Below, one piece after another: positions 1 through 64,000 of a stretch of 64,000 nt of DNA. The stretch's first letter is position 1, and the number at the start of each line of letters is the position of its first letter. The notes below the pieces were generated by a model, which was given only the letters and a program-made list of their open reading frames with translations, was not told the origin of the DNA and searched no databases. This DNA is from Pseudoflavonifractor sp. An44 (GTDB taxonomy: Bacteria > Bacillota > Clostridia > Oscillospirales > Oscillospiraceae): the NCBI RefSeq assembly GCF_002161675.1, contig NZ_NFIH01000001.1:62001-126000 (forward strand), in the 5' to 3' direction. Made by a program: the position numbers and the translations under genes.

Positions 1-559
1 GGGCAGGAAAACCGGAAAGTTCTTTCCTTGTAAGCAGGCCCAGATCCAGCATCCGTTGCCCTTCGGTGTGATCCTTTGTGATCCGGTCAAGCTGGTGGTT
101 GCTGAACTGATAAGCGCGGCTGTCGCCAACGTTTAAGACGGCGCATTCCGCTCCGCAGACAACCAACAAAACAAGTGTAGCTCCCATGCCCTTCCATTCT
201 GGTTGCCTGCGGCTCATCTCGCAGACGGTGTTGTTGATGTCGGCAATAAGCTGTTGAAGATAGCTTACAGCAGCTTTGATCGAGCTGTATTGCTGGAGCT
301 CTTTGTGCGCAAGGGCAAGTTTCTCAACACAAATTCGGCTGGCAACTTCTCCGGCGTTGTGACCACCCATGCCGTCGCTGACGGCAAAAAGCTGCACCTT
401 TGATGCAGGAGCGACGCTGGAAAAATAGCAGTGGCGATATGTCAGCTGTGTTTGCAGCTCTGAAGTCAGATAAACGCCGTTGAAAAGAAAATTGTCTTCT
501 TGGTTGAGTCGCTTGCCGATATGTGTCAGGCAAGCAGCGGCAATGGTATCATTGTTCAT
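1..559 (-). CDS. PP2C-family Ser/Thr protein phosphatase (partial, C terminus beyond window)
   Basis: Translation leftward from the ATG at 559 gives 186 residues with PP2C hallmarks: the metal-binding VSDGMGGHNAGEVAS segment near residue 57, GMGATLVLLVV near 120, NVGDSRAY near 140 and KDHT near 160. The reading frame is still open at base 1, so the C-terminal metal-binding part is missing. PP2C enzymes remove phosphate from Ser/Thr residues using two metal ions. The start overlaps the end of the upstream DUF4176 gene by 11 bases, so the two are probably translationally coupled at the 3' end of the type VII operon. Because EssC in the same operon has an FHA phospho-threonine reader, I infer that this phosphatase counteracts a kinase acting on the secretion machine. 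No kinase is visible in the window. Confidence 0.9.
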   Translation of the reverse strand, partial: MNNDTIAAACLTHIGKRLNQEDNFLFNGVYLTSELQTQLTYRHCYFSSVAPASKVQLFAVSDGMGGHNAGEVASRICVEKLALAHKELQQYSSIKAAVSYLQQLIADINNTVCEMSRRQPEWKGMGATLVLLVVCGAECAVLNVGDSRAYQFSNHQLDRITKDHTEGQRMLDLGLLTRKELSGFPA

Positions 560-821
560 ATAATTTTGTGAGCTTGTCCAGAAATTCGGTCCGTTCAATA
601 TCTTCATACCCTCGGAAAACAATTTCTTTGATGTCTTCATGATTGAACAAGTATTGGAATTGATCCCCGATATGTCCTTCTGGATATAAAATTCCAAGAT
701 AATTGTATTCTTTTCCGTCTCCGCTGGCATCGCTTTGCATAATGCCGTTGATCATCAATCGTTTTTCTCCGTCTTTCAGGCGCACAATGGAGCCGATAGG
801 CAATAAATCCCTGATTTTCAT
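549..821 (-). CDS. DUF4176-family small protein (effector partner, copy 1)
   Basis: A 90-residue protein opening with MKIRDLLPIGSIVRLKDGEK, the typical DUF4176 start, followed by a segment around GILYPEGHIGD and a short acidic C terminus. DUF4176 proteins are found beside LXG/WXG-type effectors in Firmicutes type VII loci and are suspected to be effector-specific partners or chaperones. This copy lies 13 bases downstream of the 380-residue effector candidate and overlaps the PP2C start. It resembles the second DUF4176 copy at 2016-2288 in its first 25 residues and in the YPEG and LFNH segments, so the effector/DUF4176 pair has been duplicated. Its biochemical role is not shown by the sequence. 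Confidence 0.8.
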   Translation of the reverse strand: MKIRDLLPIGSIVRLKDGEKRLMINGIMQSDASGDGKEYNYLGILYPEGHIGDQFQYLFNHEDIKEIVFRGYEDIERTEFLDKLTKLYEQ

Positions 822-834
822 AATAATTCCTCCG

Positions 835-1977
835 CTATGTGAATGAGAGTTTTCCGAACCAACTTCCTATTGATTCCGAAACATTTTGTGCAGCATTGCT
901 GACAGCATTTCCAATGGCTTCGCCGGTATCCAGAATCGTGTCAGAGATCCATTCCGTGGTTGTTTTTCCGGTCAGGGCCTTGACGCCTGCATTGATACCA
1001 GCGACAACAGCGCCGCTGGCGGCCACAACGACGATGCCGGGAGCAGCCACCGTGCCGAAAGCCGCTGTGACAGCCGCACCCACAACAATGCCGGCGCCAT
1101 AGGTCAATGCAGTGTCGACCGCGGTTTCCGTGATGGTTTCCGCAACGACTCTGCCGTCAGACATCGTTCCGTTTGAATTGGCCTGCTCATCCTTGTTGCT
1201 GAACCAATTCAGCACACCGTTTACAGCAACCGCACCCCAGGATGCAACCGCTTTTCCAACACCGTTGGCACCCTTGAAATTATTGATGATATTTTTGAAC
1301 TGTGCGTTAAAGGGGGAGGTCTTATTGGTAAGGTTGTTTGCAAAACGGGTGAATGGATTTTTTGCCGAGGATGCTCTGCCCAGAGCCTTTAATCCTGTGA
1401 TATTTTTAGCCCACCAGCACATTGCGGTTTTGGTTCCCACCGCATTACCGATTTTTTTGTAGTTATTGTATGTCTTGGCGGCTCCGGACAAAAACTGGTA
1501 GGTATCCACGCCGGCCTTGGCAAAATCCCGCCAGCTTTTTCCGTTTTTTAGATCACTGATTAAATTGTAAATAGTTCCGATATATCCCGCCCCGGAAAGA
1601 AGCTGCTTCCAGCCGAATTCAGACCAGAATTCATCGGTGAAGGTCTGGAGCTGTCCGCCTGGACCCACAATCTTATTCACACCGGGGAGAGGAATGGGGG
1701 AGACAAAAAGGCTATTGTACTCGTCCAGTTTGATATATTTATCATGTGTTTCGTTGATGAACTGCTGATAGGCGTCCAATGCTCTGGAATAATCTTCGAG
1801 TTTCCGGGCGATCTGCGTGGCGGTGTTGTTTATATTCGATTGAAAACGAACATCCCAGTCAAGCTGGCGAACAGTACTTTGAAGATCAGATTGAATGGAA
1901 TCTACGGCGGATGATACTGCTTTACATCTGCTGCTGATTTGGTTCAGGCCGGAAAACTCAACGTAAATTCTAGGCAT
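835..1977 (-). CDS. WXG-type type VII effector candidate with glycine-rich membrane segment
   Basis: A 380-residue protein. The first ~95 residues form a helical WXG100/LXG-like secretion domain with an RQLDWDVRF segment near residue 40, closely matching the N terminus of the neighbouring 395-residue protein. The middle part is variable. Residues ~290-335 are a long Gly/Ala/Val stretch (YGAGIVVGAAVTAAFG, then VVAASGAVVAGINAG) resembling the glycine-zipper membrane segments of pore-forming type VII toxins. No enzymatic motif is seen. The start is supported by an AAGGAAG site upstream of the ATG. It lies in the type VII operon directly before a DUF4176 gene. Membrane disruption is my inference; it could also be a structural secreted protein. 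Confidence 0.75.
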   Translation of the reverse strand: MPRIYVEFSGLNQISSRCKAVSSAVDSIQSDLQSTVRQLDWDVRFQSNINNTATQIARKLEDYSRALDAYQQFINETHDKYIKLDEYNSLFVSPIPLPGVNKIVGPGGQLQTFTDEFWSEFGWKQLLSGAGYIGTIYNLISDLKNGKSWRDFAKAGVDTYQFLSGAAKTYNNYKKIGNAVGTKTAMCWWAKNITGLKALGRASSAKNPFTRFANNLTNKTSPFNAQFKNIINNFKGANGVGKAVASWGAVAVNGVLNWFSNKDEQANSNGTMSDGRVVAETITETAVDTALTYGAGIVVGAAVTAAFGTVAAPGIVVVAASGAVVAGINAGVKALTGKTTTEWISDTILDTGEAIGNAVSNAAQNVSESIGSWFGKLSFT

Positions 1978-2015
1978 TTTCCCATCACTTCCTTCCGGGT
2001 GAAGTGTTTTCCAAA

Positions 2016-2288
2016 TTACGGATTGCGTTGGGTATACAAAATATCGAGGGCCTTTAGGAAAATATCCCGTTCGGGGTTGGTATACCCCGTAAAAATAACA
2101 TCATTTATGTTGGTGTGATTAAACAGAAAGTTGTTATCCGATCCCACATAGCCTTCCGGATAGGGAACACCCAGGTAATCATAGACCTTGTTTTCCTCCG
2201 GCTTGACCTGCATAATGCCGATGATCATTAGTTTTTTGGTTGCGTCTTTCAGCAGCACAACGCTTCCAACAGGTAATAAATCTTTCAT
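2016..2288 (-). CDS. DUF4176-family small protein (effector partner, copy 2)
   Basis: A 90-residue paralogue of the protein at 549-821, starting MKDLLPVGSVVLLKDATKKL and containing GVPYPEGYVG and LFNHTN segments. It begins 16 bases after the stop of the 395-residue effector candidate and is followed closely by the second effector gene, giving the repeating order effector-DUF4176-effector-DUF4176. As with copy 1, a partner or chaperone role for the upstream WXG-type protein is inferred from family context only. Confidence 0.8.
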   Translation of the reverse strand: MKDLLPVGSVVLLKDATKKLMIIGIMQVKPEENKVYDYLGVPYPEGYVGSDNNFLFNHTNINDVIFTGYTNPERDIFLKALDILYTQRNP

Positions 2289-2304
2289 GTTTCCTCCCAG
2301 AGTT

Positions 2305-3492
2305 TTATGTGGTCAGTTCGACCCACCAGTTTCCAATGGCTTGCCCACATTCACGCGCCAGAATCTTGTATCCTTCGGCGGCTTTTTCATAATAGGTCAT
2401 ATCGGCGTTTCCGCTTCCGCCGGTTGCACTGTCGATGGCACCAAAAATCAGATCATCCAGGCCAAGAGTCAGGCTGTGACTGATCCCGTATATACCGGCC
2501 ATTGAAATATCAATTCCGGTGGCTCCGGTGTCACCCAGATCCCATGTCCCATCTGCATAATACTTTTTGTGGCTTCGAAAACCTTGCGCGATTGAGCGGA
2601 ATGCAGATTCACCGATGGCGGTATATACATTCATTACGCTCCAGGGCCCGGCCTTGATGTCTGCCAGACTTTTAATATCGCCGATGTGTTTAAGTTCGTA
2701 TCCGGAATCGATGATCGACACAATATCCTTGCCACAATCTATATAATCGGCGACAATGCTTTGCCACTGCTTAGTGTCCAATCCATTGCTTGCAGATAAA
2801 ATCGAGGCAGTTAAACCCATGAATCCGCCTGACAGACCAAGAATTTTAACGTTTTTCTTTGCAATGTCGCCAAAGAATCCGGTCTTCAGGCCACTATATG
2901 TATCCGCAAAATAACCATACAGGCCTTCCCACACATTGACGCTGGAATCGGCCAGATCAAACCAGTCGCTTGCACCGGTGATCCCTTTTTTATCACCGGT
3001 GAAGAAATCTTTGAAGCTTTCAAAATAGGAGATCACGTCTTTTAAAGCTCCTGCTTCCTTAACATTTCCCCATTTATCGTAACTCTTCAGAATTGCTTTT
3101 AACGTTTCGTGAAAATCCTCATCCATTTGATCTTTCCAATCAGCAGACGGGCATCCTCCAGGGCCAAGAGGGGTGAGAGCAGCATAGTTGATTTTCCCCA
3201 GAGAAACCAGATCTCCGAGAGAGTTGCCTTTGTACGCATCCAGTTTGGCGTACGCATTGTGTGTTTCTTCGAGAAAGCTCTGGCAGGCGTTCAGAGCTCT
3301 TGCGTATTGTTCCAGCTTTTTTGAAATCTGACTTGCCGTATTGTTAATGTTGGATTCAAAGCGGACATCCCAGTCAAGCTGTTGAATGGTATGCTGAAAA
3401 TCCGAGCGAATCGTATCGACTCTTGACGATATGTCTTTACAGCGATTTCCCGCCTGCTTCAAACCAGAAAATTCAACGTAAACGCGAGGCAT
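2305..3492 (-). CDS. WXG-type type VII effector candidate (paralogue 2)
   Basis: A 395-residue protein whose first ~95 residues (MPRVYVEFSGLKQAGNRCKD, then QLDWDVRFESNINNTASQIS) are strongly similar to the 380-residue neighbour, marking a shared secretion domain. The rest differs: there is a hydrophobic stretch with LGLSGGFMGLTASILSAS near residue 225 and a glycine-containing tail (LTLGLDDLIFGAIDSATGG) near 350. Shared head and divergent tail is the usual layout of polymorphic type VII effectors. No catalytic signature is recognised, so a toxin activity is not established. The gene follows the WXG100 genes after a strong hairpin and precedes its DUF4176 partner. Confidence 0.72.
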   Translation of the reverse strand: MPRVYVEFSGLKQAGNRCKDISSRVDTIRSDFQHTIQQLDWDVRFESNINNTASQISKKLEQYARALNACQSFLEETHNAYAKLDAYKGNSLGDLVSLGKINYAALTPLGPGGCPSADWKDQMDEDFHETLKAILKSYDKWGNVKEAGALKDVISYFESFKDFFTGDKKGITGASDWFDLADSSVNVWEGLYGYFADTYSGLKTGFFGDIAKKNVKILGLSGGFMGLTASILSASNGLDTKQWQSIVADYIDCGKDIVSIIDSGYELKHIGDIKSLADIKAGPWSVMNVYTAIGESAFRSIAQGFRSHKKYYADGTWDLGDTGATGIDISMAGIYGISHSLTLGLDDLIFGAIDSATGGSGNADMTYYEKAAEGYKILARECGQAIGNWWVELTT

Positions 3493-3518
3493 GTTTTTGC
3501 AACCGCCTTTCCATCAGT

Positions 3519-3555
3519 GCCCCCGGCAAGACACTGCATGTGCCTTGCCGGGGGC
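3519..3555 (-). terminator. Strong intercistronic hairpin without U tract
   Basis: A perfect 12-bp inverted repeat (GCCCCCGGCAAG at 3519-3530 and its complement at 3544-3555) with a 13-base loop lies between the last WXG100 gene and the first effector. On the minus strand no run of T follows. It is therefore more likely a partial terminator or an mRNA-stabilising 3' end for the WXG100 messages than a complete terminator. Confidence 0.6.
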
Positions 3556-3574
3556 AAACGAATTATGATAAAGC

Positions 3575-3880
3575 TCAGAAAATCTTGCCCTGTTCCTGAG
3601 CTCTTTGAGTGCCTTCCAGTTCAGCTGCCTCATAGCTTTCGGCGGCTTCGGTGAGAAATGTGCTGTATGCTTTGATGTCCTTTACGATGGTATCGAATGT
3701 GCTCTGCATGCTGGCAAACTGCTTTTTTTCTGTTTCAATCGTGACGCCCTTCATGCGGTTTGCAGTGGTGGTAACCTCCTGGAGCATTTCTGCATACAGA
3801 GATTGGATGGTGACGGATGCGTTTTCCAGGGTCTTTGCCTTGTCGCGCATAACCGAAGAATCAACAACTACCTGTGCCAT
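3575..3880 (-). CDS. WXG100-like (EsxA/ESAT-6 family) secreted protein
   Basis: A 101-residue all-helical protein. The hairpin turn reads MKG in place of WXG near residue 44, with heptad-like hydrophobics on both sides and a C-terminal tail (ELEGTQRAQEQGKIF). Size and architecture fit the WXG100 family, small helical hairpin dimers exported by EssC. The ATG is preceded by AAAGGAG. It is one of three tandem, non-identical WXG100-like genes. The tandem set may supply obligate substrates or heterodimer partners. Loss of the Trp in the turn makes the family call moderate on motif alone but strong by context. Confidence 0.78.
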   Translation of the reverse strand: MAQVVVDSSVMRDKAKTLENASVTIQSLYAEMLQEVTTTANRMKGVTIETEKKQFASMQSTFDTIVKDIKAYSTFLTEAAESYEAAELEGTQRAQEQGKIF

Positions 3881-3910
3881 GATGTTTCTCCTTTCAATAC
3901 AATGGGTTCT

Positions 3911-4222
3911 TTATTGCCCAACGCTGAGGCTGCTGGCTTTGCTCTTAATGTCGTCTTCCGTGGATTTTATCTTTTTGGCGTATTCGCGGAGAAACTGAAC
4001 ATAGTTTTTCAAAGCCTTTTCAGCGGCGGTGAAGTCGTTCTTATAGCCTTCGATTCTCTGATTGAAGGTATCGCTTGCTTCGCCTTTGTAGGTTACGCGG
4101 AGATCAGACACAGCAGTGTATATACTGGTGTATGCCTTTGTGAATTCGCCGGTTTTGGATTCGATCTTGGTTGCAGAGGTTTCCAGTTCTTCCGGGGTAA
4201 CGTCAAAAGTGGTGCTTGGCAT
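3911..4222 (-). CDS. WXG100-like (EsxA/ESAT-6 family) secreted protein
   Basis: A 103-residue helical hairpin protein with TYKGEASDTFNQRI near residue 48, where YKG replaces WXG and the flanking ASDTF pattern matches WXG100 proteins. It has no signal peptide. An AAAGGAG ribosome site precedes the ATG. It lies 30 bases upstream of the previous WXG100-like gene and downstream of a third, all in the EssC operon. It is predicted to be exported by the type VII machine as a dimer. Confidence 0.82.
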   Translation of the reverse strand: MPSTTFDVTPEELETSATKIESKTGEFTKAYTSIYTAVSDLRVTYKGEASDTFNQRIEGYKNDFTAAEKALKNYVQFLREYAKKIKSTEDDIKSKASSLSVGQ

Positions 4223-4258
4223 GATAGTTCTCCTTTCAATTTGTGGTTTGATGAATAC

Positions 4259-4561
4259 TTAATGCCCGGGTTTCAGCGCAGCTGCACGTTCTTCGGCTTG
4301 ACGATCTTCGCACTGAATCCTGTCGGCACAGTATTTGATTGTGGATGCCAGATTGGCCATTTGGGATCTTGTACGATTCATTTCACCGCGCAGCGTTCGG
4401 AGCTTGGCTAAAAAAGCTTCGGATGCCTGACCTTTCCACACAGAACGGCAATCCTGTTCCAGCTGTTCCAGCAGCTTGATCTGTGCGGAAAGCCGGGAGG
4501 CGTCTTCCGCAATGGAATTAGCCTGCGAAATGACCTTGGAATAGTTGATGCGGTATTTCAT
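4259..4561 (-). CDS. WXG100-family secreted protein with intact WxG turn
   Basis: A 100-residue protein starting MKYRINYSKVISQANSIAED, with a VWKGQASEAF turn near residue 42, the canonical WXG100 motif. The ATG at 4561 is chosen over a longer in-frame start because an AAAGGAGGT site lies just upstream and because the longer version would overlap the YukD-like gene. It is the member of the three tandem WXG100 genes with the best-preserved motif and probably a main EssC substrate. Confidence 0.85.
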   Translation of the reverse strand: MKYRINYSKVISQANSIAEDASRLSAQIKLLEQLEQDCRSVWKGQASEAFLAKLRTLRGEMNRTRSQMANLASTIKYCADRIQCEDRQAEERAAALKPGH

Positions 4562-4578
4562 GGAGTACCTCCTTTCGA

Positions 4579-4827
4579 CTAGAGCATCAGCAGCTTGGCA
4601 CCTTCGGAGATACCAAGTTGGGCAAAGCTGCATTCCAGGCGCAGGGCCTTGTTGTCGCTTGTGTCGAATAACATCACATCGTTGTTGGTGGTGGAAATCC
4701 CATATTCTGAACTGAGTATCTTTACGATAAGATTCTGAATATTTTGAACAGGCATATTATTTGGAACGATGAAATCGTAGGTGTTGTCCAGAGCGGGGAT
4801 TCTCACTGTGATCGATATTTTTTCCAT
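4579..4827 (-). CDS. YukD/EsaB-like ubiquitin-fold protein of type VII secretion
   Basis: An 82-residue protein (MEKISITVRIPALDNTYDF to the C-terminal GISEGAKLLML) with the length and alternating strand pattern of the YukD/EsaB ubiquitin-like family, small cytosolic components or regulators of Firmicutes type VII systems. The ATG at 4827 is preferred to the in-frame GTG at 4839 because AGGTGGTGAG lies at normal spacing before the ATG. The gene starts just after the overlapping end of essC, so the two are coupled. There is no C-terminal Gly-Gly, so conjugation like eukaryotic ubiquitin is not suggested. Confidence 0.8.
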   Translation of the reverse strand: MEKISITVRIPALDNTYDFIVPNNMPVQNIQNLIVKILSSEYGISTTNNDVMLFDTSDNKALRLECSFAQLGISEGAKLLML

Positions 4828-4832
4828 GAATC

Positions 4833-7800
4833 TCACCACCTTATTTCGGTACTTTTCCCATTCAGGCAGAAATAACAGGCATTGGGTTTTACATCCTGCA
4901 CAAGGGGGAGCGTTTCGATCTTGTCAGAGGCTTTTCTATAACAGTTGGGACAGAGCAGATAACTTTCAGCGTTTACGATCAGAGACATGAAGAGCCAGTC
5001 ATTGTTTTTGTCGCCATTCACATCAAAGCCGCAGACAAAATAGATCTGATACCTCGGATCATCCATGTACTGGAAGATTTTTCGCATAAAAGCGGCTTGT
5101 TCATTGGAGATCATGCTGAAAAAGCTGTTGAACTCGGAAACAATAACGAACAATCGTTCATGCTGTTTTTCGGGATCTTCCAATCGGGCGTTCAGGTCCG
5201 GCTTCAGGTCCTCCATGAATTCCTCAAAAGCGGAGCAACCGTTGATATAGCGACAGGATGGGAAGTTATCGATAATATCTCTGCATGTGCCGATCTCATC
5301 ATCAATGAATACAACTTTTCGGTCGCTGTATGCAAAGATGCGCTCCAGAAGATTTTTATAGAACTCCCTTAGATCATGCGAGCCATTGGCGCAGACACAG
5401 ATTTTGGAATTCTGAGAAAGTGTTATTCCGTAGCTCAGCGCCCCGGGTTTGGAGGTCCCAAGAATCAAATTGTGTGTATCGTCATAAATGGATTCAGGCG
5501 GATTGCTTTGCGGATTCCTCTGCAAAGTAATGGAGGAAGAATTTACCGTGGAAACAGAGCCTTCGCCAGAGCTTTCGTCAGAACCGGTCAACAGGATCGG
5601 CGTGCAGCCCTGCCAATGCTCTCGAAGGGCCCGATATTTATCGTTTATTTTTGCGATCCGATCCGATTCGTTTTCGCCGTCAAAAGCAATTGCGGTCTGG
5701 AATTCAATGACCTCTCTGTTTATTACGGTGATGCCGCGTCCGTTGATCTCCTCCGGAATGATTGGCGGGCGCATATTCAGGATATCGAGGTAATTGCCGG
5801 GATCGTTCATCTTCAGGGTGAAGTAGGTGGCAATATGCTCGGTTACCTTGTAATAAATGGAGTTTCGGGTGTTTCCGGTGATTACAAAATAAACGCCGAA
5901 GGTTTTTCCCGCACTGATGATGTCGATGAAGGCGTCAGAAACATCCATGTATTTGTCCCGGAAAGAGGCAAAGTTATCAATGAGTACCACAATGGCAGGC
6001 AATGGATTGGAGCAAACAGCCCGATAGTCGGCAAAGGTCCCGCAATTATAGTCGGCAAAGAGGCGCTTGCGCTCGTCAATTATGCCCTGAAGCACGGATG
6101 CAAGTTCATAGAGCTTTTCCTCTTCGTCGGCAAAGACAACTCCGCCGGTGTGCGGCAGATCCGACAGATAGCCCAGGTTTCGGCCGCCGAAATCCATGGC
6201 ATAGAGGTTTAATTCGGCCGGAGAATAGCCGTATTCACACACCATCGAATAGACCAGTGTTTGCAGAAATGTGGTCTTTCCGGTACCACTTGCTCCGTAA
6301 AGCCCGATATGACCCGTTTTGGCAAGATCCACTACAAGAGGCCGCTGGTCCTGGATCCGAACAAAATCCGCAAGACCGATCGTCGCGGAGCATAGCCCTT
6401 TGGCTCCTTTTTCAAGAGAACTCAGGAGAACTTTTTCGGGCAGTACATCCAACCACAACGGTTTGGCAGAAAGATTCTGCTTCTGACCAAGAGCAACGAT
6501 CTCGGCCACAATAGCCTCCAGCTGCGTTTTGTCGGATTTGCCGTTTGAGAGCTCGACTTTGGCACTGTGTATTGGATTGGCGGTGTTGTCGGTCATCTGC
6601 ACCGTGATTTCTTCATCAGGCATGTAGGTTTTCGTTGGAACATAGTCGGCTCCGCTGTAACCGGATTGAATGCACTCGTAAATCTCATCATAACCAACCT
6701 GCAAATACAGACGACCAGGGTTTTTGATCATGGCAGCGTCAGGCTTGTTTATCATATCAACGCTGTCCTGTTTATCTGCGACTTTCAGGCAAACTCTGAA
6801 GCGAGAATTACTCATAATCTGAGGATCAACAATACCACTTGGCTTTTGCGTCGCAAGTATCAGATGGATTCCGAGACTACGTCCGACCTGAGCAACATTG
6901 ATGAGCTGAGCGAGGAAATCTGGTTGCTGTGTCTTTAATTGTGCAAATTCGTCAATAATAATGACGAGATGCGGTAGTGGTGTGTCAAGGCGGCCTCCTT
7001 TGTAATATTTGTGGTAGGAGTTGATGTCCAGCTTATCAACACCAAGTGCTGCTGCGGCTTCATTAAAAATACGCTGGCGTGATTTTATCTCTGCTTCCAA
7101 GGAAACCAACGCACGGTATAGAATGTTTCCTGACAAATTAGAAATTGTTGCTGACAGGTGCGGAAGTGCCGGAGCAAAAGGTTTGGCCATAAACGGTCTT
7201 GCCATATCGCCACCTTTGAAGTCTACCAAAACGAAAGCAATTTCTTTCGGACTATAGTTGATTGCCAGTGACAGGATAAATGCCTGCAAAAATTCACTCT
7301 TACCGGAACCGGTAGTACCAGCAACAAGGCCGTGACAGCCATGATATGCTTCATGCAGATCCAGGCTAAATACTTCACCGCCTGCCATAACACCTATTGG
7401 CGCAGCCAACGATTTTGCTGAATTGTTGTTGTCCCAATGACTTTCAATGCAAAGCTCCCTAACATTGCCTGCCTTGTACATTTGTAAGAACGAAATTCGA
7501 TCAACGATGCCCAGAGAGCGAGAATCTCTTTTTATCGGCAATCGAGATAGCTCTTTAGCAAAAGAACGAATGTGACTCGTTTCTATGTTATCAAGAGCAA
7601 ACGGGATAAACCGGTTAGCATTTTTGTTCTTTATGTAGTATCCAGTGCGAGTATCATCGCTTTGAATAATAGTTTTGCAGGATTTAGGTAGCTTTGTTAT
7701 GTCGCCGTATGCAAAAATGGTAGTAATGCCGACTTGGTTGTCAGTATCATTGATATATCTAAGCAAAGCTTCTTTCTCAATTAAATTTTGCGCTGTAACG

Positions 7801-9476
7801 ATCACAACAAAATAAGGGATAGGGGGATTATCCCGATTCTGAGCCCCTTCTCGTTCCTTAATCACCTCGTCGATGATGTTAAAAATGAAGTGAACCTCAT
7901 CAGGATTGGTAGCAAAAAATCTAACTTTTTTATCATTGCTCCAAATATGAGGTACATTCTTGAAATCATTAAATATGTGTGCTTGTTTGGGAGAACTCAC
8001 GAGTACCAGCTTCACTTCATCATAGGAATGAAGGGAGATAATATTCAGGATGGTCTCATAAAGAATAGTACGGATATTTTTCCGACTCCCTATAATACCG
8101 ATGGTATGGTTAGTGCGAATATCAAGGGTCAAAGGCACATTGCTCAAAATACCATATTTCTTTGAAAGCTCAGTCGGTAAATTACGAAGTTCATCCTCGT
8201 ATAACTGAAATCCTTGCTTTGGAGTTTTCAAGTGAACCTCAAAAGGTCTGCTACCTACCCCTATACGGATAGCAAGAAAGTCGTCATCCTCATAGGAACG
8301 TTCCCATAAACGGAGTTTATTGCTTTCATTATCAAGCATAGAGCAAAGAATTTCGGGAGAAGGACATAACGAGTCGTTCAGAAGTCGAACGGTACGTTCT
8401 CGTTTTGCAACTAAGCCTTTTTCAATATCGGCGATGTACGATGAATACCTGTTTTTTCTGTGGGCTTCTTCTGCCAGAGTTCGCCTCTTTTGATAACTTC
8501 TCAGCAAAGAAGGCCACATCAGTGAACCTAACAGCATACCAACCGCCATCGTGCCACTTGCAACAATCGCAGATAATTCACCGCCGCTGATTGCGTTTGT
8601 AATAGATACTCCCAAACTTGCCAACATCACCATGGACATAGTAAGACTTGGTCCCAAAGTCAGAATTGCGGGGGTTTTCTCTATGGTGAATGGGCTTGGT
8701 GGTGCATCAATTTCCACTTCGTCGTTATCCAATGATTTCAGGATTCGAGGAGTGCTGACAAAATACTCCTTTTCTTTCGTATCATCAACAGGTATTTTTA
8801 CCAAAAAAGATGTCATCAATGACAGGGTGCTTCCAGTCCTTAGGTTACGAACTGCTATAAAATCACCCATGTAAATGATTGAAAGCCCCACGATAAAAAC
8901 TTCATCAAATGGCTTCAATTGCTGCGAATGAGTAAGGTAACCATTTACATAAATGCCTACGCTTCGTTTCAGATCTTCAATAAATGCGTTCCCGTTGCTG
9001 TCGATATGTATTGCTGCGTGTTTTTCTCTTGAAACAAAATTACTAAAGTCATATGAAATATCATTGAGTGGTGTACGTCCTATAAAAATATTAGAGTCTT
9101 TCGACAGCTTGTACTTTTTATAGCCTACCTGTATATCCAAGGTGGCAATAAACAGAATTTTAACTACTCTGTTATTATTGTTATTCTTAAATACAAAATA
9201 GTCTCCACTATGTATCACACGGTCATTGCAAGGATGACCATTTAGCGTTACTTCATAGTTATTGTCGTAGTCTTGTTTCAAAGTATAAATGACAGATGCC
9301 TCTCCTTCTTCCCTTGAAAAAGGAATAGCAAAGCCGGTGGGAAGTCCAAGAGTTTCCAGGAACAGATGATTACTTCTGTTTTTCAGGACATCGCTCAGCA
9401 TCCGTGAAATTGCTCGATCTTCAACGAAGAACGTTACCAAGAAATCCGACATCGAATTATTCTTGGATTTAGCCAT
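4833..9476 (-). CDS. essC: EssC-type FtsK/SpoIIIE ATPase of type VII secretion, with FHA domain
   Basis: A 1547-residue protein, the usual EssC size. Residues ~125-180 are an FHA domain with FIGRT, VSREKHAAIH and VNGY elements. Two hydrophobic segments lie at ~265-330. ATPase domain 1 has GTTGSGKS at ~720 and a Walker B/DEF element IIIDEFAQL near 837. Domain 2 has GASGTGKTT at ~1060 and VVLIDNFASF further on. A degenerate third domain with KVVFIDDEI lies near the C terminus. EssC is the membrane motor that recognises WXG100 substrates. AGAGGTGGTGA precedes the start. The gene sits 26 bases after the SPFH gene and overlaps the end region of the YukD-like start. The essA, essB and esaA partners are not visible here. 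Confidence 0.95.
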   Translation of the reverse strand: MAKSKNNSMSDFLVTFFVEDRAISRMLSDVLKNRSNHLFLETLGLPTGFAIPFSREEGEASVIYTLKQDYDNNYEVTLNGHPCNDRVIHSGDYFVFKNNNNNRVVKILFIATLDIQVGYKKYKLSKDSNIFIGRTPLNDISYDFSNFVSREKHAAIHIDSNGNAFIEDLKRSVGIYVNGYLTHSQQLKPFDEVFIVGLSIIYMGDFIAVRNLRTGSTLSLMTSFLVKIPVDDTKEKEYFVSTPRILKSLDNDEVEIDAPPSPFTIEKTPAILTLGPSLTMSMVMLASLGVSITNAISGGELSAIVASGTMAVGMLLGSLMWPSLLRSYQKRRTLAEEAHRKNRYSSYIADIEKGLVAKRERTVRLLNDSLCPSPEILCSMLDNESNKLRLWERSYEDDDFLAIRIGVGSRPFEVHLKTPKQGFQLYEDELRNLPTELSKKYGILSNVPLTLDIRTNHTIGIIGSRKNIRTILYETILNIISLHSYDEVKLVLVSSPKQAHIFNDFKNVPHIWSNDKKVRFFATNPDEVHFIFNIIDEVIKEREGAQNRDNPPIPYFVVIVTAQNLIEKEALLRYINDTDNQVGITTIFAYGDITKLPKSCKTIIQSDDTRTGYYIKNKNANRFIPFALDNIETSHIRSFAKELSRLPIKRDSRSLGIVDRISFLQMYKAGNVRELCIESHWDNNNSAKSLAAPIGVMAGGEVFSLDLHEAYHGCHGLVAGTTGSGKSEFLQAFILSLAINYSPKEIAFVLVDFKGGDMARPFMAKPFAPALPHLSATISNLSGNILYRALVSLEAEIKSRQRIFNEAAAALGVDKLDINSYHKYYKGGRLDTPLPHLVIIIDEFAQLKTQQPDFLAQLINVAQVGRSLGIHLILATQKPSGIVDPQIMSNSRFRVCLKVADKQDSVDMINKPDAAMIKNPGRLYLQVGYDEIYECIQSGYSGADYVPTKTYMPDEEITVQMTDNTANPIHSAKVELSNGKSDKTQLEAIVAEIVALGQKQNLSAKPLWLDVLPEKVLLSSLEKGAKGLCSATIGLADFVRIQDQRPLVVDLAKTGHIGLYGASGTGKTTFLQTLVYSMVCEYGYSPAELNLYAMDFGGRNLGYLSDLPHTGGVVFADEEEKLYELASVLQGIIDERKRLFADYNCGTFADYRAVCSNPLPAIVVLIDNFASFRDKYMDVSDAFIDIISAGKTFGVYFVITGNTRNSIYYKVTEHIATYFTLKMNDPGNYLDILNMRPPIIPEEINGRGITVINREVIEFQTAIAFDGENESDRIAKINDKYRALREHWQGCTPILLTGSDESSGEGSVSTVNSSSITLQRNPQSNPPESIYDDTHNLILGTSKPGALSYGITLSQNSKICVCANGSHDLREFYKNLLERIFAYSDRKVVFIDDEIGTCRDIIDNFPSCRYINGCSAFEEFMEDLKPDLNARLEDPEKQHERLFVIVSEFNSFFSMISNEQAAFMRKIFQYMDDPRYQIYFVCGFDVNGDKNNDWLFMSLIVNAESYLLCPNCYRKASDKIETLPLVQDVKPNACYFCLNGKSTEIRW

Positions 9477-9502
9477 CTTTTCACCACCTCTATAAATAGT
9501 GT

Positions 9503-10633
9503 TTACAATTTTCCTCCGCAGTTACCACAGAACTTCATTCCAGGCTTATTTTCAAAACCACAGGAAGGACATTTTTGTGCGCCAATAGGTTGTCCGCATT
9601 CGCCGCAGAACTTCATGCCGTCAGGGACTTCTTTACCACAGTGCGGACATATAATAGTAGCGGATAGTTTGCTTCCGCAACTACCGCAGAATTTCATGGC
9701 TGTATTGTTTGTAGCACCGCATTTTGGACAAGTTATAGTATCGTTGGTTGGAGTTGTATTCAAATTTTGCCCTATTCCAGAAAATACATTTCCAAATTGT
9801 CCGGCGGCACCTAGCCCCATGCCCAAGCCTATACCTGCATTAGCAATGCCACCGGCAGACGGATTTTCTGCAAGTTTTTCGAGAATATCGAGAGAACGGC
9901 GTTGTTGGTAGAAGCCCTGCCCGAGAGCTAATTCTTCCTTGTAACCACGAAGTTTTTCGTATTCTTCAGGCTTTGGTGCAATCGACTCACAGTAGAAATT
10001 AACCAGCTCAATACCGAAACGCTCAAATTCATCATTAAGAGTTTCTTGGAAAGCTACTGACAATTCAGACAAATACTGAGAGATTTCGAGAAAGGAAATC
10101 TGTTTTTGGATCATATAAGAAGCAGTAACAGATTTGATTTTCGAGTTAATCAAGCCATTGAAGTATCTTAAAATAATCAATGGATTGGTCGTCGTACCAT
10201 TCGGAACAGCACCGATAATTTTAGATACGAACAAACGAGAGTCCGTAATTGTGATTCCGTACTGACCACGGGCACCAACGTTTAAGATAAGACCATATTT
10301 AGGATCTTCCAAGGGAATCGGTGTAGATGTTCCCCATTTCATATTAAGATTAGCTGTTTTGTTTATGTAGTAAACTTCAGCAGCAAATGGGGTTTTGCCT
10401 CCGAACGGCAAATTTACTATTTTTTTTAACAACGGCAAATTGCCTGTAGACAATGTATGCGTACCTGTGCCAAATAAGTCAAGAGCCTCTCCACCTTTGA
10501 AAAACAAAGCTTCTTGCCCTTGATTGACGATTAATTGTGAGCCGAGGACAAATTCTTCAGAGGGACATTTATAAATTAGCCATTGCGCTCCATTGGTTGG
10601 TCCATCATATTTTATTCTATCAATAATGGCCAT
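9503..10633 (-). CDS. SPFH-domain protein with three C-terminal zinc ribbons (YdjI/virion-core-like)
   Basis: A 376-residue protein. Residues ~1-260 form an SPFH-type domain of the YdjI class (WLIYKCPSEEFVLGSQLIV at the N terminus, YINKTANLNMKWGTSTPIPL in the middle, a helical ELALGQGFYQQRRSLDILEK region). A glycine-rich linker follows, then three zinc ribbons, each of the form CPxCG...MKFCGxCG, at ~300, ~325 and ~350. SPFH proteins oligomerise at membranes; the ribbons probably bind proteins or nucleic acid. It is 16 bases downstream of the zinc-ribbon/TPR gene and 26 bases upstream of essC. A role as a membrane scaffold for this secretion system is inferred from position only. Confidence 0.8.
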   Translation of the reverse strand: MAIIDRIKYDGPTNGAQWLIYKCPSEEFVLGSQLIVNQGQEALFFKGGEALDLFGTGTHTLSTGNLPLLKKIVNLPFGGKTPFAAEVYYINKTANLNMKWGTSTPIPLEDPKYGLILNVGARGQYGITITDSRLFVSKIIGAVPNGTTTNPLIILRYFNGLINSKIKSVTASYMIQKQISFLEISQYLSELSVAFQETLNDEFERFGIELVNFYCESIAPKPEEYEKLRGYKEELALGQGFYQQRRSLDILEKLAENPSAGGIANAGIGLGMGLGAAGQFGNVFSGIGQNLNTTPTNDTITCPKCGATNNTAMKFCGSCGSKLSATIICPHCGKEVPDGMKFCGECGQPIGAQKCPSCGFENKPGMKFCGNCGGKL

Positions 10634-10649
10634 TCAAATCCCTCCTTAA

Positions 10650-11486
10650 TTAACCTTCTCTTTGAATTTGAGAAAGCAAAGTGTTCGTAAATACCTTGTA
10701 AGAATTATCTTGCGCAAGGGAATTTACATATGAGATAATCGTTTGTTTTGCTTGTTCGTTTTCGCTTTTTGCAGAGCGATACGCTTTCATGAAAATGTCC
10801 ACAACTTCTTGTGCTGCTTTAGGTAAATGCTTCCCTGTGAAGAAATTCCCTTCCAATTCACACCATCTTGCCCTAATTTGCCTGAATTTTGCCATTGCGA
10901 AAAGTGCTCTCCAGTCATTTGGACATAAATCTACCGCCAACGAGGCAATTTCAGACTCATCACAGCCGATAACGCCAGAAACAAGATTAAAGATCTTGAC
11001 ACGTTCTTTGCTAGAAGCAATATTAAAAGCTCTAACAAATGCAGAACGTAGATGCTTGTCGGGAAGATAACCAGTCATATCAACAAAAGTATCGATTTCT
11101 TGTTGCTCCGTGGAAGCGAGACTATAGGCTCTGCGGTATTCAGGCACCATAGATAAATACCCGGAACGATTCCCACCAGTAGAGGCATATCCAAGGTGTG
11201 CACTCCAACAATCAGGCTCAATGTCAATGGCACGACTAAATTTGGCATTTGCTGCACGAGTATCCCCCAGGTCAAGTAATCTGTATCCATCTGCTAATAA
11301 TTCTTCCACATCTTTTCCTTGATACCCATAAACGTGTTTGGTAATATTCTGTGTAATCTTTTGTACGATTTGATCCTGCTTAACAACAAACTGGGCAAAA
11401 CAATTTTCACAGGTTCCAATTTCGTGTGAATCATCGAGAATGATATTCCCGCCACATTGTTCGCAAATCAAACTTATTTTTGCCAT
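10650..11486 (-). CDS. Zinc-ribbon plus TPR-like protein, type VII operon
   Basis: A 278-residue protein beginning with a zinc ribbon (CEQCGGNI...CENCFAQF, residues 8-33), then a basic/helical linker and TPR-like helices (DGYRLLDLGDTRAANAKFSRAIDIEPDCW near residue 65-95) continuing as helical repeats. No enzyme motif is seen. It looks like a cytosolic scaffold or adaptor. A GGGGGAG site precedes the ATG. Immediately upstream lies a terminator-like hairpin that follows the 157-residue gene, so this gene is read by transcripts that escape that hairpin or by a promoter overlapping it. Confidence 0.65.
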   Translation of the reverse strand: MAKISLICEQCGGNIILDDSHEIGTCENCFAQFVVKQDQIVQKITQNITKHVYGYQGKDVEELLADGYRLLDLGDTRAANAKFSRAIDIEPDCWSAHLGYASTGGNRSGYLSMVPEYRRAYSLASTEQQEIDTFVDMTGYLPDKHLRSAFVRAFNIASSKERVKIFNLVSGVIGCDESEIASLAVDLCPNDWRALFAMAKFRQIRARWCELEGNFFTGKHLPKAAQEVVDIFMKAYRSAKSENEQAKQTIISYVNSLAQDNSYKVFTNTLLSQIQREG

Positions 11487-11511
11487 TTAATATCTCCCCC
11501 GGTCAAATTTC

Positions 11512-11547
11512 AAAAAGGCGGGACAAGATTCAATGTCTCATCCCGCC
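11512..11547 (-). terminator. Rho-independent terminator/attenuator before the type VII machinery genes
   Basis: On the minus strand a 7-bp GC stem (GGCGGGA paired with TCCCGCC, 11517-11523 and 11541-11547) with a 17-base loop is followed by TTTTTG. It stands after the 157-residue gene and only ~26 bases before the start of the zinc-ribbon/TPR gene, so it may reduce rather than stop transcription into the downstream operon. Confidence 0.7.
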
Positions 11548-11579
11548 CTCAAGAAGATAGTTACTAGTCGTAACCCAAT

Positions 11580-12050
11580 TTAGTTATCGTTGGTTACAGT
11601 TCTACTAGAAGACTTATAACCGCTATTACACTGCTTCAGATTCAAGATCCCAAATGCAGATTCAGTTGCTGCTTTAGCCGCAACAAAATACGCATTTCGT
11701 TTTTGCTGCTTGAAAGCATTATCCATCATTGCAGACAAACCAGCAAACAGGCCAGTTTTCTCTTGAATCATTAAATATACTTCAACATACAGATAGGTAC
11801 CAACTGTTGTATTGGAGATCGCAATCTGAGCTTCATCATCCACCTGAATTACAACACACTGCTCCTTGGTTGCTCCAAGAGCCCCAAGAAGGCCACGACC
11901 ACTAGCTTTAATTGTAGAAATAGTGGCCTTCAACGGATAACGTTTAGCCTGGAGTTCGTTTAGAATTGTTTGCTCTAGCTGATCACGCATCCCGCCAGCT
12001 TCATCGAAGATATAGCTTTCACTAATGCCAGTAAACTTAGAGTTTGCCAT
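11580..12050 (-). CDS. Uncharacterised 157-residue protein, first gene of the type VII locus
   Basis: The protein starts MANSKFTGISESYIFDEAGG and contains a helical N-terminal region, a beta-rich centre (TISTIKASGRGLLGALG, then CVVIQVDDEAQIAISNTTVG) and a helical C terminus with basic residues and a Ser/Thr-rich tail. There is no signal peptide and I recognise no family. The ATG at 12050 is preferred over an upstream in-frame ATG because GAGGAGG precedes it. The gene is separated from the downstream operon by a terminator-like hairpin, suggesting higher expression than the machine itself. A role in the secretion locus is inferred from position. Confidence 0.65.
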   Translation of the reverse strand: MANSKFTGISESYIFDEAGGMRDQLEQTILNELQAKRYPLKATISTIKASGRGLLGALGATKEQCVVIQVDDEAQIAISNTTVGTYLYVEVYLMIQEKTGLFAGLSAMMDNAFKQQKRNAYFVAAKAATESAFGILNLKQCNSGYKSSSRTVTNDN

Positions 12051-12071
12051 GTTATATTCCTCCTCAAACAA

Positions 12072-12098
12072 ATTATATCCCTAAACAGCCTTTCTCAA
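12072..12098 (-). promoter_or_regulatory. Possible promoter for the type VII locus
   Basis: On the minus strand TATAAT (12072-12077) lies just upstream of the 157-residue gene, with TTGAGA (12093-12098) 15 bases further upstream. The spacer is shorter than ideal, so the -35 assignment is uncertain, but the -10 match is perfect and well placed. Confidence 0.4.
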
Positions 12099-13430
12099 GA
12101 AGACTAATAAAGGTTAATTTTATTCGTTCCCTTGCAAACTTCTTATTGTTTATACAAAACCAAGAGTTCAATCTAACAGTAGCTTCAGTCAAATTCAAAG
12201 CATCAATTACAATCACAAACATATCCATGACTTTTTTGCTTTTATTTTGATTACGTAATAAGTGTGTCTAGATTTTTCTATGCAAGAGTCATCACTTTCT
12301 TAGTCGCTCCCAACCATGTTCTAAGTACATGAAAGTTAATCTGTGATAATCATACTCAACAAGCCCTAAATTCTCTCTTTTCCTGTGTCTATGTTAATCC
12401 ATCAATCCCCTTTATTTCTTTTAATTGTAAATTAATTCTACTTCTTGTCATCTCAATTGTCAATATGACATGTGAAAAATCGGAGTTGCATAATAGGAAA
12501 TCGTGGCATGGCTGTTCATTATATGCTGTCGGCCACCAGCGCTATAATTGTAAAAACGCAGTCATTGTAACAATAACTAACACTTGAAAATACAACAAAA
12601 AATCTATAACAGTTGTCGATTATTTATATTTGTAAGGGTATGCCACACCCGACAAGCAAACTGAGCACACTCATTTTCTGTGCCGCTTATGCTTCGAACT
12701 AGCCGCATACTGCTACGGATCCCGATTCACATACTCACTTATTAGGTACAGTTCTCCCAATGTCTATTTTGCGCACCGTGAGAAGTCATGGCCAGCCTTT
12801 GCCACTCAGTGAAACCACAGCTCCACCTGTTGGCTTGTGACTGAGCAGTTACACAGGCCAGACTTCATTTCTCCGATGAGCCTTCCCGCGTCAGCGGTAG
12901 GCGCCTGCCACTGATCAAACCACCCCTATTACATCTCGTGTGACGATATATTTCACACAGTTCCTTCCGTCACCACTTAACTTGATACAGCCAGACTTTT
13001 GAATGAACCCTGTCATACATTAGTTCCTATTATGGAACTGATGTGCCATCCCAAAAGTTAATTCTCCATTGGTCTGCTTTCAATTTTCGCACAATAGGCT
13101 CAGAAATTTTCACAGCGACACATATACTTGGAGCCTTCGTATGCGTATTGGTATAACCGTTTCCCCTGCATAGTCATCTATGTGAATTGCGTTAGCACAT
13201 GAATCAGTAAACACTAGACAAACTATGTTCTTATCCAACTCCCCCTTCTTTCCCAGGCGGAACTCCTACAATTCTTTTTAAGTGTAGCCGTCAAACCTAG
13301 CCCCGTCTTGTAGCTGAGGCATTAGACACCTCCTATGAGTCTGCCACCACGGTGAAGGTCCACCCTCCACAAGCGCCGCACTGGCAGTGTTAAGGATGTG
13401 ATCTCACAAATTTGAGTTTTGGGTTGCTAG
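12099..13430. other. Long non-coding stretch, no intact gene
   Basis: About 1.3 kb without a convincing gene on either strand. The first ~500 bases are AT-rich and featureless. The part from roughly 12640 to 13381, read on the minus strand, begins with GTGCGGCGCTT and is rich in short stems, which weakly resembles the 5' half of a group II intron RNA (GUGYG start) without its reverse transcriptase. I cannot confirm this by eye. No tRNA or rRNA is seen. Confidence 0.3.
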
Positions 13431-13489
13431 GCTCATGTAAAATTCAAGTTTGACGAAGCACTAAATATGGTGCCCAAAGGGCAGTAGCA

Positions 13490-13878
13490 GGCCTCAAAAC
13501 TAGCAGAGGCTCTGTACTATTATGCGAGGCTGTTTTATGCTGAAGAACGATATGTCCAGCATCCGAACAAGAAAAACCTGTTCTTGATGCTTTGTTGGCG
13601 TGGGCCAATGACTTAAAGGCAAAACTGCATCCAAATCTGTCCTCGGAAAGGCGTTGTATTGCTTGATAGCGCAGTGGCCATGCCCTGGTCCGATATCCGG
13701 AGATCAGTCTGGTGCGATGATTTAACAGCCTGATCGAAATAGCAAAGGAAATGGATTGAATCCATACTGCTATCTACTCTTGGTGCGGAACAATGCGGCC
13801 AGGCCTAGCCCGCAAGAACTGTTGCGCTGGAAAGCTAATACCGCCTGCGTACCCGCCAAATGGAGAACACCTAAATAA
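13490..13878 (+). pseudogene. IS66-family transposase remnant (C-terminal part)
   Basis: Read across several frames, the plus strand gives pieces typical of IS66 transposases: a KPVLDALLAWANDLKAKL-like segment, then SVLGKALYCLIAQWP, then AKENGLNPYCYLLLVRNNA, and finally ELLRWKANTACVPAKW ending near 13878. Between the pieces there are frameshifts, and the DDE-containing region and terminal repeats are not found, so the element is dead. It is part of a run of decayed mobile DNA between the type VII locus and the polymerase cassette. Confidence 0.75.
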
Positions 13879-13880
13879 GT

Positions 13881-14182
13881 TTACCACCATCGGAGATGGT
13901 TTCCCGATAGAGATTTCCCCACATATATCCAGATTTTGCAGTTGCGGACAAGTTTTGTGCGTGGACATCGCAGAACCTAACTCCCAGCTTCAGGCATTCC
14001 AGCACTATATTTTTGATGTTCCAAAGATTCTGAGCCATTTTTCACTCTCCGTCACTACTGATGAGTTTGTAGCGTAGCGGAAACAGGCCTGATGTAAAAG
14101 CAGAGGTTCTCCAGTGTCTGATATGCTCCCTCTATGAGAGGCAGTGAAATAAAACACTGTCAAACATAGGGGGAGCATTGCT
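13881..14182. other. Short intergenic stretch before IS3 remnant, with inverted repeat
   Basis: No gene is seen. A 14-bp inverted repeat with one mismatch (14123-14136 and 14165-14178, core ATGCTCCCTCTATG) stands directly before the first ATG of the IS3-like orfA and may belong to the left end or promoter region of that element. Confidence 0.45.
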
Positions 14183-15305
14183 ATGCCACAGGAACAAAAG
14201 GTCAGTATAGAGACAAAGGTCACGATCATATAAGATTACATCAATGCATGCATTGGTATGCGTGAGGCGGCACGGAGGGCTGGAGTTTCTCACAATACTA
14301 TGGGACAGTAGGTGCGTAACTATGAGATAGATGGGGTGGATGCATTTCCGCCACATAAAAATCGTGTATACAGCCCAGAATTAAAGAAATCTGCTGTGGA
14401 ATCCGATGCTGGGGCGAGTCGGATATTTGCAGAAAATATCACATTCGGAGCCATCCGCAGTTCAGGGAGTGGATAAAAGTGTATAATGCTCATGGCGACT
14501 TCAACTCCGTCAAATACTCAGGAGAAGGAAGCTACATGAAGCAAGGACGGGAAATGGCACAGGAAGAGCACATCCAAATTGTTAAGGATTGCATTGCTAG
14601 TGGGAAGAATTACGGAGAAATGGCCCTGAAATACCAGGTTAGCTATCAACAGGTTCAGAATTGGACCCTTCGGTTTGAGCAGATGGGAGCGGCGGGGTTG
14701 GAGGATCGGCGAGGCCGCCGGAAGAAACACCAAGCCCCTCTCACCGAACTGAAGAAATCCCAAATCGAAATTGAGCAACTCAAGCACAAGCTATATCTGT
14801 TAGAAATGGAGAATGGTCTGCTAAAGAAATTGGACGAGATCGAAAGGAGAGAGGCCTGGAAGAAGCGAGACAGCGCCGTACATATCAGACCATTCAGGAG
14901 TACCATGAAAAGCATGGCTTTCCCATTGCGGCAGTTTGCAAGCTGCTCCATGTAGCCCGTTCCGCCTACCACAAATAGGCTTCTGGAAGGTTGAGCTGCA
15001 GAGCTGTGGAGAACGAGAAACTGGTAGATAAGATCGAGAAAATCCACTCCGAGAGCTCATTCAAAGGTATCAGAGGCTGAACGACAACTTGCGCCATGGC
15101 TATGGAATCCACATCAGTGATAAGAAAGTGCTTCGTATTTGCCGTGCCAGAGATATTCGCTCTACCGTGAGGTACAGCAACTACGGCTGTATCAGACGGG
15201 CCAAAAACCCTCAGTATCTAGCGGAGGACCTGTTGGAACGCCAATTCTATGCGGAAACCCCGAATGAAAAAAAGGCTGATCGATGTGACCGAGTTCAAGT
15301 GGTAT
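14183..15305 (+). pseudogene. Broken IS3-family insertion sequence (orfA and truncated orfB)
   Basis: The remnant starts MPQEQKVSIETKV at 14183 and has internal stops and frameshifts. From ~14540 to 14860 a clear orfA helix-turn-helix and leucine-zipper part is readable (QEEHIQIVKDCIASGKNYGE, KYQVSYQQVQNWTLRFEQMG, then EQLKHKLYLLEMENGLLKKL). In a second frame the orfB start is visible (YQTIQEYHEKHGFPIAAVCK, LLHVARSAYHK), then NDNLRHGYGIHISDKKVL-like sequence, DVTEFKWY at ~15300, and then it stops. The DDE catalytic core of OrfB is missing, so the copy is non-functional. Confidence 0.82.
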
Positions 15306-15401
15306 AGAAGCGCCGCATACAGCCGATAGCCCCACTCCGGGCGCATGCGGCAGGGGCCTGACGGAGATAAGGTAAGTGTGTACCGCGTCAACATCGCTCA
15401 A

Positions 15402-16160
15402 TCACCTTCCCATGATGTGGTCCGTATACCGTTCTGCATGGATGCCCCTGGCATAGCTCATATAGTCAATGGCTGGAACGGTTCCAATATCCTGCAGCCG
15501 CTTCAAGAGATTCAGCAGGAAAAAGACCAGCGATGCATCGTTCTCACAGTATCGCATAGCAGGAGGGGCAGCAGGGTCAAATTGGTTCAGGAAGGGGTTG
15601 TGGTCCACCACAAACGCCCCGCCGGCAATGGCACACACAAATCCAGGTGTTTTTGCGTGTCCTCCGTTGCAATGTGTTTGCCGACATGCTCAGCAACCTA
15701 ACCGCTTCAATCACTTCTCGTGGTCAGTAGCCCTGCCAGAATTTGATGTAACAGTTTGGGCCCATACTCTCCCCCTGCATGCCGAATTGTGGCGGAGGAA
15801 CGTGTCATCGTCCGAACGCTTTCTGCTTTTTCCTGGGCATACTCCATACGAGCTTTATTCAGGTTTTGCTTGACCTCAAAGACCGCATAGACACTTTCCG
15901 CAGGGGTCAGCTTACTTTCCTTCTACTCAAACACCAGGTAGGAATACTAAGCATCATAAATTATCAGACCCATCTGGTCGCTCTCTCCCATTTGCGTCGA
16001 TCACGATGGCTTTATCCGCAGCATAGCGAGCCGGAAGGTATGTTCGGAACCATTGAATCCAGTTGGCTCCCGTGTTATTCCCCTTTGTACCAGGGTGAAG
16101 AAACGCCAAGCTCCCCGCATCCAGCGTCTTTAGCATCTCCTGCTGCATCCCTGACATAGG
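15402..16160 (-). pseudogene. Decayed DUF6602-family gene
   Basis: On the minus strand, reading from ~16157, successive frames give QQEMLKTLDAGSLAFLHPGT, GANWIQWFRTYLPARYAADK with AIVIDANG, then PAESVYAVFEVKQNLNKAR, an HAGGEYGPKLLHQILAGLL block, and finally GGAFVVDHNPFLNQFD with LLKRLQDIGTVPAIDY. This order matches DUF6602 proteins, which look like restriction-endonuclease-fold proteins (note the FEVKQ motif). Several frameshifts and stop codons separate the blocks, so it is a pseudogene. Function in the intact family is not established; a nuclease role is my inference from the E-x-K motif. Confidence 0.72.
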
Positions 16161-16364
16161 TTCATCAAATCTATCTCAGCATGTCCATTTCTCCTCTTTC
16201 TTCTGTATGCCATTGTTTTTCAGTAGCCCAAAGCAGGTGCCCGCCTTGTATGCTCATCTGTATTTGTTTTTCATTTTACTATATCCTCATATCCTCCAAA
16301 ATCTATCAACGTCATTCCCAGAAAGGCGCAGTTCATTTTCAACGGCAGAACACAACCATCTTCC

Positions 16365-16916
16365 TCACTGGACATGCAAACACCCCACCACAAACGTCTC
16401 AAACTCCCGTTTCCAAGTCCGCACCGTCTGTTCTGAAACCCCATATCGCTGGCTGATCTGCCTGGTACAGCTCCGCTTCTGTCCAGCCAGGTAATAGTTC
16501 AAAATATCCACGCCCCAGCTTCTCCACTCCTTCAGCGCACGAATCAGTGCCTCCATATCCATCTTCTCAATGGCCACCATCTCCCAGTCGATGCCGTCAC
16601 TGAGCTTTCCGCTCAGAGAGCCTTGCTCGTCTCCTTGAGCGTCATACTCCAGGGAGACAAACTTCACATCCTTCTCTGCCTGACGTCTGCGGTAATTTCG
16701 CTGGTTTTCTGCATGCCACAGATCGTAGTCCTCCCGGGTGGTTTCGATATACATGCAGTCCAACTCTTTCCCCGCATCAATTCTATCCTCAATAAAAAAG
16801 CGACGTTTGTCCCTGGGCAATCTGCGGTTCTCCTCCATGATCCGGTTCCACTCGCTCCTGCCCGCCACACGCAGGTTCCCGGTCTCCTTGTCAAATACCA
16901 GATATGTAGTTTTCAT
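16365..16916 (-). CDS. Helix-turn-helix protein, sigma-factor-like regulator of the polymerase cassette
   Basis: A 183-residue protein starting MKTTYLVFDKETGNLRV at 16916, chosen because AAGGAGATCACAACA precedes it; a longer in-frame version lacks a ribosome site. The N-terminal half is charged (REDYDLWHAENQRNYRRRQA). The C-terminal ~70 residues read like a region-4 helix-turn-helix (ISQRYGVSEQTVRTWKREFE). Such proteins are common in clostridial mobile elements as sigma-like or phage-type regulators. It is the last minus-strand gene of the polymerase cassette but is separated from it by terminator hairpins. DNA binding is inferred; targets are unknown. Confidence 0.6.
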   Translation of the reverse strand: MKTTYLVFDKETGNLRVAGRSEWNRIMEENRRLPRDKRRFFIEDRIDAGKELDCMYIETTREDYDLWHAENQRNYRRRQAEKDVKFVSLEYDAQGDEQGSLSGKLSDGIDWEMVAIEKMDMEALIRALKEWRSWGVDILNYYLAGQKRSCTRQISQRYGVSEQTVRTWKREFETFVVGCLHVQ

Positions 16917-17015
16917 TGTTGTGATCTCCTTTGCGGTGAGTTTTGTTTGGGTCAACAAAGCTCGGAGATCACGGCGCTCTGGGGCTATACCACACCCGTC
17001 CATCCTCCTCAGGGC

Positions 17016-17041
17016 ATAAAAAAACAGGAGCGTATGCTCCT
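17016..17041 (-). terminator. Rho-independent terminator, minus strand
   Basis: On the minus strand the hairpin CAGGAGC-ATAC-GCTCCTG is followed by a run of seven T. It lies between the 184-residue gene (17231-17785) and the helix-turn-helix gene (16365-16916), ending transcription of the polymerase operon. Confidence 0.75.
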
Positions 17042-17069
17042 GCTTTTCACCAGTTACTTGGGATGGACA

Positions 17070-17119
17070 GCAAACAGCCCTGGCACCTTTTACGGTTCCA
17101 GGGCTGTTTGCCTTTCTTT
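17070..17119 (+). terminator. Long hairpin, terminator-like
   Basis: An 18-base arm (GCAAACAGCCCTGGCACC, 17070-17087) pairs with 17094-17111 around a 6-base loop, with a one-base bulge/mismatch region. On the plus strand CTTTCTTT follows. Together with the adjacent hairpin at 17016-17041 it forms a tandem terminator block in this ~310-base gap, which holds no gene. Confidence 0.6.
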
Positions 17120-17230
17120 ATTCAGTTTTTAGCGGTCACTGCCCACCCAGCGTACCTATCATACCCCTTGACAGGTCGGGTTTTCAGTAGGCAGAGGGTC
17201 CTCATCGTGTAGAGCTTCTGTCGGACCAGC

Positions 17231-17785
17231 TCAGCCAACAGACCTCCACCATTCATCAGCCAGTCCTGTCTTTCCTTTTAATTTCGGAATGGCATAGCCC
17301 CAAAGCGCCAATCCAAACAATAAAATCGCCTCTTTCTTTCGGTCATAATAGCTGCTTCGCTCCATATTCAACAGTTCCAACAGCTCCGTTTCACGATAAT
17401 CAAATTGGCTCAGATAACATTTGGATAGGATATTGCAGTACAGCTCCCCCTTACAAGGATATTCCCGGATCCGAAGCAGGGCCCATTGAACCAGCTCCGT
17501 CATCCATTTGGTCTCAAACAATCCTCTCACTTTTTCTTCAAAATGTTCCCTTGCCTCATCCGGCGCAAAGGTCTCCAAATAGGTCAGTGCACCATCCAAC
17601 TGTCCACGCCCCATGTCCAGCAGTTCCTCCCGGACCTCCTCTGCCCTGCTTTCCGTAAACCAACAGACATGGAGGTAGATCTCTAAAACCATCCGGGCCC
17701 GACTGTATAAAATTTTTTCGTTCCAATTTGCCAGCTCACAGATATATCGAATATAGTTTCGTGTTTTGGTAGCTTTTCGACTCAT
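17231..17785 (-). CDS. Uncharacterised 184-residue helical protein, polymerase cassette
   Basis: The protein starts MSRKATKTRNYIRYICELAN at 17785 (AGAGAGGAAA upstream); a start 36 bases earlier has no good site. It is wholly helical and charged. The C-terminal part (ELLELLNMERSSYYDRKKEA then ILLFGLALWGYAIPKLKG) resembles ArpU/phage-type small regulators. It lies 37 bases downstream of the 84-residue gene and is transcribed with the Y-family polymerase. I do not recognise a defined family. A regulatory or accessory role in the mutagenesis cassette is possible. Confidence 0.55.
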   Translation of the reverse strand: MSRKATKTRNYIRYICELANWNEKILYSRARMVLEIYLHVCWFTESRAEEVREELLDMGRGQLDGALTYLETFAPDEAREHFEEKVRGLFETKWMTELVQWALLRIREYPCKGELYCNILSKCYLSQFDYRETELLELLNMERSSYYDRKKEAILLFGLALWGYAIPKLKGKTGLADEWWRSVG

Positions 17786-17822
17786 GCACGTTTCCTCTCT
17801 CTCTGCGCACAATTGTTTCATT

Positions 17823-18077
17823 TTATGTCTTTGCCTCTACAAACCATCGATAGTTCTCTTCATAGTACAGATAGGTCTCTCGGCCGCAGATCATCACTGT
17901 GTACCGCAGCCCGACACCTCCGGCTTTCCTGCTGGCCGCTCTCACACAGTGTTTCACCCGATCCACTGCAAACTTTCTGCCATCAGACCATCGGACCCAC
18001 ACCGGACGCATGGTCCCTTCCGGGCGGAATACCGCCCCAACCTCAACATACACCTTACAGCGAACCTCTTCACTCAC
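17823..18077 (-). CDS. Small conserved-looking protein following the Y-family polymerase
   Basis: An 84-residue, probably beta-rich protein (VYVEVGAVFRPEGTMRPVWV, RWSDGRKFAVDRVKHCVRAA, RYTVMICGRETYLYYEENYR). The layout of a W/R-rich strand, a basic helix and an aromatic C-terminal strand recalls the small DUF6504-type proteins encoded beside ImuB/Y-family polymerases in other bacteria; that resemblance is by pattern only. It starts 29 bases after the polymerase stop and is certainly cotranscribed with it. A role as polymerase accessory factor is inferred. Confidence 0.55.
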   Translation of the reverse strand: MSEEVRCKVYVEVGAVFRPEGTMRPVWVRWSDGRKFAVDRVKHCVRAASRKAGGVGLRYTVMICGRETYLYYEENYRWFVEAKT

Positions 18078-18106
18078 ACGCTCACCCTCTCGTCTTCCTG
18101 ATCAAA

Positions 18107-19372
18107 TTATGCTCCTGTCAGGTTTCCTCGCTCCATGTATCCCCGGGGATGTACCACATGATCCTCCCGTGCATTCAAACTGGACAAGGTCCGATCTCTA
18201 TATGCCACTCCACGCTGAATGGAGAAGAAGCCAAACCGCCGGCGAATATCATCTACAGTAACATCCAATCGGTGTTCCCGATCTCTCCCCCTCTGGTCAC
18301 AAAATAGATTCATCTGTACCGGAACATGATCCAATAACAGCTGGGTCACCCGCACGCCCACACTTCGGATAGGCCGGTTCCAATGGTAGTGGCAGCGAAA
18401 CAATTCCATTCCCGCACCAGCGATCTCTCGCGTAATGTTCGTCGGTGCGGCCAGCTTTTTCTGCCTGGTCATGCTGCTCAGATCGGTGTCCCTCACATAC
18501 AGCTCCACCACCTGTCCCACAAAGTGATGCTCCCTTAACCGGGCTGATACACTTTCTGCCAACAGGTACACAATCACAGATACGTCCTCTCCATTCACCA
18601 AATCCCGCGGTGTGGTCGTGCTGTTGCCAATACTCTTAATTGGTGCAGCCTCATTGGAAAAGCTCACCGGCGTCTGATCCTCACCGTTTGCAAATCGATG
18701 CAGCACATACCCCATCTTTCCAAATCGAGTTTTTAAATACTCCGGATCTGCCTGGGCCAGTTGCCCAATCGTGCGAATCCCATGCTGGTTGAGTTTGCGC
18801 TGAGTCGCCCTTCCTACATACAGCAGGTCCTCCACCGGAAGCGGCCACACGAGGTTTCGATAGTTCTCCCGGTCAATGACGGTTACTGCGTCCGGCTTCT
18901 TGTAATCGCTTCCCAGCTTGGCAAAGATTTTATTCCACGATACGCCAATGCTCACTGTCACCCCCAACTCCCGTTTGATCCTGCGATTAATTTCCCGGGC
19001 AATGGCCAGCCCATCCCCATGGTGAGAACAGCTGCCAGTCACATCCAGCCATGATTCATCCACCCCGAACGGTTCTTGCTGATTGGTGTACTCCCCATAG
19101 ATTTCATGGGCCATGTGTGAAAACCGCAGGTAAAGGTCCATACGAGGGGGAACAAACGTGATCTCTGGACACAGCTGTCTTGCCTGCCACAGTGCCATTC
19201 CAGTTTTAACCCCCGCCTTTTTCGCCAGCTCGTCCTTGGCCAACACGATTCCATGCCGGCGCTCTGGGTCGCCCCCCACGGCCAACGGCTTTCCTCTCAA
19301 TTCTGGATGATGGAGCAGCTCGATACTGGCATAACAGTTGTTCATATCTGAATGTAAAATGGTGCGTTCCAA
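18107..19372 (-). CDS. Y-family (DinB/UmuC-type) translesion DNA polymerase
   Basis: A 421-residue protein when started at the TTG at 19372. Catalytic motifs are intact: HSDMNNCYAS near residue 9 (first metal Asp, Tyr as steric gate) and VDESWLDVT near 104 (Asp-Glu pair). A helix-hairpin-helix region (LNQHGIRTIGQLAQ) follows, and QMNLF near residue 351 fits the beta-clamp binding motif. It inserts nucleotides opposite damaged bases. The TTG is chosen because AAGGGGGGAG precedes it and because the promoter -10 at 19448-19453 would place the RNA start near 19441, leaving almost no leader for the ATG at 19435. It heads a three-gene operon opposite the XRE/ImmA pair. Confidence 0.9.
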   Translation of the reverse strand: MERTILHSDMNNCYASIELLHHPELRGKPLAVGGDPERRHGIVLAKDELAKKAGVKTGMALWQARQLCPEITFVPPRMDLYLRFSHMAHEIYGEYTNQQEPFGVDESWLDVTGSCSHHGDGLAIAREINRRIKRELGVTVSIGVSWNKIFAKLGSDYKKPDAVTVIDRENYRNLVWPLPVEDLLYVGRATQRKLNQHGIRTIGQLAQADPEYLKTRFGKMGYVLHRFANGEDQTPVSFSNEAAPIKSIGNSTTTPRDLVNGEDVSVIVYLLAESVSARLREHHFVGQVVELYVRDTDLSSMTRQKKLAAPTNITREIAGAGMELFRCHYHWNRPIRSVGVRVTQLLLDHVPVQMNLFCDQRGRDREHRLDVTVDDIRRRFGFFSIQRGVAYRDRTLSSLNAREDHVVHPRGYMERGNLTGA

Positions 19373-19386
19373 CCGACTCTCCCCCC

Positions 19387-19415
19387 TTGACAGATAGGCA
19401 ATTCTTCTGTATGAT
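19387..19415 (+). promoter_or_regulatory. Sigma-A promoter for the XRE/ImmA operon
   Basis: TTGACA (19387-19392), a 17-base spacer and TATGAT (19410-19415) form a near-consensus promoter directed rightward. The expected start near 19422 lies inside operator box 1, so binding there would block initiation. This is consistent with autoregulation. Confidence 0.8.
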
Positions 19416-19416
19416 A

Positions 19417-19510
19417 TAGGAAAGTAATTTCCCATCCGTTTGGCTTAAGTATAGGAAATCATCTTCCCCTTGTCAAGTGGAAAGTTCAGGCTGTAGGAAA
19501 CCATCTTCCC
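19417..19510. promoter_or_regulatory. Three operator boxes controlling polymerase and XRE genes
   Basis: Three 17-base copies of the pattern TAGGAAAnnATnTTCCC occur at 19417-19433, 19452-19468 and 19494-19510, all in the same orientation. Each is an imperfect palindrome (GGAAA...TTTCC in box 1, GGAA...TTCC in boxes 2 and 3), as expected for a dimeric XRE repressor. Box 1 covers the plus promoter start, box 2 the minus promoter spacer, and box 3 lies just upstream of the minus -35. The adjacent XRE protein is the obvious binder. Confidence 0.8.
19448..19476 (-). promoter_or_regulatory. Sigma-A promoter for the Y-family polymerase operon
   Basis: On the minus strand TTGACA (19471-19476) and TATACT (19448-19453) are 17 bases apart, an almost perfect promoter pointing leftward. 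Operator box 2 fills the spacer, so the polymerase should be tightly repressed when the box is occupied. Confidence 0.82.
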
Positions 19511-19526
19511 CTTGGAGGTATGATAT

Positions 19527-19946
19527 ATGACATTTGGAGAAAAGATTAAAGAACTCCGCACAGAAAAGGGACTTTCCCAAACACAGCTGGGAAATCTCAT
19601 TGGTGTCTCCATGCGCACCATTCGCGGCTGGGAGACGGAAGGTCGTTATCCCAAACAACACGATATCTATATGAAACTGGCTCAAGCACTGGAGTGTGAG
19701 GTATCTTATCTTATGGGTGACCAAGAGGCTTTCCTGACCGATGTCACGCAACAATACGGCAGCCGTGGAGCGCAGCAGGCTCAGGCAATTTTAGACCAGA
19801 CTGCTGCCATGTTTGCCGGTGGCGAGCTATCTGAAGAGGATCAGATTGCATTTCTCACGGAAATTCAGGCGCTGTATCTGGACTCAAAGCAGCGAGCCAA
19901 AAAATTCACCCCAAAGAAATATCACCGCAATGGCACCGATGAGTAA
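19527..19946 (+). CDS. XRE-family repressor (ImmR-like)
   Basis: A 139-residue protein with an N-terminal XRE helix-turn-helix (KELRTEKGLSQTQLGNLIGV, then SMRTIRGWETEGRYP, residues ~8-45), followed by a helical C-terminal region with an acidic segment (GGELSEEDQIAFLTEIQALY). GGAGG precedes the ATG at normal spacing. It is transcribed away from the polymerase and is followed by a metalloprotease gene. In ImmR/ImmA and DdrO/IrrE pairs the protease cleaves the XRE repressor after DNA damage. By analogy I infer that it represses the polymerase operon through the three boxes. Confidence 0.87.
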   Translation: MTFGEKIKELRTEKGLSQTQLGNLIGVSMRTIRGWETEGRYPKQHDIYMKLAQALECEVSYLMGDQEAFLTDVTQQYGSRGAQQAQAILDQTAAMFAGGELSEEDQIAFLTEIQALYLDSKQRAKKFTPKKYHRNGTDE

Positions 19947-20012
19947 GTGCAGTTTATGTGACTTGTCCCCTGCCACACTGTGTGTATGCCATTCATCGGA
20001 GGGAATCAATGT

Positions 20013-20525
20013 ATGAGGGACACCATCTTCCAAACCATCCAGACCCTTGTTGGTAAATACCATACCCGCGATCCCTTCGAACTGTTAGGCCGGCTCCATG
20101 TCGTTGTCAAGGAATCTGACGGCTACAAGAGTCTGAAGGGATACTGCCTCATGAGCTGCCGAACCATCTATGTGGTGCTCAACGCCTCCCTATCCGAGGA
20201 AGAAAAGCGCATGGTAGCAGCCCATGAGCTGGGTCATATCATGCTCCATCGGAGCGCACTCCAAATGGCTCCCATGAAAGACATTGCACTTTATGACATG
20301 ACAAACTCCACCGAGTACGAGGCTAATCTCTTCGCCGCAGATCTTCTCATTGAGGACAGCGAAGTGGAGCGTCTATCCCAGGATACAGAACTGGACTTTT
20401 TCGGTATGTGCAGCTGTTTGAATGTCCATCCGCAGCTCATGTGTTTCAAGTTGTTCAGCCTTATCAAGCGTGGGTTTTCTTATCAGATGCCTATGGGGCT
20501 GAATAGTAAGTTTTTTAAAGCATGA
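20013..20525 (+). CDS. ImmA/IrrE-family metalloprotease
   Basis: A 170-residue protein with the zinc-protease motif AAHELGHIMLHRS near residue 70 and a downstream EYEANLFAADLLIE segment whose Glu is the usual third ligand in the ImmA/IrrE family. The start at 20013 is chosen because GGAGGG lies 9 bases upstream; an in-frame ATG at 19980 lacks a site. It follows the XRE gene in one operon. The family cleaves partner XRE repressors to switch on target genes, so it is the likely inducer of the polymerase cassette. Confidence 0.88.
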   Translation: MRDTIFQTIQTLVGKYHTRDPFELLGRLHVVVKESDGYKSLKGYCLMSCRTIYVVLNASLSEEEKRMVAAHELGHIMLHRSALQMAPMKDIALYDMTNSTEYEANLFAADLLIEDSEVERLSQDTELDFFGMCSCLNVHPQLMCFKLFSLIKRGFSYQMPMGLNSKFFKA

Positions 20526-20578
20526 AAATGCGCCCGCTGGGCAAGGGGATTCTTGCTCAGCAGGCGCTGTACATTTTC
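20523..20578 (+). terminator. Hairpin terminator after the ImmA-like gene
   Basis: A long imperfect stem (GCGCCCGCTGGGCAAG paired with CTTGCTCAGCAGGCGC around GGGATT) is extended by flanking GAAAATG and CATTTTC arms. It begins at the ImmA stop codon. The A/T-rich outer arms suggest it can work in both directions. Confidence 0.65.
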
Positions 20579-20713
20579 GTGTGATACTCTCCCTGTTTCA
20601 CGGCTGCATAATTTCACTTGGGGACTGAGAGAAAACAACATCACCCCCTGGTCCAGTCAAGTGCTGTTCCAATGAATTTTAGATTGACTTTTGGTGACCT
20701 CTCTGATAATATC

Positions 20714-20789
20714 AAGAAAACACCGGTAGTTATGTGACTGGGCTAGGAAGAAATTCTGAACCCTTTGCCTTAACTACCGGTGTTTTCTT
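20714..20789. repeat. 19-bp perfect inverted repeat with 38-base loop
   Basis: AAGAAAACACCGGTAGTTA at 20714-20732 is repeated as its exact complement at 20771-20789. It lies between the ImmA-like terminator and the small minus-strand gene, in a ~300-base gap with no coding sequence. It may be a bidirectional terminator with an unusually long loop, a small RNA or the relic of a miniature mobile element. Confidence 0.65.
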
Positions 20790-20831
20790 TCAGTTTTCCA
20801 ATAACGGAGCACACAACTTTCCCTGCATCGT

Positions 20832-21020
20832 TCACTTCTGCTCCAGCCGTGCTTTCTTTCTGTCCTCTACCCTCTTCAGTATCTCCGCATTAACCTTCTC
20901 CAGGTGCCTTTGAAATTTTTCTCTCTCCGCTTTCGTCTTTAGCATTGGTTCCCGATCTTCCTTCCCGTTCATTTCATAAATAAATCTCCTCAGTTTTGGA
21001 TCCAATCCTCTCTCGCTCAT
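20832..21020 (-). CDS. Small basic coiled-coil-like protein, unknown function
   Basis: A 62-residue protein starting MSERGLDPKLRRFIYEMNGK at 21020, where AAGGAGGGAACGGAGC provides a ribosome site; a longer in-frame version lacks one. It is highly charged with a helical C-terminal half (FQRHLEKVNAEILKRVEDRK). No family is recognised. Codon content and the ribosome site make it a plausible real gene. Confidence 0.5.
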   Translation of the reverse strand: MSERGLDPKLRRFIYEMNGKEDREPMLKTKAEREKFQRHLEKVNAEILKRVEDRKKARLEQK

Positions 21021-21199
21021 GCTCCGTTCCCTCCTTATAATTGCCAATATCATATGGCGCCGTCTGATTCTCAACATCTGCCCTACTTGCCAGAAGGGCT
21101 TTCCCTCGATACAATGAAAGCAAGCGGACCGGGCTGTCTTAACTCACCGAACAAAGCACGGAGACGGTCCAGAAATCAAATAGCTGAGGAGGATGAAAC

Positions 21200-21610
21200 A
21201 TGCAGCATGAATGCAGAATCACGGTACTAGAGACCAAGGTGTTTCCGGAGTACCAAGAGCAGTATCTTGCGGACCCCAAGTCGGGACCCTGTCCCTGTTT
21301 TCGGGAGGGAGACACCTTTTTGCTCAAGCGCACCCCAGATCGTGACGACTTTTATCACCTGATGAACGGAAAGTTCTGCGGGGAGGCGTGGGATGCCATC
21401 AGTCGGTATGTCTACACCGCCCTACAAGGTGGGTCTATCATGCACAAATGGACCAATGACGAGCGGATGATGATTGCCTGCTGCAACGACGGCACAAGAC
21501 CGGTGATTTTCAAAATCGAGCGAATCGACATCCCGGAGACCGAAGAGGAAAAGGAATGGCTGGCAAAGCAGAATTTTAAGAATATAGCAGAGGACGCCTA
21601 TACAGGCTGA
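21200..21610 (+). CDS. TIGR04076-family protein
   Basis: A 136-residue protein matching the TIGR04076 pattern: RITVLETKVFPEYQEQYL, GPCPCFREGDTFLL, an AWDAISRYVYTALQGG segment and CCNDGTRPVIFKIERI near the C terminus. The conserved cysteines suggest metal or redox chemistry, but the family has no established function. GAGGAGG precedes the ATG. A clean terminator follows at 21677-21708, so it is a single-gene unit. Confidence 0.82.
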   Translation: MQHECRITVLETKVFPEYQEQYLADPKSGPCPCFREGDTFLLKRTPDRDDFYHLMNGKFCGEAWDAISRYVYTALQGGSIMHKWTNDERMMIACCNDGTRPVIFKIERIDIPETEEEKEWLAKQNFKNIAEDAYTG

Positions 21611-21676
21611 GCTGCAGCTGGCGTTCTCCGTGGAGGCTGTTGATGCCTTCCTGGCACAAAGGAATCACTGACAGAT

Positions 21677-21708
21677 AGCGGAGCGCTCACATGGGCGCTC
21701 CGCTTTTT
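21677..21708 (+). terminator. Rho-independent terminator
   Basis: AGCGGAGCGCTC-ACATG-GGCGCTCCGCT is a strong hairpin followed by TTTTAT on the plus strand, ending the TIGR04076 transcript and abutting the stop codon of the convergent acetyltransferase gene. Confidence 0.8.
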
Positions 21709-22150
21709 ATAGCGCTCTTTGCAGGTACACCATGTCCACCAGCTGCACCCCATCCTCGTAGATGGGGTGGTCGTAGTGGTCGATAAAAAAGTTCTTGACC
21801 AGATGGTGCCTGCGAAAACCACAGGCTTCATAAAACAGAATGGTGGATGGGCTGTCTCCGGTGCCCACCTGCAGCACTGTATACCGCTCCTTGTAAGTTC
21901 GGACAAGGAAGTCCACCATATTCTTTCCGTATCCCCTGCCCTGAAAAGCAGGCTCCACGGCGAGGTTTTTCAGCTCCAGGATACCGTCTCCCTCATCGGT
22001 CACCACACATTCGGCCTTGACGCCGTCATCCTCCAGCACATACATGGTCCCCCGCTCCAGATAGCGGTCGATCATATCCTCCTGCTCGTCGGCCAGCAGC
22101 AGCAACTCCAGGTATAACTTTTTGTTGGTTTCCACTTTTTTGACTTCCAT
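21707..22150 (-). CDS. GNAT-family N-acetyltransferase
   Basis: A 147-residue protein with the GNAT acetyl-CoA core: LELKNLAVEPAFQGRGYGKN (motif A with QGRGYG) near residue 70 and FYEACGFRRHHLVKNFF near 110. The ATG at 22150 is preceded by GAGGGGGGA. Upstream in-frame extension is non-coding in character because it overlaps the regulator gene on the other strand. It transfers an acetyl group to an unknown amine substrate. It is divergent from the WYL-type regulator and may be controlled by it. Confidence 0.85.
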   Translation of the reverse strand: MEVKKVETNKKLYLELLLLADEQEDMIDRYLERGTMYVLEDDGVKAECVVTDEGDGILELKNLAVEPAFQGRGYGKNMVDFLVRTYKERYTVLQVGTGDSPSTILFYEACGFRRHHLVKNFFIDHYDHPIYEDGVQLVDMVYLQRAL

Positions 22151-22306
22151 GCATAATCCCCCCTCTGTCTGACGGTCTTGGACGGTCTTGATAGGACGTA
22201 TCATACCATATGATCTGTACCTCGGCAATTCTTTGAGGAACATGACAGACAGTTGTCGGGTTCCTATGGTATAATGCAGGCAGAAATGTGAAAGGCGGTG
22301 TACCTT

Positions 22307-22907
22307 ATGAAGATGGAGCGGCTCATCGGCATCCTGTCCATCCTGCTCCAGCGGGAGAAGATCACCGCCCCAGAACTGGCGGAGCAGTTCGAGGTGTCCC
22401 GCCGGACCATCCAGCGTGACATTGAGTCCCTGTGCCGGGCAGGCATCCCCATCGCCACCACTCAAGGTTCTGGGGGCGGCATCTCCATCATGGAGGGCTA
22501 CCGGGTGGACCGGACGGTGCTCACTGCTCCGGAAATGCAGGCTATCCTGGCAGGGCTCAGGAGTCTGGACAGCGTCAGCGGCACCCGGCGTTACGCCCAG
22601 CTGATGGAGAAGCTATCCGCCGGAAGTGGCGGACTGGTGAGTGGCGGCGCCCATATGCTCATCGACCTCTCCTCTTGGTACAAGACCAGCCTGCCGCTGG
22701 CGACTGGTGGAGGAGCACGGGGCAGATTGTTTCACCGTGGAGCCAGACGGCCGGCTTCGCTTCACCGGCGGCTTTCCCGATGGAAACAGCGTGCTCAGCT
22801 GGGTTTTGACCTTTGGCGACAAGGCAGAGCTGCTGGAGCCAGCAGAATTCCGAGACAAACTGCGGCAACTGACCGAAACACTGGCCCATCGTTATAGGAG
22901 GAATTGA
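22307..22907 (+). pseudogene. WYL-type helix-turn-helix regulator, internally deleted and frameshifted
   Basis: The first ~125 residues are a good YafY/WYL-type regulator (helix-turn-helix EQFEVSRRTIQRDIESLCRA, then GGISIMEGYRVDRTVLTAPE). After HMLIDLSSWYKTSLP near 22690 the frame shifts. The normal C terminus (EEHGADCFTVEPDGRLRFTG through DKLRQLTETLAHRYRRN, ending 22907) continues in another frame, and most of the WYL domain is missing: about 200 residues remain where ~300 are usual. The helix-turn-helix may still be made, but ligand sensing is lost. The ATG at 22307 is preferred over the GTG at 22298. TfoX-like and GyrI-like genes follow in the same operon. Confidence 0.75.
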
Positions 22908-22908
22908 C

Positions 22909-23229
22909 ATGGCCTCTCATCAGGACTTTGTTGACTATGTGACCGAGCAGCTACGGGAGGCCGGAACCATCCGCAGCCGGAAGATGTTTGGAGAATACGG
23001 CCTTTTCTGCGACGAGGTGTTCTTCGCCGTCATCTGTGACGACCAACTGTTTGTCAAGGTCCCCCCGGCGGGAGAGGCGGCTTTTCCCCATCTGCCCAAG
23101 TCTCCCCCCTATGAGGGGGCTAAAGACTACCTCTGGGTGGAGGATGTGGACGACCGGGACACCATGACCGCTCTTACTCGCCTCACCTGTCTGGCCCTTC
23201 AGACCCAGCCAAAGAAAAGGAGGAAATAG
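22909..23229 (+). CDS. TfoX N-terminal-domain protein
   Basis: A 106-residue protein matching the TfoX/Sxy N-terminal domain alone: QLREAGTIRSRKMFGEYGLF, CDEVFFAVICDDQLFVKV, then YLWVEDVDD and a basic tail (QPKKRRK). TfoX in Proteobacteria controls competence, but stand-alone N-terminal domains in Firmicutes have no defined role. It starts 1 base after the regulator stop (GGAGGAATTGAC upstream) and ends 2 bases before the GyrI-like gene, so it is clearly part of that operon. Confidence 0.85.
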   Translation: MASHQDFVDYVTEQLREAGTIRSRKMFGEYGLFCDEVFFAVICDDQLFVKVPPAGEAAFPHLPKSPPYEGAKDYLWVEDVDDRDTMTALTRLTCLALQTQPKKRRK

Positions 23230-23231
23230 CC

Positions 23232-23891
23232 ATGGCCTTTGACTATAAGAAAGAGTACAAGGAATTTTATCTGCCCCCCAGGACACCGGGCATTGTCACG
23301 GTACCCGCCATGAACTTTCTGGCCGTTCGGGGCCAGGGCGACCCCAATGAGGAGGGCGGCGCCTATCAACAGGCCCTGGAACAGCTCTACACTGTGGCCT
23401 ACACCATCAAAATGAGTAAGATGGGTAAACACCGGCTGGAGGGCTATTTTGACTATGTGGTGCCGCCTCTGGAGGGGCTTTGGTGGCAGGAGGATACCCA
23501 AGGTGTGGACTATACCCGCAAGGCAGATTTTCGGTGGATCTCCCTCATTCGCCTTCCTGAGTTCGTGACAGAAGAGGCCTTCCGCTGGGCCGTCCGGGAG
23601 GCCACAGAGAAAAAGCAGCAGGACTTCTCCGCAGTGGAGTTCTTTCCCTGGGAGGAGGGACTATGCGTCCAGTGTATGCACATCGGCCCCTACGACGACG
23701 AACCCGCCACCGTGACCGCCATGGCGGAATACGCCAAGGCGCAGGGCTATGAATTGGACTACAACCATGGCCGGTTCCACCACGAGATCTATTTGAGCGA
23801 CGTACGGCGGTGCAAGCCGGAAAAACTAAAAACCATCATTCGGCAGCCCGTGAAAGAGGCACTTCGGAGCGAACTGCCGTACCATGCCTGA
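23232..23891 (+). CDS. GyrI-like small-molecule-binding protein
   Basis: A 219-residue protein of the stand-alone GyrI-like class. An N-terminal strand-helix unit (PAMNFLAVRGQGDPNEEGGA) is followed by DYVVPPLEGLWW and a second half with CVQCMHIGPYDDEPATVTAM and YNHGRFHHEIYLSD. GyrI-like domains bind hydrophobic cations and drugs. An AAAGGAGGAAATAGCC ribosome site is present. It is the last gene of the regulator-TfoX-GyrI operon, which could be a small xenobiotic response unit. Confidence 0.85.
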   Translation: MAFDYKKEYKEFYLPPRTPGIVTVPAMNFLAVRGQGDPNEEGGAYQQALEQLYTVAYTIKMSKMGKHRLEGYFDYVVPPLEGLWWQEDTQGVDYTRKADFRWISLIRLPEFVTEEAFRWAVREATEKKQQDFSAVEFFPWEEGLCVQCMHIGPYDDEPATVTAMAEYAKAQGYELDYNHGRFHHEIYLSDVRRCKPEKLKTIIRQPVKEALRSELPYHA

Positions 23892-24100
23892 ACTCACCAA
23901 AATCTCAAACCGTGTCGTTCTCTTTTCCCCTCCAATCCGTTAAGATTAGATTGTCAATGATAAATGGGACTGGCACAGGCAAATATGATATGCTTCCCCT
24001 CTCTGTTGCCTCCAGTGCCATCATCTATTATGGGCAACCGTTCCCATGTTCCACAGCCATGACTTGTGATATAATAAGGGCATCACAAGGAGGGATTGCT

Positions 24101-24661
24101 ATGCGCAAGAATTTTGGAGCCAAGACCTGGACCTATCCCCAGCCGGTCTTTATCCTGGCCACCTACAACGAAGACGGCACCCCTGATGCCATGAATGCGG
24201 CCTGGGGTGGCATCAGCGAGGACAAGGAACTGAGCTTGTGCATCAGTGCAGGCCATAAAACCACCGCCAACATTCTGGCCCGCAAGGCCTTTACCGTGAG
24301 CATGGGTACGGCGCACCAGGCAGTGGCCTGCGACTATGTGGGGCTTACTTCTGGAAACGACATGGCGGACAAGGTGGCAAAGGCCGGCTGGCACACCACC
24401 AAATCGGAATTTGTGGATGCTCCCCTCATCGACGAGCTTCCCATGGCTGTGGAGTGCCAACTGGTGAGCTATGACCCGGAGAGCTGCCGCCTGGTGGGCA
24501 AGATCGTCAACGTAAGTGCTGATGAGTCTGTGCTGGATGGGGAGGGAACCATCGACCCGGAGAAGCTGCGCCCCATTATCTTTGACCCCATTCACTTCAC
24601 CTACCGTGTTCTGGGCGAGAAAGTGGGTAATGCCTTCAAGGACGGCGCCAAGCTGAAATAA
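24101..24661 (+). CDS. Flavin reductase-like FMN-binding protein
   Basis: A 186-residue protein of the flavin reductase-like family: WTYPQPVFILATYNEDGTPD at the N terminus, AWGGISEDKELSLCIS, AFTVSMGTAHQAVACDYVGL and a C-terminal FDPIHFTYRVLGEKVGNAF segment. It probably binds FMN and acts as an NAD(P)H-dependent oxidoreductase. The start at 24101 has AAGGAGGG upstream, and TATAAT at 24070-24075 provides a -10; the longer frame upstream is not needed. It is a single gene. Confidence 0.87.
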   Translation: MRKNFGAKTWTYPQPVFILATYNEDGTPDAMNAAWGGISEDKELSLCISAGHKTTANILARKAFTVSMGTAHQAVACDYVGLTSGNDMADKVAKAGWHTTKSEFVDAPLIDELPMAVECQLVSYDPESCRLVGKIVNVSADESVLDGEGTIDPEKLRPIIFDPIHFTYRVLGEKVGNAFKDGAKLK

Positions 24662-25174
24662 GAACCGGCATTTATCCCAGCTACAGATGGGGGACGGAGG
24701 TGTGACCTCCGCCCCCCATTCCCTTTCAGCCAGTAAAAGTGGTTTCCTCTTCAAGCGCAACCCGGATGCAAAGCAGGACGAATATTTTCTGGCCTACAAA
24801 TGGCTACGGGACGGATGTACCCCCGTATGCTGTACTACTCGGCAGATAAACTGTGGAAACCTTACTCCGAGGGATAAGCTTGGACGTACTTGCCGCCAGA
24901 TTTGTAATTTCAAAGGCAGAGAGCAAAGGATCTTGCGAACGATCATCTGATAAAGGCGATTTACAACCGACGCATGAATACGATTACTCAGTATCTCCAT
25001 CGAGAAAAGCTTGACGAGCAGACCGCCAAGAAAATGAACCAATTGACGAAAAACAAACTGAACCGAACAATCAAGGAAGTTGCCTACGCACAGGGGCGAT
25101 TGCGTCAAAGGAGCAGAACAGGATGCCTTGCTGAAAGAAGCAACAGTGAATAGTTTAATTTGACGGAGGATTTT
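24662..25174 (+). pseudogene. Gap with fragmentary ORFs, probable gene remnants
   Basis: No intact gene is seen here. From ~24920 to 25150 an open but startless stretch reads IYNRRMNTITQYLHREKLDE then QTAKKMNQLTKNKLNRTIKE, a basic helical segment that looks like the tail of a mobile-element protein. Around 24780-24840 there is another fragment (QDEYFLAYKWLRDGCTPVCC). Identity is not established. Confidence 0.35.
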
Positions 25175-25690
25175 ATGAAGATAAATGATATTGAAACTTC
25201 AAGGCTTTTATTAAGAGGATTTACAAAAGAAGATGCTTTGTGGGCATATAGTATCTGGAACAATCCAGAGATGGGACAATATTTGCCAGATGAGGCAAAA
25301 GGAGAAATAGATGATGAATATTTAAAAATGTTAGAAGGCTTAGGCGAGGATGAGGAATGTTGTTATTTGATTCCTGTTTTTAAGAATTCACTAGAACGGG
25401 TGGGGACATGCAGTTTTATTGTAAGTGATGACAAAAAAGTATACGATATTGCCTATTGTGTACATAAGAATTTTTGGTGCCAAGGCTATGCAACTGAAAT
25501 CGCTCAGGGATTGATAGATTATGCTCGTAGTCAAGGAGCTGAGAAAGTAACTATTTATGTGAGTCAGGAAAATGCCGCTTCTAATCGTGTTGCCCAGAAA
25601 TGTGGTGGAAAAATCGTCAGCGAGAGCACATATAAGAAAAAGGGAACAGATATAATCATGAAAGATTATAAATACGAAATTGTATTGTAA
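25175..25690 (+). CDS. GNAT-family acetyltransferase (RimJ/RimL-like)
   Basis: A 171-residue protein with the RimJ/RimL-type acetyltransferase pattern: IETSRLLLRGFTKEDALWAY at the N terminus, YDIAYCVHKNFWCQGYATEI (acetyl-CoA binding, QGYAT) near residue 100 and NAASNRVAQKCGGKIVSEST near 135. The ATG at 25175 has GGAGG upstream. Its AT-rich composition differs sharply from the GC-rich genes just to the left, suggesting recent acquisition. Substrate unknown. Confidence 0.87.
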   Translation: MKINDIETSRLLLRGFTKEDALWAYSIWNNPEMGQYLPDEAKGEIDDEYLKMLEGLGEDEECCYLIPVFKNSLERVGTCSFIVSDDKKVYDIAYCVHKNFWCQGYATEIAQGLIDYARSQGAEKVTIYVSQENAASNRVAQKCGGKIVSESTYKKKGTDIIMKDYKYEIVL

Positions 25691-25730
25691 AGAATTTCTT
25701 GCACACCAATTTTTAAGAGGTGCGCCGCCA

Positions 25731-25955
25731 ATGACAGAAGAACGCTTCTGGGCAACCGATGAATATGCCGGAAATTCACTTCCATATCATCCCATATCAT
25801 CAAATCAAGCGTGGGCGTGTGTATTTGATATGAAACCAGTGGTAACTATCCACTGCGATGGCTGCATTGCAGAGAGTTCTCCATTGCAGATCAATACCGT
25901 GTATGCCATTACCTTGACAGAACTGGCAGACTGGGCACAACGCAATAAGGGGTGA
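25731..25955 (+). CDS. Small hypothetical protein
   Basis: A 74-residue protein starting MTEERFWATDEYAGNSLPYH with a central CDGCIAESSPLQINTVYAIT region containing a Cys-x-x-Cys pair and ending in a helix (LTELADWAQRNKG). AGAGGTG lies upstream of the ATG. No family is recognised. Its stop codon is inside the hairpin at 25949-25980. Confidence 0.5.
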   Translation: MTEERFWATDEYAGNSLPYHPISSNQAWACVFDMKPVVTIHCDGCIAESSPLQINTVYAITLTELADWAQRNKG

Positions 25956-25980
25956 GCGGACATTTTGCGCCGCTCACCCC
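25949..25980. terminator. Hairpin between convergent genes
   Basis: An 11-bp perfect stem (GGGGTGAGCGG and its complement) with a 10-base loop stands between the convergent small gene and the rhodanese gene. No clear U run follows on either strand, so termination efficiency is uncertain. Confidence 0.55.
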
Positions 25981-26016
25981 TGCCATTTAACAAAACTGTT
26001 CGCTTTGGCGGCATTC

Positions 26017-26403
26017 TCACGGCTCTATCTCATAGGGCCAGGTGTTGATGCCGCCGAATTCGTATATGTTGGTATAACCCAGTTTGGCCAGTGAAGAGGA
26101 CGCGGTCTTACTCCGGTTTCCGCTGCGGCAGTAGACCAACACCGTAGAATCCTTTTCGGGAATCACCCGGGCGGCAGTATTCTCATCGATGGAACCCACT
26201 GGCAGCAGGACAGCCCCGGGAATGTGACCGCTATCGTATTCGTCCTGTTCCCGCACATCCAGGATGATGACCTCCTGGGTGTCCATCATTTCTTTCGCTG
26301 CTTCCTGGGTGATCTGCTGATAGGCGTTGTCTGTCGTATTTCCGCCGCACCCAGTCATCATCAGTAGGCAAAGCAGAAGCGGTAAAATTCGTCTCATTTT
26401 CAT
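26017..26403 (-). CDS. Rhodanese-like lipoprotein
   Basis: A 128-residue protein with a lipoprotein signal peptide (MKMRRILPLLLCLLMMTGCG, lipobox Cys at residue 19) and a single rhodanese domain: EVIILDVREQDEYDSGHIPG, then VLVYCRSGNRSKTASSSLAK with the active-site Cys in VYCRSGNRS. It is predicted to be tethered on the outer face of the membrane and to handle sulfane sulfur or sense redox state. The gene directly follows the stump of an SGNH hydrolase-like gene. Confidence 0.88.
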   Translation of the reverse strand: MKMRRILPLLLCLLMMTGCGGNTTDNAYQQITQEAAKEMMDTQEVIILDVREQDEYDSGHIPGAVLLPVGSIDENTAARVIPEKDSTVLVYCRSGNRSKTASSSLAKLGYTNIYEFGGINTWPYEIEP

Positions 26404-26490
26404 TCCTCCAAAAGTCTAGCAGCAAAGGCTTTACGCCCCTGCTCTGTGAAGTGTACGCTGTTGTAGGCCAGAGGGAGAGAGAAGCAAAGT
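26401..26490 (-). pseudogene. C-terminal stump of an SGNH/GDSL hydrolase-like gene
   Basis: Upstream of the rhodanese gene an open minus-strand frame reads SLPLAYNSVHFTEQGRKAFA then ARLLEE and a stop that overlaps the rhodanese start region. The NSVHFTEQG block matches the Asp/His-containing C-terminal block of SGNH hydrolases (usually DGVHFTEEG). The rest of the gene is absent: the helicase gene of the defence island ends at 26495. The island therefore seems to have replaced the 5' part of this gene. Confidence 0.5.
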
Positions 26491-26494
26491 CCTG

Positions 26495-29212
26495 TCAACT
26501 GTTGGAAACCATCTCTAGCAGCGCCTGCTCTATACGCTCCTTTTCGCCGCTTCCGTCTGTGCGAAGACGCAGCAACGGAATACCGCACAGTTCAAAAATC
26601 CGGTTTTTCTTTTCGTCTCTGCTCGCCTGGATGCTTCCAGCCGCGTGGAAGGCGGCGCCATCCACCTCTACAGCCAACAAAGGAGATTTGTCCATCCGGC
26701 GGAACAACAGGAAATCCACATGGGTCAGGGGATTTCGAGCGTATGCAATTTCCTCCTCTGTCATCCCGGAATAGTCTTTTACCAGATTAACCAGGGACAC
26801 ATGGGCCACACAATCCACGAAAGAAAACTTTGTCTTTTGGAGGATTTCTTGGATTACTGCGTAGAGAAGATTTTCCGAATCATATTCTGAAATTCTCCTA
26901 TGCTTTGTCAAGAAGGCCCTCCGTTGCTCAGCATATCCCTGGTAGAGCAGATCAAAAACAGAGTAGACTTCACTTTCAATCACTGCACAGTTGTTATACT
27001 GGATATAGCGGGCCAGATCGCCGTAGTTGGTCCGGTCATTTTTCGGATCCTGGGACGTGACAACCGTTAAAGACTTGACCGCCCGAGATACAGCTACATT
27101 CAACATCCGAGGGTCATCCACAAATTCTGTAATAACATTGTCCACAGAAGTCAAGATAATGGCATCCTTTTCCCGTCCCTGGAACTTGTGAACGGTGGCC
27201 ACCTCCAGCTCCTTGCCCAGCTGTGTTTGGATCGCCTCTACCTGGTCCTTATACGGCGTAATAATACCAATACTCCCATACCCTTGTTTCGACAAACTGG
27301 GAAGCACCTCCTGCCGGATCACATCTATCTGTCTTTGATTCAGATGACCACGGGCGTGATTGCCAGGCGGTGTCTGGTACATGGTCAGGACATCCGCTTC
27401 CTCATGGTCTTCCGTCATGACAATGAGTTTTCCCCCATAGAATTTTTGATTGCAAAAATTGATGATCTTGGGGTGGCAGCGATAGTGTTCCCGCAGAAGG
27501 ACCGTGGGTGCCTCTGGCCATGTTGCAATGGCGGAAGATAGCAAGCTTTGGGTAGAGAAATGGTAGTTCTCCGGGAGGGAATACTTCTTCCAGGTTGCTT
27601 CGCTTTTCTGGATGTTCTGGCTGTCCAACACATTGGGCAACTGCTGAAGATCTCCCACGATGACGATATTTCTGGCACTGGCAAAAGCCAGAACGCCAGT
27701 GGCCAAATCTACCTGAGAGGCCTCATCCACGATGAGATAGTCGTAGATATGGTCAAAGTTCAGAGTACCCTTGATGGAATAGGTTGTGCTCAGAATCACC
27801 GGATACTCCTGATTGAATTCTTTGGACTTTCTACGGAAGTCCCGCATCTCAAAACGTGGGCGCGGCTCTTGCCAATGGAATTTTTTACTCAGCTCTGCGC
27901 GGAATAACCGCAGAGACATCTCCGTCAGTTCTGCCATCTTTTCATCAAAGGCATACTGCTCCAGCTTCTTCTCTAACTGCGCCCGTTCCTCCATCAACTC
28001 ATGTCGGCGTACCGTATAGAATTGTCGTTGGAGGTACGGAATGACCAATTCCGGTGTCTGAAGAAACACTTTCAGTGCACTGCGATTAAAGCGAAACAGG
28101 ACGGATAGTTTTTGGAACAGGCCCAATTTGCTCTCCTGTTGAGCATGCTGCTCATACTCCAACCAGAGAGATAAAATCTTTTGAGAGGACAGACCTTTCA
28201 CCTCATCCCTGGGCGCTTGGGCATAGGTGCTGTAGTACTCACCGAAATAGTGCTGTTCTGGTGTCAGCTGTAAGAGTTCCTGCTCAATGGCAGCAATGCG
28301 ATTTGTGGCGTTTAGCATTTCACTGAGCTCTTTGGATAGAGCGGTTACCTTCTGGTTCAGCTGTAACTTCTCTTCCGGTTTCAGAACCCAAGCCGACATA
28401 TCGGGATATTTACCCGTCTGCATCTCCAGGAAACGATTCTTATTGGCATGGCTCCCCAGAAAAGCGGTCAGGAAAGCGAGGCCCTTCTTCTCCAGCTTTT
28501 CCGCCACATTCAAGGTAGCGGAGTTGTTGTTGGAGACAACTGCTACTGTTTGGCCCTTCCGAACTGCATTGGAGATGATATTCAAAATAGTTTGTGTCTT
28601 TCCCGTCCCAGGTGGTCCCTGGATGATACTGATCTGGGAGGAAAGGGCGTTCTCCACCGCTGTTTTCTGACTCTGATTCAGACCGAAGGGGTAGATAACT
28701 GCCTCAGGAAGATCCCTCACTGAAGGCTTCCTAGAGCAATCCAGGTAGTAGGCCAGAACGGTTTCGTCATTGATACTTTTGATTCTCTCGTATTGGGCAC
28801 TCAGAATATTGCGGCCATCTTCGGCTACCAGACTGACTGCCGCCGCCGTTTCTTTGAAGTATTCAAAGATACCTGCCTGTTTCCGATTCGTAAGACAGTT
28901 TTTCTGGAGTTTCACTTGGCTCTTTGGATATGTAAGAGTTTTCCCCCCTGTGCAGATTAGGCGGTAAAAAGAGCCAAAATCCAGGATCTCCTCGACTTGT
29001 GAAACTGGATCTTCGTCCACAGCCACGATGAACTGCGATGGATCGATCCGGCTCTGAACTTTTAGGAGCTGTACTTTTTCAGCATGGTAGCGGTAGGGCT
29101 TCGGGGAGCCACTATAAACCACCTCGCACATACCGTTCTGAAAACGGAAGCTATTGACGGAGTCGGTTTTGTCCTGTCCATTGATCAAGAGCATATATTT
29201 TTTGCTGTCCAT
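26495..29212 (-). CDS. SF1 helicase (DNA2/NAM7-like) with C-terminal DUF2726 nuclease domain
   Basis: A 905-residue protein. The N-terminal ~190 residues are beta-rich and of unknown role. The SF1 helicase core follows, with GPPGTGKTQTILNIISNAVR near 199, YLIVDEASQVDLATG near 491, GDLQQLPNVLDSQN shortly after, and TVHKFQGREKDAIILTSVDN with NVAVSRA near the end of the core. The last ~120 residues form a DUF2726-type PD-(D/E)xK nuclease (HVDFLLF near 830, LLAVEVDG near 845). Such fusions unwind and cut nucleic acid and are frequent in defence islands. It marks the left edge of the island. A system name cannot be assigned from sequence alone. Confidence 0.85.
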   Translation of the reverse strand: MDSKKYMLLINGQDKTDSVNSFRFQNGMCEVVYSGSPKPYRYHAEKVQLLKVQSRIDPSQFIVAVDEDPVSQVEEILDFGSFYRLICTGGKTLTYPKSQVKLQKNCLTNRKQAGIFEYFKETAAAVSLVAEDGRNILSAQYERIKSINDETVLAYYLDCSRKPSVRDLPEAVIYPFGLNQSQKTAVENALSSQISIIQGPPGTGKTQTILNIISNAVRKGQTVAVVSNNNSATLNVAEKLEKKGLAFLTAFLGSHANKNRFLEMQTGKYPDMSAWVLKPEEKLQLNQKVTALSKELSEMLNATNRIAAIEQELLQLTPEQHYFGEYYSTYAQAPRDEVKGLSSQKILSLWLEYEQHAQQESKLGLFQKLSVLFRFNRSALKVFLQTPELVIPYLQRQFYTVRRHELMEERAQLEKKLEQYAFDEKMAELTEMSLRLFRAELSKKFHWQEPRPRFEMRDFRRKSKEFNQEYPVILSTTYSIKGTLNFDHIYDYLIVDEASQVDLATGVLAFASARNIVIVGDLQQLPNVLDSQNIQKSEATWKKYSLPENYHFSTQSLLSSAIATWPEAPTVLLREHYRCHPKIINFCNQKFYGGKLIVMTEDHEEADVLTMYQTPPGNHARGHLNQRQIDVIRQEVLPSLSKQGYGSIGIITPYKDQVEAIQTQLGKELEVATVHKFQGREKDAIILTSVDNVITEFVDDPRMLNVAVSRAVKSLTVVTSQDPKNDRTNYGDLARYIQYNNCAVIESEVYSVFDLLYQGYAEQRRAFLTKHRRISEYDSENLLYAVIQEILQKTKFSFVDCVAHVSLVNLVKDYSGMTEEEIAYARNPLTHVDFLLFRRMDKSPLLAVEVDGAAFHAAGSIQASRDEKKNRIFELCGIPLLRLRTDGSGEKERIEQALLEMVSNS

Positions 29213-29269
29213 CGCAAACCTCCTCCGGCCTTTCCCCTATCATAAAGGCCTCCTCTTCATGTTATATCA

Positions 29270-29415
29270 CTCCCAAGTTTTTTGAGAGAGAATCTGGGCC
29301 AACTGTTCAGTGTCTGGCATTTCTGTTGATCCAAGTACCGTGGTCAAATCAAAAATGCGTGTCCCCATGGGGGCGCGAGGCGTGCTTTTGCGAAAATCCG
29401 TTTCATAAAACTGTT
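29270..29415 (-). other. Startless open stretch between two helicase genes
   Basis: The ~200-base gap holds a short minus-strand open frame without a usable start (FYETDFRKSTPRAPMGTRIF, then TTVLGSTEMPDTEQLAQILS, stop near 29271). It looks protein-like and may be the end of a lost gene, but I cannot name it. Confidence 0.25.
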
Positions 29416-31683
29416 TTACAAAGAAAGACGGCTGTAGTAGTGCGCCAGCTTCTCATCGCAGATCTGTTCAATTTCTTTCTTTTCTTCCCGGGTCAGTTTT
29501 CCCCAGACAGATTCATCAACCTGGACCACTCCTAAGGTTTTGGTGTGATGGAGCATCTGCATATCCTCAAACCGCTTGAAGGGATTTGATAGGATGTTCC
29601 GCTGGACCTGAGCGTCGGTATAGCCTCCCTTGGCGTAGATACTATTGGGCTTTTCCACTGCGAGTCCAGCCACCCGGCGGGCCTCGTAAAATTCTCGGAA
29701 GTAAGTGACGATATCACTGAGCTTTACCCTGCCCTTTTTATCCGCAAACTGGAGTACTGCCTTGAGTAGTACCGGCTTGTAGGAGTAGCTCATATCCATC
29801 TGTCTGGTCATTTCCATAAACAGATCCTTACGGTTGGAGTCGTCGATGAGGGTCCATCCATATTGCTCTGCATACTTTCTCAGGGTTTCTTCCTTGAAAT
29901 ACTTGAAGGTCCGGTGCTCACTCATAGGCACCACCAGATCGGGCACTAGCAGGCCATCCCGGACATATCGCTCGACGGTCTCGGTCTGCACATCCACCCG
30001 GCGAACATACTCCAGTTGGGAGATCATACCGGCAGCTTCCTCCTGCCAGTTGAAGATATCCACCAGCTCATAGTCCAGAGCATCCACCGGCCAGTCAATA
30101 ATGGCGTCCGGGCGTTCGCCTTTGTCATAAAGCCCCTGTTCGGCGCTTTTCTGCTGTTTGGTGCTCAGCACCAGCGCACCAGGTCTGTACTCCTTCAATC
30201 GAAATAGGCGGTGCATGGAGTAGGGCATATTGTACTGACTGGCGTTGTCCACAAAGTCAAACACCATTAGGCTCTCCTTACCGGGAGATAGCCGCATACC
30301 ACGGCCTAACTGCTGCGTATAGAGCACCTTGGACATGGTTGGCCGGGCCATAAACAACACTTCGGTGGCCGGACAGTCCCAACCCTCGTTGAGCAGGTCG
30401 CAGGCGCACAGCACCTTCGTTTCACCCTTCTCAAACCGGGCCAGCACTTCCCGGCGGTCGCTGGCCTTGATCTCGCCGGACACGGCCTCAGCGGCCACAC
30501 CGGTATGGTGGAGCCGCCCAGCAATCTCCCGGGCATGCTTGACAGAGGCGCAAAAGATAACCGTTCGCTTGTCTCTTACATACTGGAGCCAGGTATCCAC
30601 AATGAGTTGGTTTCGCTCCGGCACATAAATCTTGCTCTCCAGATCTCGAATATTGTACTGCACGCTATTAAACCGAACTTTGGTTAAGTCGATGTTGGTA
30701 TGGATACGGATACATCGCACCGGTACCAGTTCACCGATTTCGACAGCTGTCTGAATGTCCAACTTATGGGCTGTATGCTTAAAAATATCCAAGATATTCT
30801 TGTCATCGGCCCGCTCCGGCGTAGCCGTTAATCCCAAGGTAAATTCTGGTGTGAGATAAGACAAAACCTTCTGGTATGTATCTGCAGAGGCGTGGTGGGC
30901 TTCGTCCACAATGAGATAGCCAAAATCATCAGACTTAAATTGATCTAGATTCAGGGCCACACTTTGGATGCTGCCACAGACCACCTGCGTTTTCCCTTGT
31001 TTCACGCTCTCCACATATCGTCCCACACTGACTTCAGGCCACAGCTTCTGAAACTGGCGAACTGCCTGATCCACTAGTTCCACTGTGTGAGCCAAAAACA
31101 GCGTCCGTTTTCCGACCCTCTTGGCATCCATCACAGCGGTCACTGTTTTTCCGGTACCGGTGGCGTGGTAGAGCAGGGCGATGGTCTCGAAGTTGCAGCG
31201 CATCTTCTCCAGAGCTGCCAAAGCTTCCCTCTGGTGCACCTTCAGTTCAAGGTGTGAGCCATCTAGAGTCTTTCCTTTCTGTTGTGGCAGGTAGTCCTCA
31301 ATCTCTCTAAAGTTAGGGTGCTGGCCCAGAAAAACCCGCAGCTCGTCCTTCACGGTCTCCGGCTGCTGCTGCATCTGCCGTACCGCCCATCGATATACAT
31401 CCCATCCCAGATAGATCATGCTGTTTTGCTTGAGCAAGTCGTCATAGAACTTGTTTTGAGAAATTAGCTTGGGGTTGTGAGATGCCTCATCATCGATCTC
31501 GATGGCTATCTTCCGCCCGCTATTCTCTAGAAGAAAATCAGCAAATCTGGTGTTCTGATAGATGTCCAAGAAGGAATATTGGGTGTAGAGATACCCTGCC
31601 TTCTCAGCACCAAAAGTATCTGAGAACAATTCGATGAACAGATCTTCGGCATTGCTGCCGGAGGCAGAGTGGTAGGTTGGCAT
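29416..31683 (-). CDS. SF2 DEAH-box helicase with N-terminal nuclease-like domain
   Basis: A 755-residue protein. Residues ~1-130 look like a Vsr/DUF559-type nuclease fold (RFADFLLENSGRKIAIEIDD near 47-66, then an SMIYLGWDVYRW strand-helix). The helicase core has YHATGTGKTVTAVMDAKRVG near 172, YLIVDEAHH near 254, LTATPERADD, and the C-terminal helicase domain with QLGRGMRLSPGKES. The remaining ~250 residues are unassigned and helical. It resembles the SSL2/type I- and III-restriction motor class. It is separated by 6 bases from a DUF4365 gene, so the two and the next gene form an operon. Confidence 0.85.
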   Translation of the reverse strand: MPTYHSASGSNAEDLFIELFSDTFGAEKAGYLYTQYSFLDIYQNTRFADFLLENSGRKIAIEIDDEASHNPKLISQNKFYDDLLKQNSMIYLGWDVYRWAVRQMQQQPETVKDELRVFLGQHPNFREIEDYLPQQKGKTLDGSHLELKVHQREALAALEKMRCNFETIALLYHATGTGKTVTAVMDAKRVGKRTLFLAHTVELVDQAVRQFQKLWPEVSVGRYVESVKQGKTQVVCGSIQSVALNLDQFKSDDFGYLIVDEAHHASADTYQKVLSYLTPEFTLGLTATPERADDKNILDIFKHTAHKLDIQTAVEIGELVPVRCIRIHTNIDLTKVRFNSVQYNIRDLESKIYVPERNQLIVDTWLQYVRDKRTVIFCASVKHAREIAGRLHHTGVAAEAVSGEIKASDRREVLARFEKGETKVLCACDLLNEGWDCPATEVLFMARPTMSKVLYTQQLGRGMRLSPGKESLMVFDFVDNASQYNMPYSMHRLFRLKEYRPGALVLSTKQQKSAEQGLYDKGERPDAIIDWPVDALDYELVDIFNWQEEAAGMISQLEYVRRVDVQTETVERYVRDGLLVPDLVVPMSEHRTFKYFKEETLRKYAEQYGWTLIDDSNRKDLFMEMTRQMDMSYSYKPVLLKAVLQFADKKGRVKLSDIVTYFREFYEARRVAGLAVEKPNSIYAKGGYTDAQVQRNILSNPFKRFEDMQMLHHTKTLGVVQVDESVWGKLTREEKKEIEQICDEKLAHYYSRLSL

Positions 31684-31689
31684 AGGGGG

Positions 31690-32157
31690 TCACCTCAACT
31701 TTGCGGAATGAAAGTATAGTTCTTCTCTATATGGTTCAAGAAGCAGCAAATTCTTTTTAGAAAAATTAATTCCCCACTCAGGTTTACTTATTTGTCCGGG
31801 TTTCTCATAGTTTCGGTCAACAAGAAGTGCATTGGGCGCAGCCCATGCCGTAGACGGAACCACATAGCAGTCAGGTAAATTGCCGTCCGTGAATCGGAGG
31901 AGAAAAACCAACCTTGTTGAGCTGATTTCCATTTTATCTTTTGGAACAAAGACATATCCCCAGTTACGGATAGACTTCACTTGGATTTCATAATATTGAC
32001 CATCCGCTGGATTTCTTGCTACAAAGTCCACGCCGTGATCGTCTACTTCAGAGGTGTAAACATCATACCCATAGGAAGCAAACTCCATTTTGGCATAGTA
32101 CTCTGCATAGCGTCCCAACTGGAGATGGGATAGTTTAGACCAGTTTGTATTCGGCAT
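31690..32157 (-). CDS. DUF4365-type PD-(D/E)xK nuclease-like protein
   Basis: A 155-residue protein with the restriction-fold pattern: an N-terminal helix (HLQLGRYAEYYAKMEFASYG), then DDHGVDFVARNPADGQYYEI with EIQVKSIRNWGYVF. Asp in GVDF and Glu/Lys in EIQVK are the likely catalytic residues. The protein is one domain long, as in DUF4365. It lies 1 base after the 337-residue gene and 6 bases before the SF2 helicase gene, so all three are coupled. DNA cleavage as part of this operon is inferred. Confidence 0.8.
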   Translation of the reverse strand: MPNTNWSKLSHLQLGRYAEYYAKMEFASYGYDVYTSEVDDHGVDFVARNPADGQYYEIQVKSIRNWGYVFVPKDKMEISSTRLVFLLRFTDGNLPDCYVVPSTAWAAPNALLVDRNYEKPGQISKPEWGINFSKKNLLLLEPYREELYFHSAKLR

Positions 32158-32158
32158 T

Positions 32159-33172
32159 TCAGCCCTCCGATACTTCTTTTAGCAGAATCTTTTTCTCAAA
32201 TCCGCCCCGATTGGCCGCTTTGTCTGCCCGAACTTGTTCCAGCTCTTCCAATGTCCAGCCACGGGCTTTCACGACAGCCTGCATAACCTCCAGAAGGTCG
32301 GCCAGTTCCTCCAGAGACTTGCTCTCCTGATACTCCGCCAACTCTTCATTTAATTTTTCCTCTAGGAAACGAATATAGTCTTTATCAGAAAGTATTTCAT
32401 AAGTACAACTTTTCCCGGATGCTTCTATGATTTCCGGAATTCGATCCCGGACAAGTTTGTGAGAGTTTCTATCAGATTTATCCCGTCTGCGATGAGACAT
32501 ATAGTTCCAAATAGAATAATCCAAAAGGCGTACAGACAATCGAGGATATTTTTCTCTCAACGTCTTTACTGTTGCTGCAAGCAAATTCTGTGCCTCCTGG
32601 ATCGAGTATTCCTGTCCTGTATGGTCCTTCAAAAAGCGCATTATATGACGGTCCGACTTGGACTGGGAATCATCTCCCGAAAGCATGTATAAGTATCTTA
32701 GAGACAGCCCACTTTTCTGCTCTGGAATGCGCATAATTTCCATCTCAGCTTTGCGTGGGAGGCCCTCAGAGGATATGTCTGCCAGAGTTTTCACACCGTA
32801 CTTCTGCAAAACTCTTGCAAATCTCAACACAGCCTCTGCTTTCAATATTCCATTTCGCGTTGACGTACGCTGATGATTCTGAAAGATCACATCCGCACTT
32901 CTTTCAACTCCTATGGAGGTAATATGGTCGATAAACTGTGAAATGGTGTGTTTATCACCTTCCTTGTCATGGCACATATTATATACTCTTAGTCCGTAAT
33001 AGGCACAGTAGTTCTTCACCACATTGGTCGTGCTGGTATATTTCACTCCGATAGAAAACACCGCATCAATCACACATTGCGGCAATGAATCGTAGTAATA
33101 CGACGGACTAAGCACCGCATTTTCCAGGTCCAATGTCGCTTCACATGCTTGACACAGACTTTCTACGCACAT
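32159..33172 (-). CDS. Fusion: helical DNA-glycosylase-like region plus MazG-like NTP pyrophosphohydrolase
   Basis: A 337-residue protein in two parts. Residues ~1-235 are helical with features loosely like a helix-hairpin-helix base-excision protein (YYYDSLPQCVIDAVFSIGVK, FARVLQKYGVKTLADISSEG, LLAATVKTLREKYPRLSVRL). Residues ~240-337 are an all-alpha pyrophosphohydrolase of the MazG/HisE class: KLVRDRIPEIIEASGK, then EEKLNEELAEYQESKSLEEL and ADLLEVMQAVV, giving the ExxEE/ExxD metal site. It heads the operon with the DUF4365 and SF2 helicase genes. Nucleotide or nucleotide-signal hydrolysis is likely from the C-terminal part; the glycosylase resemblance is weak. Confidence 0.72.
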   Translation of the reverse strand: MCVESLCQACEATLDLENAVLSPSYYYDSLPQCVIDAVFSIGVKYTSTTNVVKNYCAYYGLRVYNMCHDKEGDKHTISQFIDHITSIGVERSADVIFQNHQRTSTRNGILKAEAVLRFARVLQKYGVKTLADISSEGLPRKAEMEIMRIPEQKSGLSLRYLYMLSGDDSQSKSDRHIMRFLKDHTGQEYSIQEAQNLLAATVKTLREKYPRLSVRLLDYSIWNYMSHRRRDKSDRNSHKLVRDRIPEIIEASGKSCTYEILSDKDYIRFLEEKLNEELAEYQESKSLEELADLLEVMQAVVKARGWTLEELEQVRADKAANRGGFEKKILLKEVSEG

Positions 33173-33290
33173 GCGGGTCCCTCCCTCAAATTTACAGCTT
33201 TGTATGTGCTTAAATCGTCATCAGTTTTTCAAATTCTCCACGTCAGGCTCACCGTTCACTCATTTCATCTATGGCCCATTTTGTATTTTC

Positions 33291-34532
33291 TTACTCTACC
33301 AAAAACACTTCTTGCTCTATGGTCACGCCGTATTCCAATATTTTTTTCATTGCTTCATAAAAAACTGGATATTTTCTTCCATCAAGAGCAGCTTGCACTT
33401 CATTCAAGTATCCTTCTGTGCGTTTTAATCCGGTAACATGATGAATTTCTACATCCTCCTGAGACATTCGCATAGGAGTTAGAGTAGGAAAAATTTTTTG
33501 CAGGTTCTCAAACATTCGAAAACCTCCCAAATCGATATCAGCCCAAAACATAACTTGCATTTGCCCCTGTATCGATTCAGCAATTTTCTCAAAAAATTTT
33601 CTCTTTTTAGGGCTTAAATATCCTCCATGAAAAACCACTAGTTCCCCGGATTTCAGTTCGGATAAAATAAACTCATCGTAGTTCGTTTTGTTCTCGATAA
33701 AAATAATTCTTTGAATCTCACTCATATCAAATGTCTGTATGGAGTCAATGCCTGAACTAGGTAGTGCCAGCCCATAAGGTGTCGCCGCAGACACACTGAT
33801 GCTTCCCTTCTCGGTCCGTATAACGCAATTACCACAGAGCTCATATAACTCTGGTCGTGCGTAGATTCCTAGATAGGCCAGCTTCTCCCGATCTCCCATC
33901 TGACTTTGCTCACATGCTTCTTTTAATTCATCGGAGTATTCGACAGCTATTCGCAGAAAACGATCTCGTACTTTCTGTTCAAAAATTTTGGTATTCTGAT
34001 AACATCTATTACTGAACGCGCGCATAGTAATAGATTCCCCATGAAGCGAATCATACACAGCAAAAGCAGACAACAGATCCTCCAAAGGATTCAAGTCGCT
34101 CTTGCAATAAGATGGAACGCGAAGACTCTCTTTTGCCTGTTTACAGATATCGTCCCGCCACATCTGAATCCACTTTGTCGTGATATGGGAGAGCCTCGAG
34201 GTGACCATCTCCACTACCGCAGAGGCAAGCTCTCTAGGGTGTATCCGGCCTGTCATTCGATAACACTCTGACAGTTTCTCTAAATTTAGAACCACATGGG
34301 ATAACACGGGACGTCTATTGACCCATTGAGCAAAAATGAAGCCACGCGCCTCCAGGTCCTTCACAACTTTGTTCCATTCATCCCGGATTTGAGCGTCTTC
34401 ATAGTCATATTCTGGAAATTCTTGTTTTTCAATTCGAAGCATCACCCGCCGTGTGGAACTGCCCGGTTGTGTCAGATGTTTGCTTTTCTCATACTTATCT
34501 AACAAATGAGAAAGTAGAATATTCTGATTCAT
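33291..34532 (-). CDS. jetD: Wadjet nuclease subunit JetD
   Basis: A 413-residue protein with the DUF3322-DUF2220 layout of JetD. The N-terminal half is a winged-helix/helical region (EKSKHLTQPGSSTRRVML near the start). The C-terminal half is a Toprim domain with catalytic Glu in RIIFIENKTNYDEF near residue 277 and the metal-binding pair in FWADIDLGGF near 329. JetD cleaves DNA extruded by the JetABC motor, removing plasmids. Its ATG overlaps the jetC stop by 4 bases (34529-34532). It is the last gene of a complete jetABCD operon. Confidence 0.93.
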   Translation of the reverse strand: MNQNILLSHLLDKYEKSKHLTQPGSSTRRVMLRIEKQEFPEYDYEDAQIRDEWNKVVKDLEARGFIFAQWVNRRPVLSHVVLNLEKLSECYRMTGRIHPRELASAVVEMVTSRLSHITTKWIQMWRDDICKQAKESLRVPSYCKSDLNPLEDLLSAFAVYDSLHGESITMRAFSNRCYQNTKIFEQKVRDRFLRIAVEYSDELKEACEQSQMGDREKLAYLGIYARPELYELCGNCVIRTEKGSISVSAATPYGLALPSSGIDSIQTFDMSEIQRIIFIENKTNYDEFILSELKSGELVVFHGGYLSPKKRKFFEKIAESIQGQMQVMFWADIDLGGFRMFENLQKIFPTLTPMRMSQEDVEIHHVTGLKRTEGYLNEVQAALDGRKYPVFYEAMKKILEYGVTIEQEVFLVE

Positions 34533-37500
34533 ACTGACATCATCTCTTTCCCCCAGGACATAATGTGCATTTTATATTTATCTTTAATCACCAAATGCGT
34601 ACGATCTGCCAACGGCATAATATCCGGAAGCTTTTCTGGTGGTGTACAAATAATCGCCTGCAGCCCCATCTTCCGCAACAAGCGAATACTTTCTATGATC
34701 CGATCGCTGTCCATTTTATTGAACGCTTCGTCAAACACCACCAATCGAATGGTATTGCTGGATAAGTCAGATTGATTGTAGACCTGATACAGTTGGGCAA
34801 ACGAAGCCAACACAGCAATATAAAATGGTGTCTGGGTTTCACCTCCGGACTTGGTATTAAGGGTTTGGGAAAGCAGCTGCTTGGAGCCGTTCTGGTCGGT
34901 GGTCTCCAAATCGAATTTAAGATAGGTTCTAAAATCAGTAAACCGCTCTATATTCTGCTGGAGTTCGCTCTGCTTTCTTGTGTTGGTGGTAGTATCATCA
35001 GACATGGCAATCTGACTAAACAGAGTCTCTACAAGTTTTCCATATTTTTGCTGGAACGGAAGTGCAAACAGTCCACCCTCCCCTTCCATCAATTCTGGTG
35101 CCATAATCATATCGTAGTAATCGGCATAATCAGGATTACGATCTACTCGAAACTGATATTGATCTGTGCCGAACTTCGCCTGTCTCAGCGCCTTATTCAG
35201 GTTCCTAACCTGTTCCCGTACTTGATCAATGCTGGATTTGAGTTTGGATAAAAAATCATTTTGGAACTGCTCCATCGCGCTCTCTCGAGCTGCCTTAATT
35301 TTTTCCCGGTATTTAGGCAACTCGCTTTCCTCCAAAATGCGCTGCTCTGCTTCATATTCCTCATTGTCCAAAGCATCCACACGGAAGGAACATGGTTTGA
35401 ACTTGTCGGCATAGTCACGCCTTGCTTGATATAGTCTTTGTTGATTCATGACCCGCTCATTTCTACTCCGAACCAGCTGATCACTGAAGTTTTTTTGGAT
35501 CGCACCAGGATGCTTCAGTCTGCCCAATTCCTGCTGGTATCGAGGCAATCCCGTCTTTTCTTGATAATCTTGAGAAAAGGTTTCGGCCACAGAGTCCTCT
35601 AATTGGGACAACTTTTGATATTGCTCTGGCAGTCTCTCGTATTTTAACAGGTGAATTTTCTCTTTTAACCGGCCACTCCGCTCTACCGTCTTTTGCTGGT
35701 TTCCACGTAGCACTGCGATTTCCTGACGCAACTGCTCGATGGTTCTACGTTGTTCCTCCAGCCAGAATAGATCCAGATTAGAAAGCTCTTCTGTGATTTT
35801 TCCGATTTCATCCTGGATCTCCAGAATACGCACGTAGTCATTCAGCTTCCCGGGCACTATATTCTGCACAAAGAATTGTGTAAATAGTGCTTCTTTTTGT
35901 TTTGTCAACACTTGATAAATTGGGTCCCAATATTGAATCGCCTTCTTATTTTCGCTGAGATCGATATTGAGGCGCTGGATACGCAAAGCAACCGCTTGAC
36001 GACCAATAAAAACATTTTCCATCAATGAGCGGCGTATAGGACGAGCTACATATCCCTGATACAGCATACCTTCTACTGTAATTGCTGTCTTATGATTTCT
36101 AAGTTCCTCAACGCGATCACAGCAGACCACCCGTCCCAGCAAATAATCTATATAACTACGAGCCAACTCATTTTTCGTCTCTACCTTTCTAGCTAAGCTG
36201 TTCTCCCACGGTTCTTGTTTTTCCTTTTCCCGCAGTCTGCCGACATCTATAATTCCGTATGAGTTTTTTCCAAAATCCCCCTTAATTCGGTTATATAATT
36301 CTAGTGCTGCCCGATAATAGGCTGGTTCGACCAAAAGATAAAATTTCTGTGTATTGAGATAGCCTTCTACTGCCCCACGCCATGTTTCTTCTTTCATTTC
36401 CAACACATCTGCAAGGATAAGTAACTCTACCGGGCTGCCCATCTGCTTTTCCAGCTCCGTACTCAAGCGTTTTCTAAGGAGGAGAAGCTCCTGTGGATAA
36501 TCCTTAATATTATTATGTAGACTGGCCAACGCCGCCCGTGTTTGATCTGCCTCTTTCTTATATGCTTCTAGCTTATCTTTGATCTTATGGGCAGCACTGC
36601 TCATCTCTTCAGAGAGATTTGCAATGGTGAGCTGAGCCTGTTCAAAAAGGGATAATGGACAGGCAAACAGCTCCGATCTGACACTCTCCAGGGCAGCATA
36701 TACTTTTTGAGTTTTCTCTGCGATCTGTTTCACCTTGTCAAGGCCATTTTCCTCTTCTAAATTGGTAATTTCTTCACACAGATGAGAAACTCTACTAACT
36801 TCTCGCCTAATTTTCAATTCGAGACTTCTGAGCCCATCTGTCAACCTGTTCTGCTCATCTGTAAGCATCTTTTTTTGCTGCCGGAGCTTCTCCTCTTCCT
36901 GGCAAACACTACTTTGGGCTACCGCACGTTCCAACTCCCGTTGTCGTGTCTCATTTTGTGTAATCTCCTCGCCAAATAGTCCAATTTGTTTTTCTGCATT
37001 CATCATTTCGGTTTCACAGTCCCGCATTTGCAGTTCCATATCATGAATTGTAGACTGCTGCACCTCTTTTTCCGCCCACAAAGAGAGAAAAGATTGTATC
37101 TTCCAACGCTCAATTGCTTGCTGCCAATCCTGGTAGCGCCGACCAATTTCCCGTAATGCGTCCAACTTCTCCTCTTGACGTTGCGCCAGCATCTCATGGC
37201 GCTTGTAGTCAAGAATGTTCTGTTGCATCGCTTCAATATCTGGCTTTTCCGGAATATCACAAATGTTCTCTGTGATAAATTTCTGAATATCTACAATAGG
37301 GCGAAAGGATATTGCTTTCTTCAACATTCGCATCACTTGTTCGCCGTGGATATTCCACTTTGCCTGCAAATCGATCCGGTATTGCTTATGAGTGTCATAG
37401 AGCTTTCCTTTTACTCCATATTCTTTCAAAAAAATACGCAGAGTTGGGATATCAATAGCCTCGCCCTTCTGAATAAAACAGTCTTCTGGGAGTGTACCGT

Positions 37501-37882
37501 CATAGAGAAAATATCGATCCTGGCGACTTCCATCGCTCCGGCAATCGAAAATAATACCGCCAACAAACTGTTTTCCCTTCACATCATCCCAAAATTCACA
37601 GGCAATAACGGTGGAAAAATCTTTCCCCCGCCTAGAACTCGGGTTATTTTCATCCATATCAGCCCGTAAATATCCATCCAGCGTCCGCTGAGATTTCTCG
37701 TTTGCTGCTTGATTGAAGTTGCGCGCATTCGTCTCTCCTAGCAGGACGATTTGAAGCGCATCAATAATAGTAGACTTTCCTGCCCCATTCTTCCCCGTGA
37801 AGAAATTAATATCCTCCACTTCAATGAGTTCCTTGGAAAAATAGAGCCAATTAATCAGTAGAATCTTCTTCAGTTTCTTCAC
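34529..37882 (-). CDS. jetC: Wadjet SMC-like ATPase JetC
   Basis: A 1117-residue SMC/MukB-like protein. The Walker A is NFFTGKNGAGKSTIIDAL near residue 35. Long coiled coils flank a hinge-like centre (~470-650). The ABC signature NTKSGGETQTPFYIAV is near 1005 and Walker B RLVVFDEAFNKMD near 1043. It forms the loop-extruding motor with JetA and JetB, sensing small circular DNA. The gene overlaps the jetB end by 32 bases if the first ATG is used, and this start fits the family's MKKLKK...NW opening. Confidence 0.95.
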   Translation of the reverse strand: MKKLKKILLINWLYFSKELIEVEDINFFTGKNGAGKSTIIDALQIVLLGETNARNFNQAANEKSQRTLDGYLRADMDENNPSSRRGKDFSTVIACEFWDDVKGKQFVGGIIFDCRSDGSRQDRYFLYDGTLPEDCFIQKGEAIDIPTLRIFLKEYGVKGKLYDTHKQYRIDLQAKWNIHGEQVMRMLKKAISFRPIVDIQKFITENICDIPEKPDIEAMQQNILDYKRHEMLAQRQEEKLDALREIGRRYQDWQQAIERWKIQSFLSLWAEKEVQQSTIHDMELQMRDCETEMMNAEKQIGLFGEEITQNETRQRELERAVAQSSVCQEEEKLRQQKKMLTDEQNRLTDGLRSLELKIRREVSRVSHLCEEITNLEEENGLDKVKQIAEKTQKVYAALESVRSELFACPLSLFEQAQLTIANLSEEMSSAAHKIKDKLEAYKKEADQTRAALASLHNNIKDYPQELLLLRKRLSTELEKQMGSPVELLILADVLEMKEETWRGAVEGYLNTQKFYLLVEPAYYRAALELYNRIKGDFGKNSYGIIDVGRLREKEKQEPWENSLARKVETKNELARSYIDYLLGRVVCCDRVEELRNHKTAITVEGMLYQGYVARPIRRSLMENVFIGRQAVALRIQRLNIDLSENKKAIQYWDPIYQVLTKQKEALFTQFFVQNIVPGKLNDYVRILEIQDEIGKITEELSNLDLFWLEEQRRTIEQLRQEIAVLRGNQQKTVERSGRLKEKIHLLKYERLPEQYQKLSQLEDSVAETFSQDYQEKTGLPRYQQELGRLKHPGAIQKNFSDQLVRSRNERVMNQQRLYQARRDYADKFKPCSFRVDALDNEEYEAEQRILEESELPKYREKIKAARESAMEQFQNDFLSKLKSSIDQVREQVRNLNKALRQAKFGTDQYQFRVDRNPDYADYYDMIMAPELMEGEGGLFALPFQQKYGKLVETLFSQIAMSDDTTTNTRKQSELQQNIERFTDFRTYLKFDLETTDQNGSKQLLSQTLNTKSGGETQTPFYIAVLASFAQLYQVYNQSDLSSNTIRLVVFDEAFNKMDSDRIIESIRLLRKMGLQAIICTPPEKLPDIMPLADRTHLVIKDKYKMHIMSWGKEMMSV

Positions 37883-38480
37883 CTTCGTCCTCCTTTCTCA
37901 TCACAGATACAATTGCATTCAGTTTTTCGCTAGAAACCACAGATAAAACGGTGGGAAGTATAGCAAATTTACAGCTATTTTGATTATATTTCCCCTCAAG
38001 CCGTTGAATAACAGAGTGGTTATCCAATAGTGTGAGTGCCCGCTTCACCTCATCCATGTTGGGTTTCGTAGAAAGAATCGCATAGTCTGTAACTACTTTA
38101 TCTAGAAGATCACGCACTGTACAGACAGCATCTTGTTCCAGTCCCAGTCGTTCAATGTTCTCCTCATAGATCATGCGAATTGCCAGAAGGATCGCCGTCT
38201 CTTTCTTATTCAGATTACAACGATTCGCATCGTCTGTATTCATAACATAAAAGTATCCATTCAAATCATCTTTTCGGAGATCCCAGTCCAGAAGAGCAAG
38301 ATATTCCTGTATCGCTTCAAAGTGGGCAGACAGAAAAACATAGTCTGGATTATTGATTCGCCCTTCGCCCGGCTTGTATATAGTCCTCACCACATAGGTA
38401 CGACTAAGCAGTTGATTGCAGATGGACTTAAAGCAATCTAGTTCCTTCTGTGTTGCCGTGCTAAGCCAATCAAAACTCAT
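37851..38480 (-). CDS. jetB: Wadjet subunit JetB (DUF4194)
   Basis: A 209-residue protein of the DUF4194 family, MukE-like winged-helix architecture: CNQLLSRTYVVRTIYKPGEG near the N terminus, YLALLDWDLRKDDLNGYFYV and RCNLNKKETAILLAIRMIYE in the middle, and an acidic tail. It bridges the JetA kleisin and JetC. Its ATG overlaps the jetA stop by 4 bases, and its end overlaps the jetC start, as expected for a stoichiometric complex. Confidence 0.92.
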   Translation of the reverse strand: MSFDWLSTATQKELDCFKSICNQLLSRTYVVRTIYKPGEGRINNPDYVFLSAHFEAIQEYLALLDWDLRKDDLNGYFYVMNTDDANRCNLNKKETAILLAIRMIYEENIERLGLEQDAVCTVRDLLDKVVTDYAILSTKPNMDEVKRALTLLDNHSVIQRLEGKYNQNSCKFAILPTVLSVVSSEKLNAIVSVMRKEDEGEETEEDSTD

Positions 38481-39874
38481 TTTCTTCCCTCCTTGCGCAC
38501 AATTTTAAGCTGTGGAATGGTATATTCATTTTCTGTGAAGCTCCCTTCCAACTCTTTCACCACATAATTTGCGCTGGGGTCACGTCCTGTAAGCGCAGCC
38601 AACATGCTCATAATGTAGGCCCGATCATCTGACAAAGCCATATCTTTGGAGTAGCAAACCCCGTCATCCCCCAACCACTTTTCTATGTATGCAGCAATTT
38701 GAGCGCGGCTATACTCTGTTCGAAGTAGTTCCGCCGCCTGAGCCTTAGTTGAAGAATCTATCCCGCCTTCCTCTATCAGGACTGGTGCTACCTTTGACCG
38801 TTTCCCGGGGCGTTTGCGATGCCAAAGGCTCTTTTGCGAAAGGAACGATTGTTCATATAGTTGAAATACCGGCTGAATACGATCCACCAGCTCTGTGGCA
38901 CGATGATTTCTTTCCAGCGCACTCAGAAGGTATGCCAAATTACCACGTACGTTGCCATCTCGGTTAGTCAGATTTTCTAGTTTCTGTGTAGTCGCCCTTG
39001 TATATCGGCGCACTTGACCATCGATTTCCTTCAAATAATCATGCTCTATACTATCATAACGATCATTTACCCAAAAAATTTTTTGTAGTATATCATGCCG
39101 ACATTCATCTAGTGTAGCCCCCCGACGATCTTGTACCGCAGCGTTAGATATCGCCATCAAAAGGCTCTCATCCTCAGCCCATCCCGTGAGAATTGTCTGG
39201 ATTGGAACACGATATTTTGGGACAGAATCTTTAATTTTTAATGGACGAATATATGCTTCCATCACTTTTTGCCCAAAATCATCAAAATGAGCAGCAAGGA
39301 CATCATTCACTTCCCGCATTTTTACTTGCATTTGAAAAAAATGTTTCACATTGTGGTATACCATTTGAAGCAACTTGATCAATGCCTGGGTATTGTCATA
39401 CGCACTATAAATCGCAGCCATTTTATCATAAACATTGTCTCCATCGCTTGCCACCTTCAATGCGGAATAGGTCCCAAATACATATGAATATCCACGAACA
39501 GGGCTGTCCTCTCGTAGTTGATGAAAAATATCTAGTAGACGGCTACTGTAGCCAGGAACTGTAATATATTCATCGAAGTCCTCTCCTCGCTCTTTTTCGA
39601 ACCAACCTTTACTGTATAATTTACGAATCAGGAATCTGGCACGGCCTGAAATATCCCGCAGTTCTTCCTCGTCAATATCCTCTCCTTCAAATGTTGCATC
39701 AGCCAGCTGCTGCTCCATTTTGCTCCGTAACATCGTATACAATGTGTCCTCTGGTATTTTTAGATTTTCCCGATAAGCTTCCCAAAGTACATCTAGGGCA
39801 TCAGCATACAAAGTGCGATTTGGTGATGCCAAAACAGAAAATAGATCGGTTGGAATGTGCTCAAACAAATTCAT
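38477..39874 (-). CDS. jetA: Wadjet kleisin-like subunit JetA (DUF5716 type)
   Basis: A 465-residue helical protein starting FEHIPTDLFSVLASPNRTLY, characteristic of the DUF5716-type JetA found in non-type-I Wadjet systems. It has a winged-helix-like N-terminal part, a helical middle and a basic region (LWHRKRPGKRSKVAPVL) near residue 350. JetA is the kleisin-like bridge of the motor. GAGAGGGGGA precedes the ATG. It is the first gene of jetABCD. Type I JetA (DUF3375) would look different at the N terminus. Confidence 0.88.
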   Translation of the reverse strand: MNLFEHIPTDLFSVLASPNRTLYADALDVLWEAYRENLKIPEDTLYTMLRSKMEQQLADATFEGEDIDEEELRDISGRARFLIRKLYSKGWFEKERGEDFDEYITVPGYSSRLLDIFHQLREDSPVRGYSYVFGTYSALKVASDGDNVYDKMAAIYSAYDNTQALIKLLQMVYHNVKHFFQMQVKMREVNDVLAAHFDDFGQKVMEAYIRPLKIKDSVPKYRVPIQTILTGWAEDESLLMAISNAAVQDRRGATLDECRHDILQKIFWVNDRYDSIEHDYLKEIDGQVRRYTRATTQKLENLTNRDGNVRGNLAYLLSALERNHRATELVDRIQPVFQLYEQSFLSQKSLWHRKRPGKRSKVAPVLIEEGGIDSSTKAQAAELLRTEYSRAQIAAYIEKWLGDDGVCYSKDMALSDDRAYIMSMLAALTGRDPSANYVVKELEGSFTENEYTIPQLKIVRKEGRK

Positions 39875-40094
39875 TACAATCCCCCTCTCATAGGAGATAT
39901 TTATGATTGGAATTTTAATTAAAATGGAACCTTTTATGGAGGGTTACACTGCGGAGAATGTTTCTCCATCTTCGACTCAAATATAGGCTGGGTGCCTGTA
40001 CGTCTTGAATTTTTGAGGATTGGGTATTGATAAATGACAACAGGATTAGCAAAGCACCTGTTCCATATGGGGCCCACGCAATGCTGTAGATTTC
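39875..40094. other. Intergenic region upstream of jetA
   Basis: About 220 bases with no gene. The half nearest jetA is AT-rich and should hold the jetA promoter on the minus strand, but no -35/-10 pair close to consensus is evident. No terminator is apparent after the upstream helicase gene. Confidence 0.4.
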
Positions 40095-43000
40095 TTACCC
40101 CACCACCACTTTATTTGTCTTCTTCAAGAATTTCGCCGGGATAGGCCGGTCCAGCTTCCAGGTGATATTCATGGGCCTGCTCCCCTCATGTTTCACATAA
40201 TTTGCTATTCCCAGAAATGTATAAACCGCAGCTCCACCGGTGATTCGGTCCGCCTTGAACTCCCGCACAAACAGCAGCACACGACTCCCCCGCTCCCGAT
40301 GGTGGATATACCGCTGTCCGGTGGGAGAATCCACCGCAGTGGTACTCTGACTCTGCCAGTGGAACAAGCTTTCATTGATGGAGTAGTCGTTGTACATGGT
40401 CGTAGGTGAATAATCTTTATCCGCCTTATTCAGGGTCACAAAGAGCACATCCAGCTGTTTCTCTGGAAGCCATTTTACCCCCTCACGCACTGTCCCCGGC
40501 TTCATAAAGTCCAATGCCACCAGCAGCTGGTCTCTGGTATAGGTGCAGTGAAGATCCAACGGACACTCAAAGCCAAGGTCCACTGGCTCGTCGATGAAAT
40601 CGATCTGATCGTACCGATATCTTAGTAAGTCCACCAGCTCTCCCAACAGAACCGGACTATCCGAGAGGGCATACAGGTTGTCCAGCACCTTATCACTGGA
40701 CCAGCTCTCAGCTACTTGTCCCCAGACAGTAACATAGAACATTTGCAGCATCCGCAGCTCCACTTGGCTCAGTGCCGCAAAATCCACATCGTCCAGCCTG
40801 GGGAGCAGATCCAGCAAAAAGCGGATCCACCGCCTGGAGTCTATGATGGCCAGTCGTCCAAAGGCTTTTGTCAGGGTATCTTCCAGCGGCTCCTGAAAGT
40901 CCCCCACCACATTTCCACGTGCACAGATGCGAGAGAAGGTCGAAAACTTGTATATGGCCCGAGGATCCAAATGGTAATAGTCTAGAAAGTTGGTCAGAGT
41001 CAATTCCAAACCACTGTCCTCCTCAAAGCTGGCTACTCGGGACACCAGGCCCGCTGTGTTGCCGTAGGAGGCCCGAATATTCTCTAGAATGTACTTGGCC
41101 GTCTTTTTCTCCAATTGGATATAGCAGCCCTTGGGCGTAGAGACAAAGCCCTCTTTGATCTCCCTGGTCACGCTACGGGTTGTGTTATTCAGCAAAGCCG
41201 CGAACTTATCCTCAAAGTTGTACCGCTTGTTGGCCTGTCCAATGAAATCTAACACCGTCAGGCACTCTTTGCCCTCCGCCATGCGTAAGCCACGGCCAAG
41301 CTGTTGAAGGAAGATAGTCAGGGACTCCGTAGGACGGAGAAACAGCACGGTATTCACTTCTGGGATATCCACACCTTCGTTGTAGATATCCACTACGAAA
41401 ATAAAACAGATCTCACCACCCACCAGCCGCCCCTTGGCGGCTTTTCTCTCCTCATCCGAGGACTTCCCCGTCAGGTACATGGACGGAATTCCACGCTCAT
41501 TGAAATAGCGGCTCATAAACTCCGCATGTTCGATAGACACACAGAACCCCAGTCCTTTCACCGTATCCATGTCTGTCACATACTTTAGCAGCGAGGAGAC
41601 TACCAGCTCGGCTCTGCGGTTTGCCACAGCGCCACTGAGGGTGTAGAGATTGGACAACTCCCCCTTGTCATATCCGCCTGCATTCCACTTCAGAGTGCTC
41701 AAGTCCACGGCATCGGTGACACCAAAATACTGGAACGGGCACAGTAGCTTCTGGTCGATGGCTTCTGGCAGACGGATCTCAGCGGCAATGCGGTAGTTGA
41801 AGTAGGGCAGAATGCTTTTCCCATCCATACGTTCCGGCGTTGCAGTTAATCCCAGCAGAATACACGGCTGATAGTAATCTAGTAGCGTTTGATAGGTGGG
41901 AGCCGCCGCATGGTGGAATTCATCCACGACGATGTAATCGTAAAAATCCGAAGAAGTCTTGGCAATAAAGTTCTGTGCATTGAAGGTTTGAATGGACATA
42001 AATAGATGATCAATGCTCTCCGGTCTGTAGCTTCCCACAAACAGTTCTCCGAAGTTGGTATTCTTCAAAACCGCCCGGAAGGTGTATAGACTCTGCCGTA
42101 AAATCTCTTCTCAATGGGCCACAAAGAGCAACCGGCATGGTTTGTCTGAATTTTGCTTACAGAATCGCTTGTAATCCAAGGCAGAGATCACCGTTTTCCC
42201 GGTCCCAGTGGCTGCCACTACCAGGTTGCGGGTATAGCCTCGAATGGTACGCTCCGCTTCCAGCTTGTCTAGAATCTCCTGTTGATAGGAATAGGGCGTA
42301 ATATCCATGACATAGGCCGCTACATCATTGCTGTCAAAGTACTTTTCAGCCTTTAAAGCCCGAGCCAATCGCTCCTTCTGGTCTTCCCCATAATATTCAA
42401 ACTCTCGGTCATTCCAGTAGTACTCAAAGGTTGCAGCGATCTTACCAATGGTCTCAGGCAAGTCCCGGCGAGTCACTTTGGTGTTCCACTCCAGGCCACT
42501 GGTGAGGGCAGCGTTGGACAGGTTAGAAGAACCCACATAAGCGGTGGTAAAGCCAGTGTTGCGGACAAAGATATAGGCCTTTGCATGGAGTCTGGTCTGC
42601 TTGGTATTATAACTCACCTTGATCTGGGTGTTGGGCAGCTGACGGAGCTCCTCAATGGCTTTTATATCGGTGGCTCCCATATAGGAGGTTGTGATGATGC
42701 GCAACTCTCCCCCGTTCTGGGTAAACTCCCGCAGTTCATCCATCAAAAGCCGCAACCCGCTCCACTTGATGAAAGACACCAGCATATCAATGCGATCGGC
42801 AGAGACGATTTCCCTTTTCAACTCCATGTACATCTGTGGCTCGTGGATGGCTCCGGTAAATAAGCTACTCTGGGCCATGGACGTTTCCGGCCGAACCAAA
42901 TCAGTGGCCGTCTTTCCCACGGCCAGCCGTGGATCTTGCTCCCGCAAAAGCGCAAGAAGCTGCTCTGCCCGCTGGGCAATGCCCAGTGCAGCAAAGTCAG

Positions 43001-43250
43001 CTTCTTGTGTGGTATTTCCAATGAGTTCTACGATTTGGTTTGCAAGGCCGATCTGGGCGGAGATACCTCCGCCATTGTCCAGGATATTTTGCAGGCCCTT
43101 TTGCACCACATCCGCCAGATATTGTGCCAACACCTTGGAGGCTTCCGCCTGATCGATAGGTGCAACAGATTTGCGGGCCTCGGGAATCTCCGACAACTCG
43201 CGGTTTAATGCTTCGTTGATGACTTGTTCGTATAGGCCGGGGTGGAGCAT
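40095..43250 (-). pseudogene. PLD nuclease-SF2 helicase-DUF3427 gene interrupted by one in-frame TGA
   Basis: Read through one stop this is a 1051-codon gene starting MLHPGLYEQVINEALNRELS at 43250. Residues ~120-260 form a phospholipase-D-type nuclease (RLHAKAYIFV near 218, GSSNLSNAAL after it). The helicase core has VAATGTGKTVISALDYKRFC near 345, then motif Ia LLFVAH-stop-EEILRQSLYTF, DYIVVDEFHHAAAP, LTATPERMDG and QQLGRGLRMAEGKE. A DUF3427 C terminus follows. The TGA at 42113-42111 (codon 380) replaces the CGA for Arg in VAHREEIL, a single transition with no frameshift. Translation would give a 379-residue nuclease plus P-loop fragment. Restriction-like defence is the likely role of the intact form. 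Confidence 0.88.
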
Positions 43251-43320
43251 ATTTCTCACTCTCTCTTGTTGGAAAATTGTTGTTTCCAGTATACCCTTAA
43301 GGACAGAATCCAGCAAGTAT

Positions 43321-46300
43321 TTAACCAAGATCGTCTATCAAGTCTGATAATGGTTTGATCGCCTGAATATTGCTTCGAAATAGCTTATCCCACATATCTA
43401 GGCATGTAGCACAAATCGAAGGTTGCTTCTCTCCTCTATCAAAAAGCTTGACTACACACTTGATTAGGTCGGTCACTTCCAAATAAGAGTGTCTGCGCAC
43501 CCCCTTTCCTTGCGCAAATCCCTCCACAATCGTCATAAGCACCGGTGCATATTCACAGATATCCTCACCACTTTCATAGAGATACTTCAAAAACAAATGT
43601 ACCAAATGAGAACTTTGTACCGATGAAAACAATTTGCTTAAAAAATCTTTATCCCGATGGATAGAAATTTTCTTGTGTATGAAAAGCTGTCCAAGTCCAT
43701 CTATGCTCTCAGATGTGTTTTCAAGATAGTACAACAGAATTTCTTCACTTACTTCGTGAAATTCATCCAAATCAAAGCTAGAAATAGCTTGTCGGCATAT
43801 CTTTGATTTAGCTTTCGTGGAGAGTTCTGCAGAAGTAATCCACTCTAATGCCTTTGAATCAGAAAAGAAGATTCCAACTGCACACAACATGCCAGCTGCA
43901 CATTCTTCCAAATCCTCTAATTTTGTAGCACAGGCATCTATCAATTTATTGCGCAAAAACATACTGTGCTCCATATATTCTTCTCGTATTACTGTCCACG
44001 CTCCTGATGCATACAACACCCGCAGATCTTGACCAAGAATTTTTCGAAATACATCGTACGCAAATTTACGGTCTATCTGGTAGTACGCCTCCACACAATC
44101 CATCAAAGCAAAACGGACAGCTGCATTCTTATCTTTACTTACTTGGATTATCGTACTTTTAAAATACTCATCCAAATCACTATGGTTCCACAGCAGGGCT
44201 GCTACTGCGCCAACCGCTTCTCCTCTTACGCAATTTATGGAATTTTGAAGCAATGCGTTTGCAGTCAGATGATCTGGATCTGACTGACTTGTAACAATGT
44301 AATCATTCTCCTTGGGTTCTGGATGTGCCAATGCCATATTACATATCAACTCGAGCACTTCTTTTCCCCATACTCTACTGGCATTTCTGCTTATAAGCTG
44401 CGAAACCGACATTGCTATATTTCGATCACTGCGATGTGAAAATCGCTGGATGATAGCTTCAATCAGCTCTGTGGGGATATTTTCTCCCTTCTGTTCATCT
44501 GACAGCATGTTTAGGATGCTACATATATACGCAGCATCACAATTTTGAGGGAATGACAACGCAAGCTTGGCAAATCGTTCTGGTTCCTGTTCTGCCTGTT
44601 TCCTCATAGAGGACGCAAACATCCCGTGACTCGCCTCTATGCAATGATCCCCCTCCACCTGCCTAAACAAATGTTCCTTCATTTTATCAACTGGCGTAGA
44701 AATAATTTGAAGCCATCGTCGATCACTCAAGCGATCTGCATGATCATACACAGGCGAAACCACGCTCCCCCCAGGTCCTGATAAGACTCCACAATAATGG
44801 AAATGTGGAATACAAACCCATGTATTTCGGTTCAATTCTTGAATCAATGCTTTTGATTTTTCAGATAAGCGATTAAAATCCATACAAGGCAGCAATTCCT
44901 TTTGCAAATGCCCCCAATACGTCCAATATGCCCTTTGGTTCTGGCGGACTCTATTCCACTCGATACGGCGTTTCAGTCTACCAACCATTTCCTTGGAACT
45001 TTCTTTCCACGTGTAAATAATTTGTTCCAGTTGCCTGTAGACGGTTTCATCACAATGTATTGAGAATTTTTGAAGGATTTGTTTTGTATAGTGCAGATAA
45101 TCTTCCTCTTTCGCTGAGTACACCAGTATTTTTCTGTCAAAGTCTTTACACAGCCAACCTATCGCTTCATTTGAGTAAACATCTGGCAGAGAGCAAATTG
45201 CATGCATAATTAGTTCATGCCCAACTGCAGAAGTGGGATATTCCACCGCACGGACAAATTCCATAACCCACGCAGGATCGATTTTAGCGTACTCCTCTAT
45301 CGCTCGTTTACTAATATTCACGATTTCTCGTACAGTTGAATCGTTGTATCCACTCTGTATCCACTCACGGAACTCCCAATGCACTCCACATAATGTATAA
45401 GGCCACTGTAGTGTGTATTTTTTTGTAACATCGCAAATTTTCCCAAACAGTCGTTCGATAAACGCCTGATACTCGACTTTCGAATTCAACCCCCACAGTT
45501 CTAAATCTTTCACGTATATATGTATGTGGGCGTCTTTGCATTGCTCCCAGTTATCCAAGATGATTTCAAACACATCTATGATACGGATAGAGCGGCATTC
45601 TAAAAGTCTTGATATGCCCCAGAATTCATTTAAGATGATGGGATGTTTCCTCAAAATATCACATCTCAGCTGAAACATACGTTCAGAATCCTCACTAGGA
45701 TCAGTACATAGTGTGTCGAAAATCAAACGATCTTTCTCTTCGTCTTGTAGCGCAAACGGCGCAACATAATCTGCAACATAATCTGGTTCTATGTCACTGA
45801 TGGATCTCAAAAGGCGAGCAGATTGGTCATCAAGCTCTCCTTTCCACTCCTTCAAAACATGTCTGATATACTGCGGGTGCCTACTCAATACAGCCTGAAT
45901 CACATAGGTTCTCCACTCCGACTGCTGTATATAGTCATCTAGTAAAGCTAGAACCTCTGCCTCCGGTTGCTCACACTGCCCCATAATTTCAAACACCGTA
46001 CATTTGAAATAATATCTTACACCATCACTTTCCAACATCTTTTTTCCTTGCTCTGTGAACATGGACTGGTCTGTGTCAATCAGGGTCTGCAAAACAGATA
46101 ATACTCGGTAGCGAATCATGGGTGTTTGTTCGTCGAGCCCACCAACCAAGGTGCAAAGATCTTCACCAAAATAGATTCTACGGTTGAGGTCAGACACGAT
46201 AAAGTAATCTAAAAAACTTTGGTGCACAAAAGAAATTCCACTTGAGGGTTGATTGTGCTTCAATAACCCACTTGAGATAAATCTATCAACAACCTCATAA

Positions 46301-47895
46301 TAATCATTCAAAAGGACTCTAGGGATGACAAAGCGCCCTCGGTTTTCCATATATTCTACAATATCATCTCTGCATTTTTTCACCGTTTCAAGTCTAATAC
46401 CCGCCCTTTCACACTGCTTTTGAATTTGAGTCCACCATTCCCCCATCAATCCATACACTGATGAAACATGGTTTTTGGAACTGTTTTCTTCTAACTGTGT
46501 CCAAACATACAACGACGAAGGCGTCAACAACAGCTTTTGCAACCTGGACGGTAATTGCTTATATCGTGTGCCTATGATTTCTGTAACTTCCTCTTCCGTA
46601 AAAGAGTCAACCTTTACTCTGGACCACACCAGTCCACGCTGCCTCTCTTGATCTGAATTCTCAAATAAGCTTTTTAATCCTTTGTCATTCTCTAAATCAA
46701 ATGTCCGCGCAGCAAAAATAATCGAAACATTTCCATTCTGATAACCGTTAATGGATTCTGCCTGTTTAATCAGCTCTTTGCACACGTCCAAGGCAGTACT
46801 GGAATGACTGTTGGTCCACCGCAAGGAATCCAGTTGATCCAAAATCAGCACACACTTCTCTCCCGCCGCCATAGCGGACAAACTATACACAGGAGACTCA
46901 GGCAGTCCCAACTCTCTTCCATAACCATCCGCAGAAACCGCTGGGGTATGCTTATCCAATTTTACCGCAAGATACAGAGTCCCTTCCTCACTCAGAAAAT
47001 TGATGACCTCTTGAAGACATCCGCTTTTCCCAAAACCAGCCCTTCCATGCAGAATCACTGATTTTCCAGCATGCAAATCGTTTATGACCCGCTCTGTCGC
47101 AGTCCGATGTATAAGTTTATCATAGATAGCAGAGAATTCATCCCAGTGCATATGATTAAGTACATTTATTCTCTCTAATACACGCGTATCATACCCATAA
47201 TGTCTGGGGTGGAACCCATTCTTTTCCATATAATCAATAACGTCCTTCGCCGTTATCTTGACCCCATATCTCCCAGTGTCATTGGCATACTGCTCCAGCA
47301 AAATACGAGCATTCGATTCGTTCCCTGTAAATTCTTGACTTATCCGTTCCTCTAGGTCTCGTTGAGCTTCCAAACCCGTAGGACTATGTTCAAAATAGCA
47401 ATGGGAAAGGATGTACACCAGCTGTTCCAAATCTCCTGGGCAGTCTGGGTCTAGGTGTAACGCATTTGCACATTCCTTGAACTGTTTGCAAATAGTGTCA
47501 TTGTTCAACTGACACTCAACGAATTGCTGTGGCGATAGATTTGTTCTGGCCCGTTTACACAACTCATCGATTTCGTTATATGGCAGCGGTGAAATAAAAT
47601 AGTAGTCATTACCAACGTCTGAAACAATTTTTCTGGCACGATTCCAAACATCGTGCCCCTTTAAATCTGCTACTGACCAGAACTTTTTTGTCGAATTGCT
47701 CCCCTTACACTGGTAATAGTTTGTTTTTTCTTTCTCTTCAGCTATATATTCTACGCTGTCACTATTGGGCCCCAAAGGCTCGACAATAATTGACACCACG
47801 TTCTCTCTTGCCAATCTCAAAAGAAGTTTTGCAAAAAATTGATTTTCATATTTATTCCCATACTTGTCAGCACGGCCACCAGGCTCCAGGCTCAC
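43321..47895 (-). CDS. STAND-family NTPase with nuclease-like N terminus (Avs-like)
   Basis: A 1524-residue protein starting at the GTG at 47895, which has AGGAGGG at good spacing; the nearby ATG at 47901 touches that site. The N-terminal ~190 residues resemble a Cap4/DUF4297-type PD-(D/E)xK nuclease (GRADKYGNKYENQFFAKLLL, acidic residues at ~40-50, then NYYQCKGSN). The NTPase has SVILHGRAGFGKSGCLQEVI near 284 and CVLILDQLDSLRW near 345. The remaining ~900 residues are helical repeats likely to sense a target. This nuclease-NTPase-repeat layout is that of Avs antiphage sensors. It lies just after a terminator following the SIR2-like gene and 70 bases before the helicase gene. Confidence 0.82.
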   Translation of the reverse strand: MSLEPGGRADKYGNKYENQFFAKLLLRLARENVVSIIVEPLGPNSDSVEYIAEEKEKTNYYQCKGSNSTKKFWSVADLKGHDVWNRARKIVSDVGNDYYFISPLPYNEIDELCKRARTNLSPQQFVECQLNNDTICKQFKECANALHLDPDCPGDLEQLVYILSHCYFEHSPTGLEAQRDLEERISQEFTGNESNARILLEQYANDTGRYGVKITAKDVIDYMEKNGFHPRHYGYDTRVLERINVLNHMHWDEFSAIYDKLIHRTATERVINDLHAGKSVILHGRAGFGKSGCLQEVINFLSEEGTLYLAVKLDKHTPAVSADGYGRELGLPESPVYSLSAMAAGEKCVLILDQLDSLRWTNSHSSTALDVCKELIKQAESINGYQNGNVSIIFAARTFDLENDKGLKSLFENSDQERQRGLVWSRVKVDSFTEEEVTEIIGTRYKQLPSRLQKLLLTPSSLYVWTQLEENSSKNHVSSVYGLMGEWWTQIQKQCERAGIRLETVKKCRDDIVEYMENRGRFVIPRVLLNDYYEVVDRFISSGLLKHNQPSSGISFVHQSFLDYFIVSDLNRRIYFGEDLCTLVGGLDEQTPMIRYRVLSVLQTLIDTDQSMFTEQGKKMLESDGVRYYFKCTVFEIMGQCEQPEAEVLALLDDYIQQSEWRTYVIQAVLSRHPQYIRHVLKEWKGELDDQSARLLRSISDIEPDYVADYVAPFALQDEEKDRLIFDTLCTDPSEDSERMFQLRCDILRKHPIILNEFWGISRLLECRSIRIIDVFEIILDNWEQCKDAHIHIYVKDLELWGLNSKVEYQAFIERLFGKICDVTKKYTLQWPYTLCGVHWEFREWIQSGYNDSTVREIVNISKRAIEEYAKIDPAWVMEFVRAVEYPTSAVGHELIMHAICSLPDVYSNEAIGWLCKDFDRKILVYSAKEEDYLHYTKQILQKFSIHCDETVYRQLEQIIYTWKESSKEMVGRLKRRIEWNRVRQNQRAYWTYWGHLQKELLPCMDFNRLSEKSKALIQELNRNTWVCIPHFHYCGVLSGPGGSVVSPVYDHADRLSDRRWLQIISTPVDKMKEHLFRQVEGDHCIEASHGMFASSMRKQAEQEPERFAKLALSFPQNCDAAYICSILNMLSDEQKGENIPTELIEAIIQRFSHRSDRNIAMSVSQLISRNASRVWGKEVLELICNMALAHPEPKENDYIVTSQSDPDHLTANALLQNSINCVRGEAVGAVAALLWNHSDLDEYFKSTIIQVSKDKNAAVRFALMDCVEAYYQIDRKFAYDVFRKILGQDLRVLYASGAWTVIREEYMEHSMFLRNKLIDACATKLEDLEECAAGMLCAVGIFFSDSKALEWITSAELSTKAKSKICRQAISSFDLDEFHEVSEEILLYYLENTSESIDGLGQLFIHKKISIHRDKDFLSKLFSSVQSSHLVHLFLKYLYESGEDICEYAPVLMTIVEGFAQGKGVRRHSYLEVTDLIKCVVKLFDRGEKQPSICATCLDMWDKLFRSNIQAIKPLSDLIDDLG

Positions 47896-47930
47896 GGTCA
47901 TCCCTCCTAGCACAAGGTCTCTGGTATATA

Positions 47931-47971
47931 GAAAAAAGCCAGCCGCATGGCAATGCCATACGGCTGGCCTG
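47931..47971 (-). terminator. Terminator/attenuator between SIR2-like and STAND genes
   Basis: On the minus strand GCCAGCCG-t-ATGGC, loop ATT, GCCAT-g-CGGCTGGC forms a 14-bp stem with one mismatch, followed by TTTTTTC. Only about 35 bases separate it from the start of the STAND gene, so it may act as an attenuator limiting expression of that gene. Confidence 0.8.
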
Positions 47972-48073
47972 CAGGTTTATGGCCTGCCGCTAGTAAATTG
48001 TACCATATTTCAAGTATTTCTTCAATTCACATACACTCCGACACAGTCTAAAACTATTCCCTAAAGCCCAGAG

Positions 48074-49000
48074 CTACTCGGCCAGCCTACTTTGAATTCT
48101 TTGCCTTAGTCCTTCGTAAAACTGTGGAAATTCACCGTCCTGTACCAAATCGGAATGAACGTTCACACCATAGGCCTCTGCCAAAAGCTTTTTTTCATCG
48201 GCTATATTAGCATCCCAAAAGTATACACCAGAATTTTGGGATCCATGTCGCTTTTTACAATTTATCAGCCACCAAATATCCAATTCAGAAACACCCAGCC
48301 CAAATCCAATCGTATATACGTCCCCAATCATAAAGTAATCAACCCAGCTTTGCGGAACAAAATCCGTTTTTTGCTTTTGGCTGTACTGGTATCGACGAAT
48401 GAACTGATGAATATATTGCTGAATCATGCTGGTCAGCTCACAATAATAGTAGTGTCCGATAATCATTGTGTTCGGCTTAGCTAATTCGCCATGAATATGC
48501 CAGATACGCTGGGTAGCCGTCTCTGTTGGAATCTCAAAGTACTGGTGTAACTTTCCGGTCTTCTTATCAACCTTTAAGTCGACAGCCTTCTTCCGATACT
48601 TGTGGCTTTTCCCTGTAGCAACTGAAAAGTCCGTCATCAAAGAACTCTCAATTTCGTATGTATAATTTGTAGTCAGAATCGCATCAGGATTCAGGCTGCA
48701 AAAGCCACGAATTAAATCCAATGTTTTTTCGTTTGCTTTTCCGTTATCTACTTCTTTGGCATTCTCAGCTACGTATTCCTTTAATTGTACGTCCACACGA
48801 TCTCCAGTCAACACCACTGGACGCATAGGATATGGCAGTTTTTTTATCTGTTGGACTTCGTCGTCTGACAATTTGACACATTTTATTTTATCCAGAAGAG
48901 AATCCCACGAGTCTCCTCCGAATGCCTGGAGCACACCGCTTCCAATCAGAAAGACTACTGGCGTCTTTCCATACGGAATAGGAGGTAAATTTCCCTTCAT
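48074..49000 (-). CDS. SIR2-like NAD-binding protein
   Basis: A 308-residue single-domain protein with SIR2-type motifs: VVFLIGSGVLQAFGGDSW (NAD-binding loop) near residue 15, DAILTTNYTYEIESSL near 107, RIWHIHGELAKPN (catalytic His region) near 165 and DVYTIGFGLGVSELDIWWLI near 225. In defence systems such domains deplete NAD+ when phage is sensed. No sensor domain is fused, so it may work with the adjacent STAND NTPase or stand alone. A strong terminator follows its stop. The direction is the same as the STAND gene. Confidence 0.82.
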   Translation of the reverse strand: MKGNLPPIPYGKTPVVFLIGSGVLQAFGGDSWDSLLDKIKCVKLSDDEVQQIKKLPYPMRPVVLTGDRVDVQLKEYVAENAKEVDNGKANEKTLDLIRGFCSLNPDAILTTNYTYEIESSLMTDFSVATGKSHKYRKKAVDLKVDKKTGKLHQYFEIPTETATQRIWHIHGELAKPNTMIIGHYYYCELTSMIQQYIHQFIRRYQYSQKQKTDFVPQSWVDYFMIGDVYTIGFGLGVSELDIWWLINCKKRHGSQNSGVYFWDANIADEKKLLAEAYGVNVHSDLVQDGEFPQFYEGLRQRIQSRLAE

Positions 49001-49971
49001 CTGTTACAGCTCCCTCTGGGCAAAACCATCAAATCCATTGGCTCGTAGAAACTATGCTTCATTCCCCCAACGCCTCAAAGTGTTTTTTGGCGCAGCAAAT
49101 CTTGGCCAATTCTGAGGAACGCAGACTTTCTTTCTCCACATTTTTCTTGGTCTCCACCCACAAAATAGAGTTTGTGCTGCCGTCGTCCTCCAACAACCGC
49201 ACAGTTATTAGGCCCTCTGCTCAATGGCGACGCGAACCCATAATATCATGCCTGAACAGGCAGGCACATTGCTCTATGACAATAAGTCCATTTCCCTCTT
49301 TTGTCTCAATCATAGATACGCTTAACAGTCAAATCGTTCCAACCGCTTCTGTGAAACTGAGGTGGAAGCTTGCTTTCCTCACGATATTGTCAATCCATCT
49401 CAAAGTCAATGAAAAAAAGCCGCACTGGAGAAGGCCCTGGATAGAAACGGTCATAATATTCTTGCTTTTGGATTACTCAACATTTTACTTCTGGCGATAG
49501 TAATATTCTCATCAGGTGTCACAACATTCACAAACTCTTTCGCCCGCTCGTTAGAGATCTTTAGTGTCGATAAGTCGACTGATCACAATAGATGATTTTA
49601 TATTAAAACGAAGTCCACATATAGCTGTTCCTGTGCCATTTAAAAATCGTTTTTGCTACAATCAGTAATTATTGGATTGACTTCTTGCCCACCACTATCG
49701 GCATACACTGAGCGCACTCGAGCATCATTCAACTACTCGATGATTCTATCCTTCCCCCGGATACTCCGCTTCTTGCAGCCATACATTCCCATATCCATAA
49801 TCCTCCGATCAAATCCGATTGGCTCCACAAGATTCTTTGGGAACCTACTAAAGCCCATTAGCTTTCTTTAGACTGTTCTACGTATTTCTAAAGTAAGCCT
49901 CGAGTATCTAGGCTCCTACCATAATACAGAGTTGAATCTCACAAATACCTTATCGAAAGCCTTCTTTGAGA
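49001..49971 (-). pseudogene. ~1 kb of decayed sequence with type III restriction (Res) remnant
   Basis: No intact gene is seen. On the minus strand at ~49210-49065 a short open piece reads RLLEDDGSTNSILWVETKKN then VEKESLRSSELAKICCAKKH and FEALGE plus stop, which matches the extreme C terminus of type III restriction Res subunits (ETKG...K..CA.KHFE pattern). Further upstream (49960-49500) other minus-strand fragments such as VRSVYADSGGQEVNPIITD and GLRFNIKSSIVISRLIDTKD are separated by stops and frameshifts. The region is probably the residue of a deleted restriction system. Confidence 0.5.
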
Positions 49972-50970
49972 TTATCCACGGAATGGAATTTTAGATTTAC
50001 GAACCACAGTACCTCCAATTTCGACGCTGTCTGAATCTGTTGAGGGTAATTCTCCAGAGAGCATATGTACAACAGCTCTATAAATGAGTTCTTGATTTTG
50101 ACCCGGCCCAACAATCAGACTCTTCACAATACTCTTACTTCTGTCTTTCGCTTGAAACACAACCTGCAGTGTGGGTTTCACAACGTTTTCCGACACATAA
50201 TAATGCACAGGGAAGTAAACACCAGCCCGTTTGGACGAATCTGCATCTGCCGTATGAAAGATCAACCTAGTTTCTTTTTCTTCTTTAAACCCCTCGTCTT
50301 TACAAAATGGCATAAATAGCCCCGCCAGTAGTGACACTTCCTGGATATGTTCACTGTTTGTTTCATTCCACATATATAGTTGCCTGTGGTATTGCTCTTT
50401 CTCTTCTTCAGAGTATTTTACTGGAATTGGTCCGATTTTATCATCAAACATTGGCAGAACAGAGTTTTCCTTATCTAACAGTTCATAATGTTTATATTGA
50501 ATATTATCCATTGCAAAAGAGATTGCAATTCCGCTATTTTTCCCATACCACTTCCATTGACTGAGCAGATCGTTGTTACCACAAAATGATATACTATACA
50601 CATTATTTCTATACGTATCTTCAAGCCTAATCTTTCTGTTTTTCTCTATCCATTTGAAATCTTTATAGGCATCTTCAATTCCATTTTTTCTATGTTTCTC
50701 TAACCATCTGAAACCATCTACATATTCATTCGTATCATTCAGAAACCGCAGATGACTTGCACGCATGGTACATGTCAGAATTGGATATTGCTCATCATCA
50801 TGGTATTGACGTTGCCCGACCAGTTTTATATGTTCATCAAAAATACTGACAAATGCTCCGGGCGAAGTATAGTGACAATACATCTCATCTTCTGGTGCTA
50901 CTGTTTTTCTATATATAGTATATACTGTTTGAAGGCCATGTCGCATGGCATCCAAAGTTGTAAACTCCAT
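49972..50970 (-). CDS. DUF2971-family protein, fourth gene of the GHKL operon
   Basis: A 332-residue protein with DUF2971 hallmarks: MYCHYTSPGAFVSIFDEHIK near residue 30, HLRFLNDTNEYVDGF near 75, VYSISFCGNNDLLSQWKWYG near 122, GIAISFAMDN, and GFKEEKETRLIFHTA near 230. The family resembles ADP-ribosyl-type or other small-effector folds in my reading, but no activity is established. Its ATG follows the stop of the receiver-like gene with a 2-base gap, so it is translationally coupled. As the last and smallest-domain gene of the operon it is a candidate effector. Confidence 0.82.
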   Translation of the reverse strand: MEFTTLDAMRHGLQTVYTIYRKTVAPEDEMYCHYTSPGAFVSIFDEHIKLVGQRQYHDDEQYPILTCTMRASHLRFLNDTNEYVDGFRWLEKHRKNGIEDAYKDFKWIEKNRKIRLEDTYRNNVYSISFCGNNDLLSQWKWYGKNSGIAISFAMDNIQYKHYELLDKENSVLPMFDDKIGPIPVKYSEEEKEQYHRQLYMWNETNSEHIQEVSLLAGLFMPFCKDEGFKEEKETRLIFHTADADSSKRAGVYFPVHYYVSENVVKPTLQVVFQAKDRSKSIVKSLIVGPGQNQELIYRAVVHMLSGELPSTDSDSVEIGGTVVRKSKIPFRG

Positions 50971-50972
50971 TT

Positions 50973-51665
50973 TTACACTCCTCTGGGCTCTTTATTATAG
51001 TACAGTCGTGCATATATCAATCCAAAATAGTTACCATAGTAGGTGCCTTTATTGTTTTCATTTCCCCCCTTATCGAGGAGCAGCCTATTAATGGATGGTG
51101 GGTCATTATCTCCTTTGGTATGAAATATATGGTAAAACATTGGAAATGCCGGACTATCTCTTGTAAATTCATGTGTCTCAGGGTTATAGGGACGATAGCA
51201 TTCTATGATTCTATCTCGATCCTCTTTAGAAAAATATTTTTCTTTCAGCTCTGAAAAAGCAGTACATTTATATGAACTTGTGAGCGTAATAACCAGCTTC
51301 CACTCTTCAAACCACTTACGTGCAAACTTATTTCTGATAATATGGCTTGCCAGTTTAAACCCTAATGTCTCGTCCTTGTCATCCAAACAGAGATCAATCA
51401 CTAGCTCTAGTTTTTCCACCCCCGCATCTATCTCACTTTGTACCGTATCCAAAACAAGCCTAATGCCAGACTGTACATCCTGAGCAATTTCTCCATCTCT
51501 CAAACTACCATCGTCATTTAGACAAGTTGGATCATGGGATAAATCACATAAACAATCTACAATCTTTACATCTGACACCCCATCTTGTGTAAGTATGTCA
51601 TTTAGTTCCTGTTTCTGTCTCTCCAAAATTATATTGTTATCATCAATAAAAATAACCGCTTTCAT
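50973..51665 (-). CDS. Response-regulator-receiver-like protein without output domain
   Basis: A 230-residue protein starting MKAVIFIDDNNIILERQKQE at 51665 (GAGGAGG upstream). The opening strand ends in the acidic Asp-Asp pair at 8-9 typical of receiver domains. LELVIDLCLDDK around residue 91 would be the phospho-acceptor strand, and LVITLTSSYK near 125 matches the Thr/Ser-Lys part. The acceptor lies ~35 residues later than usual, so there is an insertion (residues ~40-75). The C-terminal third has no recognised DNA-binding domain. It sits between the 1308-residue GHKL protein and the DUF2971 gene, suggesting a phospho-relay-like or decoy signalling role. Confidence 0.65.
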   Translation of the reverse strand: MKAVIFIDDNNIILERQKQELNDILTQDGVSDVKIVDCLCDLSHDPTCLNDDGSLRDGEIAQDVQSGIRLVLDTVQSEIDAGVEKLELVIDLCLDDKDETLGFKLASHIIRNKFARKWFEEWKLVITLTSSYKCTAFSELKEKYFSKEDRDRIIECYRPYNPETHEFTRDSPAFPMFYHIFHTKGDNDPPSINRLLLDKGGNENNKGTYYGNYFGLIYARLYYNKEPRGV

Positions 51666-51682
51666 TTTTCCTCCTCTTACTT

Positions 51683-54600
51683 TCACTCACTCCAGACTGG
51701 CGCCACACACAAAAATTGTGACTCATATCCATCTTCTTTTTCTTCCATAGAAATACGGAAATATCGATAGTCTGACCCACAATGTTGGTTCAAATATTCG
51801 GTAAAAAACATTTTTGTAAAACCAATGTGAGAGGTATCGCTTCTCTGCTGTATAGGCAGTCTATTTTTCACCGTCATACGATAGCAGTGATCATAACTGG
51901 TATATTGATTGTTCTCTTTCATATCTTGTGGTACCACAGACTCCCCCATTTCACAAGATATTTCTATCTCACGAGATGGTCCTGAATGTTCCACCGCATT
52001 TCGAATAAACACATCAAGAATACCAATTAATTGAACCATATCTGGTACATCATCAGCTATTAAAATAGTGGGGACATGCCATATTTCCTTTATTTTTTCA
52101 AATGTGTTTGGAGAAATTGATACAGACATTTTATACTCCCCGCTTTGTAGTTGACCTGAATGTGCTTTATTCTGCATGCTTTTAAGAATATTCTCGAAAT
52201 ACCCAGATTTTTCATCTTCCAATATTCTAAAATAGTCTTCTAGGTCCTTTGCACAGTCTCCAGGCCTCTTCAATTGAAGCACCCCACTTCCAAATGGCTG
52301 CAGGCCAGGCGGTGGCGAAAAGATTCGTCTCACTACAAGATTTGTAGCTCCCTCCGCAATACACCGATTCATGAAAATATTTAAGGCATTGTATGCCTCG
52401 TACTCTCGGTCTGTCTCTTCCGTATCTCTCATCAGCGCAAACAGTCTCCTTACCAGTGACAGCATTCGAGTTAAGTCTTTTGATCGTCCATGTGACAAGG
52501 TCTTACCAGTTTCAAGGATTGTTCCTGCAGCCTTTGCTTGAATCGCCGCTTTTAGTGCGCCAGTTTCAATATCTGCCTGAACAATTTTTAAGATTGTTCT
52601 GCGTTGAATCAAGATTTTCCGTATTACCTTATAATTCTCAAGCTTTTCCTTTTGAAACTGCAGTCGAAGATAAACCCTCCCAATATTTTTTTCACAGTCT
52701 GGTCTATAGCTGCTACGTCTTTTGCTCTCTCCCCTCCCTTGTTCACACCGCATCTCTCTCCTAATGTCATGTTCACCCTTCGCCTGAAACATAACCCAAA
52801 AGCATTTTCCGTCATTCTCAGGAATAGAATACCCCATTTGTTCAAGTTCTTCTTCCTCTTTGGGGGAAAATCCAAAGTCTCCTCTACTCAACCGAAACGG
52901 TTGCGTCAACTCCACATTTTCCCCTCCAAAATCCGCATAAAAGGTGCACGTTAGTTCGGGTGATATATCCGCCAACTCCTTGCCAATGCGTCGATACTTA
53001 GTTATTATATTTTGATTATTATCTTCTACTGCTCTAAGGACTTTCTGCTGTACCACTTCATCTTCAGAAGAAAAACGGATATTCTCCAAATACAACACCT
53101 GATATAATTTTCTTCGTTCTCTATCCACATTGGTTTTCCAAAGAAGTTCAGTTAGTTCCTTTTCTGCACGGATAGTCTTTTCCCGACCGCTGACACCGCA
53201 AATCAATCGTTTTGTGTAATTGACTAAGAGTGTGTAAAAGCCTTGAATCCCTTCATTACGGAAATTTGGCCCACTGCTAAAACAGCAGTAATTTTTGTTA
53301 AGCCTCGCCACATACTTGCAGACCTCGTCAATATGGCCTGCTGTAATTAAATAGTTTGAGCCAATATTAGACAGACATGAAAGCAGGACACATAGTAACT
53401 GGTAATGGATTTTTACATAAAGTTTCTCTTTACCACTTTGTGAGCCTGTCCACTTTTTTACCCACTGCCTCCACGGCATATTTAGAGAGATTTGGAGCTT
53501 CTCTGCGCTTTTTTTAATTAGCTTGCAGAGGGAACAATCCGTACGAGTTCCTACTCGTTCAACTGGATTCAAACTCAGATATGATTCCAGTATGGTCAAC
53601 ATTATCCGCATAGCAGCCTTCTTCCCGTTCTCCTTATAATATAAAGGCGCTCGAGAAATTGACTTTAAAAAAGAGATTAGAACTTCATACTGCTGCTCCA
53701 CCTCTAAGGTCCTCAATTCATTGGCAATAATCTCAATATATTTCTGGACAAGTTCGTGCTCTCCCCAAATATTTTCTGTCTCCTGACACAATTTATTTTC
53801 ACAATACAACCTGGTAAAATGGCGCTGGCGTATTTTATATGTGTGTGTGGGAAATGCTTCCCTCGCCCCCTCTAAAGTACGAAGGTAGAGATGTTCCTCC
53901 CTCTCTTTCCAATAATACTCTGTACTACTCAAGCAGCAATTTTCTTCTATCCTTTTACATTCTTCAATCTCTTTACAAATAGGGCAAGTGTCTCCATAGT
54001 TTCCCGGTGTTGGAACAGAAAGTCGAAGAAAAGAGAAGTAATTCTCAATTGATGAAACATAACTTCTTCTCGTGCTGTCTGAGGTCCGATCAATCAATGT
54101 AAATACAGCAGAAAACACCTCACATCTTCTTAAAAGTTCATCTTTCTCTCCAGCGTATCGATGGAGAAGCGATAAAACAAAAGATTTTGCACGATAGAAT
54201 GTTTCTCCAGTAATAATTTCATCGTCAACATAGTAAAAGCAAATCCTTGGCAAAATTTTACCTTCAGAATGTTGATCTACTTGTTTCAAAATGTATGCAT
54301 AGTTAGAATATTTTGTTTCAAAATTGGAACGATACTCTCGGCTAGGGTCAAAAGATATTTCATGTGCAGCATTGTTGAAGACTCGTCGATTGATTTCATG
54401 AGGAAAACGATTGTTGCTAAAATGTAGTGGCGAAATTAAAATATGAAGTACATTTGCATTCTGCTTATTTTCAAACATATGAACACGCCGTTGGATTCTT
54501 TTACAATAATCATCAAATTGAGGACTTTTCATCACGACATTTCCAAAAAAAGAGTTTGTTCGTATGTAATATCGAAAATGGTGGTCTCCCCGAACAATAT

Positions 54601-55609
54601 GAGAGTAATATAGGTAATCTCTATTCAAAAACAGATTGCTGCTCTGATCTTTTTTGAAGAACAACTCTAAGCTTTGCTCATTTTCTCTGTTTCTCATTCC
54701 TGCTGTAGAAGAAAACTTTTTGGGTACTGATGATGTTCCAATCTGTTGCACCGGTATAACGGCAGAGGAGTCTGTAATTACAAGCGGCCGTTCATCTAAA
54801 GAATTCTCAGGAAAACACCATTGACATTTTGTTGCCAACTCCCACTCCGCCTCTACATCGACTAAATAATGCACTCGAAAATTCTTTTCATCTGGGGTTA
54901 TCCGGTCAATTACTTTCTGATGACGATCCCATTTCAAATAATCCATTTGCCCAAACGCAAATCCATCTTTTTGTTGAGCAAGGACTTGAACAATACTAAA
55001 GTAGTCCCACTCTATTTTCTCCAGTAGAACATCGGTTGCTTTGTCTTGTTGCAACTGGCACTCAAACGCGTTTCTCATTTTAGCAAATGTGCTAAGTGTC
55101 GAAGATATTCCACAAAGGAATATTACTTGGCCAATACGTTCTAATTTTTGTAAGTTATCTGGAAAATACCGAAGTCTAGCCTTGCTTACATGCCCGTTCT
55201 GTAAATCACCTGGTTCTTCATAAATGCAGTATTGAAAGTGTGGATTGCTATATTTTAGGTTTGCTAATAAAGGCTCAATATATGTATCATAACCAATTAC
55301 AAGACAATTTCTTCCCAGTCTTCCTTTTAGTTGCTGCTCCAACCAAATTGTAAAACGTGATATCCACTTCGCATGTGAAAAGAGAATCTGAGCCTCAAAA
55401 AAGGAATTCATATGAACAATTCCAGTACCAATTTTAATATGTGTATCTTGAATATGACACCCTAGTGATTTTTGGTGGATATCATTCTCTAAAATATTTC
55501 TTAGTTTTTTTACCCATACTTCTTCCTTTTGTTCATCCAGACCATCCCCAATTTTTAATGAATAGCAGGACTCCCTTAATCTATATAGTTCATCGTGTGA
55601 TCTATCCAT
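51683..55609 (-). CDS. 1308-residue protein with phosphoribosyltransferase-like and GHKL ATPase-like regions
   Basis: A very large protein of no family I recognise as a whole. An N-terminal Rossmann-like part (GRNCLVIGYDTYIEPLLANL, VIFLCGISSTLSTFAKM) and RICFYYVDDEIITGETFYRA near residue 458 resemble a type I phosphoribosyltransferase, the latter matching the PRPP-binding loop. A Cys cluster (CPICKEIEECKRIEENCC) near 540 and CSLCKLIKK near 691 could bind metal. The C terminus has a GHKL N-box-like helix, LIGILDVFIRNAVEHSGPS, near 1196, with a weak G-box (SHIGFTKMFF). It overlaps the upstream GHKL gene by 8 bases and precedes the receiver-like gene. It is probably the core of an unknown sensing complex. 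Confidence 0.7.
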   Translation of the reverse strand: MDRSHDELYRLRESCYSLKIGDGLDEQKEEVWVKKLRNILENDIHQKSLGCHIQDTHIKIGTGIVHMNSFFEAQILFSHAKWISRFTIWLEQQLKGRLGRNCLVIGYDTYIEPLLANLKYSNPHFQYCIYEEPGDLQNGHVSKARLRYFPDNLQKLERIGQVIFLCGISSTLSTFAKMRNAFECQLQQDKATDVLLEKIEWDYFSIVQVLAQQKDGFAFGQMDYLKWDRHQKVIDRITPDEKNFRVHYLVDVEAEWELATKCQWCFPENSLDERPLVITDSSAVIPVQQIGTSSVPKKFSSTAGMRNRENEQSLELFFKKDQSSNLFLNRDYLYYSHIVRGDHHFRYYIRTNSFFGNVVMKSPQFDDYCKRIQRRVHMFENKQNANVLHILISPLHFSNNRFPHEINRRVFNNAAHEISFDPSREYRSNFETKYSNYAYILKQVDQHSEGKILPRICFYYVDDEIITGETFYRAKSFVLSLLHRYAGEKDELLRRCEVFSAVFTLIDRTSDSTRRSYVSSIENYFSFLRLSVPTPGNYGDTCPICKEIEECKRIEENCCLSSTEYYWKEREEHLYLRTLEGAREAFPTHTYKIRQRHFTRLYCENKLCQETENIWGEHELVQKYIEIIANELRTLEVEQQYEVLISFLKSISRAPLYYKENGKKAAMRIMLTILESYLSLNPVERVGTRTDCSLCKLIKKSAEKLQISLNMPWRQWVKKWTGSQSGKEKLYVKIHYQLLCVLLSCLSNIGSNYLITAGHIDEVCKYVARLNKNYCCFSSGPNFRNEGIQGFYTLLVNYTKRLICGVSGREKTIRAEKELTELLWKTNVDRERRKLYQVLYLENIRFSSEDEVVQQKVLRAVEDNNQNIITKYRRIGKELADISPELTCTFYADFGGENVELTQPFRLSRGDFGFSPKEEEELEQMGYSIPENDGKCFWVMFQAKGEHDIRREMRCEQGRGESKRRSSYRPDCEKNIGRVYLRLQFQKEKLENYKVIRKILIQRRTILKIVQADIETGALKAAIQAKAAGTILETGKTLSHGRSKDLTRMLSLVRRLFALMRDTEETDREYEAYNALNIFMNRCIAEGATNLVVRRIFSPPPGLQPFGSGVLQLKRPGDCAKDLEDYFRILEDEKSGYFENILKSMQNKAHSGQLQSGEYKMSVSISPNTFEKIKEIWHVPTILIADDVPDMVQLIGILDVFIRNAVEHSGPSREIEISCEMGESVVPQDMKENNQYTSYDHCYRMTVKNRLPIQQRSDTSHIGFTKMFFTEYLNQHCGSDYRYFRISMEEKEDGYESQFLCVAPVWSE

Positions 55610-57815
55610 TTCGTCCTCCTAGAAGATGAGCTGCAATTTTAATTGCAGTGTCTGTCATTCCCCCATATAGGCAACTGACAGATAGGCTTTCTTTAATGCT
55701 TTTCAAATTATTTCCATGAAATAAAATATCAAGTTTTCCATTGGAGTCCACCAAAAAAAGGCTTTTCTTTTGAGTCAAAATTCTATTATTTCCAGCTCGA
55801 TCAAAAAATAGTGCAAACAGCCGAAAGAGTTTGATGACATCATACGGTCTGGTAACATTAACAAGTGCAAGGTTATCGAGTGTAGAACATTTATCGGCCA
55901 GATATAAGAAAATAGCTTTTACCATAACCTCATATGCCTCTAGCCTATCCACACTTAAATTGTTGACCACCTTCTCACAATCAATCACTCCAATATACAG
56001 ATGCGTCGATGCTATTTCCTCCGGTGAAGCTTTGAATTGTTCACCCAACTCTTTCCAAAGCTTTCGTGTTAAGTCTTCTCTCTCTAATCCAACTGAAATA
56101 GGCCCTGAGAACTTGAAATCTATTCGCCGACAGTTCGGGACTGTATCATGTCTCCACGAGATTAAGTCCAAATAGTCTGTCTCTTCCTCAAGATTTTTAG
56201 ATCTTAATGGAACATAAATAGTATAACTAGTCCCATACTCCCATAGGAAACCACAGGTATGCTTATATAAACCGCCTACCGATGAGTTTTCAAAGCAATT
56301 ATTGTCTCCTGCCCCGCTTTGGACATAAAAATATCCATTCATAGACATGACTACACTATTTAGAATTGGGAGTCCATAATGAAACGCAATATTGTCCGGA
56401 GTTGATAGATAATCAACAAATGGTTTGCAGCTTCCTTGTCCAAGAAAATCCGACAAAGACATATGACAATGGTCAGGGTCAGATTTCAAATCCTGGATAT
56501 AACTATTTAATTCTTCTTGAGTTTCTGCATCTTCTTTTTTTATCAGTTCGCTCGCATTTTCCAAACTTTGTGAGAGGTGGAATTTCATGTGTACCAAACG
56601 CTGCTCAGGAGAATTTTTATAGTCCTCACATCGTTGTTCTACATTTGCCTTGAATTTATCTACAATGCCCTGAAAGTTCTCATATTGTATATCTGTTAAA
56701 TACAATTCCATAAAGTGTTCTACGTTCTCTACCAAACTGTGAGCTTCATCGGGCATCAGTGGGTCCAAATAAATTTTTTCTGCATCCCTAATCTTACGAT
56801 ACCTGATGGTCAATATACCACATCCAGATTGACCATCATCTCCCAGTACATGTGTCACTACATTCTCAACCAGCTGTAATACTCCTTGGGCGAAGTTCAT
56901 ACACGTTTCGTGCAAAAACTCCAGATCTAGAGATGCCTGTCCTAATGTTGTAATTCCATTTTGCACCTCAATATAGTTACACAAACCTAAAAAAAGCAGC
57001 GTCTCAAAACAGCTATCACTTGCTAAATATTTTAGTATTTCTTCACTCCGATTTGCATAAACACCTTTTTTTAAGCGCTCAAAATAACCATTACACAAGT
57101 CTTTTAATGGTCTTATCCAACTATTTATCTCTGAGTCTGAAGAATACGATGCCGTAAGCGCACTATAAATCTGCTTTGTGATTGGTATTTGCGGAAAAAC
57201 CCTACCCAAAGGCATAGTTCTATTTTCTTTGGCCTCTATCTTATATTGTCTTGGTAAACTCGCCCAATTAGCCTTTTCACCTTTTTGTGTTTTTTTATGG
57301 TATACAAAAAAGCATTCATAGATTTTTTCAAAAATATGGTCTGTATTATCGCCGTTGTCTTCATTACGATTACGATAAAAATATAAGCTGTGGGCCAGCC
57401 GGAAATAGTCACTAGTCGTAACTGGCGTATATCGTTTAGTTTCCCCTTTCCCTGCAGAAACCAAAACTGTACAATCTAACCCATCATGAAACATTTTCTG
57501 CATGACCAAGAGCAAATATTGAATATCAGTAATATCCTCATTTTGCCCAATCACCAATTCCAGGACTACTTTTTGCAAGTTTGTCTGCACAACTCCCATC
57601 GAATCATATTCTTGCAATATTCGTTTATCTTGACGTTGAAAAATCCTACTCCACTCTGAACCCGTTCTTGGGTTTAGAGCGCAGATATAAAACCTACAAA
57701 ATAAAAGGTTGGAATCGACTGTGTCTACTTGCGAAAACCCAGAATACGCCAATTTCAACAACAACCCAATGGAATTTCGTCGGCATTGAAGACGGCAAAG
57801 ACATACCCGTGTCAT
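55602..57815 (-). CDS. GHKL-type ATPase protein, first gene of the novel operon
   Basis: A 737-residue protein starting at the ATG at 57815 (AGAAGGGA upstream); longer starts at 57833 and 57878 are possible. The centre has an N-box-like helix (FAQGVLQLVENVVTHVLGDD near residue 305) with DDGQSGCGILTIRYRK. Near 480 a GHKL G-box-like block reads FHYGLPILNSVVMSMNGYFY with VQSGAGDNN. A region of ~150 residues is inserted between the boxes. There is no transmembrane segment, no phospho-acceptor His domain and no DNA-binding motif. It overlaps the start of the 1308-residue gene and is expressed from the promoter at 57902-57930. ATP-dependent conformational switching, as in Hsp90/MORC/GyrB proteins, is a reasonable inference. 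Confidence 0.68.
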   Translation of the reverse strand: MTRVCLCRLQCRRNSIGLLLKLAYSGFSQVDTVDSNLLFCRFYICALNPRTGSEWSRIFQRQDKRILQEYDSMGVVQTNLQKVVLELVIGQNEDITDIQYLLLVMQKMFHDGLDCTVLVSAGKGETKRYTPVTTSDYFRLAHSLYFYRNRNEDNGDNTDHIFEKIYECFFVYHKKTQKGEKANWASLPRQYKIEAKENRTMPLGRVFPQIPITKQIYSALTASYSSDSEINSWIRPLKDLCNGYFERLKKGVYANRSEEILKYLASDSCFETLLFLGLCNYIEVQNGITTLGQASLDLEFLHETCMNFAQGVLQLVENVVTHVLGDDGQSGCGILTIRYRKIRDAEKIYLDPLMPDEAHSLVENVEHFMELYLTDIQYENFQGIVDKFKANVEQRCEDYKNSPEQRLVHMKFHLSQSLENASELIKKEDAETQEELNSYIQDLKSDPDHCHMSLSDFLGQGSCKPFVDYLSTPDNIAFHYGLPILNSVVMSMNGYFYVQSGAGDNNCFENSSVGGLYKHTCGFLWEYGTSYTIYVPLRSKNLEEETDYLDLISWRHDTVPNCRRIDFKFSGPISVGLEREDLTRKLWKELGEQFKASPEEIASTHLYIGVIDCEKVVNNLSVDRLEAYEVMVKAIFLYLADKCSTLDNLALVNVTRPYDVIKLFRLFALFFDRAGNNRILTQKKSLFLVDSNGKLDILFHGNNLKSIKESLSVSCLYGGMTDTAIKIAAHLLGGRNG

Positions 57816-57901
57816 GACAATCCCTTCTCTCATTGTTTTTCGCAAGACAACAGTATCTAGAGTGTAGAATTTGAGCAAACACCATCAAATTAATTTTCCA
57901 T

Positions 57902-57930
57902 ATTATAACACAGGATCAGCATAATGTCTA
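57902..57930 (-). promoter_or_regulatory. Promoter of the GHKL/PRTase/REC/DUF2971 operon
   Basis: On the minus strand TAGACA (57925-57930), a 17-base spacer and TATAAT (57902-57907) make a near-consensus sigma-A promoter. The predicted RNA start near 57895 leaves an ~80-base leader before the ATG at 57815. Confidence 0.78.
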
Positions 57931-58028
57931 GTTCCGCATAGAAATACGCGTCTTTTTTGTTGAAATCGATGCGCGGAAATCTATTAAACTACTCTAAGCC
58001 AATGTATCATCGTTATACGAACTGCGTA

Positions 58029-58054
58029 ATATTCATGTGGCTGTACATGAATAT
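58029..58054. promoter_or_regulatory. Dyad operator candidate between divergent defence operons
   Basis: A perfect 10-bp inverted repeat (ATATTCATGT and its complement, 58029-58038 and 58045-58054) with a 6-base spacer lies in the ~360-base gap between the GHKL operon and the BREX operon. It is a good candidate repressor site. No BrxR-type regulator gene is seen in the window. Confidence 0.55.
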
Positions 58055-58242
58055 ACTTCTAAGATTTGAGGAGACATTTGCTTACGATTGTCTCAGATAA
58101 TGTGGCCTTAAAGTACAGGGGACAGTATCGCTCCGCACATCGCACAGTCTCTATCACAGGATATTTCTGTGGCAGAGGCTGTAGTTTTATGGTATTCTAT
58201 AAATTGATGTAAAATACACTTTTAACATTGAGGGCATGGCAT

Positions 58243-58845
58243 ATGAATGTGATAACTTACAACGGCGCATTAACCGCAGAGCAATTTCTGTTCTATGAAA
58301 TGCAGATTTCAGCCAAATTTTACCTGCAAAATATCCCCTTAGAAGATGCAATTTCCGCTATCAAAGCGGGTAATCTCTTCCAATATCCCACAGAACGGGA
58401 GGTTTCGCGCATGGCTCGGGCCTGCTACCGTCGTTTGGATGCTTTGGAGAATCAAAATTTGGTGGAAGCACTTGTAAATGCACCATTGGAAATGGCCAAG
58501 CAGATCAACCTGTATGCCCTCATGCGATATAATCGTCTTGTGTGGGACTTTATGGTTCAAATAGTCGGTGAAAAGTTTCGCATTCAGGACTTTTCTTTTC
58601 AGCGCAAAGAGTTAAATATATTTTTCTCCCGACTTCAGGCGCAAAATGACACTGTGGCCAGCTGGAGTGACAGTACCATTGGGAAAATCAAAAGTGTATT
58701 GGTACGTTGTCTGGTAGAGGCAAAGTTTCTGGACAACTCCAGAGCCACCACTTTGAATCCTGTTTATCTCTGTGAGGAACTTGAGCAAGGCATTCGAGAG
58801 AACAACGATTTGGACGCACTCCCTGCGTTCAATTGTTTTCGTTGA
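58243..58845 (+). CDS. brxA: BREX protein BrxA (DUF1819)
   Basis: A 200-residue DUF1819 protein: ITYNGALTAEQFLFYEMQIS at the start, AKFYLQNIPLEDAISAIKAG, then FQYPTEREVSRMARACYRRL and ALMRYNRLVWDFMVQIVGEK. BrxA is a small helical DNA-binding component of BREX. The ATG at 58243 is preferred to an in-frame TTG at 58228 (GAGGG upstream of the ATG). It is the first gene of the BREX operon, which continues brxB-brxC-pglX with very short gaps. Confidence 0.92.
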   Translation: MNVITYNGALTAEQFLFYEMQISAKFYLQNIPLEDAISAIKAGNLFQYPTEREVSRMARACYRRLDALENQNLVEALVNAPLEMAKQINLYALMRYNRLVWDFMVQIVGEKFRIQDFSFQRKELNIFFSRLQAQNDTVASWSDSTIGKIKSVLVRCLVEAKFLDNSRATTLNPVYLCEELEQGIRENNDLDALPAFNCFR

Positions 58846-58859
58846 GGAGGACACAAACC

Positions 58860-59414
58860 GTGTTAAAAGCAGAATTAGACCGTATTCGAGAGCGGATCTC
58901 TGACCCCAGTTTTCTCAATAACAAAGGTTTGAGCAATGAGGTAGGGATCCATGTTTTTTGTTATGATCCATCCGAAGAACTGATGGTTCAGGACTATATT
59001 CGGCGGTTAAAGGAAGATGCCCTTGCCCCCTACCGTATCATTGAGTGCGACCTATACGAAATCTTTCTTCAACTGTTGGAGGAAAAACGAGTCCTTAAAT
59101 CCACACCAGGGCTGGAGGAAAAACGTGGCAAAGACTATCTCTTGCAACAACTGCAAAAAATCGCCACTGCTGAGGCTCTCTTAGCCAAAATGGACTATAC
59201 CCCCCATGTGAAAGGTCAGGATGTCCTGTTCATGACCGGTATTGGCAAAATTCATCCGTTCATGCGTTCCCACAAAATGCTGGACAGTATGCAGCATTTG
59301 TTTGCGGACATCCCTGTTGTCATGTTTTATCCCGGGACCTTTAATGGACAAACACTAAGCTTGTTTGGCGAGTTTGTGGACGGAAACTACTACCGGGCGT
59401 TTAATCTGCTGTAA
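58860..59414 (+). CDS. brxB: BREX protein BrxB (DUF1788)
   Basis: A 184-residue DUF1788 protein containing ERISDPSFLNNKGLSNEVGI, HVFCYDPSEELMVQDYI and a C-terminal ADIPVVMFYPGTFNGQTLSL block with FGEFVDGNYYRAFNL. A GTG start at 58860 is chosen because AGGAGG lies 8 bases before it; the upstream in-frame TTG overlaps brxA without a site. BrxB is required for BREX defence; its biochemical role is unclear. Confidence 0.92.
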   Translation: MLKAELDRIRERISDPSFLNNKGLSNEVGIHVFCYDPSEELMVQDYIRRLKEDALAPYRIIECDLYEIFLQLLEEKRVLKSTPGLEEKRGKDYLLQQLQKIATAEALLAKMDYTPHVKGQDVLFMTGIGKIHPFMRSHKMLDSMQHLFADIPVVMFYPGTFNGQTLSLFGEFVDGNYYRAFNLL

Positions 59415-59429
59415 GGGAGACAGAGAGCT

Positions 59430-62400
59430 ATGAAAATACAATCGATGTTTCAAAAGGACATTAATCGAGATATTAACGGCGTGGTCAAGGTGGCTCAAGA
59501 CGACGAGCGGAGCCTAAAGCAAGAACTCAGCGAGTATATCATCACCAAGGAACTGCGCCGTCATTTCCGCACCTTTTTTGATAACTACACCAAGGCCATC
59601 GATCAGCCCACCGACAAGATGGGCGTTTGGATCTCCGGCTTTTTTGGCAGCGGTAAATCTCACTTTCTGAAGATGCTCTCCTACCTGCTCTCCAATCAGG
59701 TGGTCAGCGGAGCCCCAGCCATTGATTACTTTCAGGGCAAGTTTGATGACCCCATGATGTATGCCCAGGCGGTCAAGTGCGTCTCTGTCCCCACGGAGTC
59801 CATCCTGTTCAACATCGACATCGAGGGCCCCATCAACAAGGATAAAACCGCCGTTCTTCGTACTTTCGCAAAAATGTTCTACAATCACTGTGGATTTTAT
59901 GGCGACGACTTAAAAATCGCCAAGCTGGAGCGGTTCATCGACCGACAAGGCAAAACGGAGGAATTCCGCCAGAAGTTTGAACAAGTCAACGGCGCCCCAT
60001 GGGCAGAGACGCGAGACTCCTTTGCTTTTTTCGAGGATGACGTGGTGGAGGTGCTCCAGTCTGTCCTGGGCATGAGCGAACAGGCAGCCCGCAATTGGTT
60101 CAACGGTGAAGAGACCAACGAATTGAGCATCGCTCAGCTGGTGTCCGACATCAAGGAATATGTGGACAGCAAGGGCGACAAGTTCCGTCTGCTGTTCATG
60201 GTGGACGAGGTGGGCCAGTACATTGGAGATGATGGGGATTTGATGATTAACCTCCAGTCCCTGGTGGAAGAGCTGGGTTCCAAGTGCATGGGCCAGGTCT
60301 GGGTCATGGTCACCAGTCAAGAGGCCATTGACTCTGTCGTCAAAATTGCCGGAGACGATTTTTCCAAAATTCAAGGGCGGTTTAACACCCGTCTAAGCCT
60401 GTCCTCCTCCTCGGTGGACGAAGTCATTCAAAAACGTGTGCTGGCAAAAACACCGGAGGCCGACCAACTCCTGCATATGGTGTACGACAAGGAACAGGCC
60501 GTTTTGAAAAACCTGTTTTCTTTCCAAGATTCCGTCTTGGACATCAAAGGTTTTGCCGATGGCGCAGAATTTGCCGCCACGTTTCCATTTGTCCCCTACC
60601 AGTTCATCATCATCCAAAAGGTGCTGGCAGAAATTCGCAAACACGGAAATTCCGGCAAGCACTTGTCTGGAGGCGAGCGTTCCATGCTCTCCGGCTTCCA
60701 GGAAGCCGCTCAAAAGGTGCAGGACAAGGACGAAAATGCGCTGCTCCCCTTCCATCTGTTCTACGACACTGTTCACACCTTCTTGGAGAGCTCCATTCGT
60801 CGGGTCATCGATCGCTGCCAAAACGCGGCAGACAACCACGATGGCATTGAACCTCATGATGTAGACGTGCTCAAATTGCTCTACCTGATCCGCTACATTG
60901 ATGATATCAAGTCCACCATCGATAACATTGCCACCCTGATGGTAGATGACATCCACACCGACAAAATCAACCTGCGTGCCTCCGTCACCGCCTCCCTGGA
61001 GCGGCTGCATTCTCAGAACTATATTTCCCGCAATGGAGACACCTACACGTTCCTCACCGATGAGGAACAAGACGTAGCCAACGACATCAAAAACACCGTG
61101 GTGGACTCCAACCAGATCACCCAGAGCATTGCTCAGGCCGTGTTTGGCGAAATCTACCCCAGCAAAAAGTTCCGCTACAACGAGCACTATACCAGCATTC
61201 CTGTGGACCAGTACATTGACGAAACCCTCGTCGGCTCTTCCAGCGGCGGCATTCGTCTGCGTATCATCACCGTGGCCAGCGACCACTATCGGGACGCTGA
61301 CCAGAAACTGATGCTGGAGTCCCAGGTGAACAACGAAGCTATTTTGGTTCTCTCCGGCGATACTCAGTATTATGAAGAGCTGGAGCAGGCCAAGAAAATT
61401 GAGGAGTACCGGAAAAAGAAAAACGTCTCTCAGCTTCCCGAGAGTGTGCAAGACATCATCCGCAAGAAAAACACGGAAAAACTGGCCATGGAGAAGCGGG
61501 CCAAGGGCTATTTGGAGAAAGCCATTGTGGACGCCAAGGTGTTTGTCCACGGGGAGCTCATGACCATTAAGCTCTCCAACGCCAAGGACAAGCTGGACGC
61601 CGCTCTGCGGGGCCTGGTAGAGAGCGTCTACTCCAAGCTGAACATGGTCAATCACTTTGTGGACAGCGACGCCGATATTTTGTCCATTCTCAACGCCCCT
61701 GCTGAGGCGGACATCAGCTTGGCCGGTTCTGGTGCCAACAACGAGGACGCTCTCAACGAGATCAGCCAGTGGCTGGAGTTGAAATCCGTAGGCCCTACCA
61801 TCTCCATGGGGGATGTGCAGCGCCGCTATCAGGCCATTCCCTACGGCTGGCGAGAAATTGACATCGCCGCCCTGATGGCTCGCCTGGTGGCCCGCCAGAA
61901 GATCTCCATCAAATACGGCGGTGCAGTGGTGTCCAAGGACGACCGAAAGCTTGTGGATTATCTCCGCAAAAAGAGTGAAATTGACAAAGCAGTAGTGACC
62001 CGTCGAATCGCTCCCTCGGAACAGCTCATGCGCAAGAGCGTTGCATTCCTCCGGGAGTATCTGGGCGCCATGGACATCCCCTCAGACGAAGACGGTCTGG
62101 TGCGCTATGTCCTGGACACCTTCGAGTATAAACTGGCCCACTATCAAGACCTGCTGGAGCATTACGAACAGAACCAGTATCCGGAACAGGCCATCGTCTC
62201 CGCTGCCCGAGATTTGGCCCAAGATGTACTCAGCCAGCGCAAGGACAATGTAGCTCTCCTCACCCGCATGGTGCAAAAGCAAGATGATCTGCTGGACGCC
62301 AAAGAGGATTTGGAAGATGTGGAGCTGTTTTTCAAAAGCCAACGTGGTGTCTTTGACGAGGCCGTCAGCCAGATGCGCCGTGTCAGCCGGGAGCAAGACT

Positions 62401-62966
62401 ACTTCGCCACCGACCCGGCCACCCAGGAGATCATCCACACCATTTCCACCATTCTGGCCATGCCAAAGCCCTATCGCCGCATTGGGGAACTGCCGGAACT
62501 CATCGGCAAATTGAAGGCAGCCTATCAGTCTCTGCTGGAGTTGAAACAAGCGGAGGTTGCCGAGACCATCCGCCAGTGCATGCAGGACGTTCACCAGTTG
62601 GCCGGAGAAGCCCGGAATACAGAAAGCCTGCTGCAACAGGCCGACCACCACTTTGCCGAAAAGCGAGACGCCGCCCAAGCAGCGTGCTCTCTCACCGAGC
62701 TGGACGCCATGATTACCCAGCTGCTCAACTACAAGGACAGCGTCTGCAGGCGCATGGAAGTTCTGGCAGCACCTGTCCCGAACCCTCAGAACAAAGAAGA
62801 CAAAGATCCCTCCCCTACTCCCAAGAAAATTACAACCGTGCGCCGCTATGACCTGTGTTCCGTGAAGCGGCTGCAATCCAAGGAGGACATTGACGCCTAT
62901 GTGGAGGGCATCCGGCAAAAGCTGTATCAGACCCTGGAGAGCTGTGACGGCGTGCAGGTCAACTAA
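59430..62966 (+). CDS. brxC: BREX P-loop ATPase BrxC
   Basis: A 1178-residue BrxC/PglY-type ATPase, normal length for type 1 BREX. Walker A is ISGFFGSGKSHFLKMLSYL near residue 70. Walker B is FRLLFMVDEVGQYIGDD near 255. The C-terminal half is helical with coiled-coil stretches. GGAGACAGAGAGCT precedes the ATG. BrxC is thought to form a large ATPase complex working with the methyltransferase. GC content is clearly higher here than in brxA or the GHKL operon. A long minus-strand open frame opposite this gene is a shadow. Confidence 0.95.
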   Translation: MKIQSMFQKDINRDINGVVKVAQDDERSLKQELSEYIITKELRRHFRTFFDNYTKAIDQPTDKMGVWISGFFGSGKSHFLKMLSYLLSNQVVSGAPAIDYFQGKFDDPMMYAQAVKCVSVPTESILFNIDIEGPINKDKTAVLRTFAKMFYNHCGFYGDDLKIAKLERFIDRQGKTEEFRQKFEQVNGAPWAETRDSFAFFEDDVVEVLQSVLGMSEQAARNWFNGEETNELSIAQLVSDIKEYVDSKGDKFRLLFMVDEVGQYIGDDGDLMINLQSLVEELGSKCMGQVWVMVTSQEAIDSVVKIAGDDFSKIQGRFNTRLSLSSSSVDEVIQKRVLAKTPEADQLLHMVYDKEQAVLKNLFSFQDSVLDIKGFADGAEFAATFPFVPYQFIIIQKVLAEIRKHGNSGKHLSGGERSMLSGFQEAAQKVQDKDENALLPFHLFYDTVHTFLESSIRRVIDRCQNAADNHDGIEPHDVDVLKLLYLIRYIDDIKSTIDNIATLMVDDIHTDKINLRASVTASLERLHSQNYISRNGDTYTFLTDEEQDVANDIKNTVVDSNQITQSIAQAVFGEIYPSKKFRYNEHYTSIPVDQYIDETLVGSSSGGIRLRIITVASDHYRDADQKLMLESQVNNEAILVLSGDTQYYEELEQAKKIEEYRKKKNVSQLPESVQDIIRKKNTEKLAMEKRAKGYLEKAIVDAKVFVHGELMTIKLSNAKDKLDAALRGLVESVYSKLNMVNHFVDSDADILSILNAPAEADISLAGSGANNEDALNEISQWLELKSVGPTISMGDVQRRYQAIPYGWREIDIAALMARLVARQKISIKYGGAVVSKDDRKLVDYLRKKSEIDKAVVTRRIAPSEQLMRKSVAFLREYLGAMDIPSDEDGLVRYVLDTFEYKLAHYQDLLEHYEQNQYPEQAIVSAARDLAQDVLSQRKDNVALLTRMVQKQDDLLDAKEDLEDVELFFKSQRGVFDEAVSQMRRVSREQDYFATDPATQEIIHTISTILAMPKPYRRIGELPELIGKLKAAYQSLLELKQAEVAETIRQCMQDVHQLAGEARNTESLLQQADHHFAEKRDAAQAACSLTELDAMITQLLNYKDSVCRRMEVLAAPVPNPQNKEDKDPSPTPKKITTVRRYDLCSVKRLQSKEDIDAYVEGIRQKLYQTLESCDGVQVN

Positions 62967-62980
62967 AGGAGGTACCTGGG

Positions 62981-64000
62981 ATGAACAAATCTGCGATACA
63001 AAAATTTGCCGTATGGGCCCGCACCACGCTCATGGAGCAGGTGGCCCAGCGGGCCTACCAATACGGCATCATCAAAGACGGCTATGGCGATGCAAACGCC
63101 GTCACTGTCAACGGCAAGGCCCTCTCCACCCAGGAGCAGGGCCAACGCCGGGAGCTGGTGCGGGAGATTCAGTCCAAGGGCTATGACCAAGTGATAGAAG
63201 AAGTGGCCTATACCTGGTTCAACCGCTTCATCGCCCTGCGGTACATGGAGGTCAACAACTACCTGCCCAGCCACATCCGGGTGTTCTCCAATGCCCAGGG
63301 GGAGTTTGACCCAGAAATTTTGAAGGAGGCCCTCCACATGGACCTGCCGGGGCTGGACCAAAGCCAGGTGGCGGAGCACATCGAGAAGAACGAAACCGAG
63401 GCTCTGTACCGCTACCTGCTTCTCACCCAGTGCAACGCCCTCAACGAGGGCCTGCCCAAGATGTTTGAGAAGATGGGCGGCTATACCGAGCTGCTCTTTC
63501 CCAACAACATTCTCCGCCCAGATAGTGTACTGGGGCATATGGTGTCCGACATTCCCGAGGAGGACTGGACCGATCAGGTACAGATCATCGGGTGGCTGTA
63601 CCAGTATTACAACACCCAGTTGAAGGCTGAAACCTTCGATCTACTGAAGAAGAATGTAAAAATCACCAAGGAGCGCATCCCCTCTGCCACCCAGCTCTTT
63701 ACCCCCGACTGGATCGTGCGCTACATGGTGGAGAACTCTCTGGGCAGACTGGTCATTGACAATTTGAACTATGACATCTGGGCAGAGAGTGAAAAGGCAA
63801 AGATTGATCTTTTAAAAGCCAAATGGAACTACTATGTGGAAGAGGCCGAACAAGACCCGGACGTGGATACAGAGCTACGTATTTTTTCACACAACAAATA
63901 CGCCAGAGGGGACAAACTGCCCTTTGTAGACACCACATTTTTTGATCCCTGTATGGGCAGCGGCCACGTTCTGGTCTACGCCTTTGATGTGTTCATGGAC
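62981..64000 (+). CDS. pglX: BREX adenine methyltransferase PglX/BrxX (partial)
   Basis: The first 340 residues are present, starting MNKSAIQKFAVWARTTLMEQ at 62981 (AAAGGAGGT upstream), 14 bases after brxC. The helical N-terminal part (VAYTWFNRFIALRYMEVNNY) is typical of PglX. The SAM-binding motif I FFDPCMGSGHVLVYAF occurs near residue 326, just before the right edge; the NPPY motif lies outside the window. It methylates the host BREX site on adenine and is needed for self/non-self discrimination. pglZ and brxL should follow downstream. Confidence 0.93.
   Translation, partial: MNKSAIQKFAVWARTTLMEQVAQRAYQYGIIKDGYGDANAVTVNGKALSTQEQGQRRELVREIQSKGYDQVIEEVAYTWFNRFIALRYMEVNNYLPSHIRVFSNAQGEFDPEILKEALHMDLPGLDQSQVAEHIEKNETEALYRYLLLTQCNALNEGLPKMFEKMGGYTELLFPNNILRPDSVLGHMVSDIPEEDWTDQVQIIGWLYQYYNTQLKAETFDLLKKNVKITKERIPSATQLFTPDWIVRYMVENSLGRLVIDNLNYDIWAESEKAKIDLLKAKWNYYVEEAEQDPDVDTELRIFSHNKYARGDKLPFVDTTFFDPCMGSGHVLVYAFDVFMD

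Follow-up and report, generated by a model that had tools for sequence, protein, structure and literature searches.

A modular operon of GHKL, tandem phosphoribosyltransferase, receiver-like and DUF2971 parts in Pseudoflavonifractor sp. An44, a probable anti-phage signalling system

Four intact genes of Pseudoflavonifractor sp. An44 form a modular set whose sensor-like core recurs in related genomes with one of two outputs. The window analysed here is a stretch of 64,000 nucleotides (NZ_NFIH01000001.1, positions 62,001 to 126,000), and genes A, B, C and D lie head to tail on its minus strand at 49972-57815. The system is real and modular and, except for D, is absent from the family libraries used. 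The evidence leans slightly towards a single sensor-relay-effector signalling system, in which phosphoribosyl pyrophosphate (PRPP) or nucleotide sensing would pass through a phosphorelay to an ADP-ribosyltransferase effector that stops phage. An anti-phage role of the four-gene set is probable.

All features of the operon are on the minus strand. Gene A (55602..57815) encodes 737 residues from an ATG, and its frame extends upstream to a TTG at 57878. Gene B (51683..55609) encodes 1308 residues, gene C (50973..51686) 237 residues from a GTG, with an in-frame ATG at 51665, and gene D (49972..50970) 332 residues. A and B share 8 bases, and C and D are 2 bases apart; between B and C there is a 4-base overlap with the GTG start of C or a 17-base gap with the ATG start. 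A preliminary description, made by reading the sequence, had the four genes, their coordinates and their spacings (-8, 17 and 2, the second for the ATG start of C) correct. It also placed a promoter at 57902..57930, and this site (TAGACA, 17 bases, TATAAT, with TG before the second hexamer) outranks every other promoter-like site there, as the sole 11/12 match among the 31 listed in 49300-58300. An equally good site arose in 1 of 3000 dinucleotide shuffles of the 412-base A-brxA intergenic gap, by a criterion set post hoc. As a set, the promoter-like sites of 49300-58300 are not above chance (31 against 27.5 expected, sd 5.3), nor are the terminator-like sites (5 against 5.4 expected).

Gene A begins with a part that has no recognised fold, followed by a first GHKL ATPase domain (GHKL1, HATPase-like, 56196..56948), delimited by motif with the N-box QLVENVVTH at A314, HYGL at A479 and GTSYTIYVPL at A528. 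The Pfam HATPase model gave no match in A or B, and neither these two proteins nor C had any match above the curated cut-off in Pfam or NCBIfam, or any match at all in PADLOC at E 1 or PHROGs at E 0.01. A PDB sequence search with B and profile searches with alignments A6, A7, A3 and A8 returned no credible relative. In contrast to other families (receivers 0.17%, PRTases 0.07%), the HATPases of the same genome matched the eight-row GHKL1 alignment (A6) at 93.7% in hhalign (E 1.9e-7), on a scale of uncalibrated pairwise values whose highest off-family value is 5.6%. The reference sets came from the same genome (24 of 27 HATPase matches, 21 of 22 receiver matches and 7 of 8 PRTase matches), and the HATPase, receiver and PRTase profiles each scored best with their own family. 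Profile comparison supports the GHKL assignment, as originally proposed, for A and for the C-terminal end of B.

Gene B joins two PRTase folds, a long linker, a candidate phospho-histidine and a second GHKL ATPase domain. PRTase-a (54842..55399, about B71-256) has GISSTLST at B167 where the PRPP loop is expected, and its acidic pair is found in 0 of 8 copies. PRTase-b (54005..54586, about B342-535), flanked by CxxC at B262 and CPIC at B542, contains the PRPP-loop motif FYYVDDEIITGET (54200..54238, B458-470); its acidic pair (VDD) is retained by all five copies of the type I systems described below and by one of the three type II copies. The predicted structure of a relative, L004, has two PRTase folds in tandem. 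PRTases account for 48 of the 50 rows of fold matches to this model, the entries 2jh3 and 4paw bearing other titles, and with the rows filled in this way the absence of GHKL rows is uninformative. The PRTase fold foreseen by the preliminary description is thus predicted to be present, but as two folds and not one. Orotate and hypoxanthine-guanine phosphoribosyltransferases share their fold with both parts and the PRPP-loop motif with PRTase-b. Unlike these enzymes, B carries two copies placed between ATPase domains in what appears to be one signalling protein, PRTase-a is without the acidic pair, and the sequence likeness is too weak for Pfam. Two other impressions from reading, a STAS-like part between GHKL1 and PRTase-a and a GAF-like part ahead of the output module, were borne out by nothing.

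The core of GHKL1 and PRTase parts was found at eight loci, the window included. A single-protein search found one same-genus homologue, L004, on a contig from an uncultured Oscillospiraceae MAG (2/119 relatives), and among genomes of the class it found the window genome itself (1/291); both counts understate the frequency of the core because profile searches were needed. Such searches, in samples that overlap and whose counts are therefore not summable, gave G1118, G1112, G1139, G1143 and G831 in the family (6 of 400 genomes, the window's own included) and added G1230 in the order (3 of 375, the other two already known). The core occurred only in the window's own genome in a phylum sample (1/398) and only in G1230 in that genome's family (1/200). 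Two peptide patterns searched against genome contigs hit 1 of 121 stretches, the already known contig G298. No match was obtained for B or the 2540-residue protein of L018 in plasmids and phages, or for the L017 protein in plasmids, and viral contigs gave no confirmed match.

These loci fall into two types. Type I comprises the window, L004, L016, L017 and L024, from five genomes in four genera, and has the same order throughout: core, second GHKL part, receiver-like gene and DUF2971-like gene, the DUF2971 match of L024 being below the cut-off (E 0.024). Type II comprises L018, L019 and L020, where the core ends in a calcineurin-like phosphoesterase (E 1.6e-8, 4.6e-7 and 2e-14, respectively), at L018 within a single chain of 2540 residues. 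The GHKL2 part is in none of the three type II proteins, and the ORF lists of these loci contain no adjoining receiver or DUF2971 gene. Types I and II lie on opposite sides of a 100/100 branch in a core tree of eight rows with two long branches, one of them the window's. A complete lack of co-occurrence had been named as one refutation of the four-gene system, but its parts occur together at 5 of the 8 core loci, in the same order. The original interpretation holds in part; it overlooked that there are two PRTase folds, that genes are fused in some loci and split in others, and that the effector can be exchanged. An Exo_endo_phos gene adjoins the type II system of L020 (3299-4228, E 8.7e-9), and a similar-looking ORF with no Pfam match at E 0.001 lies just upstream of L019 (4009-4773).

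Gene boundaries shift among the type I loci. The coding sequence is split after GHKL1 in the window and before GHKL2 in L004 and L016, and it is unsplit in L017 and L024. All 7 relatives encode GHKL1 and the PRTase part in a single ORF, so A and B most likely act as a complex in the window.

The candidate relay begins in a conserved block at 52472..52603 (B1003-1046), which includes H1040 (codon 52490-52492). Within the type I block, which lies after the PRTases and ahead of GHKL2, a His stands 37 residues beyond an Arg, gapless, in 5 of 5 proteins, with both anchors picked by eye. An unanchored, gapless 46-residue test, covering the type I proteins of the window, L004, L017 and L024, placed 4 of 6 pairs in the H1040 register, each equalled in no more than 3 of 200 shuffles. 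For the window-L004 and L017-L024 pairs the top 46-residue match fell in a different register, and the signal of a 24-residue version was mostly within chance. The Pfam HisKA model gave no match around H1040, which is regarded as a candidate phospho-accepting histidine from residue conservation. GHKL2 (HATPase-like, 51686..52057) follows at the end of B, with its N-box around RNAVEHS at B1203. Against HATPases, hhalign gave 89.8% for four rows, 36.0% for all five, 57.3% for the window row and 18.1% for L004 with L016, the higher figures here and for the receiver coming from chosen smaller, shorter subsets; L024 has the most degenerate GHKL2, and a first alignment of all rows (A9), poorly aligned, gave 4.8%.

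The putative partner of this output is gene C, with an acid pair at D15-D16 and a candidate acceptor at D98; all five type I copies have both motifs. The Pfam receiver model gave no match in C, and a first, poor alignment of all rows (A7) reached 3.7% against receivers. The receiver-like character read from the sequence is backed by a profile match in relatives (77.0% for L004 with L016), but the window protein alone gave 0.5% and subsets that contain it 0.3% and 0.4%. The same system could operate without a phosphorelay, with the ATPase domains as ATP-driven switches and C as a pseudo-receiver that keeps D in an inactive state until released by the sensor complex. The silence of the Pfam HisKA and receiver models and the low value of the window receiver agree with such a switch. 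Type II systems, which work without GHKL2 and a receiver, also favor it, since the core can then drive an effector by direct contact. However, the candidate histidine is retained in 5 of 5 proteins, as are the receiver acid pair and acceptor Asp, and the receiver-like gene tracks GHKL2 exactly (5/5 type I and 0/3 type II loci). A mechanism of ATP-driven switches is unlikely in light of this conservation, and a phosphorelay is preferred.

Gene D belongs to DUF2971, as first described (Pfam E 1.3e-8, above cut-off), and is an ADP-ribosyltransferase-like (ART-like) effector candidate. Its motifs are HYTS at D33, ND at D78, SQW at D137 and E231/E233/R235. Alignment of the structure model of D (pLDDT 73.4, pTM 0.75) with VIA-align gave the ART superfamily in 7 of 8 entries. 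For the N-terminal YH.T stretch, alignment reached 17.2% with DarT and 0.15% or less with other families, and the D protein of L017 has a faint ART match below the cut-off (E 0.06). DarT of the DarTG toxin-antitoxin system and Tpt1/KptA are among the closest known proteins to D. The DarT family model (PF14487) had no match in D, for which hmmscan at E 1 returned only DUF2971. The DUF2971 alignment was built from 5 proteins of the systems and 13 of the 22 loci fetched, 2 of the 22 being the window and L004 repeated. D also matches phrog_1762 in PHROGs (E 2.5e-18), a phage protein family without an assigned function, so DUF2971 occurs in phages as well. The ART fold predicted for D may extend to DUF2971 proteins of phages and related genomes (loci L082-L103).

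D has a weak match to PADLOC PDC-S31 (E 2.9e-4, residues 113-256), a single-gene model that has no counterpart of A, B or C. This likeness, and the frequent occurrence of DUF2971 genes alone (19/109 related genomes), would suit unrelated genes that happen to sit in one operon, with D as an independent gene of PDC-S31 type. Such an arrangement is very unlikely because gene boundaries shift: order is kept across five divergent loci in which the parts are variously fused or split.

The window operon has defence genes on both sides. One flank carries an AbiH/SIR2-like gene, a STAND-like protein, type IV restriction pieces and Wadjet JetABCD; the other carries BREX BrxA and BrxB. The Wadjet type I set (33291-39874) looks complete. 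Two adjacent ORFs at 40095-43328 match one type IV restriction-enzyme model (profile positions 14-279 and 297-935) and represent a split or broken gene, and the large STAND-like protein (43321-47913) has a candidate PDC-M54A match (E 3.3e-14). Farther away are a helicase-like protein (26495-29212) that matches the Mokosh-type models MkoC (E 8.5e-52) and MkoA (E 2e-49), and, at 835-9476, a WXG100-like protein (below cut-off) with an FtsK/SpoIIIE-FHA protein, a pairing seen in type VII secretion. G+C content is 37-41% over the operon (48001-60000) and 54% in the BREX part at 60001-63000, a step that suggests separate arrival. Relatives have mixed neighbours: recombinase and Toprim genes at L016, recombinase, IS, FRG and ion-channel genes at L024, and TPR, HTH and amidase genes at L018. 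At L024, an FRG-domain gene (14511-16765; PADLOC PDC-S15, E 1.7e-10) overlaps the ion-channel gene near the recombinase and IS genes, and the two possibly form a separate defence pair.

A signalling system with a function outside defence would fit part of this picture. It could serve a nucleotide or PRPP stress response, or be mobile-element cargo for the element's own upkeep or rivalry, with D modifying a host target. The sensor fold is one of nucleotide metabolism, the neighbours of relatives include recombinase, IS or Toprim genes (L016, L024) as well as ordinary ones, and an AT-rich operon beside the G+C-richer BREX stretch fits recent transfer. However, the window copy sits among Wadjet, restriction, STAND-like, AbiH/SIR2-like and BREX genes, and 3 of 7 tested neighbours of relatives have a PADLOC match at E 0.001. 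Effector swapping on one sensor core, which is usual in defence systems, is seen here as well. A role outside defence is judged unlikely, and an anti-phage role is preferred. The neighbourhoods of relatives are suggestive and form no clear defence island, so the association with defence genes that was first pointed out stands for the window copy, between clear defence genes, but is mixed elsewhere. The defence role is mainly an argument from context, made at one locus.

Within the libraries and literature searched, the combination falls outside named systems, as had been suspected. D has its weak PADLOC match, and a known PADLOC system was dropped as an explanation since A, B and C have none. 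The literature searched contained no description of a GHKL/PRTase/receiver/DUF2971 combination. Figure legends of DefensePredictor (PMC13092281) list HATPase, REC and PRTase among the parts of systems that were predicted or validated, so overlap is possible. Papers touching the parts are one on Halomonas, for DUF2971, and a jumbo-phage review, for GHKL, phosphoribosyltransferase and anti-phage terms. A close concept is the kinase-receiver-effector relay of Detocs in phage defence (PMC9966839). Detocs are described as relying on ATP nucleosidases (PMC9966839), whereas the effector here is a DUF2971 protein with ART-like fold matches and the sensor is a GHKL and tandem-PRTase core on which PADLOC is silent. 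The system is of the sense-relay-effector kind and would work like a defence two-component system, yet it is set apart from Detocs. The calcineurin-like phosphoesterase output of type II relatives resembles the metallophosphatase systems DS-8 (phosphoesterase and NACHT domain) and DS-9 (phosphoesterase and HAD phosphatase); the passages on these systems, unlike the type II relatives, make no mention of a PRTase or GHKL core (PMC13092281). The L020 phosphoesterase has a weak PADLOC PDC-S60 match (E 2.5e-6).

In the proposed mechanism, A and the first half of B, whose second PRTase fold has an intact PRPP loop, would form one sensing unit, probably for PRPP or the state of nucleotides, or for an alteration of these by phage. 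The end of B would be a histidine-kinase-like output, with H1040 ahead of GHKL2, that phosphorylates D98 of C. C would then release or activate D, a DarT/Tpt1-like ADP-ribosyltransferase that may modify nucleic acid or a host protein, and phage growth would be stopped, probably by cell arrest. Candidate phospho-histidine, receiver acids (5/5) and the ART-like model of D are consistent with the sense-relay-kill design first suggested; its killing of phage, by contrast, leans on the genomic context of the window copy. More tentatively, these systems might represent a new immune class, in which a GHKL and two-PRTase sensor of phage-disturbed PRPP or nucleotide pools has interchangeable outputs, a kinase relay to DUF2971 or a fused phosphoesterase.

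An enzyme class is proposed here for DUF2971, whose function is unknown and whose members occur both in related genomes and among phage proteins (phrog_1762). If the scheme is true, a two-component relay controls ADP-ribosylation, and the loci provide a natural series of split and fused forms with two interchangeable outputs. Whether the system senses nucleotide or PRPP pools becomes a testable question, and a metabolic enzyme fold, the PRTase, would be the likely sensor of a defence-type system.
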